From NCBI RefSeq assembly GCF_022458985.1, contig NC_061781.1, positions 326,001 to 390,000 on the forward strand: a DNA stretch of 64,000 nt, written 5' to 3'. The translations under genes and the position numbers were made by a program. Positions 1 through 64,000 of the stretch are shown here, one piece after another. This stretch comes from Mugil cephalus. Its lineage: Eukaryota > Chordata > Actinopteri > Mugiliformes > Mugilidae. How positions within the stretch are numbered: the stretch's first letter is position 1; the number at the start of each line of letters is the position of its first letter. The notes beneath the pieces are model-generated. The model saw nothing but the letters and a program-made list of their open reading frames with translations, made no database searches and was not told the origin of the DNA.

Positions 1-3000
1 GGAAGAAACGCTACTTTTTGTTGAGAGCTTCTGGCATTTACTACATCCCCAAAGGCAAAGCCAAGGTGAGTGATGAAGAAGAAGGTTGAGGAAACAAGTT
101 TGTACTTGTAATGGAGACCAGGGGTCCAATATGGAAATTAATATTTTTATTGATTTATGTTTTACTAAGTTATTTCAGTATGTTGTTAAAGTACAATGTT
201 CATGTAGGAAACAGTGAGAGTAAAGAAACTTTAATCAGTATGGTTTGATATTTTGTTCATTAGAATAAATCTAGTTTCTTTTGAGTTAAATCAATATGCC
301 CTCTGGTTGTCTCCTTAGCCGGGTACAAAAGAGTTAAATCACGAGTTAAACCATCGTCATAAAACGGGTGGGATAATAAAATCAGCACTATAGTGGATTT
401 GTATATTTATTTGATTTGAGTGATTTATACCATTGATATATTTATGGGTGTATGTATGTTTTTATGTAAATACTTAAGTACTGTCTCATTAGATGTTGTT
501 CCATTTAAATAGTCTCTTTCTTTTAATCATTTGGAGCACAGAGTGTATTAAAGGTATCTGGCTTGCACCAGTCAGTTGTTGGAGCTAGCTGAAGTTGGTT
601 GGTGCAGGTTGAAACTTGTTGGAGCAGGCTGTGCCTCTATCTAAAAAAAACTGCAGATCAAACTCCCACTCCTTATTGTAAATCAATTTTATAATGTGTT
701 TTTCTCTCTGCAGGCCTCCAGAGACCTGGTGTGTTTCCTCCAGCTGGATCACGTCAATGTCTACCATGGCCAGGACTACAAGAGCAAGTACAAGGCTCCC
801 ACTGACTTCTGCATGGTGCTTAAGGTAAACTGCTGCCAGTCTGTGATACCCCTATGATGACATCTAGTGGTCAGAAGCTGTAATGACAACCCTCTGCTCT
901 GTGTGTGCAGCATCCTCAGATCCAGAAGAAGTCTCAGTACATCAAGTATCTGTGCTGCGATGACATACGAACTCTCCAACAGTGGATCAACAGTATCCGC
1001 ATCACTAAGGTACAAACCGTCTGTGGACAGAGCCTGCAGCTAAAGGCTAACTTTGCTAGCATGCCACAGGTGATAACCTGATAGACCTAGAAATGTTAAG
1101 GTGGAAATCAAGCTCAAGTTTTGGCTATTTTTGTTGAAGGAGATCACAGAAAGTACTGAAATACATATATCTTATATAACCTGTCTTTCTGTCTATCTGT
1201 CTGCCAGTATGGGAAGCAGCTGTACATCAACTTCCAGGAGGCTATGAGACGGTCGGAGGCGGCCTACGACTGGTCGTCTCTCTCTTCCTCCTCTATCAAG
1301 TCTGGATCCAGCTCCTCCAGCCTCCCAGGTCTGCTGTGGTAAAAATAGATTATTCTCTGTCCAGGTGAAAGGTCAGCTGTATTAGGTACACTAGTGAATG
1401 CTAGTCTTCCTTCAAAATTGTTCTAATGTTCAGTTGATGTATCATTGTGGAGGATGGAGATCAATCTGGAATTAATTAAAAACTGAAGAGTTTACTGCAG
1501 ATCAAAATATTAAAATATTAGGAACGTATGCCAGTTCACTAGTACTACAAAATGAAAACACAATTGAATCAACATCTTATGAGTTGACATGAGAGTTAAA
1601 AGAAATTAAGGCTGAATGATTTAGAGCTGGCCTCTCAAATTAGAATTAGTTTACTTTTGTACCTAATGAAGTGGCTAGTGAGTGTGTATCATAAGCAGCT
1701 CATAAGCACAACTACAGTTTTATTATCAGTCTCCTTAAAAAGATCTCATGTTCTCACTCTAGAGTCCCAGTCCAACCACTCCAGTCAATCAGACAGCGGC
1801 GTGTCGGAGCTGATGTCATCAGGCCACACCCGCTCACAGAGTGTTGTCAGTTCCATTTTCTCCGATGCCTGGAGAAGAGGGACACAAGGAGAGGTATGAA
1901 CACCAGCAAACACAAAAACGCACTAACACACACACACTTCCCACTTTTTCTTCTTGCCAATGCTCTGATAGCATGTAGACTACTTTTACCATGCTTTCCT
2001 GCCAGTGGTCAAAGGGGAATGCACGTATGCAAGTTCCTCTTTATGCAGGAGGAAATGGAGGAGGTTGGACAGGATGTAATAGGCATGTGAACAGTTTGGC
2101 TCGGGCATTTAAATCACAGACTACACATGGTTTCATTGTACTCATATAATTAACTTAATATATAATTAACTTCCTCCATGAAACATTAATCCACACATGA
2201 TGTGTTGAGTCCAGAACATTTATTTTCCGCCACCACTGTTAAGGTTAATCAGTTGTTCTGTGTTTATAATAGTGCACTTAAAGAGAAAGCTGGTGAATAT
2301 TCACCTTCTTGGGTCTTTAATTAAATTTAATTAATAATGTTCAGGTTAATTTTCTGCATTCCTGGCTCCAGCTGCCGCCATATTGTGGAGGGCTGATACA
2401 CTGATGCGTATCACTAACTAAGAATACATTTATAATAATAAATGTAATATAAATAATAATTTTAGATTTTACACACACATCACAATCCAAAGTGGCACTG
2501 ATGTCTGGATATTGCAAATATACACTCATGGGCCAGTTCATTAGGTACACTAGTGAATGCAGTATGATATAAGAGTTCTGCACTAAATCATTCAGCATTA
2601 ATTTCTTTACCTAATGGACACATTCTTCAAGTTCATCTCAGGTCTCCTTCAAAATGAAAGTCTATAAAGGAAAACAGAAGCTGAGAGTGGGGCTCTATAA
2701 AAGCTATGACTTTTAAAATACAGTGGGTAAAAGAAGTATCTTCTTTTGAGCAACATATGACATTTGGGAGATTTTATTTTGAATGTCTAACCTACATCCA
2801 GACAATTATGTTACTTCCTGTAAGTTAATAAGGGGTTTTAATGTGAAAATGTGTTTATTGATACCCAGTACACAAACTGTAGCGTGTACACAGACTTTGG
2901 TAGTGGATGTGGACATGAAATGCTTCTGGTCTCCTATCCTATCCTATCCAGCGGGTAAAATAAGTATTGAACACATCACAATTTTTCATAGTAAATATAT

Positions 3001-6000
3001 TTCCAAAGGTGCTATTGACATGGAATTTTCACCAGGTTTTGGTCACAACCCAGGTAATCCATACATAAAAAGAAACCAAAACGAATAAGTTCAGAAATTA
3101 AGTTATGTGTAATAATGTAAAATAACAGAGGAAAAGTATTGAACACATGCAGAAAGGGAGGTGGAAAAAGGCATGGAAAGCCAGTGATCAGAAAGCCACC
3201 CTGCTCCTTGTCAGTGCAAATGAATATCAGCTGGTTCAGTCCAAACTGATGGCCTGTAAAAAGGTGTGTCATTACCAAGGTGTCACACAAGAAACATCTC
3301 ATGATGGGTAAAAGAACAGCCTTACTGTTGCAAAACAGTAACTTATCTACTTACAGGAAGTAACATAATTGTCTGGATGCAGGTTAGACATTCAAATTAA
3401 AATATCCCAAATGCTATATGTTGCTCAAAAGAGATTCCCAGATATTCTAGATCAACATTTCTCTCTTCATTTCAAACTGAAGTATACCCAACATTTCTGA
3501 GACAGACAATGGTAAACAGATATCTGACTATTAGTGAGAATGACTGATGATTGGTTAGCTGCTTTCATTAACTGCACCTGTCTGCTGTTGGATTTCTCGC
3601 ATCTTGTTTCAGGTTAAAGAGTTTTCAGCTTGTGTTTGATTTTAATTTTGTCTCTCTTCCTCCTCCACCTCCTCCACTCTACAGCTGATGAAGATGGATC
3701 CTATCAGTAGGCCGATCCCCCTCCAGATACCGAACCTGTCCCCCCAGCCGCTCACTCTGTCTCAACCCCAGATTCCACCCTCCCAGAGCCGCTACACCGA
3801 CAGCCTCATCCCATCCGATGACTCCTCTTCCCCATCACCGCCCTCGCCTCCTCCACCTCCGCCGCCACCCCCAGTTGCCAGTGTGGCCCACCAGCCAACA
3901 CCTGCCTCCTCATATGTGAAGTACAGCACGCTGGCTCGCTTGCAGAGTCAGAAACAGCCCAGGACGCAGCAGGCCGGGCCAACACTTTCACCCTCCCTTC
4001 CCATTCAAACCCTCAAACCCAACTACAACACCCTCCCAGCAGCGTACAGCACCTCCCCTCCGATGCCACCCTTTCCCCCCCCTCCTCCTCCTCCCACAGC
4101 GCTGGCTCCCGGCTCAGCCATGGCGGTGCTTAAATTCAGTCTGCCGAGTCCCTCCGCTCACCCGCCACCACCACTAGAGGGGGTGGACATGCAGGACCCG
4201 TCGTACCCCCCGCCTCCTCCACTTGAGAGTTTGGAAGCCAACGGGTTGCTGCCTCCTCTGCCTACAGACTCCTGCTCACAGCTCTCCAACATCGGCCTCC
4301 AGCAGTTCCTGGCACAGAAGTTTCCCAACATGGTGTACGACTTCAGCTCACAGGCAGTGCAGGACAATCTTCCTCCACCTCCGGGCGAGCTCTCTCCTCC
4401 AGCCTCCCTGCAACTCCTCAGGCCTCTATCTCCCAACGCACCACCACCTGCACCTCCCAAAACCTTTACGGGTGGGTTCCCCCCTCTGACGGCGCCCAAA
4501 CCGTCAGACCCCTCATCACTTCCCATCACCCTCTCACCTGTGTCCCCGACGCAACAGCACCTTGGACATGGGACGGTTAGGAAGCAGCAAAGCTTTTCCA
4601 CGGGACACTCCCCAAATCAGCCTCCTCCTACTCTGCCGAAGCAGCACAGCCTCTCCTCCAAAAATCTCACCATCTCTCCTTCCTCCTCTTCTTCATCTGT
4701 CTCTATTGCAGCCGCCACCTCTTCTCTGGTAAAACAGATCGTCAACCAGTTCCCCGGTAACACCGCTCCTTCCTGTATGTCAGCGTCCAGCTCCATGGAA
4801 GGATCCAAGTTCGCTGCTCCTCAATCTCCTCCAGCCATTAAGGCCAAACCAAAATGGCAACCAGGAGGCGTCATAGCTCCACAGTCACCAGAGTTCCCAC
4901 CACCTCCTCCTGACAGCTCCGTGGGAGATTTCCCTCCTCCTCCATCTTCTAAGTCGGGCTCCCCGATAAATAAGTCACCTTCCACCTCGTCCATGGGATC
5001 TACCAAGCGGGGGCCACCGCCGACCCCCCAAAGGGCCTCCTCTATCCGCTCTGGCTCATCTGGCGAGCTCCAGGATGAGCGGCCCAAGAAGGTGGAGAGT
5101 CTGGTCAGTAAATTCGGCCAAGTTCCTCAGACAGGAACCTCCTCCAGCTCCTCGTCTGCGACGGGCTCTCCTTCCAAAGACTCCTCCTCCCTTCCCACTC
5201 TGCCCAAACCAGGGAAGCTGAACTTGGCAAACCTGCCACTCGCACTGCAGAGCCTCCAGACCACCCAGCACCACCAGTCCAATGACTTCTCATCGCCACC
5301 CCTGACATCCCCCGCCCTTCCTCCCCATCTCGACTCCTCACCCGACTACTTCCCACCTCCTCCAAGCGACTTTGAACTTTTCCCTCCCCCTCCGCACCCG
5401 TCAGAGTTCCACCACCCACCGAAGGTCGCTGTGGTGAACCCCCAGCCTCAGATGCAGCCACCACCAGATTCCGACAACTCCTTGTTATCGTCGTCATGGA
5501 AGCAAGTCTCACTGAAGAAGGGCGCAGTTCCCCCGCCAACTCTGAACCGTCGCACCAGCGGCATAACGTCATATGACATCACGCCTTCACTGTCTGTCTC
5601 GTCTCCACCCCTGTCTCAGACTTCACCTCCCTCCCTGTCTGCTTACTCCTCCTCCTCCTCCCCTGTACCCCCCACCTCCCTAAAATCGATGGGACCAGGC
5701 TCCCTGACGCTGAGGCCCCACTTCCTGGAGGACCTCAACCGAACCCTCAAGAGAAAGTCTGTGTCTCGCCACAGCTCCCTCACCTCGTCCCATCTTATCG
5801 TCTCCTCAAAGATGGAGCCCATGGGCACCATGGATGACATGGCGCTCCTCCCACCACCTCCCCCTGAGCTCCTCCTGCAGCAGCAGCGGCATGGAGGGGC
5901 CCGAGGACACTCCCAAACTTTGTCTCGCCACCACACGCGCTCCCACTCCGGCAAACACGCCAGCATCTCAGGCTATGCAACGCTGCGGCGAGGCCCCCCC

Positions 6001-6048
6001 CCCACTCCGCCCAAACGGGACCAAAGTACCAAACTGACCAGTGATTGA
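1..6048 (+). CDS. raph1: raph1 (lamellipodin), 3' part of the gene, six coding exons
   Basis: Lamellipodin is a Ras-association/PH adaptor that recruits Ena/VASP and the WAVE complex to the leading edge to drive actin protrusion. Exons read from splice sites: 1-65 (enters mid-gene), 714-824, 911-1009, 1208-1328, 1763-1893 and 3685-6048; phases join without a break. The first four give the end of the PH domain, with segments such as KKRYFLLRASGIYYIPKGKAK-like start, SRDLVCFLQLDHVNVYHG and SQYIKYLCCDD, followed by AYDWSSLSSSSIKSGSSSS and QSNHSSQSDSG, all typical of the RAPH1/APBB1IP (MRL) family. The long proline-rich tail and the ending GYATLRRGPPPTPPKRDQ favour RAPH1 over the shorter RIAM. 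The RA domain and 5' exons lie before the window. Fish often have two raph1 copies; which one this is cannot be told here. Family assignment is secure. Confidence 0.95.
1352..1690. repeat. MITE-like element in a raph1 intron, copy 1
   Basis: The left end reads ATTAGGTACACTAGTGAATG and the right end GTACCTAATGAAGTGGCTAG, an imperfect inverted pair ending in ACTCACTAGCCACTTC-type sequence. There is no coding capacity. A part copy lies at 2519-2615 and a right-half copy at 42615-42800. These ends resemble a common fish non-autonomous DNA transposon whose tips contain GGCCACTTTATTAGGTAC; the superfamily cannot be settled by eye. Confidence 0.6.
2519..2615. repeat. MITE-like element, short copy 2
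   Basis: This begins with ACACTCATGGGCCAGTTCAT and TTAGGTACACTAGTGAATGC, and reaches a degenerate right end TTACCTAATGGACAC within 100 bp. It is an internally deleted copy of the family at 1352-1690, in the last raph1 intron. Confidence 0.5.
2721..3440. mobile_element. degenerate inverted-repeat DNA element in the last raph1 intron
   Basis: The left arm 2721-2827 starts CAGTGGGTAAAAGAAGTATC after a TA. It is matched in reverse by about 3342-3433; both arms contain the string AGACAATTATGTTACTTCCT or its complement. The right tip is decayed. The ends fit the Tc1/mariner superfamily. A second Tc1 5' end lies inside it (2949-3315). No transposase remains. Confidence 0.6.
2949..3315 (+). mobile_element. 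Tc1-like 5' terminal fragment (TIR, leader and start codon only)
   Basis: It starts CAGCGGGTAAAATAAGTATT. An inner direct repeat AAAAGTATTGAACACATGC follows near 3134, and then a leader ends in ACATCTCATG ATGGGTAAAA, with the ATG at 3304. This is the layout of a fish Tc1 element up to the first transposase codons (M-G-K), after which the match stops. The body and the 3' end are absent, so it is a relic nested between the arms of the 2721-3440 element. Confidence 0.6.
3685..6048 (+). CDS. raph1: raph1 terminal coding exon: proline-rich Ena/VASP- and SH3-binding tail
   Basis: The acceptor CTCTACAG precedes CTG ATG AAG, and the exon runs 787 sense codons to TGA at 6046-6048. It is almost wholly low-complexity Pro/Ser. 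At least five F-P-P-P-P cores (for example FPPPPPPPT, FPPPPDSS, FPPPPSSK, FPPPPSDF, FPPPPHPS) fit EVH1 ligands of Ena/VASP. Many PxxP runs fit SH3 ligands such as those of Abi and endophilin. Family landmarks in order are VKYSTLARLQ (about 3916), AKPKWQPGG (about 4840), RGPPPTPQRASSIRSGS, LVSKFGQ, PKPGKLNLANL, KVAVVNPQPQ, LEDLNRTLKRKSVSRHSSL, MDDMALLPPPPPELL and SGYATLRRGPPPTPPKR at the C-terminus. Several long antisense frames across this exon are shadows of its GC-rich composition. In mammals this tail is likewise mostly one exon. Confidence 0.95.
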   Translation: MMKMDPISRPIPLQIPNLSPQPLTLSQPQIPPSQSRYTDSLIPSDDSSSPSPPSPPPPPPPPPVASVAHQPTPASSYVKYSTLARLQSQKQPRTQQAGPTLSPSLPIQTLKPNYNTLPAAYSTSPPMPPFPPPPPPPTALAPGSAMAVLKFSLPSPSAHPPPPLEGVDMQDPSYPPPPPLESLEANGLLPPLPTDSCSQLSNIGLQQFLAQKFPNMVYDFSSQAVQDNLPPPPGELSPPASLQLLRPLSPNAPPPAPPKTFTGGFPPLTAPKPSDPSSLPITLSPVSPTQQHLGHGTVRKQQSFSTGHSPNQPPPTLPKQHSLSSKNLTISPSSSSSSVSIAAATSSLVKQIVNQFPGNTAPSCMSASSSMEGSKFAAPQSPPAIKAKPKWQPGGVIAPQSPEFPPPPPDSSVGDFPPPPSSKSGSPINKSPSTSSMGSTKRGPPPTPQRASSIRSGSSGELQDERPKKVESLVSKFGQVPQTGTSSSSSSATGSPSKDSSSLPTLPKPGKLNLANLPLALQSLQTTQHHQSNDFSSPPLTSPALPPHLDSSPDYFPPPPSDFELFPPPPHPSEFHHPPKVAVVNPQPQMQPPPDSDNSLLSSSWKQVSLKKGAVPPPTLNRRTSGITSYDITPSLSVSSPPLSQTSPPSLSAYSSSSSPVPPTSLKSMGPGSLTLRPHFLEDLNRTLKRKSVSRHSSLTSSHLIVSSKMEPMGTMDDMALLPPPPPELLLQQQRHGGARGHSQTLSRHHTRSHSGKHASISGYATLRRGPPPTPPKRDQSTKLTSD

Positions 6049-6263
6049 CAGTGGGAAAGGACACAGTGGGGCAGAACCTAACAAACTGAACTGACCAATC
6101 AAGTCTCATTGTTCCAGTCAACATCTGTCTTGACTCTCTTTATCATGAATCCCTTGTAGCAAGCCGTGTTTCCTCTTTATGTCAGATTGCTAATATTAAT
6201 CTCATTGTTATTGTTGTTGTTATTATTATTATCATTACACCCATGATCCAACAACTTGATATA

Positions 6264-7865
<1,602 letters not shown>

Positions 7866-8489
7866 TACATATATCTGTATATGATCAAGCCAGAAGAACA
7901 AAAAAAAAAAAAAAAAAAACGCTTATCAAGCTTTTTTTCATGATGTCTGTGCAGCTTTGCATAAAAAAAAAAAGACTTGAAAGATGAAGATGGCAACCAC
8001 AACTGGTACCGCTGGTAACCATGGCTATGGAAGGAAAAGGTGTTGGATCACATGTGCGGAAAAGTATGTTGTGAACTGAGCGGAGGGGTGTGTGTTTTCA
8101 TATAAGATTATTTAATACAAGAAAATATATTATTATTCTACTTATTTTAAAAGTTTAAAATGGTGTTGGAGGAGGAGGGTAAGTCTAACCGTATCTGAGT
8201 GCAGCTCAGCCACCAGATGGGTCTCTCGTTTAGATTTAGAACAGGACACGCAGAAGGTTTAAGACTTTGATTAAGGATCCTCTGATAAGCTGATCACTAA
8301 GTCTGACTGAAACTGATTTCATTTAACCTCTCATGAGAACCAAACACTGAACCTGGATGATTATTCATCTGGAAACAAATAAAAACAATCACCTGTGAAG
8401 AAAAAGCACAGAGATTTGAAAATAAATTTAAGCGAAGCTACAAAAATAAATTCCAGTAACTGATAAAAAATAAGATAAATCCCTTCTTC

Positions 8490-9175
8490 ATTCTCTCCAG
8501 TTCCTCCTCCATTTCCTCCCTCTACTGCTCCTGCTCGTCCTCCTTTTCTTACTCCTTCTCCTCTAGTTTTCTTCCTCCTCCATTTTCTTCTCCTGTTTCT
8601 CCCTCTTTCTCTTCATTTTATCCTCCTTTCTCCTAGTCATCATTTTCTTCCTTGTCCTTCTCTTCCTCCTCCTCTTTTTTACAATTCCTCCTCTTCTCAT
8701 ATTTGCCATTTTCTTTTCCTCCTCTTTCTCCTCATTTCCTCTTCTTGCCTTTATTTTTTTCTCCTCATTCTACCATTTTCTCTTCTAATCCTCTTGTCCT
8801 CCTTTTCTTACTCCTTCTCCTCTAGTTTTCTTCCTCCTCCATTTTCTTCTCCTGTTTCTCCCTCTTTCTCTTCTTTTTCCTTTCCTTTTCTTGTCTCATT
8901 TTCTTTCCTGCCTTCTCTTCCTCCTCCTCTTTTTTACAATTCCTCCTCTTCTCATATTTGCCATTTTCTTTTCCTCCTCTTTCTCCTCATTTCCTCTTCT
9001 TGCCTTTATTTTTTTCTCCTCATTCTACCATTTTCTCTTCTAATCCTCTTCCTTATCCTCATTTTCTTCTTCTCCGTTCCCCCCTCCTCTTTCTTCTTCC
9101 TTCTTCTCTTCTTATTGTCTTTTATTTTTCTTCTCCTGCTCCTCCTCCCCTCTTTGTTTCATCTGATCGTCCTAT
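8490..9175 (+). repeat. pyrimidine-rich (CT/TTC) tract with an internal ~257-bp duplication
   Basis: This is almost pure C/T on the plus strand. Strings such as TACAATTCCTCCTCTTCTC (8680 and 8935) and TCCTCCTTTTCTTACTCC (8538 and 8797) recur 255-259 bp apart, so most of the tract is a tandem duplication. The open frame at 8794-9177 is a by-product of composition and is not a gene. Confidence 0.85.
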
Positions 9176-12100
9176 GACCAATTTAAGGTGGTATATCAGC
9201 TGATCGATCTGAGCACCTTAAGCTCAACTGATGTCAGATGATGTCATGGTTAAAGCACTAGAGGGAACCAGTTGTCATCACGTCTTCCTTCCTCCTGGAG
9301 GCTGTCAAGTTGCGCTCGTTCATCTCAGCTGTTTAGATTTAAATTAGATTCTGGTTCACCAGGTAGATGAATTGATTGATTGTCCCAACTGATCCATGGC
9401 TGTAATGGTCCTTATTAAAAGTGTGCATCCAATTGGTGTCTGTAGTAATCAGAGAGGTCATGGGATGCCCCAGGAATAAGTGCCTGAAAAACAAAAGTGC
9501 TGCATCTACTCACAGGTGAATCAGATCAAATGTCATTACTGGAACTTCGTCTGCATTTACATGGACTCTAGTTCTTCCTATAATATTCAAATTAAAACCT
9601 AGGTCTTGGTGATAACCTTTACTAGCATCTCCAAATAAATAAAACAACATCAGGTGAAGAGTTTCCAACAGGGACAGAAACACAGGAATCCGTGGACAGC
9701 AATGTTGGAGACATGGAGACATATTGCTCATCTTCTACTCTAGACATTCAGGAGTGGACACAAACATGGAGAAGAATATACTTCTGCTTTAAGTCTCTTC
9801 CTTCTTTTACTGAAAGGGTTTGAGATAAATATGGAGGAAAACTTCTTCTTTCTTCTCCTCTTTGTTTTTCTCCAAATTTCCTTTCCCTTTCTCTCTTCCG
9901 TCTTCTGTTATATTCCCAATCAGATTATTCGCAATCTGTGTAAATCTGTATCATTCGTTCATTTGTTTTTCAAAATGAAACTAAAGAAACTAAAGGAGAT
10001 TTGATTTTGATATTGGTGGGGACCAAGGGAGTATGTTTAATTTTGACATTGGTGGGGACACAAAAGTGCTCCATGGCAGTACTCCTGAAAATTGATGTTT
10101 CTTTGCATGAGCAATCATGATGCATTCATAATATGTCCTCCTGGTTACTAGCACTCTCCCTGCCACTGTCCCTGCTGTTCTCGCTGCTGCTCTCTCTGGG
10201 TGGATCAGTCTCCTTAAGAATAAACCACAATATACATGTGACAATTCTACAGCAGCTACTGTAACCACCTCTTACAACAATACGGCCTCTTAGAAAACCA
10301 GACTTGACATAAAGCTCTGATTTTAAAGCCACATGGGTGAAGCATTGTTATTCAGATCGTCATCACACTAACATCAGTCATAGTGCCGAATCTCATGACC
10401 AACATATCCATCATTATTTAACCTCACCTGTGAATTTTCAGCCTCTCTTTCAGCTTCTCCTCCTCTATCTCCTCCAGCTTCTCCTTCTCTACCTCCTCCA
10501 GCCTCTCTACTGTCTGTCACCTTACAAAAATTTGTTGATGCATGATATATGAACAGATTAGGGATGGAATGATAAAAGAGTTTGATGGACACAATCATTA
10601 CGTGTAATTTATTATCCAAAAGATATGGATGCATAAAATCACATGATCATCTAGAACCTGAGGTTTTATTGTATTTTCACCGCAAATTTTCTTTGTGTTT
10701 TCTAAACAGTTGCTCTCTTCCACAGAAACACATGAAAATAAGAATTACACTTTTAAAAAGCGTATCTCTTTTGCCCTTTATTCAATATCTGTATTGTTAA
10801 GCCTCTACAGTAAAACTTTGACTCCTAAAGAAGTCTCTTGTATTAGTTAGTAGTTTTCTTTTCTTTGACATCCATGTGTGCTATACAGCACACATGCACA
10901 ACCACGCGCGCATGAAAACAGACACAAACAAAAATGTATATGACATCACCGATATTAACATCCATCTAGTGATATACTATATTGATCCCCGAGGGGAAAT
11001 TCTGTCCTGCTGTTTGACCCATCCATTTGTTCACACACAGTAATGTGTACAGTCTACCTCCTTTGGCCTCTCCTCCTCTGTCCCCTTCAGCATAATTTAT
11101 TCCCCCCAAATTTTGGGGGAAAATACAATAAAACCTCAGATTGTAGGTGCTCATTAAACTTTTCCACACAAATACATGAAAAGTATAAGTAAAAATCTGT
11201 TTGGCATCAAATATTGTCTTTTATTCAATATCTGTATTGTTAAGCCTCAGCTGACGTGACTCAGGCAGAACAAATATCAAAACATGTTGACAAGTTAAGA
11301 GTTGTGGTTACAGATAAACACACTGCTACCTCCTGTCCTGCCCATCTAGCAGCTGGTTGCAATTAGCATTACGCTGATGGAGTCACAGCAGGGACAGCGT
11401 GCAAAGGCAGATGGAATTTGTGGCTAATCTGGAAAGGGAGAGTAGAAGCTACAGGTGACGGAGGCAAGCCCTTATAAGCTCCATGGTGGCTATTATGGTC
11501 TTGACTGTCGTATGTGGGTACAAGGTCAAGCACACAATTATTGCACGTATGGACAATGCAGAGGGCACTGGTAGCGCAACTAGCAAGCTCAAGTAGTATA
11601 TTTCTTTACAGAATTTGTAGTAAGGCTACCCGATGCGCCCCATGCCGTTCCTGCTCATCATGAGAACACCTACAGTTTGTTTATTACCTAGTGGCCCAGT
11701 CAAACCCCAACTCCTTCAAAAGGCTTGTAATGTTTGTGTAAATCACTCCCGTATCCAGGGCCCGATTAACACTTTGCTGTACCCTGGGCAATAATATCCA
11801 AGGGCCCCATCAGCACGACCCCAGGATCACCATAATCTGGCAAAACACACAATAAATTACAGTTATATACAGTAAATACTCAATACTTAAGTAGCTAACT
11901 GTCATCAAGTGTATTTTGATGTACAGCTGTGCAAATGCTCATAGAACTACAAATGCACCACCACGTCCTCTTGTCAAGGTCACTCATTCAAATATGGTGT
12001 TATGAAAACAAAACACATCAGCATCAGTATAATCTGGTAAAATTGACCCACTACATTGAGAGGCGGGGAAGTGTCCTCCATTTTTACAAAAACTAAATAA

Positions 12101-13400
12101 GCAACCACTTTTAAACCATCCAGCATTTATTTGACAGCACTTATTCCCAATATAAGTGTATTGAATTGATAGAGCCATCACAGAGGAAGTCCACACACAA
12201 GACAACAAGTAACATTTTGGTCCTCTGCTCATTTTAAACAGAAATCACCCTGTCACCTCAGAATTCAACAAGACAATCAAGTTATTAGTGCAGTATAAAC
12301 ATTTTGAAATCTCCCAACAACAATAAACAATGTACAGCATTTTCATGGAGCCACCAAAAGGAAAACAGTTAATTTTGACTTGTTTTAAAACAGAAACGAC
12401 CTGTCACATCACAATTAAACAGTTAAATATTTCAGTGCAACATAAACATTTGTCCCACCCCCAAGTCCAGACTCACCGCCTCCCTCAAAGGTCGCCGTTG
12501 TTTGAAGATGCTGGCTGTGAAGATTAGCTAGTGCCAACGGTGAAGAAAAGTCCTGGCTAGCTGAGTTGTCCTCGTTGATGGAAGCTGACTTCGCAAAACA
12601 GTCGGTAACGCTTGCGCAGTTCACAGTAGGGGCTTACACAATGACAGCCTGAAAGGCTACCCAATGACAAAATCAGAATACGACAGGCAAGTGCGCCATC
12701 TGGTAATTTAGTGGAACAACACAGGATACAACACAGGAACTGAAGATTCAGGAGTAGAGAGGAGACCCAGGGCAACCCAATAGTCCTGCTGACATTTAAA
12801 GACAATCAGCTGCCAGAGAGGGTCTATCTAGGGACTATGGCATATCAGGTGAAGAAGTATGTGCTGTCAAAGGTATAGGCATCGCCGATGTGCACATTGC
12901 AGATGTTTGTGCTGCCCTTGTCATGGTAAGAAAAGATATACAAAGTCGGACGGGGAAACAAGACGGCAACAAGAGGAGAGCATAGAGAATAGAGAGAGGG
13001 CATGTAACGCAGGGGAGTACTGAGTAGGTTTCATTAAAAAAATCTAACAGCTCAGACATAATCCGGGAAGTGGTTGGGGCAGTGGATAAAGTCCTTGGGG
13101 CAAAAAAAGGACCAGAGAAGTTATTTTAGCACATGTCAGAGGTATGGAAAAAAACTGCACTGGATATGAAAGCATGGGACTAGATAGAGCAGAAATAGGT
13201 AGGAAGGGAGTAGGTGGAGGGAGATAGAACTCAGGTTTGTGGCAGCTTATTCTGTTGTCCTCATAAGGAGACATGTTTGTCTGCCGTATATTGGAAGCGA
13301 AGGGTCAATAAATCTGTTTATTTATTCTTATTCTTAATTTTTCTCGAGTGAATGAATGAATCAAAGTTTATTTTGACACAGAATGAAAGAAAAAAGCAAA
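9176..13400. other. gene-free stretch with old repeats
   Basis: No exon or conserved frame was seen. At 10720-10805 and 11163-11250 two diverged copies share TTTATTCAATATCTGTATTG, and a 20-bp inverted pair lies at 10658-10677 and 11121-11140. At 10977-11001, TTGATCCCCGAGGGGAAATT is a short motif common in fish repeats. At 11757 the text CAGGGCCCGATTAAC resembles the tip of a fish hAT element, without a partner I could find. Short frames here have no family features. Confidence 0.5.
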
Positions 13401-13419
13401 CACATAAACTTACAACAAT

Positions 13420-15360
13420 AATCATGGCTGGACCGAAGTGATTGTCCGCGGGCAGAAGAGGGCTCCAAGCGGGATTCACGGCGGGGCTCCTTCTCCCTCG
13501 AGTGTCCAGCTCTCAAATAAGTACGCGACTGCGTCCGTGAACAAGAAGCCAGCGGTTCGGGACCCTCACCGGGAGACACCAACTGTTCCTGCAGCCACTG
13601 ACACGTTGCCCCTGCTGACAGACACCACAGCCTTCCCTCAACTCACGGCTAGCTGCCCTCCAGCAGGTGGGTGTCCAACGCGGGGCAGTCCGCCCCAGCC
13701 ATCCCGCTTCTCATCCCAGCGTAGGCGGCGCGCTGGCACTCCTCCCGTTCTCCTCACAAGACGAGGGATCACACCTGAGGTCCTGGTGCTGGTGGTGGGG
13801 TAGCTGAGCTGGATTGCCCCCCTGAAGACCGAGCCGACGCTCCCACAACCCTGGTCATCGGGGACTCGATTGTGAGGCATGTCCGCATGAGGGGGGCTTT
13901 TACCATGGTGCTTCCTGGAGCCACCGTTACGGACATAATGGGGAAAATACCTGACATCCTGAGCTCGCATCCACAGGCAAATAAGATTATCACCCATGCA
14001 GGTGCAAACGACATAACCAGACAACAGTCCAAACTTTTAAAGAAAGATGTCATCTACCTTTTTAATTCCGTCTCACGGTCCCAGGTGACTGTTTTTATCT
14101 CCAGCCCCACCCCCACCTGCGGCAGAAGGTTAGGCAGCTTCAGCAGGCTGGTCAGCCTCAACACCTGACTCTCCTCTGCCTGTAGCTCACATCAGGTGGG
14201 CTTCGTCAACAATTTTGACGTGTTCTAGGAGAGACGACATCTCTTTGGGTCAGAAGGGCTCCACCTGGACAGAGCAGGTACCCGCATGCTGTCTGCCGAC
14301 CTGACATACGGCATGCCAATCACCCCAAACACGCACCAGCTGTCCTGTCTGCCACCGATTGATGTCCCCCAGGTCCATGCTCCTATGCTTTCAGTTCCAC
14401 CTCTGACCACCATACACACAACACCGGACTTGAAGCTCATATTCACACCAACATTTCACCCATTCCTGTAATCATTACACACCATCACCACATCAGATAC
14501 TGTCATACCCACTCTGTGATCTTTCACAATCTTAGATCACTCAGGGAACAATCCACCTTTCCAATCAACAAGCCACCTGTTGATAAACTAAATCTACTAG
14601 AGTAGAAGGTAGAAGAGGAGGTAGGATGGCATCAATCATACATAAATCACTGACCTCAAATGGAGTGTCTTTTGACAGTTATACATCATTTGAGCACCAT
14701 GCCTTTACTTTTAGCAGCCCTCCAATTCTTTGCCTTATTGTATATAGACCACCCCATTGCTGTAGTTATTTTATCAGTGATTTTTCTGAACTTTAATCAA
14801 TTATTCACACCTCTTATAGAATGATTTTAATAACTTGTGATTTTAATTTACACGTTGATAATACCACGGATCTGATATCCAGAGAGTTTTTTAAAACTAA
14901 ATTGTCTTGATTTTAAGCAGCACGTCAAACTGCCAACTCACAACAGAGGACCTGGTCATAACCCATGGCCAGAAAAACAAAAACCCACCCCCTGTGGAGA
15001 AAAAATGATCAAATTAATAAGCTGAAAAGAAAATGCAGGAGTGCTGAGAGAAGATGGAGAAAAAGTAAACTGACAATTCGTTATGAGATTTTACGTCAAC
15101 AACTCAAAACCTACAATAATACAGTCAAAAAGGCACAAATTTCCCATTTCTGACAACTCATCACCAACCATAGAAACAACCCCTGGTTCCTCTTCTCCAC
15201 ATTTGATATTTTAACGTTACTAATTCTAAAAAGGTTTTTAAGGCACCAACAGATGAGTTTTGTGAGAACTTTGCAGACCACTTCAGAACCAAAATAAAGG
15301 ACATCAGATCTTGCCTTTTATCCCAACAGATTTCATCCATTGACACACCTGAGCTTTTCC
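13420..15360 (+). pseudogene. L2-like non-LTR retrotransposon, ORF1 esterase and endonuclease remains
   Basis: A GC-rich ORF1 (from about 13438) leads into an SGNH/GDSL-type esterase region: VIGDSIVRHVRMRGAF (about 13855), GATVTDIMGKIPDILSSHP and a degraded Asn block THAGANDITRQQS. From 14600 the endonuclease follows in broken frames (GRRGGGMAS..., CDFNLHVDN as the GDFN-like core near 14835). A linker before the reverse transcriptase gives KRKCRSAERRWRKSKL at about 15017. Stops and shifts are frequent. ORF1 esterases are known in the L2/CR1 group. The reverse transcriptase is missing, because the sequence changes to an L1 tail at about 15365. Confidence 0.75.
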
Positions 15361-15364
15361 AGAT

Positions 15365-16060
15365 GTATGGAGCGTTTTTTTTCCATTCTTCCTTTTCTTG
15401 CTTGAGATTTATAATCTTTGTCCAGGTCCTTCTACTGTACTTAAAACTGTTTGAGAGACAGATCTGGGAGTTCTGGATGATGTTTGGGAAGAGATTTTGC
15501 GGAGAGTACATAAGTCTTCAATATGTGCTGGTCACAGCTTTATGCATTGTGGAATCCTACAACAAGCTCACTACACTAAAGCCCGGCTTGCAAAAATGTT
15601 CGATACAGTGTCTCCACTATGTGAACGGTGCCAACAAGCCACAGCAAATTACTCTCACATGTTTTGGACCTGCTCTTCACTGACTAGATTTTGGTCTGAA
15701 ATCTTTAGTACTTTATCCAAGGTGATTGAAAGGGATTTAACTCCCAATGCCCTAACTGCCCTGTTTGGTGAATGGCCTTTCCCTCTTACTCTTCTCCCAG
15801 CTAAAAAGGAGTTGATAGCATTCACAACTCTGCTGGCCAGGAGATTGATACTGCTAAAATGGAAATCCCCAGTCCCACCTACCTATACAAACTGGGTTAA
15901 GGAGGTGCTTTATTTTCTCAAATTAGAAAAGATTAGACTGACTCTGATGGGTGAGGTTGCTTTATTTGAGAAGACCTGGAATCCTTTTCTGTCTTATGTT
16001 AGCACAAGATGTCCAATCACTGTGAACTGAGAACTGCAATGCTGAGTCTGTATGTTGTGT
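15365..16060 (+). pseudogene. L1-clade LINE, 3' end of ORF2
   Basis: A 177-codon frame (15497-16030) encodes the C-terminal segment of an L1-type ORF2 with the C-x2-C...H-x4-C-like knuckle (PLCERCQQA, YSHMFWTCSSL), followed by the conserved LARRLILLKWKS and an ending of about 50 residues. The section just before it is frame-shifted. The enzymatic domains are absent, which fits a 5'-truncated insertion. Confidence 0.75.
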
Positions 16061-16102
16061 TTTTTTTTCTCCACTCATTTACTTTATATGTGTATGTGTG
16101 TA

Positions 16103-16410
16103 CAGTGAATCCTCGTTTATCGCAGGGGTTACGTTCCAAAAAGAACCTGCGTTCATCCAGAAGTTTAACTTTTTCTGCGATAGTTAGCATCTTCCTCTGC
16201 CTTTTGGGTGTGTCCGCAGGTGGGTTTAGTCATGGAGAAAATTTGCAAACGTAAATTTGGCAAGCTGTACAGAGACGAGACATGGAGACTGTTGACATTG
16301 GTCTACAGTCCCTTAGCTAACCAGGATGCAGAACACAATGCACTGTAAAAAAATAAATAAAAAGCAAATCCGCAAAACAGCGAAGCTGCGAAAGGTGAAC
16401 CGTGTTATAG
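16103..16410. mobile_element. short non-autonomous DNA element, pogo/Tigger-like
   Basis: It is flanked by TA on both sides (16101-16102 and 16411-16412). The left end reads CAGTGAATCCTCGTTTATCG, and the right end in reverse CTATAACACGGTTCACCTTT. The inner parts of both arms share a TTCGC/TATCGC and GCGGA vocabulary. It has no frame of its own. Superfamily is inferred from the TA target and the ends only. Confidence 0.45.
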
Positions 16411-16414
16411 TAAA

Positions 16415-16658
16415 TGGTCTTGCTCTTATATAGCACTTTTCTACCTACTCAAAGGTACTCAAAGCGCTTTTACAGTCAGAGACACATCCACCCATTCACT
16501 CACACAAGCACACACACATTAACACACCAGCGCCAGTTTCACTGGGAGCAACTGGGGGTTCAGTATCTTGCTCAAGGACACTTCGGCATATGGCACACTC
16601 AGGGGATCGAACCGCTAACCCTTTGGTTCATGGACAATCCGCTCTACCTACTGTAGTA
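16415..16658 (+). repeat. teleost interspersed repeat (CACTGGGAGCAACT type)
   Basis: It contains TATATAGCACTTTTCTACCT, CCATTCACTCACACAAGCAC, CACTGGGAGCAACTGGGGGT and GGGGATCGAACCGCTAACCC in order, a block seen across fish genomes. It ends where the truncated Ty3/gypsy integrase begins. Confidence 0.55.
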
Positions 16659-16659
16659 C

Positions 16660-19600
16660 CTACTGACCTATGGCAGAAAGATTTCCACACTGCTGATGTG
16701 AATTGTGGACCTCGGTCGGATACAATGTCCAAAGGCAGGCCGTGAACTGTGAATACCGCTGATACCAGGAGCTAGCTGTTTCCTTGGCTGTGGGCAGTTT
16801 AGGCAGGGGCAGGTAACGAGCAAACTTGCTGAATCGGTCCACCACCGTGAGTATTACAGTCATACCTTTTGATGGTGGCAATCCAGAGATAAAATCCAGA
16901 GACAGGTGGGACCAGGGACGACGTGGTATGGGAAGTGGATGTAGGAGTCCAGGGGGTGGTTAATTGGATCCTTTATTCTGAGCACAGACGGGACAGGCTG
17001 AAACAAAGGTCTGCACATCCTTCCTCATGTTTGGCCACCAGAACCACCTGCGCAGAAACGCCAGAGAGCAGGCTACTCCAGGGTGGCATGAGAGTCTGGA
17101 GGAGTGGCCCCACTGTAACCGAACAGAGAGAGGTACAAACAGACGGCCCGGGGGGCCATTACCAGGGTCTGGCTGATGTTGCAGAGCCGTCCTAACCTCC
17201 TTTTCGATCTCCCAGGTGGCAGCTCCAATGATACAGGCTCTGGGTATAATTGTGTCAGGCTCGGCAGCTGTTTCTTTCTCGAACAGTCGAGATAGGGCGT
17301 CAGGCTTCACATTCCTGGATCTGGGTCTGTAGGTGAGGGCAAAATTGAAACGGCCAAAGAATAGGGCCCACCTGACTTGGCGAGGGTTAAGCCGTTTAGC
17401 GGTGTGGATATATTAAAAATTCTTATGGTCGGTCCAAACCACGAACGGTTGCTCGGCGCCCTCCAGCCAGTGTATCCATTCCTCGAGTGCCAATTTGACC
17501 GCCATTAGCTCCTGGTTACCAACATCGTAGTTTCTCTCTGTGGGAGACAGGCGATGGGAAAGAAAGGCACAGGGATGCAGTTTGTTATCCTCAGGGGATC
17601 GCTGGGACAGGACAGCTCCACCTCCCACGTCCGAGGCGTCAACCTCAACTACAAACTGTCAAGAAGAGTCTGGCTGGGTGAGGATTGGAGCTGAGGTGAG
17701 GTCTTCAGCTCCACGAAGGCTCCTTCAGCTTCCGGGGACCAGTCAAATGGTCTGGCAGGGGAGGTAAGAACGGTTAAGGGTGCAGCAATGTGCCTGTAAT
17801 TTCTAATGAAGCGTCTATAGAAATTAGCAAACCCCAAGAATCTCTGCAGCTGCTTTCTACTTTCGGGCTTGGGCCAATCCATGACCGCTCTCACCTTTTC
17901 GGGGTCCATTCTCACCTGACCTTGGGCTATGATGTGGCCAAGATATGTGATAGTGGATGCGTGGAACTCACATTTCTCTGCCTTGACGAATAGCCGGTTC
18001 TCCAGCAGCCGCTGAAGGACCTGACGAACATGCTGGATGTGCTCTGCTTGACTCTGAGAAAAGATGAGAATGTCATCGAGATAGACAAAAACGAATCTGC
18101 CCAGCATATCTCTCAGCACATCGTTAATCAAACACTGAAATACTGCGGCGGCGTTGGTGAAGCCAAAAGGCATGACGAGATACTCAAAGTGTCCCAGGGG
18201 AGTGTTGAAGGCAGTTTTCCACTCATCACCCTCACGGATCCGGATCAGGTGGTAGGCGTTGCGCAGGTCTAACTTAGAAAAGATGGTTGCCGCCTGGAGA
18301 GATTCAAAAGCAGAGTTCATGAGAGGGAGTGGATACTTTTACTTCTTTACCGTGATTTCGTTTCGTTCTCTTTCGTTTCAGCCCTCTGAAGTCAATGCAC
18401 GGCCTCAGAAATCCCATGGTATTCGGCTGGTACTAACGACAGGTCCGGTGGCACTGGTTTGGGTTTCGGAAGGGTTACAGAAGGAGGCAGAGCAGATCGC
18501 AAACTACGGGCTAAACAGGTGGGGCTCCAGTTCTTTATTTTGGCTGCAGTCCAGTCAATGTGAGAGTTATGAATAGACAGCCAGAGTGCCCCAAAACAAG
18601 AGGTATAAACGGAGAATCAATGACAAACAAGAAAATTTGTTCGAAGTGATTACCTGACAACTGGAACTGGACTGGGCAGGTGCGGGTGGTGATTCGAGCC
18701 AGTAGCCTCCCGTCGAGAGTGCTAGCTTCCAGTGGCTCCTCTAGTAGCTCGGTAGGCAGCCCCAGCTGTTTAACCAACCTGAAGTCCGGGAAGCTCTCAT
18801 CTGCTCCAGAATCTATGAGAGCTAGAAGCTCTAGTGTCTGGTCCTTCCAACTGAGGGTGGCATGTAACTGGGTTCGGGGACGGGAAGACAGAGGTATACC
18901 GGCCCGGCTCGCTAGGATGCTTCCCCTGGCTAGCGAGCCCTTTTGGTTTAACGGTCGGCTCGGGCAGGTGGCAAGGTAGTGACCCGGTCCTCCACAGTAG
19001 AGGCAGGCGTTGTTAGCCCTCCATCGCTCCCATTCCTCTGAGCTCAGCTGGTTTCGTCCTAGCTGCATAGGTTCGCCCCCGTGGTTCTCCTCTCGTGGTC
19101 CCGGTTCCTGTGGCAGAACAATATTGGAAGCGAAGCGAGATCTTACCGGGGCTGGGGAATGCTCCCTCTGACGAGGCGTGACGTCACCGCCCGAAGTACG
19201 CCTCTTCTCCCTCCGCCGCTCACGGCAACGATTGTCTATCCGAATGGTTAATGAAATTAATTCGTCCAAACCTTCAGGTTCAGGGTGAGATACTAATTAG
19301 CCCGTTCACAAATGCTGCCTGCAGGGACGCCCCATTCCACCCACTCTCTGCTGCCAGGGTCCGGAATTCAATGGCGTATTCCGCCACGCTCCGAAGCCCT
19401 TGACAGAGAGAGAACAGCCTCATGGAGGCGTCTTTACCTTGAACCGGGTGATCGAAAACTTTTGACATCTCGGCAGCAAAGGTGGCATAGGTGGTGGTGA
19501 CTTGATCCTGCTTCCTCCAGTGAACCGAAGCCCAGTCCAACGCCACTCCTCGCAGCAGCCCGATAAGGTAGGCGATCTTCGCTTTCTCCGTAGTGTACAG

Positions 19601-20299
19601 TATGTGAGGGGCTGGAGATCAAAGACAAGACCACACTGCATGAGGAACGTCTTGCATTCTCCCAAGTTCCCGTCATACCGTTCAGGTGGGGAGACCCAAG
19701 GCTCCCTGGCGGGGTTGGCTGTAGTTTGTGCTCCGGTAGCTAGCACTGGAGGTGGGTTTTGCGGTGCGCCCTGGAGATTGGCCCCGCAGATCGATAAATC
19801 CCGGAGCCCGGCAATTATTTCCTGAAGTGCGGTGCTGTGCTGGTCCAGGATTGCTCCTTGAGCGGAGACGGCGTGACGGACAGGCTCCAGGTCTGCTGAG
19901 TCAATTCTGGCCAGATCGTTCTGTCAGAACTGGTGACAGGACTCAAACGCAGACCAGGAGTTAAAGTGATTTTCAGTGGGTTTTATTTGAAAACACAGAA
20001 ATGAGTCGTGGCGTGAGTTGCTGAAGAGTCTGGGCGAGCGCATGGATCAGAGCTCCAGGGGTCATGGTCTGGGCTTGCTCGCAGACGGATCTAGTTTCAG
20101 GCAGAGAGTGTGAAGGTGAGCTGATGCGACGATCCGGCAGGGACTGGAAGGTCGGAATGGTCTTTTATAGGGGAGTTGATTAGGTAACGAGGAACCGGAG
20201 TGCAGGTGAGATGAGTAGCAGGTGTGTCATCTGGATTTGCCCAAACCACGCCCACCAGCAGCCCAAAAGTAGTCAGCTCATGGCTGATGGGTCGTGACA
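16660..20299 (-). mobile_element. Ty3/gypsy LTR retrotransposon (sushi-like), 3' truncated and frame-broken
   Basis: Read on the minus strand, the order is 5' LTR (19922-20299), gag (about 19280-19900), CCHC knuckle CLYCGGPGHYLATCP (about 18962-19006), aspartic protease core LIDSGADESF (about 18800-18830), reverse transcriptase 17649-18320 with YLDD in [11 protein letters not shown] (about 18070), RNase H (17413-17628, WTDHKNF), integrase zinc finger with H-x-H/C-x2-C features (16960-17310) and the start of the integrase core (16660-16881, [15 protein letters not shown]). This gag-PR-RT-RH-IN order is the usual one. Frameshifts lie near 19590, 18330-18530 and elsewhere. The integrase is cut short at about 16660 and the 3' LTR is gone. 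The gag and integrase wording resembles fish sushi-type chromoviruses. Confidence 0.88.
19922..20299 (-). repeat. 5' LTR of the sushi-like element
   Basis: On the minus strand the 378-bp unit begins TGTCACGACCCATCAGCC and ends CACCAGTTCTGACA, so it starts TG and ends CA. A TATAAAAG box lies near 20162-20169, and AATAAAACCC near 19980 could be the poly(A) signal. The leader before gag begins GAACGATCTGGCC. The outer edge abuts L1 sequence exactly at 20299/20300. Confidence 0.75.
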
Positions 20300-20870
20300 A
20301 CATCTTTGAGCAAGGGGCCTAATTTTCCAGAGAACGTCTTATAAAATTCAGTAGGAAAGCCGTCTGGACCTGGACATTTCCCACTTTGCATACATTAAAT
20401 GGCACGATTAATTTCCTGTGAAGAAACTTATCTTCCACAGTAGGAATATTCAGACCTTCAAAAAAACTATTCATTAGCCTCAGATCGGGGGGAAGTTCAG
20501 GAGTATATAAATAAACTAAATAAAATAACATAACATTAACATCCACTGAGTCTGATAGCAGTTCTGACTCAGATTGAGTTTGATCTATTACATGAGTAAT
20601 GTTAATATGGCTTAGACTGTAGGCAAGAGTCGTGCTTGGTTTCTGTCTGTATTTACATAACCTATGTTTAGATTTCAGCATAGCTCGTACAGCCTGGCCA
20701 GTTGAGAGCATGTTAAATTCAGCCTGACACAAAACACGCCTTTTATACAATTTTCGGGATGGGGCAATTGCATAGGCTGCTGTCCGGTACTGGACACTGG
20801 GAGCTGGGCCATTATTGATGAAGCTCACCAGAAGATCATAATAATCCTGCAATCCTATACACATGCTTTA
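20300..20870 (-). pseudogene. L1-clade LINE fragment, ORF2 linker to start of reverse transcriptase
   Basis: The frame at 20319-20864 (minus) has a linker like that between endonuclease and RT (KSKHRLCKYRQKPSTTLAYSL...), then a region with FFEGLNIPTVEDK. In another frame it reaches GNVQVQTAFL / KCPGPDGFPTEFYK-type text near 20370, the first RT block of L1. It is cut by the gypsy LTR at 20299. It lies opposite in strand to the L1 tail at 15365, so they are separate copies. Confidence 0.65.
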
Positions 20871-23365
20871 TTATTTATTTATTAGTTATGCTCTTGTCTG
20901 AGATACAGTGCATTTATTAGAAACTTTTTGTACATTTATTTTATTTATTAGATTATATGTTTAGGTGTGATGAGGAAGAACAGTCTATTTCATTTCTGAA
21001 TGACTTCTTTTCTTTTTTTGCAGTGTAGGTGCAAAAAACAGTTGTCACTGAAAGACCTGCTATTGGCCACTGATTTTGTTGTCCAGCATCCTAGTTGTCT
21101 TTGCTTTCAACTCTTTTGTGCTGTGGATGACTGTGTATCCAACATGGAACATGGAACCAGAGCTGAGATTGAAATAAATGACAACGTCAATATTCTGATC
21201 CTCCTTTGGAGATGACTTCATTGACAATATGTAAATGAGAGTAGCAGCATAGCCAGCAGCTAGACTGGCAGCAGCATGTCCATCCGAAACATTCAAATGA
21301 GAGCTCCGATAGTTTCAGGCTCAGGATGCTCTGGTTCTGTACCAGCTCCACAGCACTCCCATACTGAGTCTGCTTGTGCCAGTGAGACTGTGCCAGAGTC
21401 AAGCATATGGTCCTGTCAGACTTTGGTCTCATTGTTAGAATGTTCAGTTTTTGCATGGAAAGACGACATTCTTCCACTGCACAAGCACATGTGTCACTTG
21501 TGCCATGGAGGTGGGGCATTCAGTCAGAGCTGAGATGTCTGCCTCCTTTTTCACGCTGTTACATGGTCATGAGGTCATGACTTTGTTTTGCCATGTGTTG
21601 TTATCTTCTTTTCTCCTGCTTATGGAGTTAGGGAGGAAGTGCTTTGGAAGGTTATTTGATTCATTTCAAGGTAGAATTGTTTTGTTGTTTTCATTTGATT
21701 CATTTTTGTAAATAACTAACTTTCTTTATACATTTTGTGTCTTGGTGTCTACATGGGACCAGGGAAAGATGGGGGTCTAATCATGTTGTGTCCTAGACAC
21801 CCCTAGATGGGGCATAACAACATTCAGATAATATTTTTTCAGTTTCACTCTTCTGGTCTTGATTTGGCAGTGAGGCATAAAATAATGAACAATAAACAAA
21901 CTCACAACCGGGGTGGCACAGCTCGGTGGTTAGCGGTCATGCTTTCCAGTGAGAAGGTACTGGCTTCTCCAGGCGGCAACCTCCGGGCTGAGCGATGAAG
22001 CCCATGCGGAAGTGCAAAAAAACTACATGTTGGAATTATTGTACATAAGTTATCCCATATTTACTCTGAGTGTTTATGTATCTATTAATATCCAAGTATG
22101 CCAATGTGCAAGAGTATATATCTGTGGAGTTGTTTTTCAGGAAGGAGAAGTGGAGATACGTGATTTCTGCTGAGTCATCCCAGAGCCATCAGTGACATGC
22201 AGGAAGCGCGTCTCCGCCGCAGAAATACAGTTGAAGACGGAGCATACAGTCCTGAGGACAAGGTCGAAGCGATTAAACATGTACCAAGAAGAAGATAGTG
22301 CTTGTATCATTAGAGAAGTTGCAGCTATGTGCTCCCCTACCCATTAGCGCTGCAACTTCTGTTGTAACCAGGGACCTCCCTAAGGAAATAAAGAGAGGGG
22401 ACGGCGAGGTACGCTTCAGAGCGGTAGGAGATTGTAACTGAACGTATCTCTGCCGTTCTCCTCGCTAGTAAAAAGGAACTCTTGTCTTTCTCTTCTTTGT
22501 GCAATGTTTATGAATGTTTTAGGTTGCTGAACCTGACACTTTGAAAGTCATCACTCCATCGCCGATGGATTAAAAACATGAATCTCTAAATCATAACTGT
22601 ATTTAATGTATTACATATTATATTTTAGTCAGGACAAATGGCATCAAACCGGGAGTGAGGCCACCGTGTTAGCCAGCTGCTAGCACCTCGGATAGCGATT
22701 AGCCTAGCTCGGTAGCCTGAGCTAACCCAGTATCACCGAGTTGGGTGGGCGGGTTCCAACATTCAGGCTGCTTTAGTATGTTTTGATACTTCTTATCATT
22801 GTTGATCAATCACTATTCAATGAACATAAAAATTTCTCTCGAATCTCGTTTTAGAGTGCGGAATGTTGCGAGTGTGAGAATGGGTGTGAAATTACCTGAA
22901 ATTTTTCTGTTTACAAGTTCGTCCCAGCCACAATTTATACACTAGACACATGATTTTTTCCACAGTTGTAGACAAACTTGTTGTGTCTCTCACAATGTGC
23001 TCAGCAAAGCAGTGAGACGTACAGAATTTAAACTGCAAGCCTCTATTCACGGCAAAGTACCTGCCTGCTCTCCATTCACTCCAATGCAAAGATTGTCTGA
23101 GAGAAGGAGAAGAGACGTTTGTTTTTAACTCGCGAGTGTGTCCAAAATCTTTACTCTAGAAGGACAAAGAACATATCAAAGTCTTCAGGAAGCTCTTACG
23201 ACGCTCATGGTCTGCTTGTTTTTCTGATAGGAGCTACCGTTTTGTCACAGTGAGCAAAAATGTGAGACCAGCGAAAAGGAGGGAAATCTAGCTCTTTTCT
23301 GTGTCCTGGCTCCGCACGCTTCTGTCGTCAGTGACGACCACTGTGAGTTGCCACGGCAACCGTAA
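20871..23365. other. no gene seen
   Basis: Only short unrelated frames occur. At 21905-22005 a tRNA-like repeat piece is present (separate entry). At 22640-22760 a GC-richer patch rich in GCTAGC/TAGCC words looks repeat-like, but I could not place it. Confidence 0.4.
21905..22005 (+). repeat. teleost repeat with tRNA-like start, partial copy
   Basis: The text GGGGTGGCACAGCTCGGTGG, TTAGCGGTCATGCTTTCCAG and TGAGAAGGTACTGGCTTCTC resembles the head of the repeat at 63560-63770, which continues with the TTTGCATGTTCTCCCTGTGT block. Only the head is present. Confidence 0.45.
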
Positions 23366-23369
23366 GCTA

Positions 23370-23945
23370 ACTGTGCTAAATGTAGGCTAACTGTGCTAAC
23401 TTACAACAACACACAGCAACACACACTACACAGGTAACTTTGTGATTACAGTTACACATACACATGCGTGTGCAAGCGCACCCTCCTCATCCTCACCCAC
23501 CCACACACACAGGTGCGCTTAGATGCGCCACACACATGTACACACAACACACAGAAAACTTTATGTTATTACAATTACAGATACAGTCAGGAAGAGTAGT
23601 AGGATGTACAAACATGCGCGCATTACTCTCTCGCACACAGGCTAACTGTGCTTACCGTATGCTAACTGTGCTAACTTACAACAACACACACTACACAGGT
23701 AACTTACAGTCCTGGTGACAGGTGCCTTATCACACACACATGTAAAAGCGCATTATTCTCTCACACACTAACTGTACCATAACTGTGCTTACCGTATGCT
23801 AACTGTGCGACATGTGGGTCGAGTGTGCGACATGTGGGTTGAGTGTGCAACATGTGGGTTGACTGAACTAAATGTAGGCTAACTGTGCTAACTGCAGGTT
23901 AACTGTGCTCACTGTAAGCTAACTGTGCTAACCATAAGCTAGCTT
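23370..23945. repeat. ~20-bp minisatellite (GCTAACTGTGCTAA... units)
   Basis: Units close to GCTAACTGTGCTAAATGTAG recur with drift, best ordered at 23790-23945. A larger block with TACAACAACACACACTACAC is repeated at about 23400 and 23675. CA-rich stretches lie between. No coding content. Confidence 0.75.
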
Positions 23946-23954
23946 CTAGTTGTT

Positions 23955-24095
23955 ATTACTATTCTATCATTATATTATCTTTATTATTACCAGTATTATT
24001 ATAATTATATCACTATTATTATTATTATTATCATCATCATCATCATCATCATCATCATTATTATTATTATTATTACTATTATTATTATTATATAG
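23955..24095. repeat. (TTA)n/(ATC)n microsatellite
   Basis: Trinucleotide runs TTATTATTA, then eight or more ATC units, then TTATTATTA again. The open frame across it is poly-Leu/Ser and not a gene. Confidence 0.9.
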
Positions 24096-26221
24096 GATCA
24101 GCTCTGTTTTGTCAGCTTGCAGGAACTTACAGTATCCATCACATTATTTCCACTTTTTTGAGTGGCTCCCCTGAGGACTCAGACTTTTTACACACTGCAG
24201 GACACAGAGGAGAACTTTATTCGTCGTGGCTGTCCAGCTCCTAAATTCACATCACCCCCTGATCAGTATCGTCATCTCTATGAATAAAGTGATTTGATTG
24301 ATTCCAAATAGTCAAACAAAACAGATTCTTTGAATTACCAGAGGGTTAAGTGGCAGAACTTTGAAATATTCAAGGAAATATATCATAATAATAATATAAT
24401 AATAATCATAGGGTTGCCACCTGAGATGGGGCGACCGCAGTACTGGTATGTTTTATTTTGTAGGTGTTTTTAGTAAAGGGGTGATCAAGAAAGCAATTAG
24501 TCATATTTAAAACTTGAAATGCTGAACACATTCTTTATTGTACAACATTGTTGCATATGGTGTGCTGTTAATTAGGCTACATAAAACCTTAATGTGAACT
24601 TTGAAAATATAAACTAAATAAATTGAGAACTAAAAACAACAAAAACACTTGTAAACATATGTAAACACAACTCCTTCCCTCAACAGTCCTGGGTTCATCA
24701 TACACTGTTGTGTTTCTCTTGTCTGTGGAGTAGACCAGATTTAAACAGTCAACAGATATCCCTAACTTCTTTTTCCAAGTGTACTTCTTGTTATTCGCTT
24801 TTGAGGACGTGGTGGAGTCCCGCGTGCAGCGGACATTTTTAAAAGGCGAGTATTCTTCTTTGAGCAGCGCCTGTTTCTGGGCAACCGTGACAGTGCCACA
24901 CGCACAACAGAGTAGTACCACAACGTAGTATTTCCTGTTTTATTTTCTTCATTATTGTTAGATTTAGTGTTTATATGTGTGAGACAGACACATGTATTGG
25001 ACATTTATGAAAATACGGAACAAATCGCATCCAGGATTCCCTGTGATAGGCTGGCAACCTGTTGAGGGTGTACCCCGCCCCTTGCCCAATGGAATAGGCT
25101 CCAGCAACCCCTAGTGACGATAAGCAGTATAGGAAGATGAAACTCAGAACTGTGACCGTCTTTGTGACCTGTTTTGTCATTTTTACAGATTCTTTTGGAC
25201 AATAATCTGCTTTTTTGCACTGCCTATCTTGCACGAATTACCCCAATGTCTTCAATGTCCATGTTCACTGAGCCACTGAAATTCTCCGCCCACACTGCAT
25301 ATACTGACTGTCAGAGTTCTTGATTCTGTTTTTTTTTTTTTTTTTTTTGTATATATTTCGTACCTAATTCAGTGCTACTGTGAAAAGGCTATTTCCCATA
25401 TGTGGGATAAATAAATGTTATCTTATGTCTTGAAATGAGAGGGACATCATGTGTGACAGTATAAGACAGTATAAAGACAGCTGAGGACTTTCCTCAATCA
25501 TGTTACCTTCAGGGAATATGACCTAGACATAGACCATTTATTTATACATACCTGTTCAACAATAATTGATGGACAAAAAAAACTTGCCTGAAAAGTCTGA
25601 ACTTGCTCTGACATGAAAAATACATCTCAACATGTCCAGGAATCTGAGCTTTGAAAAAGTAATGAATACAGAAAACATACTAGTTACAACTTACACTTCC
25701 ATGTTTATATTTTCTATCCTCCTCCTCCTATGCCTGTTCTGTTTTGAGTTGACATAAAATATAAAACAAAATACAATCAAAAACTCACAGAAAATCTATA
25801 AAACTGTGACCAAACGTATACCAGAAAAAGGACTACAAGAACAACTACAAAAAGACATAGAGTGAAGACTAAGAAATCCAAAATAAAAAAGAGACACAAC
25901 ATAACTACAAAGAGTCAGAAAGACAGACAGGAGACCTCTAAAACAAACTGTTACCAAGATAACGGGACAATAATCAACAAGAAATGAAAACCACTCTCAA
26001 AGACTCTAGTTCTTTTTAACAAACATAACAGTAAGTAGAATGATATAAATAACAAAAGACATCAGCCATTGAAAGGAACTCAGTTTTTTAGTCATCTCTT
26101 TGCTGCAGCATCAACTGAGAAACACAAATATATATCATGGACGGATCATGGTGCAGGCCAATGTAATGATGTTTCACATGCATAGATTTTTTTAATTCTT
26201 ATTTCTTTCTTAGACTTAGAT
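24096..26221. other. no gene seen between satellites and the collagen 3' end
   Basis: At 25010-25135 there is a piece of a fish repeat (GATAGGCTGGCAACCTGTTG, GGGTGTACCCCGCCCCTTGC) also found at 51215-51432. A T-run lies at 25329-25349. The minus frame at 24589-24921 has no recognisable domain. Confidence 0.5.
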
Positions 26222-26227
26222 TTTATT
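26222..26227 (-). terminator. poly(A) signal of the ColQ-like gene
   Basis: AATAAA on the minus strand lies 42 bp past the TGA at 26270-26272, in the text GCAATAAAATCTAAG. Its closeness supports the early stop being the real end of the gene rather than a missed exon. Confidence 0.6.
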
Positions 26228-26269
26228 GCATGATTCAGATTTTGGAGGGTCTCAGAGAGCAGATGGAGG

Positions 26270-29200
26270 TCAGCGTTCTTCGGAGTTTGGTTGGTGTTGA
26301 GGCACCTCCTGGAGGATGAAGGACAAGAATGTGACAAAGATGATAATGAAGAAGAAGGAGAAAAATAAGAAGGAGAAGAAAGAACCTCTGTGTCCTACAT
26401 AGAAAATAATCTGTCATTTTGTGTCATCACTGCTCTGAAGACAGCACGTTCATTAATGAACTCTATGAAGCCTGACATGAAATAATAAAGAATTCACACA
26501 TAAATATCTAAAAATTCCACTAATGTGAAATAATATTAATGCATATTTAAGATTTTAAATAATCTGAATAAATAGACTGACAGAGATGATTTACTTGTTG
26601 TATCGCATTTTATCAACATATTTTCATGATTTTACTGTAACATGTGTAGAGTATGAAGTAATTATACATTGCTTCAATGAAGTAAATATTCAGATTAAAA
26701 TATTAGCAACAACATTAATTATATTCATATCGTAACCGTTTCATTATTAGAAAAGATTTCCTTCCAGAAAGGTAGTCAATCATTGAAGCTTGAAAAGTTA
26801 CTGACAAGGATGAAATAATTAACATCTTTTTTTTTTTTAGGTAATTATGGATGATGTTAGTGGAGGTCTCAGAAAGTCATGGATTAGAGTATATCTGTGT
26901 ATCCAGCCATTACCAGGATGTTGACCCACTGAGACTCGGCGTAGATGTAAAGAGTTTTTCTGTCTGTTCGCAGCACCATCACGTTTTCTGCCCGAAGCCT
27001 CCTCATCTCCTTTTCATTGTCTGCGATGAAGATCTGGAGAACAACAAGGCAAGATGATTTTACATCTGGAAATGTCAAAAACTTCTTCAACATAAACTAT
27101 ATAAAAACGTCTGCTTTTATATAAATCAAATAACTACCATTTTGTCCTTGAGATCCCCTTCTGTTTTCACAGAGTTACGGAGTCAGGTAAATTTGTTTCA
27201 ACATTTTTTTTTCTTTTTCAAAGCAAAAATTAATTAAACTTTAATTTATTTATTTAATTCTTATTAGTATTATCTTATCTATCAGGGATCTCTACAACTG
27301 AAGATGAAGAGATCCGTGGGGAAATTATTTTTTTTAGGAGATTTACAACAACATACAAAAATTATAAATATATTAAATGTATGTTTACTTGACCGATTGT
27401 CTGAACTGTGTCCATTTGCAGCGGAGTTCGTGAACAGCTGCATGCGACTGGAGGTCCTTGGCTTCCCGAGTCTCCCTGTTGGCCTGGAAGGACGAACACT
27501 GGTGACAACAGGTAATTAAAGGTTACTTTAATAAAGTTATTATGAATATTTAAATATCAGTATCAGCTTAGATTTAAGACTTTAAATAAGCAAAGATTTC
27601 CCTAAATAGGAAATTCACAAAGGCGGCCATTTTGGAAATGGCTGTTACGTACTGCAGGGTAACCAGGTGGCAGATGACAAGAGTCAAATTCAAATGAAAT
27701 GTTTGGGAGTGTTTCCCCCCTTCGTGCAACACAAATAAAACCTTCTTTTTTAGGTTCTGTTTTATTTAAAATCTAGTAATATTAGACTGTCTTATGGCAC
27801 TTCTAGTTCATTTCAGCTTAGTCTGTTGTTTCTCTGTGGTGTTCTTAACCTTTTCTTTAATCGTGTTTGGTTTCCTTTGTTTCATGTATTGCCTTACTTC
27901 ATGTCTCTGTTTTCCCTCCTTTGTTTTGTGATTGGTTTTAGTTCATGCGATTTGAGATTTAATCTATTTAAAGAAATTGTCTCTTGGATTCAGGTTTTGC
28001 TCTCCATTGATCTTTCTTTGTATGCCTGCAGCTCCACACACCTTGTCCATGCAGGCCGGGCTCTCCAGTCAGACCAGCAAATCCTGCTGGACCGGGCTGA
28101 CCCACCTGCCCTGTCGGCCCTCCAGATCCCTTCAGCCCCTGCAAGCAATAATCATTAAATCACTGGATGAGCAAAGATTTCACAAATTTGTCAGTGTTTA
28201 GTAGACTGATGAGATCAAAGTACAATAGTTTGGTTTAAATGAGAGGAGTCATGTTTGGAGATGAACCAACACTGCATTCCAGCATATGAGGAAACCCACC
28301 AACATCTCAGAACTGAAGTGGTTCTCTTTTGAGGAATGAGCTACAATTCCTCCAAGCTGCTGGAGATAACTGATCAGAAGTTACCAGAAACATTTAGTTG
28401 ATGGTAATGCTGCACAAAGAGGTCACAGCAGATACTGGAAACAAGGGTTCACTTACTTACTTTAACAACTCACTGACATATATAATAGTGGTATAAATAA
28501 ATGTGCAAGTATAATATTTCTGTGTCATGTGTTTTATTGGGTTTTCTCTTGTCTACTTTCAGGTCCACCTGCTGATGTTTTGAGTTGTTTTTATGCAGAA
28601 AACTTTTAAGTTTCACTATATTTGTATAAACCTACCACTGTTCCTCTGCCTCCAGGCTTTCCTCTCAATCCTGGCTCCCCTCTCGGCCCAGCATCACCCC
28701 ACTGCCCCGTGTCTCCCTGAAATAAATCAACCTTCAGAGTCCACACCATTCATCTGTTGTATTTTATTCAAAGTGAATGTCTGTTTTACCTTCTCTGCCG
28801 ACATCCCAGTAATGCCACACTCTCCCTGCAGAGACACTTTCACTTTCATTTATATCGGAAATGAGCAGCAACACAAAGAAAAGCATTCCCTCACCTTCTC
28901 TCCACGGACGCCTCTTCTTCCCTTCAGTCCTGTCTCCCCCTGATTGATTGATTGGTTGATAGATTAAAGATCAATAAAAGAAAAAATATAAAGCGGAAGA
29001 GCTGCTTTTTAGAAACCACGGTAGAGAAAACTTACCCTCAATCCTTTACGGCCTTTACTGCCCTACAGACACACAAAGAGTAATAATATGCTGATAATAC
29101 CTTTTAGCTTCAGCCAAACTCCACTCATTTTCACACGATTTTTGTTTTGGAAACTATTAATTATAAATGACAAAAATGATGCAGCGTCTTCTGCAAAGGT

Positions 29201-32200
29201 GCATGAAACAGGAAATGAATGCAGTTCATGCAGTAAAACCCATATTAAATGTCCCCATTGAGGACTTTTTTGTTGTTGTTGTTCACAGTGCATTACTCGG
29301 GGTCAGTGTACAAATGAAAGTGTCATTTGTTTTGAAAGAAGAAAAAATGATAGCTGAAAATGATGGCTCAGTTGAAAACATTTGTGTGGTGAATTTTATT
29401 TGCACCAAATTCTCCCCAAAAAAAGAAAAAGGTGAGGCAAAAATATTTACAGGTCAGGCAGATAACAGACAAACCAAAAACAATAGCAGTTAGCAATAGC
29501 AGCTTCAGGCTGAGCTTACACCAGCAACTAGTAGCCCACGGTGCCACTAGACCAGAACTTCCCATCGACTGAGCAAAACGCCCTTTAAATACCCCTTAGC
29601 CCCTCCCCCGGGCAAACCAATTAACAAATTACAGGGGTATTAAAACATAATGCCGCCAACTGTGGGCAAAAATCTATACTTTAACAATACATTGACGTAC
29701 TGGCACAAAAATACTTTGATACAGTGATTCCCTTATTCCCCCAAAACACAACAAATCACAAAATATTACATGAATAAACCATAATAGTGTAGTCCATGGT
29801 GACATGACCATCAGTCAGGCCACCAAGTGCTATTTACAGCGTGACCCAGAAGTGCCTTGGCTTGGGCTGAGACCCAGAGGCAAATACAGGTGAGCATGAG
29901 CGTTTGTGTGTCTGAGTGTGTGTGTGATGCGTAGGCACCTAGTGTGCACTCTCGGATCCCTACAGCAGGGAAAACAGAGTCCAGTAAATTAACAGTTTGT
30001 GGGTAAGCAGGACCACAAAAAGGGAACATGGTCCCACGTGCACAATGAATGCGCTCAGTGCGTCCCGACACTGGCACGCTCCACAAACACAACACAAGTC
30101 TACCTTGAGGGTCCGGAATGCAATCTCACAGTCGTCGTTCCACACGACAGGGTTCCTCTGGTCCTTTGCCGTCAGGGCTGTCAAAGGGGTGGAAATGGTG
30201 GCGAACTGTGGGACGAACGTCCGGTACCAGCCGGCCAAGCCCAAGAAGGACCTTACCTCCTTCTTCGTGCGAGGGCGTGCGTAGCTGTGGATGGCCTCGA
30301 CCTTGTCCACCTGTGGCCGGACCTCGCCTCGTCCAGGCCAGTAACCCAGGTATTTTGCCTCCTACCTGGCCCACTGGCACTTGGCAAGATTCAGTGTCAG
30401 GCCTGCCTGCTGGATCTGACCAAGAACTTGCCCCAAATGCAGGTGCTGCTCCCAGGTGTCACTGAAGATGACCACGTGTCTGGAACGCAGTGTAGGGGTG
30501 ACTGGCCACTTCCAGTGGTACCTGCCAGTAGCCTTTCCTGAGGTCCAGAGTTGTGATGAACCTGGCCCGACCAATCTTCTCCAGCAGTATGTTGATCCGG
30601 GACATCGGGTAGGCATTGAACTCCAACATCGCATTGAGCTTCAATGTAGTCAATGCAGATGCGGAGTGAGCTATCCTTTTGCACCATGATGACCACCAGG
30701 CTGCACCACTCGAACTGCAAAGGCTCGATCACCCCCAGGCGCTGCATCTCTTACACCTCCTTCACAAGCTTTGCCACCAGTTGTTGTGGAACCCAGTAAG
30801 CCCTCTGGCAAACCCTTTTCTTTCAGGCGGACAACGTGCTCGACCAGGACAGTCTTCCTCGGTTTGGCAGCGAACAACTCAAAGACTTGCTGGAACACCC
30901 AGCTTAGCTGGCTGGATTGGATGGCAGAGAGGTGGTCGAGATCGGGTCCAGCAGACTGGTTGAGGTCGGCTATCGCAGGCTCCTCCCCTTTGCTGTCCAC
31001 CTCAGTCACCAGCAGGGATGCCACGGGACCCTGAACTGGAGCCTCCCTCCCATTTTTCTTGTCTGGGTAATGGATCTCATAGGTCACGGGGCCCATCTTC
31101 CTGAGAACCATGTATGGGCCCTGCCACTTCGCAAGCAGATTGCTCTTGGAGGACAGCAGGAAGAACATGACCTTCTGGCCGGGCTGGAATTCTCTGTGCC
31201 TGGCCTGACTGTTGTACCATGCCTTCTGGCTCTACTGGACTTCACGTAGGTTGACCTCGGCCCTGTCCCGGTACTTTGCCAGCCGGTCCCTTATCTCCAA
31301 CATGAACTGGACCACGCTGCGATCACTAGCAGTGGTTGCAGGATTCTACCAGGCCTTTAGCAGCAGATCCAACGATCCCTGGACCTCCCAGCCATACAAC
31401 AGTTCAAACAGGGAAACAGTCTGGCTCCCAGGATTTCGGATCCTTTTCAAAATGCTGCTGGTGGCGCAACTTCTGCAGGCCCTTTGTGACCCCCTCACAC
31501 AAACTGCTGTCCAGGGCTGAAAAGGGTTCTGGATCCGGCCAATTTTCCTGCCCTGGGATGGGTGTTTCCTCTGCCCTGGCCTGGGCACGGGTTATCACCT
31601 GACCAGACAACCCCCTCCCACAGTTACTGTCTTTTAGCTCCGCTTCCAGCAGCACATCCAGAAGTACAACTGCCATGGACCGGAACTGTTTGCGATACAT
31701 CTCCGTTGAGAAATCAAACTTGATCAGGAGTGCTGCCTTCAAGTAAGACTGGGCCCTCTCCTCGTCCATTGCCGTGTAAGCCTCCAGTGCCTTCCCAAAG
31801 AGGAGCGGCACCAGGCGACCCGCCCACTCACACTCTGGCCAACCCCACGTCATGGCAATCCGCTCAAAGCCAAGCAGGTAATTTTCAATGTATTCTACTG
31901 TGGGATTTTGGGGCCCACGGAGGGCCGGCTCTCTGGCCTAGGAGGTTCTGCTCCGCTGCTCCTCCCAATCCTTGGTTCCTCCAAGGGTGAACTGCAGAGT
32001 AGGCAAGTCCAACCTAAGGCTCATCATCGACCCCTCAGATGATGCTGCCACCGGCTGACCCAGTTGCGGTGCTGCCAACGCCGCAGCTCCTTTGACCTCA
32101 TCCTCTGTGGCCCAGGCTCCCTCACCTACAGCTTTGTCCTGAGCTGCTTCCTGCTTGTGTGAACCGTGTGCATCCCCATCGACTGGCCATCCCACTTCTT

Positions 32201-35200
32201 ACACCAAACGGGTTCGTTTTGAAATAAGAAAAAATGATGGCTGAAAATGATGGCTCAGTTCAAAACATTTGTGTGGTGAATTTTATTTACACCAAATTCC
32301 CCAAAAAAGAAAAAGATGAGGCAAAAACAGGTCAGGCAGATGACAGACAAACCAAAACAAAAACAAAGCTTATTTACTTACTTAACCTGTGAACCTGTGA
32401 ACATCGCGACACTGTGGCTACCTACGTGTAAGCTAGCTGCTCAAGTGTGAATGGGACAGAGGCCAGCGCTGCTACCGGGAAAGTAGAAATCTCTGTGGTG
32501 GAAAGGAGACTGGAGTAAATGGATAAAGGAAGGACTGTGTGGCACAACAGAAAGACATTAATGCACATACGCAGAAACTCATTGCTGAAGGAACATTGTC
32601 AGAATGATGCTGTTCGGAAACATTGGACCATTTGAAGAAAATACATAGTAATGGAGTTCATACACGGAAATGTTTGAGTATTTTAACAAATTTAACAAAA
32701 TCAAAGCTGGTGTTATTGTATCAACATTTTGTATGTGCATGTTATGGGAGGAAAAATATTCAACTGACTGCACAGTCCAGTGCAACCTGCCAAGCCAGGA
32801 GACAAGTCCTATGATGAAATAGTGACAATATTAAAGGATCACTATTCACTGAAGCCACTGATCATTGCAGAGAGATTCAGATTCCATAAAAGGAACCAGA
32901 AAGAGGTTGAATCTGTTTCACAATTTGTAGCTGTACTGAAACAGGACTTTCACTCAGTGACATCATACGTGACTGGCTGGGGTGCGGTCTACGCAGTGAG
33001 GATATTCAGAAACAGGTACTGACTGAAGCTAACCTGAGACTGGATAAAGCCACTGAGATCAGCACATCAATGGAGATGGCTGCCTGAAAAACACAGCAGC
33101 AAGTGCATCAACCCACGTGCATAAGGTGTCTGCTGAATCCAGCAAAAAAGCAGTACCTGGACAGCTGTGCTACTGTTGTGGGAACACCAGAGTGTTGGTG
33201 TAGGGACTTAGACTATAGGAATTGTGGTAAGAAAGGCCACATCGAACGTGCCTGTAGAAACAAGAAGACTTAGACACACAAACTGTTCAATGAGAAAAAG
33301 AGAGGTGGCTTTCACAGAAATAAAAAGGAACCAGTGAATAAGAAGGAACATGAACAGGATGAGCAGAGTGATTGTGAGTCTGATGAAGATACCGTACATG
33401 TTTTATCTGTCATGGACAACCATTATGATGGATATTGGGTCAACAACTACTTGAGAATAAACCAGTGTGGATGCAGTGTGGATGCATGGTATCAGAAGTT
33501 GTGTACAAAGAGAAACTGCAACACCTTGCTCTCTGAGAGACCAACCTGAAGTTAAGGACATACACTGGTGAGCCTGTCCCAGTGTTAGGAGCTGTGAATG
33601 TGACAGTGGAATACAACAAAGAAAAGAGACTCTTCCACTTATGTATCATCTCAGGAAACTGTCCATTTCTGTTAGGTCGCCGGTGGCTTAAAAAAAATCA
33701 AGCTGGAACCTGTTCTGGAACCTGTAAGCACAAGTGAATAGGCTACACCCATTGTCATGAAAAAGGACAGAACTCCAGGAATCTGCCGAAGGCCAGCTGG
33801 GTAGAAGGTAGAGGGCATGAGAAACAAGATATACAAACTTGTGTCATAGATCCATATATCAAGCTGAAGGAAACACGTAGGATCTAATAATACAACATAT
33901 GCTGATGAATGATCTTATGTGACAGTTTGAGAGTATAAGAGGGGTCATGGGCAGGTTGGTGAACTGTTCATCTAGGTAGGAGTGGACAACTGCAAGCCAT
34001 GAAGACTGGGGCAGATGTAGTTTATGGAGATCCACAGGTCTGATACACGGCACTCCAGCCCATGAAGACTGGGTTGAGGCCACGACAGCAGATGTAGCTT
34101 AGAATTCCACAGCTCAGATATGCAGCACTCGAAGGCTCTACCTCCATTTTACTTTTAGAAGCTCTAGGAACCACAAGTTCCAGACAGTAATAAGTTACAA
34201 TAATCCAGCCTGGTTTTTCAGCATCACTCTGAGAAAGGATGTTCCTAATTTTGACAATATTACGCAGGTGAAAGAAAGCAGTCCTGGTCACTTGCTTTAT
34301 TTGAGAATTTAAAGATATATCCTCGTCAAATATAACACCAAGGTTTGTCACAGTAGTACTGGAGGCCACGGTAATGTCATCCAACGAAACCAGGGGATCA
34401 GATAATGAATCTCTGTGATGTTTAGGGTAGTAAGTAGAAAATTACAAGTCTTTAAGGCTTCATCTGGTTTCATGGATAAATATAGCTGGATATCATCTGT
34501 GAAGCAATGCCATGCTTTCTAATAATATTGCCTAAGGGAAGCATGTATAATGTGAATAATATTGGTCCTAGCACAGAACGCTGAGGGACTCCATACTTAC
34601 TTTGGTATATACAGAAGAATCATTGTTTACATGGACAAACTGAAATCTATCAGACAGATATGATTCACAAATAGTGTCAAATGCAGCACTAAGATCTAGC
34701 AGGACAAGTATAGAGACAAGTCCATCGTCTCAAGTCATCATCAGTATCTCTTTGGCAGGAAATTCATGCTACTGACAGACCAGCGACCTCCATCTTTGGT
34801 CCTCACAATGGCACTCCATCACTGGCAGCCAGCTGTATGCAGCGAGTGGCTCTCCTGTTATCTGCCCACCAGTATGAGATCAAGTATAGGAAGTCAGACC
34901 AACATCAGAATGCTGACAGGCTCTCAAGACTCCCTTTGCCTGTCACACACTGAGCCCACACGAGCCGAGATATTTTACTTCAAGGATGTGACGGCTGCCC
35001 CAATCACCTCAGCTCACATGAATTAACACACACTCACTGACCTAGTCTTGTCTGAGGTTCTGGATATCATCACTTGGGGAAGAAGAGGAGGAGAGATGAC
35101 ACCCAGCTTTAAGCCTTACCTGGTGAGACAAGATGAGCTTTCAGTCCAGTCTGGATGCTTATTATGGGGCTACCGTGTCATCATTCCACCACCCCTAAGA

Positions 35201-38200
35201 GAGCTGCTTGCTGAGCTGCATACTGGACACTGTGGTGTGGTGCGGATAAAAGAAATATTACGCAACTATTTCTGGTGGGACTGGATGCTGCTATAGAGGA
35301 GAAAGCAGGGTCCTGCTCTGACTGCCAGAAATTGAGAAACCTCCCACAGCTGGCACCATTACATCTGTGGGACTAGCCTAAAAAACCGTGTGAAAAAGTC
35401 CACATAGACTTTGCTGGACTGCTGGAGAACTGCATGTTCTTAGTGGTAATTGAAGCTCATAGCAAATGGCCCAAGGTTGCTGTGATAAAGAGCACCTCTT
35501 CAGAGAAAACCATCGAAGAGCTAAGGTCTATCTTCAGCCTTTGGTCTACCACAACAACTTGTCAGTGATAACGGCCCACAGCTAGTGTCTGAAGAGTTCA
35601 AGACACTTATGGAAGAGAGCACATCAAGTCTGCGCCTTATCACCCAGCTACAAACGGGCTCGCTGAAAGATTTGCACAAACTATGAAGGAAGCTTTGAAG
35701 TCCTCTCAAAGCACACGGTCACTCTGTTGCCTCAGTGCATTTGTTGTCATATAGAAATACACCTCGTGCTACAACAAAGTTGTCCCCTGCTTCGTCTATG
35801 CTCAAGTGACAGCTCCGCACTCAATCTTAGGAGACCACAGAAGACTAAAGGGGTTGTTCATCTTCAAGAGAGAGCTCAAATGGCAAGATGAGCAAAAGCA
35901 AAGTGCTGAAGATTTACAGCTGGAGATAAGATCCTAGCCCAGAACTACACCAGTGGTGTTAAGTGGACACCTACAACAGTTGTGGCAAAAACAGGTCCTG
36001 TTTCGTACACAGTGGAAACCAGTGATCATCTTATCTGGCGAACACACGTCGATCAATTGCTTCACACTTATGGTTCCTGTGATGACTCATCTCAGGGACC
36101 ATCTCTTGTTTCCAAGCTGGAGATCCATCAGGAGCAACATCAATTCAGGAACCTTCAGGAATGGACAGTGTTGCAGGCACACCTAGCCTGCTCAGGTGCT
36201 GATGCCTGGCATCACTCCCAGCCCAGGATTCATACTGTATTAAATGTAGTTTATTTGTAGCTTTGGAGGCGAGGCTCCCTGAATTGGAAGCACAGCTCCG
36301 CACCATGCAAAAACCAATAGATAGCCAGCGCCCTGTAGTCGGTGGCATAGCATAGCTCAGCTCCTGCTAGCTGTCCCCCTGCACCACCTGAGCAGTCGGG
36401 AAACTAGGGTGGCTGAGTGACGGTATGAAGGAGGCATAATCTTACTCAGCCCACGGTGCACTACCAACCTCTTCACGTTGCAAACAGATTTACCCCACTC
36501 GGCGACACACCCGCTGAGAAACCAACTCTGGTAATTTTCGACTCTATTTTGCGGAACGTGAAGTTAGAGAAACCAGCGACCACACTCTGGCCCCTGCATT
36601 CCAGGGGCCAGAGTGGGTGGCACCAAATCTTATCTCAAACTGCTGGCTAAGGCTAAGTATGGTACGATTGTTATTCACGTCGGCAGTAATGACCAACGGT
36701 TATGCCAAACCATGACAACCCAGAGTTCAGCCCAGGAGGCAGAGCTGCAGTCTTACATGCTTCTCTGCAGCATCTCTAGTACTGTCTCACACCCATAACT
36801 CCTCAAACTCCATAGATGTGCTGTCTCCATCCAGATCTTTTAAATTGAAAAATAACAATAGAGGGGTTATTCATATGAACCCTATACAAATCAACACAAA
36901 TTCACTAGTACAACAGAACAATAAGAAAATTAAATGTGGTCTTTTAAATGTCAGATCTCTCTCGTCTAAATCTCTTTTAGTGACTGATCTCATAACTGAT
37001 CACCAGATTTGACAGAAACGTGGCTGCAGGATCAGTTTTAATGAGTCCACGCCACCCAGTCATAGTAACTATCACATTCCATGAGACACAGGCCGAGGAG
37101 GAGGAGTGGCAGCAATCTTCCACTCTGATTTATGTATTAATCCTAGACCTAAGCAAAGATTTAATTCGTTTGAAAGCCTTACTCTTAGTCTTGCTCATCC
37201 AGACTGGAAAACACAAAAAACAATTCTCTTGGTTGTGGTATATTGCCCACCTGCTCCTTACTCTGAATTTTTAGCTGAATTCTCTGAGTTTCTGTGTGAT
37301 TTAGTGCTTAGAACAGAAAAAGTCATTATAGTAGGTGATTTTAACATCCATGTTGATGTTGGCAGTGACAGTCTTAGCTCTTCATTTATGCCATTATTAC
37401 ACTCAGTTGGCTTTTCTTTTTTGTAAATGGTTCAACTCACTGTTTCAATCACACCCTAGATCTTGTACTAACATATGGCATAGAAACTGAAGGTCTAACA
37501 ATATATTCTCATAACCCTCTTTTGTCTGATCATTTCCTTGTAATATTTAAATTTACTATAAGAGATTATACTGAAATTGGAAAGATGTTTTGTTATGGTA
37601 GGCACTTATCTGATGATGATGTAACTAGATATAAGGAATTAATTCCTTCCTCCTAATTCCTTATTACTCTTCATTAATAGAAGAAAACAAGAACAACCCC
37701 AGATTTCTTTTCAACACTTTAGCCAGGCTGACAGAGTCAGAGCTCTGTTGAGTCATCTTTTCCTTCAGCCCTCAGCAGTAATGACTTCATGAGCTTCTTC
37801 ACTAATAAAATTGTTGCCATTAGAGATAAAATTCATAGCATCCTTCGAGCTGTCAAAGATGTAAGTACAGTGACATTAGAAACCTCTGTAGGACCTAGTC
37901 AGTACTTGGATACATTCGTTGTAATTGATCTTCCAGAGCTCACTTCAGTTATTACAGCATCTAAACCATTAATTTGTTTTCTAGACCCCATCCCGACTAA
38001 ATCACTCAAGGAGGTTTTTCCATTAATTAATACCTCAATATTAAGTCAGATAAATTTACCCACCTTGACCCAGATGTTTTAGCCAATTTCCAACCTTTCT
38101 TTTATTTCTAAAATTTTGGAAAGGGTTGTTGCCGAACAGCTGTGTGATCATTTTAACAGGAACGGTTTGTTAGAAGAATTTCAGTCAGGTTTTAGAGCAC

Positions 38201-41200
38201 ATCAAAGTACAGAAACAGCTCTGATTAAAGTTACCAATGAGCTCCTCATGGCTTCAGATGATGGACTTGTCTCTGTACTTGTCCTGTTAGATCTCAGTGC
38301 TGCATTTGACAATACTGATCACAGTATTCTACTACAGAGACTTGAAAGTGTGATCAAGATTACAGGAATTGCATTAGACTGGTTTGAATCATATCTGTCA
38401 GACAGATTTCAGTTTGTCCATATTAACAATTCTTCTATATATACCAAAGTAAGCTATGGAGTTCTGTGCTAGGGCCAGTGTTATTCATATTATACATGCT
38501 TCCCTTAGGCAGTATTATTAGAAAGCATGTCATAAACTTCCATTGCTATGCAGATGATACCCAGCTATATTTATCCATGAAACCAGATGAAACTAATCAG
38601 CTGGTTAAAACTCAAAGCCTGCCTTAAAGACATAAAGTCTTGGATGACCTGTAATTTTCTACTTTTAAACTCAGACAAAACAGAAGTCATTGTATTTGAC
38701 CCTAAACATGTCAGAGATTCATTATCTAATCACCTAGTTTCGTTGGATGGCATCACTATGGCCTCCAGTACTACTGTGAAAAACCTTGGTACTATATTTG
38801 ACAAGGATATTTCCTTTAATTCTTACATAAAGCAGGTGACCAGGACTGCTTTCTTTCACCTGCGTAATATCATCAAAATTAGGAACAACCCTTCTCAGAG
38901 TGATGTGGAAAAACTAGCTCATGCATTTGTGTCTTCCAGGCTGGATTATTGTAATTCATTACTTTCTGGCTGTCCAAATAGCTCTTTAAAAAGCCTCCAA
39001 TTGATTCAAAATGCTGCAGCAAGAGCACTGACAGGAATTAGAAAGAAAGATCATATTACCCTAGTTTCAGCTTCTCTTCATTGGCTCCCTATAAAATCTA
39101 GATTTGAATTTAAAATCCTCCTCCTTACATACAAGGCCTTGAAAGGCTCCATCATATATGAAAGACCTCATAGTACCATATTGTCCCAACAGATCACTAC
39201 GATCTCCAAGTGCAGGTCTACTAGTGGTTCCTAGAGTTTCTAGGAAGAGAAAAAGAAGTAGAATGGGAGGTAGAGCCTTCAGCTATCAGGCTCCTCTCCT
39301 GTGGAACCAGCTCCCAGTTTGGATTCAGGAGGCAGACACCATCTCTACTTTTAAGGTCAGGCTTAAGACTTTCCTTTTTGAAAAAGCTTATAGTTAGGGC
39401 TGGACTTAACCATCCCTCACCTATGCTGCTATAGGCCTAGGCTGCAGGGGGATGATGCACTCTCCTCTCTCTTCTGTCTTCTGTCCTTAATATCTCATAA
39501 TTTATTTTCTATTACTAACCACTGTGTCTCACTCTCTCCTCTCCCCCTCCATCGTCTTGTGAGAGTCTCTGGTCTGGAGTACTGAATATCTGACCTGTGG
39601 AGTTCTAAGCTACATCTGCTGCCGTGGCCTCATCAACCAACCCATTCTTCATGGCCTGGAGTGCTGTGGAGCTCCATAAACTACATTTGCCCCAGTCTTC
39701 ATGTCCTCTTCCAGTTGTCCACTCCTACCAGATGAACAATTCACTAACCTGCCCATGATTCCTGTTATACTCACAAACTGTGACATAAGATCATCAGCTA
39801 TGTGTTATATTATTAGATTCTACATGCTTCCTTCAGCTTGATATATGTATCTATGACAGAAGTTTGTTTATCTGTTTCTCCTGTTCTTCTTTTCTCTCTA
39901 TCTTCTCTGTTTCTACCTGGCTGGCCTTTGGCAGATGGGTCCCTCCATATGAGCTGGCTTCTGCTCAAAGTTTCTTCCTGTTAAAAGGGAGTTTTTCCTT
40001 GCCACTGTCGCCCTCAGGCTTGCTCTGGAGGTTGCAGGCCGGTTTTTGTAAAGCGTCTTGAGACAATTTGTATTGTTATTGGCGCTATATAAATAAAACT
40101 GAATTGAACTGAATTGAATTCAGTCCTAACCAAGAGACATTTTGATTGACTTATCCACAGGTCGCACTTACCCCAGAAGAAACAGACGACGTCCTGACAG
40201 ACTGTTATTGTAGTATAGCGACTAACCCATACAGTGGGGCAGAATAACCTCCAGGGTTCAGTCTCGATTGATGTAGTACCCTCTCTCTGTAGTTAAGGCA
40301 AAAGTTCTATAGCCATAACATCAGGGCAGGAATTTCATGAGGGCCCACAAGGGCCATGGCCCTGGTGCTTTCTCAATTTGGCCTTGTGACCTTGAAAAAA
40401 ATAAATGCCTTAAGGCCACTGATGCCCTGCAGTTTTGTGGTTTTGTAGTCTGCCTCTTGACTGTCAACAGGTTTTAACACCACCAGCATCTATGAGAAAA
40501 TATGTCTTTTGACAATGCTCTGAATTCTTATTGGACAACTCATCAGTGGTGGATCTGATTCGAGCCTGGCATGAACTGCTCTGATGGGCTATAATAATAG
40601 ATTGACACGATCTATCATCAACCAACCAGGAGACTTAATCAGACGCATGCCTCACCCACTTGTGTCCGCATCTGTGAATTTTCACTGAAGAGAGAGGAAA
40701 AGTTTACTGAGGTAAGACTGTGTTATAAATTAACAAAGGAATAAGCTCCGCTCGTTGTGATAGGATTTTATCGCTTGGCTTAACGTGGCTTCAATTGAAC
40801 AGGAATACTGTGTAGACCTGGGTTTTTCGTTCTGATGTTTATGATTTTGTCACTCAACGGTCTGACAGACTGTATCATCGTAGAAGCTTCAGCTCAACAA
40901 TAAGTTTTGGTCTACTCCAATTGAGACTGATCTCTGAAGGGCAGAGATTTGTGTTCATTTTTTTCAATCAAACAAATCAAATGCATTACATTATCGATGA
41001 TTAATGGAAGTGCATAGGTGAACGTCATGTTCGGGAAATTGCACTGATCGGGGAATACATATGCAACTGTGTTTATACAGCTTGTAACCTATAACGATAT
41101 CCCACACTTTCTTAACGATCATGGCCGCAGCCTGCATCCGAGGAGATTTGGCTGCACATACAGCATCACAGTGATTTATTCCAATATTGGCAGCCTTTTT

Positions 41201-44200
41201 TAGGAGAAGGGGTTTGACTGGTCCATTCTTCAGGTCATCAACAAACTGCAATGTTATCTGCAATGTAAGCGATGACATATGAGGGAGAAAAAAGCAGGCG
41301 CGCAGCTCTCACAGCAGGAGGTCTGACCCGGGACCTCTGCCAATGGGAAAACGCACCAAAGGCAAGTCGACCCGGGATTTTCCAAGCAGTATAAGATAGG
41401 AATTTCAACATATAGGCCTAGGGCCTAAGTTTGTTACCAATAAATAAGCATTGCTTGTACTGTAGCGTTATGTCGTTACAACGTTGACCCACTTTTAACG
41501 GGCCGAGTACCGACTGTAGCCTGTAACAAATGCTAATTAGCTTGCTGTCAAGTTTTTCTTTTGTCAAGCTTTAAGGTACGGTCATGGATGTTACTGCTTG
41601 TTCCTGCTGTAATATGATACGTGACATGTGCTGGCTGTTCATAGCCACTTTTAATCTATGCAGTTAGCACTGCTTTGTTACTGCCAGTGTTGCAGTGTTG
41701 TGCAAATTTGCTTATAATTTAATATTTAAATATAATTTAATTTAAAGATCTTGAGACATGAGAGTGCTATTTTTTAAAAATAAAAGGTCAGAAAATTGTC
41801 ATTGTAATCTATTTTAGTTCATTTTATTTCCTCAATAATTTTTCTTGATTGAGAAATTGGTCTGGGCTCTTATGGGTTAAACAGCAGCCTGCATGCTAGT
41901 AGACTATATGTTCCATTTACAATCAAACAGGATCAATTTTGATTAATCCAAAATCTGTGTAGTAGTACAGTCTGAAGATGCTCTTGCGTATTCGGTATCA
42001 ATTGAACCAAAATTTATAGGAGGATATAGGCTTAATAAGCTTCACAGTTTTTGAAATGAGTGATGGATTGTTAAGGTTATATGTGTTCAATATTTTCTTA
42101 TCTTCAGACATAATAGTGTAAGAGATGTTTCTTTACCTGCTTGATAGTTTCAACTGAAACTCCAATCTTCCTCAGAAGTGTCATTAGTCTTTAGTTTAGA
42201 TTCATTATAGACGTGAACTGAAAATGTGAACCATTTTATTTTATGGCCTTGGTGCCCTGGCTTTTGGCCTATGTGCCCTCAAAAAATTCACAACACAAAA
42301 GTGGCCTTGTCCCTAAAATGACAAAATTCTAGGCCTGCATAACATGTTAATTAAAAGTTCATTATAGATTGTGTATTTGAAGCAGAGACTTTAAATGAGA
42401 ATGCAGAGCTAGTAAGATGATTGACTTGTATTAAGGGAACATCAAAAGTAAAGGGGGAGGGATATGTTGTATATATGACAGCCTAAGTTATCCCACCAGG
42501 GATATGGTTATGCCCCTCTGCGTTATGTGTTGTGAAGTGATGTATTGAGTTTTCTGTCCTAAGTTGAAAAGCAATACAGGCAGTCGTGGAAATACTCCTG
42601 GTCTCCCAGAGTTTGTTATTTAGATTAAAATTTAAAATATTAAAATATTAGGAACACATGTCAGGTCAATTGTTTTGCAAAATGAACACAGTTGAATCAA
42701 CATCTCTCTCACTTATTAGAAGCTAATGTTGAATGGTTTAAAGCAGGACTGTTATAATGGGTTCACTACTCTACCCAATGAAGTGGCGAGTCCAGTAAAT
42801 ACATAAATATTTGCTGGCGTACCTTTATCATCCCAGGAGTTCCTATGTCTCCATACAGACCCCTCCAGCCTTGGTTGCCCGTCTCTCCCTGACAAAAAAT
42901 TAGAATCAAGCACAAATAATAATACACTGAAACTAAAACAAGGGCAGCTGGACTGGTAGAGTTTCAAGAAACCCATTTGGTTTAGTTTCATTTTTTTAAT
43001 TTATTTATTTTTTTGTCGTGATGGTTAATTATTATTATTATTATTGTTGATAATAATAATAATAATAATAATAATAACCTTTAATTTTCCAGCAATGATG
43101 CTGTGATACTGCATTCAACTTTGTTGTTGAAGTCCCTGAAGGTTTCAATGTGGTGAAGAGTGTTGCCCACCAACAAAGACAGGATTGCCAGATGCTTATA
43201 AGATGTTATAAGTGACTGAGTTTATGCTGCTGACGATGGGTCTGAGTGGGGCTCCCTGCTGTTCCTACTGTTGTAGGTAGTTTATTATTTCATTTATCGT
43301 ATTGGTTGGTACTCGTCTCAGTGTCTCGTATGTATCTTCAGGGATCTTCCCTTGTTGGTTGGTAGAATGGTGATGTTCTCTTTGCAGTGACCCTAGAGCC
43401 TTCCTTTCCTGGGTGATGATGTTGTTTGTGTTGGCAAGTTGTTTGGCTTCTGTGTAGTGAGTTTGTTGTTCTTTATGGTTCCGTGGGTGTGCTCTCTCTC
43501 CGACAGATTCTGGATCCGCTTCTCCTGGATGTTTAGCTGTGTGGTGTGGTCATCCTTTCTCCTCCATGTCAGTTCCTCAGATTTGTGTTTGTTGCCGTGT
43601 GGTGTTTGTAAAAAAAAACACATCACCATCCTACCAGCCGACAAGGGAAGATCCACAGTGTTGTTGAACACACCAAAGTGAACAACCTTCTCAGCAACAG
43701 CAACGAGACACTGAGACAAGACAACCAACACCTACAAAACCAGAACAATAAACTACCTACCTACAACAGTTCAAAAAGGAGAAGGCAATCGACATAGTCA
43801 TTTACTTTACGACCGGGTGTTCCTGGGGGGAGACATCAGCACTAACCACTGAGCTGCTGTGCCGCTACGCCATGTATTTATGGACTACCCAAATTACACA
43901 AGAAGGAGCCCCTCTCAGACCCATTGTCAACAGCATAAACTTAGTCACTTATAGCATCGTTAAGTATCTTCATTCATCCTGTCTCTGTTTGTGGGCAACA
44001 ATCCTCACCACACTAAAAACTCCAGGGACTTCATCAAGTCAGGAACATCACACTGGGTCCAGAACAAACCATTGTATCGTATCCTATGATGTAACCTCCC
44101 TGTTCACATGAATCCCCACCGGAGAAGCCACAAAAGTAGTACGGGAAAGGTTTCGAAAGGATGACACCTTGGCCAATAGAACCAACCTCACCCCAGACCA

Positions 44201-47200
44201 AGTCTGGGTGTTACTCATCCTGTGCCTGACTACCACCTATTTACAATTCTACAAGCAAGCATTCTACAAGCAAAAACACGGCCTTGCGATGGGGTAAAAA
44301 CTGGTCCACTCCAAAGACACCCAGGCAACAGCAGTAATGTAGCATATGCTGTTCAGTGCAATGAGGAATGTACAGACTTGTACATTGGGGAAACCAAACA
44401 ACCCATCCACAAACGCATGTACCAACACGGGAGAGCCAGCTCATCCGGAAGGGATTCAGCGGCCTACCTCCTCTTGAAGGATAAAGGACACTTCTTTGAA
44501 GGTAGCAACTTCCAAATCTTAGCCATAGTGGACAGGTGGTTTGAAAGAGAAGCAAAGGAAGCCATCTATGTGAGATTGGAAAACTAAGATGGACTGAAAT
44601 ATCATCTGCCATCAATATACAATGCAGTCTCGTTTACAGAAACAAGTCAAGCAAGTTTCTGATGGGTATACCTACAGTTTCCCATTTAAACCTCAAACTT
44701 CCCACCGGTCCTTTAGAACTGAAGAAGCTAGAACTGAGTGGCAAAACGTCTTCTCAAAACTACAAGTCCAGTTGCCTTATTGTACAAATGTAATCACAAT
44801 GGCATAAAACAAATCTGGAGAAAGGTTTAAATTATGATGAGGCAAAATATTATAAAGTTTTATTTTGCATCCATTAGATTTGTTGTTTGGGTGTGCATTG
44901 ATAGATTAATCCAAAAGGTGTTTAAAAAGACAACTGGAATTGTAGAGTTTAAAGAAGACGTTTCGCTGCTCATCTAAGTAGCTTCTTCATTTCTTGCTCT
45001 ACTCAGATGAGCAGTGAAAAACATCTTCTTTAAACTCTACAAGTCCAGTTGTCTTTTTAAACGCCTTTTGGATTACCATGACTTGAGAACCTTCACAGAC
45101 CTGTAGATAGATAAAAACAAACACATTAAAGTCCACATGTTGCCAAGGATGTGACGACAACACTGTAAGACGCAGACTGCTGAACTAGAGGAAACTAGTG
45201 TCCCTGTAATGTACATAAGCTTTTTAGTGTCCCCTGGAAACATTTGAGTTGTCTCAAAAGTGTCCGTAGATGAGGTGTGACTCTAGATTTATTTCAGTTT
45301 TCTGTTTTTTGCAGGATTTTTCCAAATTAAGATTGGAACACAAATGGGACACATCAATGAATCCTAAATAATAAAATGTGTCAATAACTTTTACATAATT
45401 CAAAAATCAAACTCGTTCAGAGAGTAAAAAATAAACGTGTCAGAAGATTCTTAAAATATAAAATATTGTGAGATCTTTGTCCTTTTCTTTGTCCTATGTT
45501 TGTGTAATTGGTGATCTGTGAGATACACTGGGCCCAGTGATTCAAATTATAAAGATGCAAAGTACAAGTTTTATTTTGCATTTGTTTGCATTTGTTGCTG
45601 TTACTTCTCTAGCGTTTGTTATACTTCAACTCTTCAAGAGGTTGGGTTTTAATTTAGTTCAGTTTTCTCTTGTGCAGATTCATTTATTGAACTTAAATAT
45701 ATAAAAGCGCCACATAGATAATGTGTTCTGCAATGATGTGTCTGTTGATGCTCTATCTGAGACCTTTTGACCCAGCTGTCCCATGACTCCCTGAGTTCCT
45801 GGTTCTCCGTTCGGACCCGTCACACCTGGACAACCCTGAAACACAAGCAGCTTGTTGACGTTTCCTGTTCTAAACACTAGTGTCTAATCTTTACGTTAAA
45901 TAATCCATAGTACCTTAAGTCCTCTGGGTCCCCTGCAGCCCTGCAAATACCAACACCATTCAGAGAGGCCTAGATGTTAAAATATGAACATGTTTGTTGT
46001 TCACCAGGAGGTCTGAGCTACCTTCTCTCCCTTTGCTCCCACGATGTGTTCTGTTATATCAACCTGAAGAGTTAAAAAGAAAGTTTTACTTTTTAAATCT
46101 GATCATGGAAACAGTGGGGATTTGAAAAGTTTAAGGAGAGGTGAAACTCCTCACCATCAGTTCCTTCTTCCGTTTAACCGGAGGAAACATCGGGGGAGGA
46201 ACAGAGGGAGGGATGAAGGCTTCACATTTCCTAGCCAACCACTTGTTTCCTCGACTGGATGTGAATCCTGAAGAAACACAAGAGCAACGAGTGGCAGTCA
46301 GTGACATCTGGTGGTGGAGTTGTAGATTACAACCAATAAAATAATTCCAGGGTAGAGGAGTCAGAGATGGACTGTTAAAATGGAGACCAGATAAAATGAT
46401 AGGATCAGAGGCGTGTTTACACCAGAGCATCAAATCATTTTGGAACTTTAGAGAGGGCTGAGGGAGAGGAAAAGAAAGAGGAGAAGAAGATGAGACTGGT
46501 AGAACAAGAGGGGGAACGGGATGAGGGAGAAAGAGGAAATGAGGTAGTGGAAGAAGGTGATGATGGAAAAAGTAAGAAGGAGAAATAAGAAGGAAGAAGA
46601 AAGTGAAGACAGGAAGAAGGAGGAAGAGGAAAAAGGGAAGAAAAGGTATATATAAAAGTAGTAGTATATTCTCCTTCATGTTTACCTCTATGTTAGGCCT
46701 ATGTATTAAAAACTATAGCGTGTTGCATTTATGAAATGAAACAACTGCTACAGAGAAAACGAAATTTTAGTCATGCATACATAACATATCCATGGTTGGC
46801 TTAACTCCAGCCGAAAAGTTCAATAAATAGCGGGCTGGACCTGCTGGCAGTTGTGATGTATTTTGAGCGACAAAAAATTTAACACATTTCATTTTAATGT
46901 TACAAGATCACCATCAATTCAAATTTAGAATTATATTTAAAAAACTAAACGAACTAAAATAAAATACATTTGAATTAAAAACTCGATGTACTGTAGGAGT
47001 TCATTGTTTTTGGTTGATGTTACAACCATGAGTGTTTACTCAACTGTCGCTCAGTTGTTGTGTAGCTTTTGCTCGTTCACTATTGAGTGTATAGTTGCCG
47101 AGGCAGTTAGCGTGAAAAAATGAACGACTTTAATCAGTGTCCTTGCTCCGCACCACTCGTCACACAAAAGAGCCTCTGAGCCGCGGGTTGCCAACCCCTG

Positions 47201-47429
47201 AAGATGACCACGTCTTAGTGTTGTTGTTTGTCTCTTAAAGAGGTAAATGTGGGAAAGAGGTCTAACTCCACCAGTTTTTGGCCACCAAGAAGTGAGTCAT
47301 TCAATGTCCAGCTGAATTATATTCGGTTCAGTTAGTTGTGTTTTTATACTCACTAGTTGTAATGGAGGAATCTGCTGGTTGGAAACCGCAGAGCAGAGCA
47401 CTCCATCCCAGTACCAGCTGAGTCAGCAT
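26270..47429 (-). CDS. short secreted collagen, ColQ-like (acetylcholinesterase collagenic tail family)
   Basis: Coding exons on the minus strand, all with AG/GT edges and matching phase: 47354-47429, 46155-46267, 46022-46063, 45914-45940, 45764-45835, 42823-42888, 29036-29062, 28895-28939, 28790-28825, 28636-28716, 28042-28138, 27389-27483, 26914-27033 and 26270-26308. They predict about 311 residues: signal peptide [15 protein letters not shown]; a Cys + Pro segment [17 protein letters not shown]; about 54 Gly-X-Y triplets with few breaks; C-x-C after the helix ([11 protein letters not shown]); and a 40-residue [14 protein letters not shown]...[13 protein letters not shown] domain. ColQ has the same order: proline-rich attachment domain, collagen, C-x-C, then a similar trimer domain. 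ColQ trimers anchor acetylcholinesterase tetramers in synaptic basal lamina. Here the Cys-rich tail of ColQ is missing. Collagen nature is sure; the ColQ link is strong inference; the role is unproven. Confidence 0.8.
26914..27033 (-). CDS. ColQ-like gene exon 13: C-terminal trimerisation-type domain
   Basis: Forty codons in phase 0 encode a compact domain with pattern IFIADN-E-M-RL...[23 protein letters not shown]. The aligned ColQ region has the same spacing of I-F-x-x-x-N, E-E/M, R-x-D-x-x-x-LY and W, and the trimer domains of collagens XV/XVIII have a related plan. It likely nucleates the collagen triple helix. The next exon adds only [12 protein letters not shown] before TGA. Confidence 0.75.
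29329..32365 (-). mobile_element. degenerate Gmr1-like Ty3/gypsy retrotransposon (integrase before reverse transcriptase)
   Basis: Direct repeats of about 135 bp at 29331-29485 and 32220-32365 share ACATTTGTGTGGTGAATTTT and are taken as LTR parts. Read on the minus strand: gag N-terminus (31938-32195), gag [28 protein letters not shown] region (31404-31853), protease-end-like [11 protein letters not shown], the integrase C-terminal region with the [20 protein letters not shown] block (about 31020-31250), then in the same frame [20 protein letters not shown] leading into reverse transcriptase (30100-30750: [28 protein letters not shown]) and its thumb [20 protein letters not shown]. Integrase ahead of RT is the Gmr1 order. 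The protease and most of the integrase are deleted, and stops and shifts are many. Confidence 0.75.
33842..34736 (-). mobile_element. L2-like LINE 3' fragment inserted in the gypsy element
   Basis: On the minus strand it gives [40 protein letters not shown] and then 3' UTR that matches the copy at 39500-39850 (for example ATGATCTTATGTGACAG against its complement). An internal part is deleted. Gypsy coding text resumes at 34737 with [12 protein letters not shown]. Confidence 0.75.
36255..40122 (+). mobile_element. L2-like LINE, nearly full length but broken
   Basis: ORF1 starts with a short coiled coil ([18 protein letters not shown], about 36267) and a decayed esterase. The endonuclease follows at 36930-37430 ([39 protein letters not shown]). 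Reverse transcriptase runs 38080-39400 ([42 protein letters not shown] region lost to a frameshift near 38550, [23 protein letters not shown]). The 3' UTR ends in GCGCTATATAAATAAAACTG and TGAAT repeats, the fish L2 tail. It interrupts the gypsy element on the same strand. Confidence 0.88.
40322..42337. mobile_element. hAT-superfamily DNA transposon with intact 8-bp target duplication
   Basis: CATAACAT occurs at 40314-40321 and again at 42338-42345, directly outside ends that read CAGGGCAGGAATTTCAT (left) and, in reverse, CAGGCCTAGAATTTTGT (right). An 8-bp duplication with CAGGG-like tips fits hAT. Subterminal parts of both arms are rich in GGCCTTG/GGGCAC words. Internally I saw no transposase: a splice-donor-like GAG|GTAAGACTG near 40710 and an ATG at 41341 that closes after 18 codons. 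The minus frame at 40991-41278 (95 codons) has no known domain. It is probably a deleted, non-autonomous copy. Confidence 0.8.
42615..42800. repeat. MITE-like element, right-half copy 3
   Basis: AAAATATTAAAATATTAGGA, GAATCAACATCT and CCAATGAAGTGGCGAGTCCA match the copy at 1500-1690. It ends about 22 bp downstream (in gene sense) of the ColQ-like exon donor at 42823. Confidence 0.6.
43028..43080. repeat. (ATT)n/(AAT)n microsatellite with a turn in the middle
   Basis: ATTATTATTATTATTATTG then TTGATAATAATAATAATAAT, so the tract is self-complementary around 43048. Confidence 0.85.
43195..43735 (-). pseudogene. Penelope-like element fragment, minus-oriented
   Basis: On the minus strand: [20 protein letters not shown] (linker), [14 protein letters not shown] text near 43350 and [12 protein letters not shown] near 43240, all from the N-terminal part of a Penelope-type reverse transcriptase. 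It faces the plus-strand copy that starts around 43610. Confidence 0.65.
43605..44820 (+). pseudogene. Penelope-like element with RT and GIY-YIG endonuclease remains
   Basis: Plus strand: [20 protein letters not shown] (43620), [20 protein letters not shown] (43899), [11 protein letters not shown] (44078), then in other frames [12 protein letters not shown] and HGLAMG near 44285. The endonuclease follows at 44320-44587: [20 protein letters not shown], with the GIY-YIG-like VAYAVQC and DLYIGETK, then KRMYQHGRA and a late catalytic-type E in [14 protein letters not shown] core is deleted. Penelope elements are retroelements that pair RT with this nuclease and are common in fish. Confidence 0.8.
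44907..45075. repeat. long imperfect palindrome from Penelope-type ends
   Basis: Arms of about 75 bp face each other around 44990: AATCCAAAAGGTGTTTAAAA... on the left and its complement ...TTTTTAAACGCCTTTTGGATT on the right, sharing AAAGAAGACGTTT/AACATCTTCTTT and CATCTAAGT/CAGATGAG. It lies just past the Penelope 3' end. Confidence 0.75.
46155..46267 (-). CDS. ColQ-like gene exon 2: PRAD-like Cys/proline segment
   Basis: The exon reads [13 protein letters not shown], then [17 protein letters not shown], then KRKKELM. In ColQ the proline-rich attachment domain is a Cys pair followed by a Pro run with Phe near the end, and it organises an acetylcholinesterase tetramer. Here there is one Cys, eight prolines and two Phe in 17 residues, flanked by basic residues. 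The position, between signal peptide and the first Gly-X-Y, is the same. Whether it still binds a cholinesterase is not known. Confidence 0.7.
46450..46660. repeat. purine-rich (GA) tract in a ColQ-like gene intron
   Basis: Nearly pure A/G on the plus strand, with AGGAGAAGAAGATGAGA and GGAAGAAGGAGGAAGAGG words. The minus frame at 46131-46679 is a composition artefact apart from the real exon at 46155-46267. Confidence 0.85.
46780..47207. mobile_element. hAT-type non-autonomous fragment
   Basis: The right tip in reverse reads CAGGGGTTGGCAACCCGCGG and CTCAGAGGCTCTTTTGTGTG, typical of a fish hAT end. The left boundary is unclear, somewhere near the GCGGGCTGGACCTGCTGGCA text at 46829. No frame inside. 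Confidence 0.4.
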
Positions 47430-47864
47430 CTCTTCTTATTTTTTCAACAAGAACAAAGATGAGATCAAGTTTAACTTTAGACTCTCATGAAATCAGCAGC
47501 AGGAGGATAGAGAATGTATTCCCTACAGTTTTTTCTTTCACATTTAGAACATTGAGCTTTCATTCCATTTATTCTTTCATCAAAGAAGCCTCTGCAGTAT
47601 TTATCTTGATTCTTTTTGTCTTCCAGTGAAAATACTTTCATTCTGCTTCAGATAAAGGAAGAGATGATCTCACAGACATCTAGCACAGCTTTTCCATCAA
47701 GAGCACGAGTTTACCCCTTACAATAGTATTCACACCAAACATACTAAGTAAAGATGTATGTCATGGTTTTATAAAACATAAAATATCTGGATTATTTAGA
47801 TGCTGGTGATCATCAATGCATGTTATTTAGTTCATGTTCGAGGAATGAGAGCAGGTCTTACCTC

Positions 47865-48030
47865 ACCGTTGTTCCCTGGCTCTGCGGTGCTCAGCTATGC
47901 TGCTTTAGGGCATTGTCTAGGAACTGGAGCTCATTCTGCTAAGCTTGCACACTCCAGTCCAACTTATCTCAACAAATGGTGGAAATGCAACGCAGCCCCT
48001 GGCAGTGTTCAGCTGGGATAATCAGATAAT
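47865..48030 (-). promoter_or_regulatory. possible 5' non-coding exon or promoter of the ColQ-like gene
   Basis: On the minus strand a GC-richer block ends GGGAACAACGGTGAG before GTAAGACC, a good splice donor, 440 bp upstream of the signal-peptide exon. It has in-frame stops, so it would be 5' UTR. CAGCTG (about 48010) and CATTTG E-boxes lie in it. It is offered as a candidate only; no transcript evidence was available. Confidence 0.3.
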
Positions 48031-48334
48031 TACTGAAGGGGCCAAGCCAAAGAGAGGCACTGGAGGAGGAGGAGTCAGTCACCTTCTGTTACGCTGTGCT
48101 ACATGACCAGGGCTGCATTTACTTTTAAGGCTTTTAGCAAAATTCACCACATCAGAGTTTATTGCTGTGCTGCACTGATCACCATGTTGTTCTTTACAGT
48201 TATTTTTTCAGTAGTCATTACTAAACAAAGCACTCATGTCTGGTACCTTACATCCAATAAGTCCATTAAAACATTTGACTATTTTCTTCTGCAGGAATCA
48301 GGTTTGTAATTTATGCAAAGCAAATATCTGGGTG

Positions 48335-48930
48335 GTCAAGTGGTGTGGTGGTTAGCAGACAGTGTTGCCACAGTTATCTTGAAAAAGTAATCAGATTACT
48401 GATTACTCATTTAAAAAGTAACTTAGTTACTTTACTGATTTCTTGATTTTAGAAGTAACTAAGTTAGATTATAAGTTACTTTATTAGTTACATTCAGCAG
48501 CTGCTGCCCCCCACTAAAAAATAAATAAATAAATATATAAATAGATAAAATACATTCATTTTTCAGGGAAGTGACCGGCTCTTCAGCCTCCAAGCTGCAC
48601 CTCTAACCACTGTGTCTCACTCTCTCCCTCCATGATTCCAGTTATACTCACAAACTGTCACATAAGATCATCGGCTATGTGTTATATTACTAGCTTGATG
48701 TATGTATCTATGACAGAAGTATGTTTTTTCTTGTTTCTCCTGTTCTTCTTTTCTCTCTATCCTCTCTTTCTCTACCTGGCTGGTCTTCGGCAGATGCCAC
48801 CGTCGCCCTCAGGCTTGCTCTGGAGGTTGCAGGCTGGTTTTTGTGAAGCGTCTCGTATACAATTTGTATTGTTATTGGCGCTATATAAATAAAACTGAAT
48901 TGAATTGAATTGAATTGAATTGGTTAAGTT
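48335..48930 (+). repeat. interspersed repeat piece followed by an L2-like 3' UTR fragment
   Basis: 48335-48540 has AAGTAATCAGATTACTGATT and related TTACT words, a known style of fish repeat. 48560-48930 matches the L2 3' UTR of 39530-40120 (CACAAACTGTCACATAAGAT; GGCGCTATATAAATAAAACT) and ends in repeated TGAAT, with an internal deletion. Confidence 0.65.
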
Positions 48931-49179
48931 TAATGTCATAATTTTTGATTTAGTAATTTAAGGTTAAGTAAATAGCATAACGAGTTTGATATCTATTATT
49001 ATTATTACAATTAATGGCATGTTGGGTGGATTACCTTAGATAGAGAGGAAATGTTTTCAGGGTAAATGTGTTTATTATAGAAAGAGAATTTATAACATGC
49101 TAAGGATACATGTTTGAATATGAAATATTTTCTGTCTGTTACTGTATGTGTTAATTGCACTTAATGTTCTTGATAATAA

Positions 49180-49381
49180 CTTAAAAGGGGGAGATGTCAT
49201 ATATAGTTCATGTAGCGGAACTAATGTCGGCACAATAACTAACATTGTAACGCAGCGCAGTTAATGTGTTGTTGTTTTGGTCACAAAGATGCTTCATCTT
49301 ATGATGGTTTGTTTAGATGTTTATGCTGTCATTAAAGTAAAGTAAAGTAAATGCATCAAGCCGACCCTCGATCATTTTACA
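49180..49381 (+). repeat. possible LTR remnant with polypurine tract
   Basis: TTAAAAGGGGGAGATG precedes a unit starting TGTCATATATAG and ending CATTTTACA, so it starts TG and ends CA. No internal domain is attached and no partner LTR was seen. Confidence 0.35.
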
Positions 49382-49489
49382 CTGCCAGCCCCATGGGAAT
49401 AATATAGATGGCATGATGGACTGTATCATCCAATATAAAACATCTGTGAGGATAAATCCCTACTAGGATTGTTTGCCATTATCCTAACA

Positions 49490-51010
49490 ACAACAGGGAG
49501 TGTCAGGATGCCTACAGGAGGAAGCTGGAGGTCAAGCTCAAAGTCAAGCAGCAGGAAAGTGGCCCAGACAGAGTTAATGAACTGAATGTCTTTTGGAATA
49601 GATTTAGCACTGGAACCTCTGCTGGCTCACTCATCAATCCAGTCTTTACACTCCCTGATGGCCAATCTACAACTCACCATTGTCCCCTTCCTGCCTATCA
49701 CCTCTACTCTACCCCCAACTTCCACCCCCACTGAGAAAACCAGCCCTACGACTATGATACCTGACCAGATGAGAACCACATTTGAGAAAACAGACGAAGA
49801 AAGTCAAACAAGGCAAGTAAACCCCTGTCTCCTGAGGACCTGCACTTCATAGCTGACTGGGATCCTGCACTACCTGTTTAACCTGTTTAGGATACCAGTA
49901 CTATGGAAAACATCATGTAGTGCCGATGCCAAAGAAGCTCATCCCATCAGCTGAGACCCCCAGTCTCGGATCTTCTTCACTGTTTGCATCAGCTGACAGT
50001 TGGTGTGAATGATGCTGTGATCTACTTGCTGCAGTGAGCTCACTCTCACCTGGATGGTGGGAACGGTACTGTGAGGATCATGTTCTTTGATTTCTCTAGT
50101 GCTTTTAACACCATTCAGCCCTTTCTGATGAGTGAGAAGTTGCTCAGGATGGGTGTCAGCTCCTCCACTGTCTCCTGGATTGCTGATTACTTGTCTGACA
50201 GGCCCCAGTTTGCGCAGCTGGGTCCCTGTCAGATACACCTATATACACCTCTGATTTCCGATACTGCTCTGGCTCTTGGCACCTGCAGAAGTTCTCTAAT
50301 GACTCTGCAGTGATAGGATGTATTAGCGATGGGTAGGAAGTGGATATAGGACACTGATCAGGGACTTTGTGCAGTGTTCCCAGGCAAACCACCTACTCCT
50401 GAATGTGGACAAGACCAAGGATCTGGTCAATGACTTCAGGAGGAAGAGGACTCCAGTGGAGCCCATCACCATCCAGGGACTGGAGGTGGAAGTAGTGGAC
50501 TGCTACAAGCACCTCGGAGTCTACATGAACAACAGGCTGGACTGGACACACAACAGTGATGCTGTGTACAGGAAGGGCCTCAGTAGACTCTGCTTTCTGA
50601 TGAAGAAAGTAGATAGAGTAGGGTTATAGAGTTTCAATGTGTGCAGCGAGTTGTTAGAGTTTTTCCACCAGTCTGTAGGAATGAGTGCCCTGTACTTTGC
50701 TGTGGTTTGTTGGGTGAATAGTACCAGCAAAAAAGACATCGATAGGATCAACAAACTGATCCAGAAGGCTGGACATGTGATTGGTAGTTGGAGTGGTTTG
50801 TCTCAGTGAGGGACAGGAGGACACTGCTCTCCATTATGGACAATCCATCCCATCCACTACATCAAAGACTAGGGACAGAGGAAATCATTCTCCAGCAGAC
50901 TGATTTAGTCTGCTCCCATAGTGGTAATAATAGTAATAATAATAATAGGTTCCCCTATCGTTCTAGGTTGCATTCTGATCGAACTGTTGTTGGTTCAATA
51001 ATATTGCTGG
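49490..51010 (+). pseudogene. Rex1/CR1-group LINE, reverse transcriptase remains
   Basis: RT pieces in broken frames: IMFFDFSSAFNTIQPFLMSE (about 50078), VSWIADYLSDRPQFAQLG, then LLLNVDKTKDLVNDFRRKRT (about 50396), VEVVDCYKHLGVYMNNRLDW, and a tail TLLSIMDNPSHPLHQRL near 50822. The wording fits the Jockey-superfamily LINEs (Rex1/CR1/L2). No endonuclease was recognised. Confidence 0.7.
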
Positions 51011-51214
51011 TATAGTCATCGATTTTCTAATAAAAATCTATTCTAACCTAGAATTGATTAGGGCCTGACAGAGTGACATATAATGGGTATATATGTTGGT
51101 CTAAATCTATGTTGGTAGGTTTCACAGAATGGGTGGCGGGGTATTCCGACTGTTCACTTATGTCTCTTATGTCCTTTATACAGCTTTTGTATTGTAGCCC
51201 TTTCTCATTTCTGG

Positions 51215-51432
51215 TTACTCCTGCACTAGGGTCGCGGGTGTTGCTGGAGCCTATCCCAGCTGGCATTGGGCGAGAGGCGGGGTACACCCTGGACAGGTCG
51301 CCAGCCTATCGCAGGGCTAACACATAGACATACAACCATTCACACTCACACTCACACCTAGGGTCAATTTAAAGTCACCAAGCAGCCTAACGAGCATGTC
51401 TTTGGAGGTGGGAGGAAGCCGGAGCACCTGGA
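51215..51432 (-). repeat. teleost repeat (GGAGCCTATCCCAGCTGGCA block)
   Basis: GGAGCCTATCCCAGCTGGCA, CCCTGGACAGGTCGCCAGCC and CTAGGGTCAATTTAAAGTCA lie in order. In reverse this matches the repeat at 63560-63770 (CCTCCAAAGACA, CTAAATTGACCCTAGGTGTG). A partial copy is at 25010-25135. Confidence 0.65.
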
Positions 51433-51439
51433 TAATACA

Positions 51440-52075
51440 GTGTCTGTATTTGATATATTTATTTTATCGCCTCCCCCGAGAGGTGTTAGACAGTTGTGGG
51501 GGCATGGGGGACGAACTATCTCCTTAGTCTGTCGGTGGAACAGGACATTGATAGTAGTCTGTCACTGAAGTTGCTACTGTGTCTGTCAGTGTCACTGTGC
51601 AGTGCATGGTCTGGTTTGTTAATGATGGTTAAGAGACTGTTTAATGTCCATCGATCTGCCACAGATGTCAGGCTGTCCAGCTCTGTGCCAACGACAAATC
51701 CCGTCTTCCTCACCAGCTTGCAGAGCTCTGAGTTATACCTTAAGTCCGATGTGTAAAGGGTGAACAGGACCAGAGAAAGCACAGTTCCCTGCAGTGCTCC
51801 TGTGCTACTGATCACAGTGCCGGATCTGCAGTCCCCCAGTCACATAGACTGAGGTCTGCCTGTCAGGTAGTCTTCGATCCAAGCCACCAGGTGTGATTCA
51901 TCTGCCATCTCTGTCAGTTTGTCCTTGAGGATCAGAGCCTGGATGGTGTTGAAGGTGCTGGAGAAATCCAAAAATGTAATCCTCACAGCACCACTGCTTC
52001 TGTCCAGGTGAGAAGAGGATGGCATCCTGTACTCCCACCTTCTCCCGGTAAGCAGAGGGTCCAGAGGGTGGCAGG
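51440..52075 (-). pseudogene. second Rex1/CR1-group LINE fragment, opposite strand
   Basis: On the minus strand: RITFLDFSSTFNTIQALILK, VAWIEDYLTGRPQSM, STGALQGTVLSLVLFTLYTS (RT palm with the conserved G-x-x-Q-G block) and LLTIINKPDHALHSDTDRHS. It is the same family as 49490-51010, inverted, with the repeat at 51215-51432 between them. Confidence 0.7.
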
Positions 52076-52469
52076 TCAGCAGAAATATTGGCTAATATTT
52101 ATGCTAATATTTTTTGGACAGCTTGAATGTGAACTCAATGATATTGGAGACTACTGATTATAATCGTTTTAACCAGGTCATGGGTAATATTCTTAACCAT
52201 AGCACTCCTTCACAGCATGAATCCAAATCATCCTCCATCATGCAGAGAATATGTAAAGCCTCTGGACAGTTAGTAAACCTAGCTACAAGAGACTATACCT
52301 TCTACTCCCCACATCACAATTCAGTTTTCCAGGATTGATAAGCTAGCTCTGGCATCTCCATAATATTATCTAGTTCTATTGGTAGCATTCTTCTTTATTA
52401 CCATGTTCCCAGGTGGAGGCCTGCTGCTTGACCCAAGCCTTAAGGTATCCTTATGAGCTTATGATTAAT

Positions 52470-53225
52470 CTTTCTTAGAAGCTAAACTGGCATCAGCACC
52501 TTCTGCTGGTGTGGCATGGGAAGCGCTTAAAGCAGGGGTGTCCAAACTACGGCCCGTGGGCAAAGTGGATGTGTTGGAGGCACCAATCACTAGGGAGGAA
52601 ATTGTGGATGTGATTTGAGGTCGTTTTTTTGGTAAAGCCCCAGGTCCAGATGGCTTTATGGCAGATCTTTTTAAGGCATATGCTGAAGAGCTTTCCCCTT
52701 TACGTTTGCAGATGTATAGTGAGGCTTTAAATAAGGGCAGCCTTTTTAAGAAAAATAAGAATCTATTAGACTGCAAAAGCTATGGACCAATTAGCTTGAT
52801 TGACTGCAACAGTAAAATACTTGCTAAGATCCTAGCTAGAAGGTTAGACAAGCTGAGATTTATTCATGCCAGCCAAGTTGGCTTTATTTGAATGGACAGT
52901 TTGGGTGATAATATTGACCTTTGATTGACATAATCTGGGCCTCCCAAAATGAAGCTTCCCCTGCTGTGGCCCTTTCTTTGGACGCAGAAAGGACATTCCA
53001 CAGAGTAGAGTGGCTTTTTTCTCTTTATTATCTTTTCTCCACCCTGGAGGCCTTTTGTTTTGGTAGGAAATTTGGATCAAACTCTAATGCCTTAGTTGCA
53101 ACGACTGGCATCATTTCGCAGTCATTTAAGCATCAAAGAGGCATTGGGGAGGATTGCCCCCTGATCCCATTGCTCTTTGCACTGATGCTGGAGCATCTGG
53201 CAGCAGCCATTCGCAGAGACGCCAA
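52470..53225 (+). pseudogene. L1-clade LINE, reverse transcriptase fragment
   Basis: KAPGPDGFMADLFKAYAEEL (about 52636), YGPISLIDCNSKILAKILAR (52782), VALSLDAERTFHRVEWLF with the first catalytic D in a SLDAEKAF-like block (52971), and EDCPLIPLLFALMLEHLAAA (53153). The order matches L1 RT motifs, with frame losses. It ends before the second catalytic motif, near the end of rif1 on the other strand. Confidence 0.8.
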
Positions 53226-53239
53226 CTTTCATACAAAAA

Positions 53240-53705
53240 AAAAAAATCTTTATCGGTTCTCTTTATTGAAGAATTTAAAAACCAAAACTGCTGACTACAA
53301 TCCAAGTTCCAGGACGTTATAAAAAACACTGACAAGAAAAGAGCAAAATAATCCATACTACAAAATGTAAATGAACAAGCACAGAGAAGAATAACACAAG
53401 AGCATTTATATACAAATTCTGAAGGCGTCCACTTCACGAAGTCAGTTTCTTCATATGAAAGACAGCAAAGTTTAAAAAGTGTGACTTTTTCCGTCTTTTA
53501 AAAAAAAAAAGTGTATGAAGAGCAGAAGCTACAAAGGGAGAGGAAAGACATCTGCTACCATTTATTAAAAATACTCTCAGCGAAGGAGGGGTTTAATCAC
53601 ACATATTAAAACCATTAAAATAGATTTATCTTGTCTGGAAAGATAAAAGAAAACTTTATCTTGGTTCCAGACTTGTCTCCAGTATAGCGCACTCTAGCAG
53701 TGTCC
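53240..53705 (-). other. rif1 3' UTR
   Basis: Minus-strand AATAAA hexamers lie at 53561-53566 (about 140 bp past the stop) and 53262-53267 (about 440 bp). Which is used cannot be told. The L1 fragment on the plus strand begins to the left. Confidence 0.5.
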
Positions 53706-56700
53706 TCAGGCATCCATCCGTCCAAGGCGAGTCTGCAACTCGACCACCAGGCGTCTCATCAGACCTCCCAGTCGCTCGTGGATCTGGACGAGCTGTGGTG
53801 GAGAGCAGCGGCTCAGTTCTAGAGGTGTCATGCTGGAGGTCAGGGCCTCCACTTGGGGGAGGAACCCATGCTGTCCTCTGTTGGGCCCCTGGTCTCCGTC
53901 GGGCATCTCAGTCTCTGAAGTGTCCTCAGGTCTCATGTCTGAAGGAATGGGCTTGTCCAACAACTCAGTCGCTGCAAAACACAAAAGAAGAAGTCTAGAA
54001 CGTTAGTTTGACCTGAGGAGATCATGGGATTTAAATATTACCCCTATGCCCCACTGCCTGCCAGCTGTTACTTTACAGATAATGGATTTCTAATAAAAAC
54101 ACAATAATGATGTGATGAGACTCAACTGATCCTGGGTGAGAATTTAAATCAGCTCCACCTTTTACTGTTGTCATTCATCTCTTCATCCATCATGACTTTA
54201 TTCTAATGGTTTAGAGCTTTTATCGGAGACATCACAACTTCTCCCCCAAATATTGATTTATAACACATCCTTCATGATTCTTGAGTTAAAGAGGTCAAAA
54301 AAAAGAATGCACCCCCTCCATTTCATTTTTGTTTCTACAATAGAAATCAAATATTCTTTAGAAAGTTCTTCCCAAGTCTGTTGCAGAAGTTCCCATAAAC
54401 GTGTGCCACTTGTAGGTTGCTTGGCTTTCACTCCTCTGTCCAGTTCATCCCAAACAAGCTTGATGGGGTTTAAGTCTGGAGACTGTGCTGGCCACTCCAT
54501 GTTTTCAAGCTTACTATCTTGTTCTTTTTTCCTGAGGTAATCTTAGCATAGCTTGGACTTGTGTTTTGGATCATTATCTTGCTGTAGGATGAACCTCTGA
54601 CCAACTAGGCGCATACCAGAGGGTATTGCATGGTGCTGCAGAATGCTGTGGTAGCCATTTTGGTTCAGGGTGCCGCTTACTCTCTACAAGTCACCGACGC
54701 TGGATCCAGCAAAACAGCCCCAGACCATCACACTTCCTCTTCCATGTTTGATAATTGATGTCACACACTGGAACCATCCTTTCGTCTACTCGATAGCGTA
54801 CAAAGATCCTGCATGATGAACCGAAGATTTGAAATTTTGATTCATCAGTCCATAACACCTTCTTCCAGTCTTCAGTAGTCCAATGGCGGTGTTTTGAGGC
54901 CCAGGAGAGCCTCTTTCAGTCAAACCTGCAGCTCGAAGTCTTTTCTTCACAGTTGAAACTGAGACTTGCTTACTAAGACTACTATTAAGCTGAGCTTGAA
55001 GCTGTTGTCCTGGGAGCCGCTTATCACGCAAGCTGTTAACTCTCAGAATCGTCCTCTGATTCAGTTGTGGCTTTGCGTGCCAGATCGCTTCCTGTCAGAG
55101 TTTCCCGCAGTTTCTGAGCCTTTTGATGGTAAAGAAAACTGTACTCACTGACACCTTGACTTTCTTTGCAATTTCCCTGTAGGAAAGACCTACATTTTTA
55201 AGTCTTATGATGGTCTGTCTCTCTTCCATTGTAAATTGCCTTTTTCTCGCCATTTTTGTAGCAACACACTACTTTCTGTACCACTGCTTTTATGCAGACA
55301 GAGGGGGTAGTAAGTAATCAAGAAAAGTTGGAACACCTGTAGGAATTAGTAGCACCAGCTTTTAAGGTTGATTCAACCTTTACTGCTGCAGAACAGCTTT
55401 AAATTGTTAACCCACTTCATGTTCCCTGAAAAAGGTCTTTTTGTATAATTATGAAATGTACATTATTTTTCAGTTTTGGGCAACCAAACCTTTTTTTAAC
55501 CTCTGGCTGTTCAGTACTTACCTTTACTATTATACACATATATACATACACATATTCTGCATGTATACACACATATTTATACACACACTCCCAGAGATGA
55601 GGGAAAAGATAGAAGGAAGTGCAGGGGGAGATGGAAGAAAAAATATTAGGAAGTAATAATTAGGTCAGTAAAAGACAGTAGAAAGAGGAAGAGGTTAGCT
55701 AAACTAACAGAAGGAAGATGAACATTCAAACATGTCTACAGATAAAGATATTTAGCATGTTTTAAACCCACCCAGAGTCTCTGAGCTCTTCTCTCCCTCG
55801 TCCAGTTTCTGAGGAGCGCTGCTGTCCTCCAGCTCAGTTGTTATCCTCTCCGTTTCATCAAAACTCTTCAGCTCATCTCCACCTCGTCCTTTACGCTGTG
55901 GGAGGGTGGTTCAGACGTCAAACACAAACCAAGTTCACTATCTATGACAGAGGTGTCAAACATGCCATCAAACCCAGTGGGTCCAATCTGACCTGAGAGA
56001 TGAATTTGCAAAGGAAGATTAGAACAAGAAGGAAGAATAAGAAGCAAGAAGAGATAAAAGAGGATGAAGAGAAGGAGATGGGGAAGGACAACGATGAAAA
56101 GGTGAATGAATGAAGAAGTGGAGGAAGAGAAGGGGGATAAAGAGGAATAGAAGAGGAAGGTGATGATGAGAAGTTGATCAAGGAGGAAGAGGAGAAGTAC
56201 ACGGGGAAAGAAGGAAGAGGATCGACAATCAGGAAGAAGGGATGAGCAGGAAAAAGGAGTGAAAGAAGATGGAGAAGGAAGAGAAGTGGAAGGAGGAAGA
56301 TGAAAAGGAGGATTGAAAATCACAAAGAAGGAAGGAGAGGAAGAAGGAAGAGGAGCAGGAGGAAGATGAAAAGGAGGAAGAAGAAGAAAAAGAAAGTGCA
56401 TCTTCACAGAAATTTTTCATAATGTTCTTATTTGCACTAAAACAAAGGGACAATCTAGAGTTGACGTTGCTTTTATAGCTTATTTCATTTCATATTCAAT
56501 TTTCTCAGTAGGCTGATAGTCCCAACAGTTTTGTTTTTAAATTTATATGTTGGTCTGAACAGCCCATAAAACCAAGAGATCAGCAGCCCGATTGACACTG
56601 CACTCACATTGTTGAACACCAACCCTTTCGCTTTGGTCCTGCTTGCAAAATGCATTTGGCAAAAAAAAGCTGGCCCAATCAAAACATTACACACCTCCTC

Positions 56701-59700
56701 CCTTGGTGTGCCAATGGGCAGTCCAATACCACCCCAATATAAAAATCACACTTTTTAAAATTACATCAATTTGTTCATTGGAAATGCAGCCGTTAGTGTG
56801 TTTACATGCAGACCTTAATCGAGCTATGTTTAAAATTCGACTTTCTGACTACAGTCCTTGTCCCAGTTTACATGCAGAGGAAGGAAATCAAATAACTGAT
56901 GGGAACATGTCCTCCTCCTTTTCAGCGGGTTAATTAGTTAATAGTTAAGTTAATGCAACTCGCTTTCCGGTTGACCTATTATGTCATATAATAAACAAGA
57001 GTTGCTCATGCGGCAGACTGGCATTGCAAACAACAACCATAGGGATAATAGTAATTTTTTTAATCTCGTACATAATGTTCGCACTACTTCTGGTGCAGCC
57101 AGGATATGCCCTATCCCTCGGATGGTTCTTCTAGCGGCTCCGTTTACCTTCTTCTTCTTCTGCGACCAGCTTTCTTGGATGTTTTTGTTGGTCACATGCC
57201 AGCACAGTGGTTGTGGAGCATGCGCATTATCCGATTGAAAACTGCGGTTACCATATGCATGCCGGAGAAAATAGAATTCCAATCGCATTATCTGGATGCC
57301 TTAATCGGATAATGAGAACTCCGATTTTAATCGGAGTAATGTGTTTACATGGACTTAAGTTCTACTGTTATAGTCCAATTAAGGCAATAATTCTTTTTAT
57401 TTTTTTCACGTGCATATAAACGCACCGTGTATCTGTTTATCAAATAATGCAATAATTATAGACCTGACTGAATCCTTTTTTTTTTTTTGTTTACTCATTG
57501 TATGACTTCAGGTTTTAAAGAGTTGTACATTTGGTATACACATTAAAGAGACCCAGTCTGCTCTTGAATAGGAGTTGAATTAAAATGAGTTTGACAACCC
57601 TGCTTTATATTTTATTCTCGTCTGTACACGTACCTGCTGCGCGTGGATCTTTAGAGCCTTCTTGACATTTGAGATCTTTGGCGAGCGTATCGGCAGTGTC
57701 TTGATTTCACTGGGAGTCAAAGCGCTCAGGTCTCCAACCGTTTTGATATTTCTGGCGCGAACAAGTTGGCCCAAGCCTCGAGACCTAAGAGGAGAAACAA
57801 CTGTGGTCAGAATCCTGAGGAGGAGCAGAAGACCTCCTGTGTGTCATTACTCACCACATGTTGGAGGATATTTGAGGCAGCACAGCTTCTACAGGAGTAG
57901 AGCAGCCGACCAGCGCTGGGTAGACACAGTCTCTGGAGACGGGTCGAGGCTCCTGACCCATCTCAGAAATCTGGAAGAAACATACTCCTTTACTGACTCC
58001 ATCTCCTCTTTCTACGGTTTCCTCCATTATCTTCGACTAGCCCCCATTTTTCTTCCTACACAATCTCCTCCTTTTTTCATCTACTCTTCTTTCTTCCACC
58101 ATCCTCCTCCCCCTGGAACTCCTTCCTCTTCTATTTTTTTTCTTCATCTTATCAATCTCAAAACTTATTTAATGAGGCAGAGAAAAGGCACTCTCTTACC
58201 AGACATTTTTTGGAGCTCTTGTAACCTGGACTGTGAAGATTTCTTGGACTCAGTACTAGCGGCCCCTTTGTCGGAGTCGTGATATGCTAAAATAAAATAA
58301 AAAGCACAAGATGCTCAAGTTTAAATTAAATTGATCTAAAATGTGGCACCAGCATCGAAACCCCCATGGTGTTTGTACCTTTGGCTGTGGGATGCCGCTG
58401 ACTTTGGATCTCCTGGGGGAGCAGGTTCTGATGGCGGGACTGCGACGGTCTATGTCGTCTGCCAGCTCCTGCTGCTGGATTGGATTGGCAAAAGACACAC
58501 GCCTGAACTGAAAAGTTAAACCAGAGAACACAAATTTATAAAACAAATAAGATGCAAAATTTAGTGTTAAAGTAGTTCATCCAATGATGACGACTGACTT
58601 TGACGAGGGGCGATGGAGTCTCCACGACCTCCAGTGGTCTCTTGTGGCCCTTCTTCAGGATGCTGGTGGAGGGTGAAGCTGATGGAGACCAGGTTCCTCT
58701 GGTCCGGCCACTGCTGGGGCTTTGAGCGACGTCGGCGAAGTCGGTCAAGACCTCTAGGTCCTTCTGCTTTACTGGAGAATCCTGGGGAACCGCTTCTTCA
58801 CAAAGATCGGTGTTCAAACTTATGACGACTTTGTCTGCAGCTTTGTGTTCAGTTTCAGACCCCTGACCTTTACCATCCATCTCCTCCCCCTCCTCCTCCG
58901 CCTCCACCTCCTCCGGTAGATCTGTTGCTACTGTTTGCTGGTTTGCCCTCTCCTCTGGAATCTCAATGGAGACATTTTGACTGTGATTTTTTGGCCCTTC
59001 CTCTGGAACAAGTGGACATTCTTGGTCTGAATCTGCATCCACCTTGTCCTGGGGTTCAAACGCTTTTTTAGCTTTCTCCTCTGAAGACTCCTGCAGATTC
59101 TCTATTTTCTCCTCAGGAGGCATCGTGTTGACAGCCGATACTAAAGACTCTGCCCGAGTCTGTTCATGACTAACCCTGAAAGATTCAAGAGTTTCCAAAT
59201 TGTGACACAATGTGTCCTCGGGTTCCTTCACAGCATCAACCTCCACTGCTGATTTCCCCTTTTGGTCCATTTCACCTGTACCTGGAACCTTTGGTGAATC
59301 AGAACTCTGCAAATGTTGGATTTCCTCTAGATCTGTTTCTACGCTTTGAATATACAGCTGCTGGGAAACATCAGCATCAAACCTTTCTGCATTGCATCCG
59401 TCTGTTCTGTACTCTTTAGACTTGACAGTGAGAGGACTCTGCACAGGTGCCCGAGGCTTCCTTCCTCTCTTTTTAGCAACAGGTGGGTTCACTCTGGTGT
59501 CAGAGAATTCAGATTCGGAGGACTTGACGCCGGCTGCTAATCCCTGAGAGGATCTCCGTGTGGAATATCTTCCCTTGTCCTGAGAGGACTCAGATCCAGA
59601 GATTTCTAAAGACTGCGAACTCTCTAAGGTCGACACTCCCTCATGCACCTTGCTCCTCCTCCTTGTCCTACCTCCTGTGCAAACTTCTGTCTGAGTATTT

Positions 59701-61256
59701 GATCTACTCTTCCTTGGCAATGAATATGTGTCGTCACTACTGGCTTCAGACTCAGTCGAAACATTGCTTCTTCTGGATCTGCGTTTGGATTGGGAGGAGG
59801 AGGATGAAAGCGTGCTCACCTGAGAGTCCTCTTGATTGAGGTTGTTGTCCGCAGCGTCTGTCATTTTGTGTTCAGCGTCTTTGACCAGCTCCTCATTCGC
59901 CGACTTGTCTGTCGAGTTCGTACTGTTTTTCTCAGTAACTGGAAAAGGAGAAGGGACTATCTGAGAATCTGTATTTTCCTTTTTAGACTCTCCTTCAGGC
60001 TCAGACTCTTGGGACAGTGCATCAGCTTGAGGTGAAGAGCTGAGGATTTGAGAATCTTTGTTTGGCTCATCGTCATTTTTTTCCAACAGTTCACTTTCAT
60101 GGGAGTTTTTACCAGGTTGAGAAGAAACAATAGCAGTTTGGGAGTGTTCTTTAGTGTCCTCATTTATTTCTGTCTGTTGTAGAAGTTCTTGAGTGACGGC
60201 TTGGCTGGATTCCTCTTTGTCAATGTCCTGTGACGATTTGCTCTGTCGACTGCGCCTTCGCTGAGTCTGGTTGTCATGATCACACTCGTGCCCACCAGTG
60301 CTTCTACGTTTCTTGTCAGGTTTGTTAACATCAAGGAAGTCCTCTGAATTGCTGTACAGTTTGATCTTCTTTCGTGGTCGAGTTAAGGAGGCAGTTTGAG
60401 TTGACTCCCTCTGAGCCCTTGAACGTAGTCTGTCCCTGCCAGCGTTGTCCTCGGCCGCCTGCTTACTCCTCGTCTTCGGCCGGTTTGGTGTTGAGATGGA
60501 CTCATTCTCAGGTCCGGAGCATCTCCTTTTCAACGGGGTATATTTTGATTCCTGTTCATTGGGGTCCTCTCCGGGCAGCAGAGGTCGGACTCTGGGGCGT
60601 CCAGATCGCCGGAGTTTGTCGGGGGATGCATGGTTCTGAGAACTGTCCAACGTGGATTCAGAGTCCTTTTCTTGGCTTGACGAATTAATTTCCTCCAACG
60701 TGGAAGCCATGTCTTCAGGTTGTGTATCTGGGATAACGTCGTTCTCTTCCATCAATCCACTGGGAAGTCTCTCAGTCAGCTTCACAGGCTCGCTTTTCGT
60801 CCTTGAGTCTTTGAGTCTTCGAGGAGACTCCAAGGTGTCTTTTGTCTGAGGTGAATCTTGAGAGTCAGGACCAGCAGATGTCAACTTAGTATTGACACCA
60901 CAGCATACCTGGCTATTGGAGACCTTTACCAGGAGACCTGCAAATGTGGAAATGCTGCCGGAGCTGGTAGGTTTGCCATCACCATACTTCTCCAGAGTGA
61001 TAAATGACTGCCGGCGACTGTTGGGTTTCTGGGGAGTCCCCGAAGAGTCGGAGGCACTGGGACTTGTGTCGCCTTTAGACCGAACATCCACCTCCTCTGC
61101 TCTCTTGTCACTCCTGGTGTCATCCTCCATTGAACCATCTGTTGACTCCAGGGCAACCTCTTCCTGCTGGTGGTTTTCTGTCATCTCTCTCAGGCTGGTG
61201 TGGTCATGAGTATCTTTTCTCACAACTTCAGAGTCATCCTCCATTTTTTGAGGATC
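53706..61256 (-). CDS. rif1: rif1 (RAP1-interacting factor 1 homologue), C-terminal seven coding exons
   Basis: Rif1 sets replication timing by bringing PP1 to chromatin, and acts with 53BP1 to protect broken DNA ends. Coding exons on the minus strand: 58599-61256, 58379-58507, 58200-58286, 57855-57970, 57634-57784, 55772-55895 and 53706-53971; all phases agree and the stop is TGA at 53706-53708. Visible landmarks are QKPNSRRQSFITLEKY, SILK (58653-58664), RVSFANPIQQQELADDIDRR (RVSF at 58490-58501), KSSKKCL, LPQISSNMW, GLGQLVRARNIKTVGDLSAL, IKTLPIRSPKISNVKKALKI, and a last exon with LSRCSPPQLVQIHERLGGLM. These match vertebrate Rif1 C-terminal regions CI and CII in order. The N-terminal HEAT-repeat exons lie beyond the window. 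Confidence 0.95.
54250..55530 (-). mobile_element. Tc1-like transposon relic in the last rif1 intron
   Basis: On the minus strand the transposase starts near 55253 (MARKRQFTMEERQTIIRLKN, GLSYREIAKKVKVSVSTVF, a HTH), breaks, continues SVSTVKKRLRAAGLTERGSP (about 54940) and ends with [20 protein letters not shown] (54490), where the catalytic Glu position of PIE is replaced by Lys. It carries several frameshifts. Leader text such as AATTATGAAATGTACATTAT at 55445 is typical of fish Tc1. The exact tips are unclear. Confidence 0.8.
55948..57602. mobile_element. probable hAT-type element holding a GA tract and a second inverted-repeat element
   Basis: The left end is CAGAGGTGTCAAACATG; the right end in reverse is CAGGGTTGTCAAACTCATTT. 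I saw no matching 8-bp duplication (ATCTATGA against CTTTATAT). Inside are a purine tract (55990-56405) and an element-like section, 56795-57425, whose ends GTGTTTACATGCAG and GTTTATATGCACG are inverted. It lies in the rif1 intron between exons 55772-55895 and 57634-57784. Confidence 0.45.
58599..61256 (-). CDS. rif1: rif1 giant exon: disordered SQ-rich region ending at the SILK motif
   Basis: This exon is 2658 bp (886 codons, phase 0 on both sides). The acceptor TTCTTTTAG precedes GATCCTCAAAAAATGGAG, so the ATG at 61244 is internal, not a start. The protein is highly charged and Ser-rich with very many S-Q pairs (for example DSQDSPQ, SSQSLEIS, SSQDKGR), which are ATM/ATR-type site patterns. 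The SILK PP1-docking motif is 18 codons before the donor AAA|GTCAGT. Vertebrate Rif1 genes have a similar single large exon here. Confidence 0.93.
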
Positions 61257-62393
61257 CTAAAAGAAATGAAAGTTATTAAATCTACATCCAACCTAGTTCT
61301 GGGCGGTATGACGAAAAATGTATATCATAATATGTACGTCAAAATTCTGACAGTATTGTTATATTTTTTTCCATGCATAATTATGTGTTCACAACACGCT
61401 TTGAAATTAAATCTGGGAACATTTACAGCTTGAAGATAAGAAAAATGAATTGTTATCAAGATGAAATGAAGAAACAGGGACAATACGGTCAATTATTTTG
61501 GCAAATTTATTCATATTTAAATCAGGGCTCTCTTGAATTTAGCTCAGAGTGAGTTTTTTTTTATTTTTACTTGGAGGAGGGGGTATGGGGTGTTTAGTAA
61601 ATATATTCGTTAATATCCTGCATAATTCCTATACTTTACTAAGCAACTATTGAAATAATAATAATGATAATAATAATGATAAATTAAGGGATTACCAGAT
61701 CACAGACTTTCACTTTTAGTTCTCCTTTGACGGGTGCACATTTTCACGCATTTGTGGAAGGCGTGGTTAGTGCACTCCTATTTCACCTAGCAACGACAAA
61801 CACTATTTTCTGATTGGCTGATATTTTCTGATTGGTTAACGATTAAGCAGAACAGCCAGCCTTCACCTCATCTATTCATAGACTACTAATCTCATTTAAA
61901 GCCTATGTGGGGCGAGATTGATCGTCTTTTGGTGTAGGAAATGGCATGTGTGGCGTGAGAGCGTGTGAACTTATTGAACGCGCGACACTTCAGAGCCCTG
62001 CTCATATTACAACTGCTTTGTAATGTCAATAGCAGCGTGATCGACTAACCTACTAACTGTTATCATCTGTATGCAACATTTTTTTTTACATTCATAAAAT
62101 GCTTATATCGGAGACATTTTCAGGGATGGCTTTCGAAAGGGGGACAAGTCATTCAAAACGGGTACTGTCCACAGAAATCGAGGAGATCTGGTCACCCTAA
62201 AAAAACCCCACAGAACTGACACAGCACCTTTTTTGAAACAAGTTCTCCCACGTTTCCATGGTCTTCTCATTCTACCACAAACTTTAAATCTTCACCACAC
62301 CTCACAATAACACATAATTCATCATAAAAAAAATACTGGTATTCGGTATGAACTGCTATGCCGCCCAGTCCAATCTGAATATTAATACATTTA
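61257..62393. other. rif1 upstream intron or flank, no exon seen
   Basis: AT-rich with a short AAT run near 61655. No splice-bounded frame matching Rif1 was found before the window end, so the next rif1 exon must lie beyond it or be too short to recognise. Confidence 0.5.
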
Positions 62394-63535
62394 CAGTGGT
62401 GTGAAAAAGTGTTGTCCCCCCTTCCTGGAAAATAAAATCCAAACCTACTTGGCCCTGTGTGAATAAGTGATTGTCTCTTAAACTGGTTGGGCCACCTTTA
62501 GCAGCAACAACCGCAATCAAGGGTTTGCGATAATTTGCAACCGATCTTTTACAGCGCCGTGGAGGAATTTCAGTCCACTCATCTTTGCAGCCACATTGTA
62601 GGGTTTTTAAGCATGAACCACCTTTTTAAGGTCATGTCACATCATCTCAATAGGACTCAGGCCAGGACTTTGAGTACGCTACTTCAAAGTCCAGGGTGAT
62701 TCTGAAAAACTAGTTCATGCATTTGTGTCTTCCGGGCTGGATTATTGCTGTCTGGCTGCCCAAATAGATGACCAGAATTAGCAAGAGATACCATTTTTTT
62801 CCAATTTCAGTTTCTCTTCATCGGCTTCCTTTAAAGTCTAGAATTGAATTTAAAGTTTTCCTCCTTACATATCTCACATCAGTCTCAAACCACTTATGGT
62901 TTCTAGAGTGCTGCTGGGGGACGATGCACTAAGCACGTCTCTTTTCTCTGGTGTGTGGTCGTGGTTTAGTCCTGTGTCCTCAATGTCCTGCTGCAGAACC
63001 CAAGTTCACTTCAGCCTGAGGTCTCAAACAGATGGCCAGACATTTTCTCTCAAGATTTTTTCGTAGACAGCAGAATTCATGGTTCCATTTATCATCGAAG
63101 TATTCTGGGTCCTCAAGCAGCAAAACAGCCTCAGACCACCACACAACCACCACCATATTTTACTGTTGGTATTATGTTCTTTTCAGAAATGCAGTGTTGC
63201 TTTTATGCCATATCTACTGATTCAACATTTGTCTCGACAGTTCATTATTTTCCCCAAAAGTCTTGGGGATCATCAAGATGTTTTCTGGCAAAACTGAGAT
63301 GAACCTTTGTGTTCTCCTTGTTCAGCAGTGGTTTTCGCCTGGATCTCTGCCATGCAGGCCATTTTTGCCCAGTCTCTTTCTTATAGTGGAATCATGAACA
63401 CTGACCTTAACTGAGGCTCTTGTGGGGTCTTTTGTGATCTCTTGCTTGAGCCATTGCTGTGCTCTTGGGGTAATTTTGGCCAGCTGGCCACTCTTGGGAA
63501 GGTTCACCACTGTTCCACGTTTTCGTCATTTGTGG
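62394..63535 (-). mobile_element. Tc1-like transposon relic with an L2 piece inside
   Basis: TA, then CAGTGGTGTGAAAAAGTGTT, starts it at 62394. On the minus strand the transposase remains read: N-terminal MVNLPKSGQLAKITPRAQQW and VSVHDSTIRKRLGKNGLHGR (63322-63510), then KIWWWLCGGLRLFCCL-type text in place of the GGGSVMVWGCF block (about 63150), and the C-terminal part at 62480-62690. An L2 fragment in plus orientation (62690-62960, KLVHAFVSSGLDYC, SLHRLPLKSRIEF) splits it. The right end is lost. Confidence 0.75.
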
Positions 63536-63539
63536 ATAA

Positions 63540-63790
63540 TGGTGGTTAGGCTGATACTTCCCAGTGAGAAGGTACGGGTTCGAGTCTAGCTCAGGCCTTT
63601 CTTGGTGGAGTTTGCATGTTCTCCCTGTGTCTGCGTGGGTTTTCTCCGGGTACTCCGGTTTCCTCCCACCTCCAAAGACACGCTCATTAGGCTGATTGGT
63701 GACTCTAAATTGACCCTAGGTGTGAATGTGAGTGTGAATGGTTGTTTGTCTCTGTGTTAGTTGAATGATGATCTCCTACTACCAGCTCAC
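63540..63790 (+). repeat. teleost repeat with tRNA-like B box (GGGTTCGAGTCT)
   Basis: AGTGAGAAGGTACGGGTTCG, TTTGCATGTTCTCCCTGTGT, GCGTGGGTTTTCTCCGGGTA and CTAAATTGACCCTAGGTGTG lie in order. Inverted or partial copies are at 51215-51432, 25010-25135 and 21905-22005. Confidence 0.7.
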
Positions 63791-64000
63791 CAAACATCCA
63801 CACATTACATTAATTACTAACTGCTGTCTGAAAGACAACGGATTTTAGTTCTTCTTTTTAAAAAGACATTTTAAAGGTACATGTACATGGTTTTGGTTTA
63901 TGACAGACCTCAAATTAAAAACAATGTAATCAGCATCTTAAAAATGCTTGTACACCCCAAGTACTCATCTAGATTTTCGCAGCATTAAAAACATGATTAT

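Follow-up and report, generated by a model that had tools for sequence, protein, structure and literature searches.

The minus strand of a 64-kb stretch of Mugil cephalus DNA (64,000 nucleotides, hereafter the window) carries a short collagen gene that resembles ColQ, and it raises the question of whether this is a genuine gene, whether it is ColQ itself or a relative, and what its product might do. A sequence-only reading had joined 14 small minus-strand exons, with clean splice edges and consistent phase, into one 311-residue protein. An independent rebuild from 47429 to 26270 agreed in full: 14 exons, comprising 936 nt with the stop codon, encode 311 residues in a frame that is open throughout, and all 13 introns of this predicted model begin with GT and end with AG. 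Introns 1 and 11 are in phase 1, and introns 2–10, 12 and 13 are in phase 0. In the flank of exon 1, the third codon upstream of the ATG is an in-frame TAA. The N-terminus of the protein is hydrophobic and appears by eye to be a putative signal peptide.

Table. Positions in the window of the collagen gene's exons and of neighbouring features.
Feature	Position	Strand	Remark
Exon 1: ATG and residues 1–26, a putative signal peptide	47354..47429	-	ends in phase 1
Exon 2: single Cys40 and Pro-rich segment, resembles ColQ PRAD	46155..46267	-	sequence comparison
Exon 3: linker, then beginning of Gly-X-Y helix	46022..46063	-	
Exon 4: GCRGPRGLK	45914..45940	-	
Exon 5: 8 Gly-X-Y triplets	45764..45835	-	
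Exon 6: 7 triplets and 1 residue, a helix interruption	42823..42888	-	
Exon 7: GSKGRKGLR, basic stretch begins	29036..29062	-	
Exon 8: basic; candidate heparin-binding site	28895..28939	-	by composition
Exon 9: Ala in place of Gly at one position	28790..28825	-	
Exon 10: 9 Gly-X-Y triplets	28636..28716	-	
Exon 11: main helix ends; phase 1 end within Gly codon	28042..28138	-	
Exon 12: final triplets, C-S-C motif, linker	27389..27483	-	
Exon 13: trimerisation (P-CTD) segment, ...VNIL	26914..27033	-	match to human COLQ and predicted fold
Exon 14: final 12 residues and stop, where COLQ has the Cys-rich D-CTD	26270..26308	-	
AATAAA polyadenylation signal, 42 bases past stop	26222..26227	-	
Probable raph1 (lamellipodin) last exon frame, FPPPP-rich	3646..6048	+	
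Probable large rif1 exon frame, SILK motif at 58664	58536..61256	-	

The 311-residue protein matched the Pfam Collagen model (PF01391, 8.2e-24) and no other Pfam model at E up to 10. We scanned both strands of the 64 kb for exons of the form AG-(Gly-X-Y)n-GT with n of at least 3 and a pyrimidine tract. The minus strand gave three hits, all of them exons of this gene, and the plus strand none; these strict rules pass over the gene's remaining accepted exons. Applied to 60 strands simulated from a first-order Markov model with matching composition, the scan gave no hit in any of them. Within intron 6, the scan rules used found no candidate for a missed collagen exon with at least two triplets, a search that is non-exhaustive since such rules also miss some accepted exons. 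An extra exon of 23 bases at 27138–27160 (donor CAA/GTAAAC) was rejected: it would bring in a stop codon where the next exons join, and leaving it out preserves the reading frame as well as the junction shared with human. We read the locus as an intact gene that codes for a protein.

For all ColQ comparisons the reference was human COLQ alone, with the sequence taken from PMC3836704. Against the human proximal C-terminal domain (P-CTD), the C-x-C and trimerisation segment reached an SW score of 85, a value attained by none of 2000 shuffles (mean 24.6, sd 4.1), and blastp over the P-CTD gave 7e-12 with 25 of 87 residues identical. Exon 13 scored 79 against human residues 315–374, where the best of 1837 decoy slices scored 27; 13 of its 39 aligned residues are identical to human COLQ. 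When the window was searched with human COLQ by tblastn, the highest-ranking match (E 0.005) covered a stretch in which exon 13 lies. These comparisons show that the window protein and COLQ are homologous in the C-x-C motif and in the P-CTD, the trimerisation domain. Searches of human COLQ against Pfam gave, besides Collagen, only sub-cut-off matches: SGL over the P-CTD (0.22 with the whole protein, 0.009 with the piece alone) and DUF4215 over residues 374–400 (0.00016).

Two intron positions in the C-terminal half also match human COLQ. The human 13/14 junction (c.954/955) falls directly before I319 of IFVV and the window 12/13 junction directly before I260 of IFIA, both in phase 0. The human 12/13 junction (c.814) splits Gly272 and the window 11/12 junction splits Gly228, both in phase 1 and both at a helix interruption. 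The first intron is in phase 1 in the window gene, as in human COLQ (c.106; PMC9354381). Other human junctions examined (c.106, c.321, c.393, c.1195 and c.1298) lie in stretches without a codon-by-codon alignment or without a counterpart.

Toward the N-terminus the likeness is weaker. The Pro-rich segment scored 50 against that of human COLQ, which 2 of 2000 shuffles also reached, and its match of 49 exceeded the best of 748 slices from the Pro-rich raph1-like frame (45) by a small margin. It keeps PPPMFPP beside a Cys, with a spacing nearly that of the human protein CCLLTPPPPPLFPPP. Homology of this segment to COLQ's is only weakly indicated, less clearly than for the P-CTD. The interrupted helix counts 54 triplets with three irregularities, shorter than the 63 of human COLQ, and contains fewer prolines (6 at X and 8 at Y, compared with 18 and 24 in human). 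Lys or Arg occupies the Y position in 7 of the 11 triplets of residues 133–165. By composition there is one dense basic stretch, residues 133–156, and a second was not seen along the helix; in COLQ the helix bears two basic sites that bind heparin. The proposal that the protein follows the ColQ plan survives in part. A hydrophobic start, Cys and Pro-rich segment, short interrupted helix, C-x-C and trimerisation segment occur in the same order as in COLQ, with the C-terminal homology and shared intron positions behind them, and the ColQ-like ends set beforehand as the test against another collagen type are present as far as the trimerisation domain. Several features depart from that plan: a single Cys in place of two ahead of the Pro-rich segment, the presence of three Cys within the helix, different neighbouring genes and the lack of a distal Cys-rich domain.

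This last difference separates the gene from colq proper. In human COLQ the distal domain (D-CTD, residues 375–455) contains ten conserved Cys and binds LRP4/MuSK (domain roles in PMC10671321 and PMC10382678). The window gene ends 12 residues past exon 13. A query of human residues 359–455 found nothing significant in the window among the matches listed (best E 3.6, scattered), and a separate search of the window with human COLQ found no D-CTD at E up to 10. The ten Cys are marked in a figure legend of PMC4556666, which also reports Cys397 of this domain as kept in zebrafish and fugu COLQ. Given these conserved Cys, the missing D-CTD match rules out a true colq orthologue; the two adjacent Cys that COLQ has before its Pro-rich segment are likewise represented here by Cys40 only.

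The chromosomal setting bears on the gene's origin. We take the flanking frames to be probably raph1, from its sequence features, and rif1, from its motifs; an RVSF motif lies at 58501, just downstream of the rif1-like frame on the same strand. Neither frame matched a Pfam family, and the rif1-like frame had no PDB match. RIF1 lies at human 2q23. RAPH1 is at 2q33 (PMC6152381), COLQ at 3p25 (PMC10935773), and SATB1 and SATB2 at 3p24.3 and 2q33.1 (PMC2211742). Human chromosome 3 has been counted within the Hox paralogon in a study that does not settle whether the ancestral linkage of chromosome 3 genes was to chromosome 2 or to chromosome 7 (PMC2566581); linkage to chromosome 2 would make an ohnologue reading fail. 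So low an identity to human COLQ points to a split long ago. The probable neighbours, raph1 and rif1, suggest that the copy arose in the vertebrate genome duplications and has since been lost in mammals. The sequence is best read as a COLQ paralogue that split off long ago and may be a 2R ohnologue.

Could the locus instead be a pseudogene in decay, or a set of exons that line up by chance? The exon 5 donor is weak (AAG/GTCTCA, 5 of 9 consensus positions), intron 6 spans 13.8 kb with transposon remains, and exon 14, with only 12 codons and a stop, is the least certain exon of the predicted model; reading through exon 13 would give an alternative end of 9 codons before a stop. Nevertheless, 14 exons remain open and in phase with every splice site GT/AG, even though exon 13 matches human at just 13 of 39 residues, and no comparable exons arose in the simulated strands, making decay or chance very unlikely. 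We give still less credence to an unrelated collagen with a generic trimerisation fold of the XV/XVIII kind and ColQ-like ends acquired by convergence. A single-sequence prediction of exon 13 (beta-alpha-beta-beta-beta, mean pLDDT 85) does resemble the secondary-structure order of the collagen XV/XVIII trimerisation domain. However, the C-terminal part of the protein matched nothing in a PDB sequence search, with no collagen chain at E up to 10, whereas it does match COLQ, and it shares the C-x-C and an intron site with that gene. A two-sequence profile gave 9 PDB matches (best E 0.071), none of them collagens, and the N-terminal part gave only 3 chance matches (best E 0.75).

Among readings within the COLQ family, a teleost-specific (3R) colq duplicate that lost its last exons would account for the COLQ-like architecture and intron positions. 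It is improbable given so few identities in exon 13 and probable neighbours of 2q type rather than 3p25 genes. A less remote alternative, which we still consider unlikely, is that the Pro-rich segment no longer binds cholinesterase and that the product, a small matrix collagen, binds heparan sulphate and has some other partner. The single Cys, the interrupted Pro run, the modest score relative to Pro-rich decoys and the absent D-CTD are consistent with this, but PPPMFPP is kept beside the Cys, a motif that one would expect drift to blur once binding was lost.

We therefore favour, as the probable explanation of the whole, an intact COLQ paralogue rather than the orthologue, arising from an old split as a duplication copy lost in mammals, that would serve as a trimeric cholinesterase carrier held by heparan sulphate without synapse targeting. 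The P-CTD would bring three chains together and zip the short triple helix, each chain's Pro-rich segment would, in the secretory pathway, thread the C-terminal (WAT) helices of four cholinesterase subunits, and the basic stretch would bind heparan sulphate. Lacking the D-CTD that binds LRP4/MuSK, the complex would stay in the matrix through heparan sulphate and would not be placed at the neuromuscular junction. As ColQ's synapse-targeting end is absent, cholinesterase may be anchored somewhere other than the synapse.

PRiMA carries a transmembrane segment and lacks a collagen helix. It anchors AChE in the membrane (PMC10671321 names it), and the window protein would use the same principle of attachment through a Pro-rich segment. 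Polyproline peptides of lamellipodin (RAPH1) hold BChE tetramers (PMC6152381), the same proposed principle of one peptide holding four cholinesterase subunits, but there the peptide is a fragment of another protein and not a collagen; the adjacency of our gene to probable raph1 is probably a coincidence of synteny. In the open-access literature, titles and abstract openings among the matches listed announced no ColQ paralogue gene, and the sole 'colq-like' was the name of a frog motor-neuron marker (PMC7250574). An automatic annotation of the gene may well exist, as this search covered open-access papers alone.

A wider and more tentative proposal, which we consider somewhat less likely than not, is that 2R left vertebrates with two ColQ genes. 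The second, beside raph1 on a 2q-type chromosome, would still exist in fish, with the frog 'colq-like' marker perhaps a further survivor, and would have been lost in mammals; its product would form a collagen-tailed cholinesterase in heparan-sulphate matrix instead of at the neuromuscular junction, splitting anchoring from MuSK/LRP4 signalling. The gene adjoins what is probably the one whose polyproline peptides hold the tetramers of human plasma butyrylcholinesterase. ColQ has two jobs, anchoring acetylcholinesterase at the nerve-muscle synapse and signalling through MuSK/LRP4, and a natural relative that has the parts for holding the enzyme and for trimerising, but not the signalling end, would separate them. 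Such a relative could explain collagen-tailed cholinesterases outside the synapse.

Rebuilding the ColQ-type short collagen gene from the minus strand gave 14 exons joined into 936 nt encoding 311 residues, exactly the coordinates and length put forward in the sequence-only reading, which had proposed a ColQ-like collagen between raph1 and rif1. The clean splice edges and consistent phase described there were also recovered: 13/13 introns are GT-AG, with phases 1, 0 (nine times), 1, 0 and 0 in order. The donors (n = 13) agree with MAG/GTRAGT at 5–8 of 9 positions, agreement being lowest at exon 5. An in-frame TAA is the third codon upstream of the ATG, and an AATAAA lies past the stop. A strict scan for Gly-X-Y exons between splice sites, under rules that pass over the remaining collagen exons of the gene, returned three minus-strand matches, all three in this gene, with none on the plus strand of the window and none in 60 simulated strands. 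Twelve residues follow exon 13 before the protein ends; reading on past the exon 13 donor would leave 9 instead.

Features of the window, with the evidence for each
Feature	Position	Strand	Evidence
ColQ-type collagen gene	47429-26270	-	AATAAA at 26222-26227
Probable last exon of raph1	3646-6048	+	reading frame rich in FPPPP motifs
Tc1/Sleeping Beauty-type transposase frame, 335 codons	6542-7549	-	Pfam HTH_SB 2.9e-24, DDE_3 1.4e-14
Retrotransposon-like frames	16960-19923	-	17649-18338, reverse transcriptase domain 6.1e-32; others judged by eye
Open frame, 182 codons	20319-20867	-	Pfam: no match
Retrotransposon-like frames, intron 6	29960-39436	both	30671-31231, Integrase_p58_C 1e-06
Frame in intron 6	38581-39234		retrotransposon-like by eye; Pfam: no match
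GIY-YIG endonuclease match, weak, intron 5	44180-44587	+	0.0016, below Pfam cut-off
Probable rif1	58536-61256	-	reading frame with SILK, then RVSF at about 58501

The 13.8-kb length of intron 6 is probably due to the retrotransposon-like frames inside it, and the GIY-YIG match in intron 5 is possibly a remnant of a Penelope-like element.

Human COLQ, as printed in full in PMC3836704, served as the single reference sequence for all comparisons. Pfam matched the collagen repeats alone in the 311-residue protein. The C-terminal part aligned to human COLQ with a Smith-Waterman score of 85, reached by 0/2000 shuffles (mean 24.6, sd 4.1), and blastp against ColQ, one of the checks proposed with the sequence-only reading, matched this part to human COLQ at E 7e-12 with 25/87 identities. 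Exon 13 (40 residues), corresponding to the proximal C-terminal trimerisation domain (P-CTD), scored 79, and 13 of its 39 aligned residues are the same as in human COLQ; 1837 decoy slices, cut from the frames of probable raph1 and probable rif1 and from human COLQ outside this segment, reached 27 at most. The top tblastn match of human COLQ to the whole window (E 0.005) was a stretch including exon 13. A single-sequence AlphaFold model of this exon is predicted as beta-alpha-beta-beta-beta (mean pLDDT 85, pTM 0.53; the other four models, 60.6–73.0), an order that we take to resemble the collagen XV/XVIII trimerisation domain. The N-terminal Pro-rich segment scored 50 against human COLQ (reached by 2/2000 shuffles), and 49 against a maximum of 45 for 748 decoy slices of the Pro-rich raph1 frame, which makes it weaker evidence for COLQ homology than the C-terminal part. 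The proposed ColQ plan stands for the trimer part and less firmly for the Pro-rich segment, but the distal Cys-rich C-terminal domain (D-CTD) is absent, and one Cys precedes the Pro-rich segment whereas COLQ has two. Three Cys lie inside the helix.

Intron positions were compared with human COLQ at the first intron and at junctions 12/13 and 13/14; PMC9354381 places the two junctions at c.814 and c.954/955. Translated, human junction 13/14 lies directly before I319 of VIFVV in phase 0, and junction 12/13 of the ColQ-type gene directly before I260 of QIFIA, also in phase 0. Because the I319/I260 block aligns gap-free between the two proteins, the two junctions are, on this alignment, one intron site. 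Human junction 12/13 falls within Gly272 and junction 11/12 of the ColQ-type gene within Gly228, each in phase 1 at a break in the helix. The first intron is in phase 1 in both genes, in a region without codon-by-codon alignment.

The missing distal domain rules out the fish colq orthologue. The Cys-rich D-CTD spans residues 375-455 of human COLQ (PMC10671321), and a search of the window with residues 359-455 gave nothing better than E 3.6, the weak matches being scattered. In the D-CTD alignment of PMC4556666, which includes zebrafish and fugu COLQ, Cys397 is fully conserved, and the figure legend marks ten conserved Cys; a gene without this domain is therefore not their orthologue. We hypothesize that it is a 2R ohnologue of COLQ, a copy dating from the vertebrate genome duplications. 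Its neighbours are probably raph1 and rif1, although Pfam on both frames and a PDB search with the rif1 frame confirmed neither name. Human COLQ maps to 3p25, RAPH1 to 2q33, SATB1 to 3p24.3 and SATB2 to 2q33.1; RIF1 is a 2q23 gene, and other gene pairs are likewise divided between 3p and 2q. The probable raph1/rif1 setting and these map pairs thus put the gene where such an ohnologue could be expected. Human chromosome 3 is counted in the Hox paralogon in PMC2566581, which leaves open its ancestral joining to chromosome 2 or 7.

The probable raph1 exon lies only 20 kb from the ColQ-type gene. According to PMC6152381, the BChE tetramers of human plasma are held together by polyproline peptides from RAPH1, whose identity as the CHE2 locus was supported by genotyping. 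The adjacency is striking, yet carries no functional link between the two genes here.

Among the matches listed from the open-access literature, titles and abstract openings described no second ColQ-type gene in fish, though an unnamed or automatic annotation entry may exist; PMC7250574 has a frog marker named 'colq-like'.

In COLQ, the P-CTD is required for triple-helix formation. AChE tetramers bind to the Pro-rich domain, heparan sulphate to the helix and LRP4/MuSK to the distal domain, while anchoring at the neuromuscular junction depends on the C-terminal domain as well as on the heparin sites (PMC10671321, PMC10382678). The fish protein has the proximal C-terminal domain, a probable counterpart of the Pro-rich domain and one dense basic stretch (K or R at the Y position in 7/11 triplets, residues 133-165); unlike COLQ, it lacks the LRP4/MuSK-binding domain. 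From this combination we infer, by analogy, a trimer that would carry cholinesterase and would stay in the heparan-sulphate matrix rather than being aimed at the synapse.
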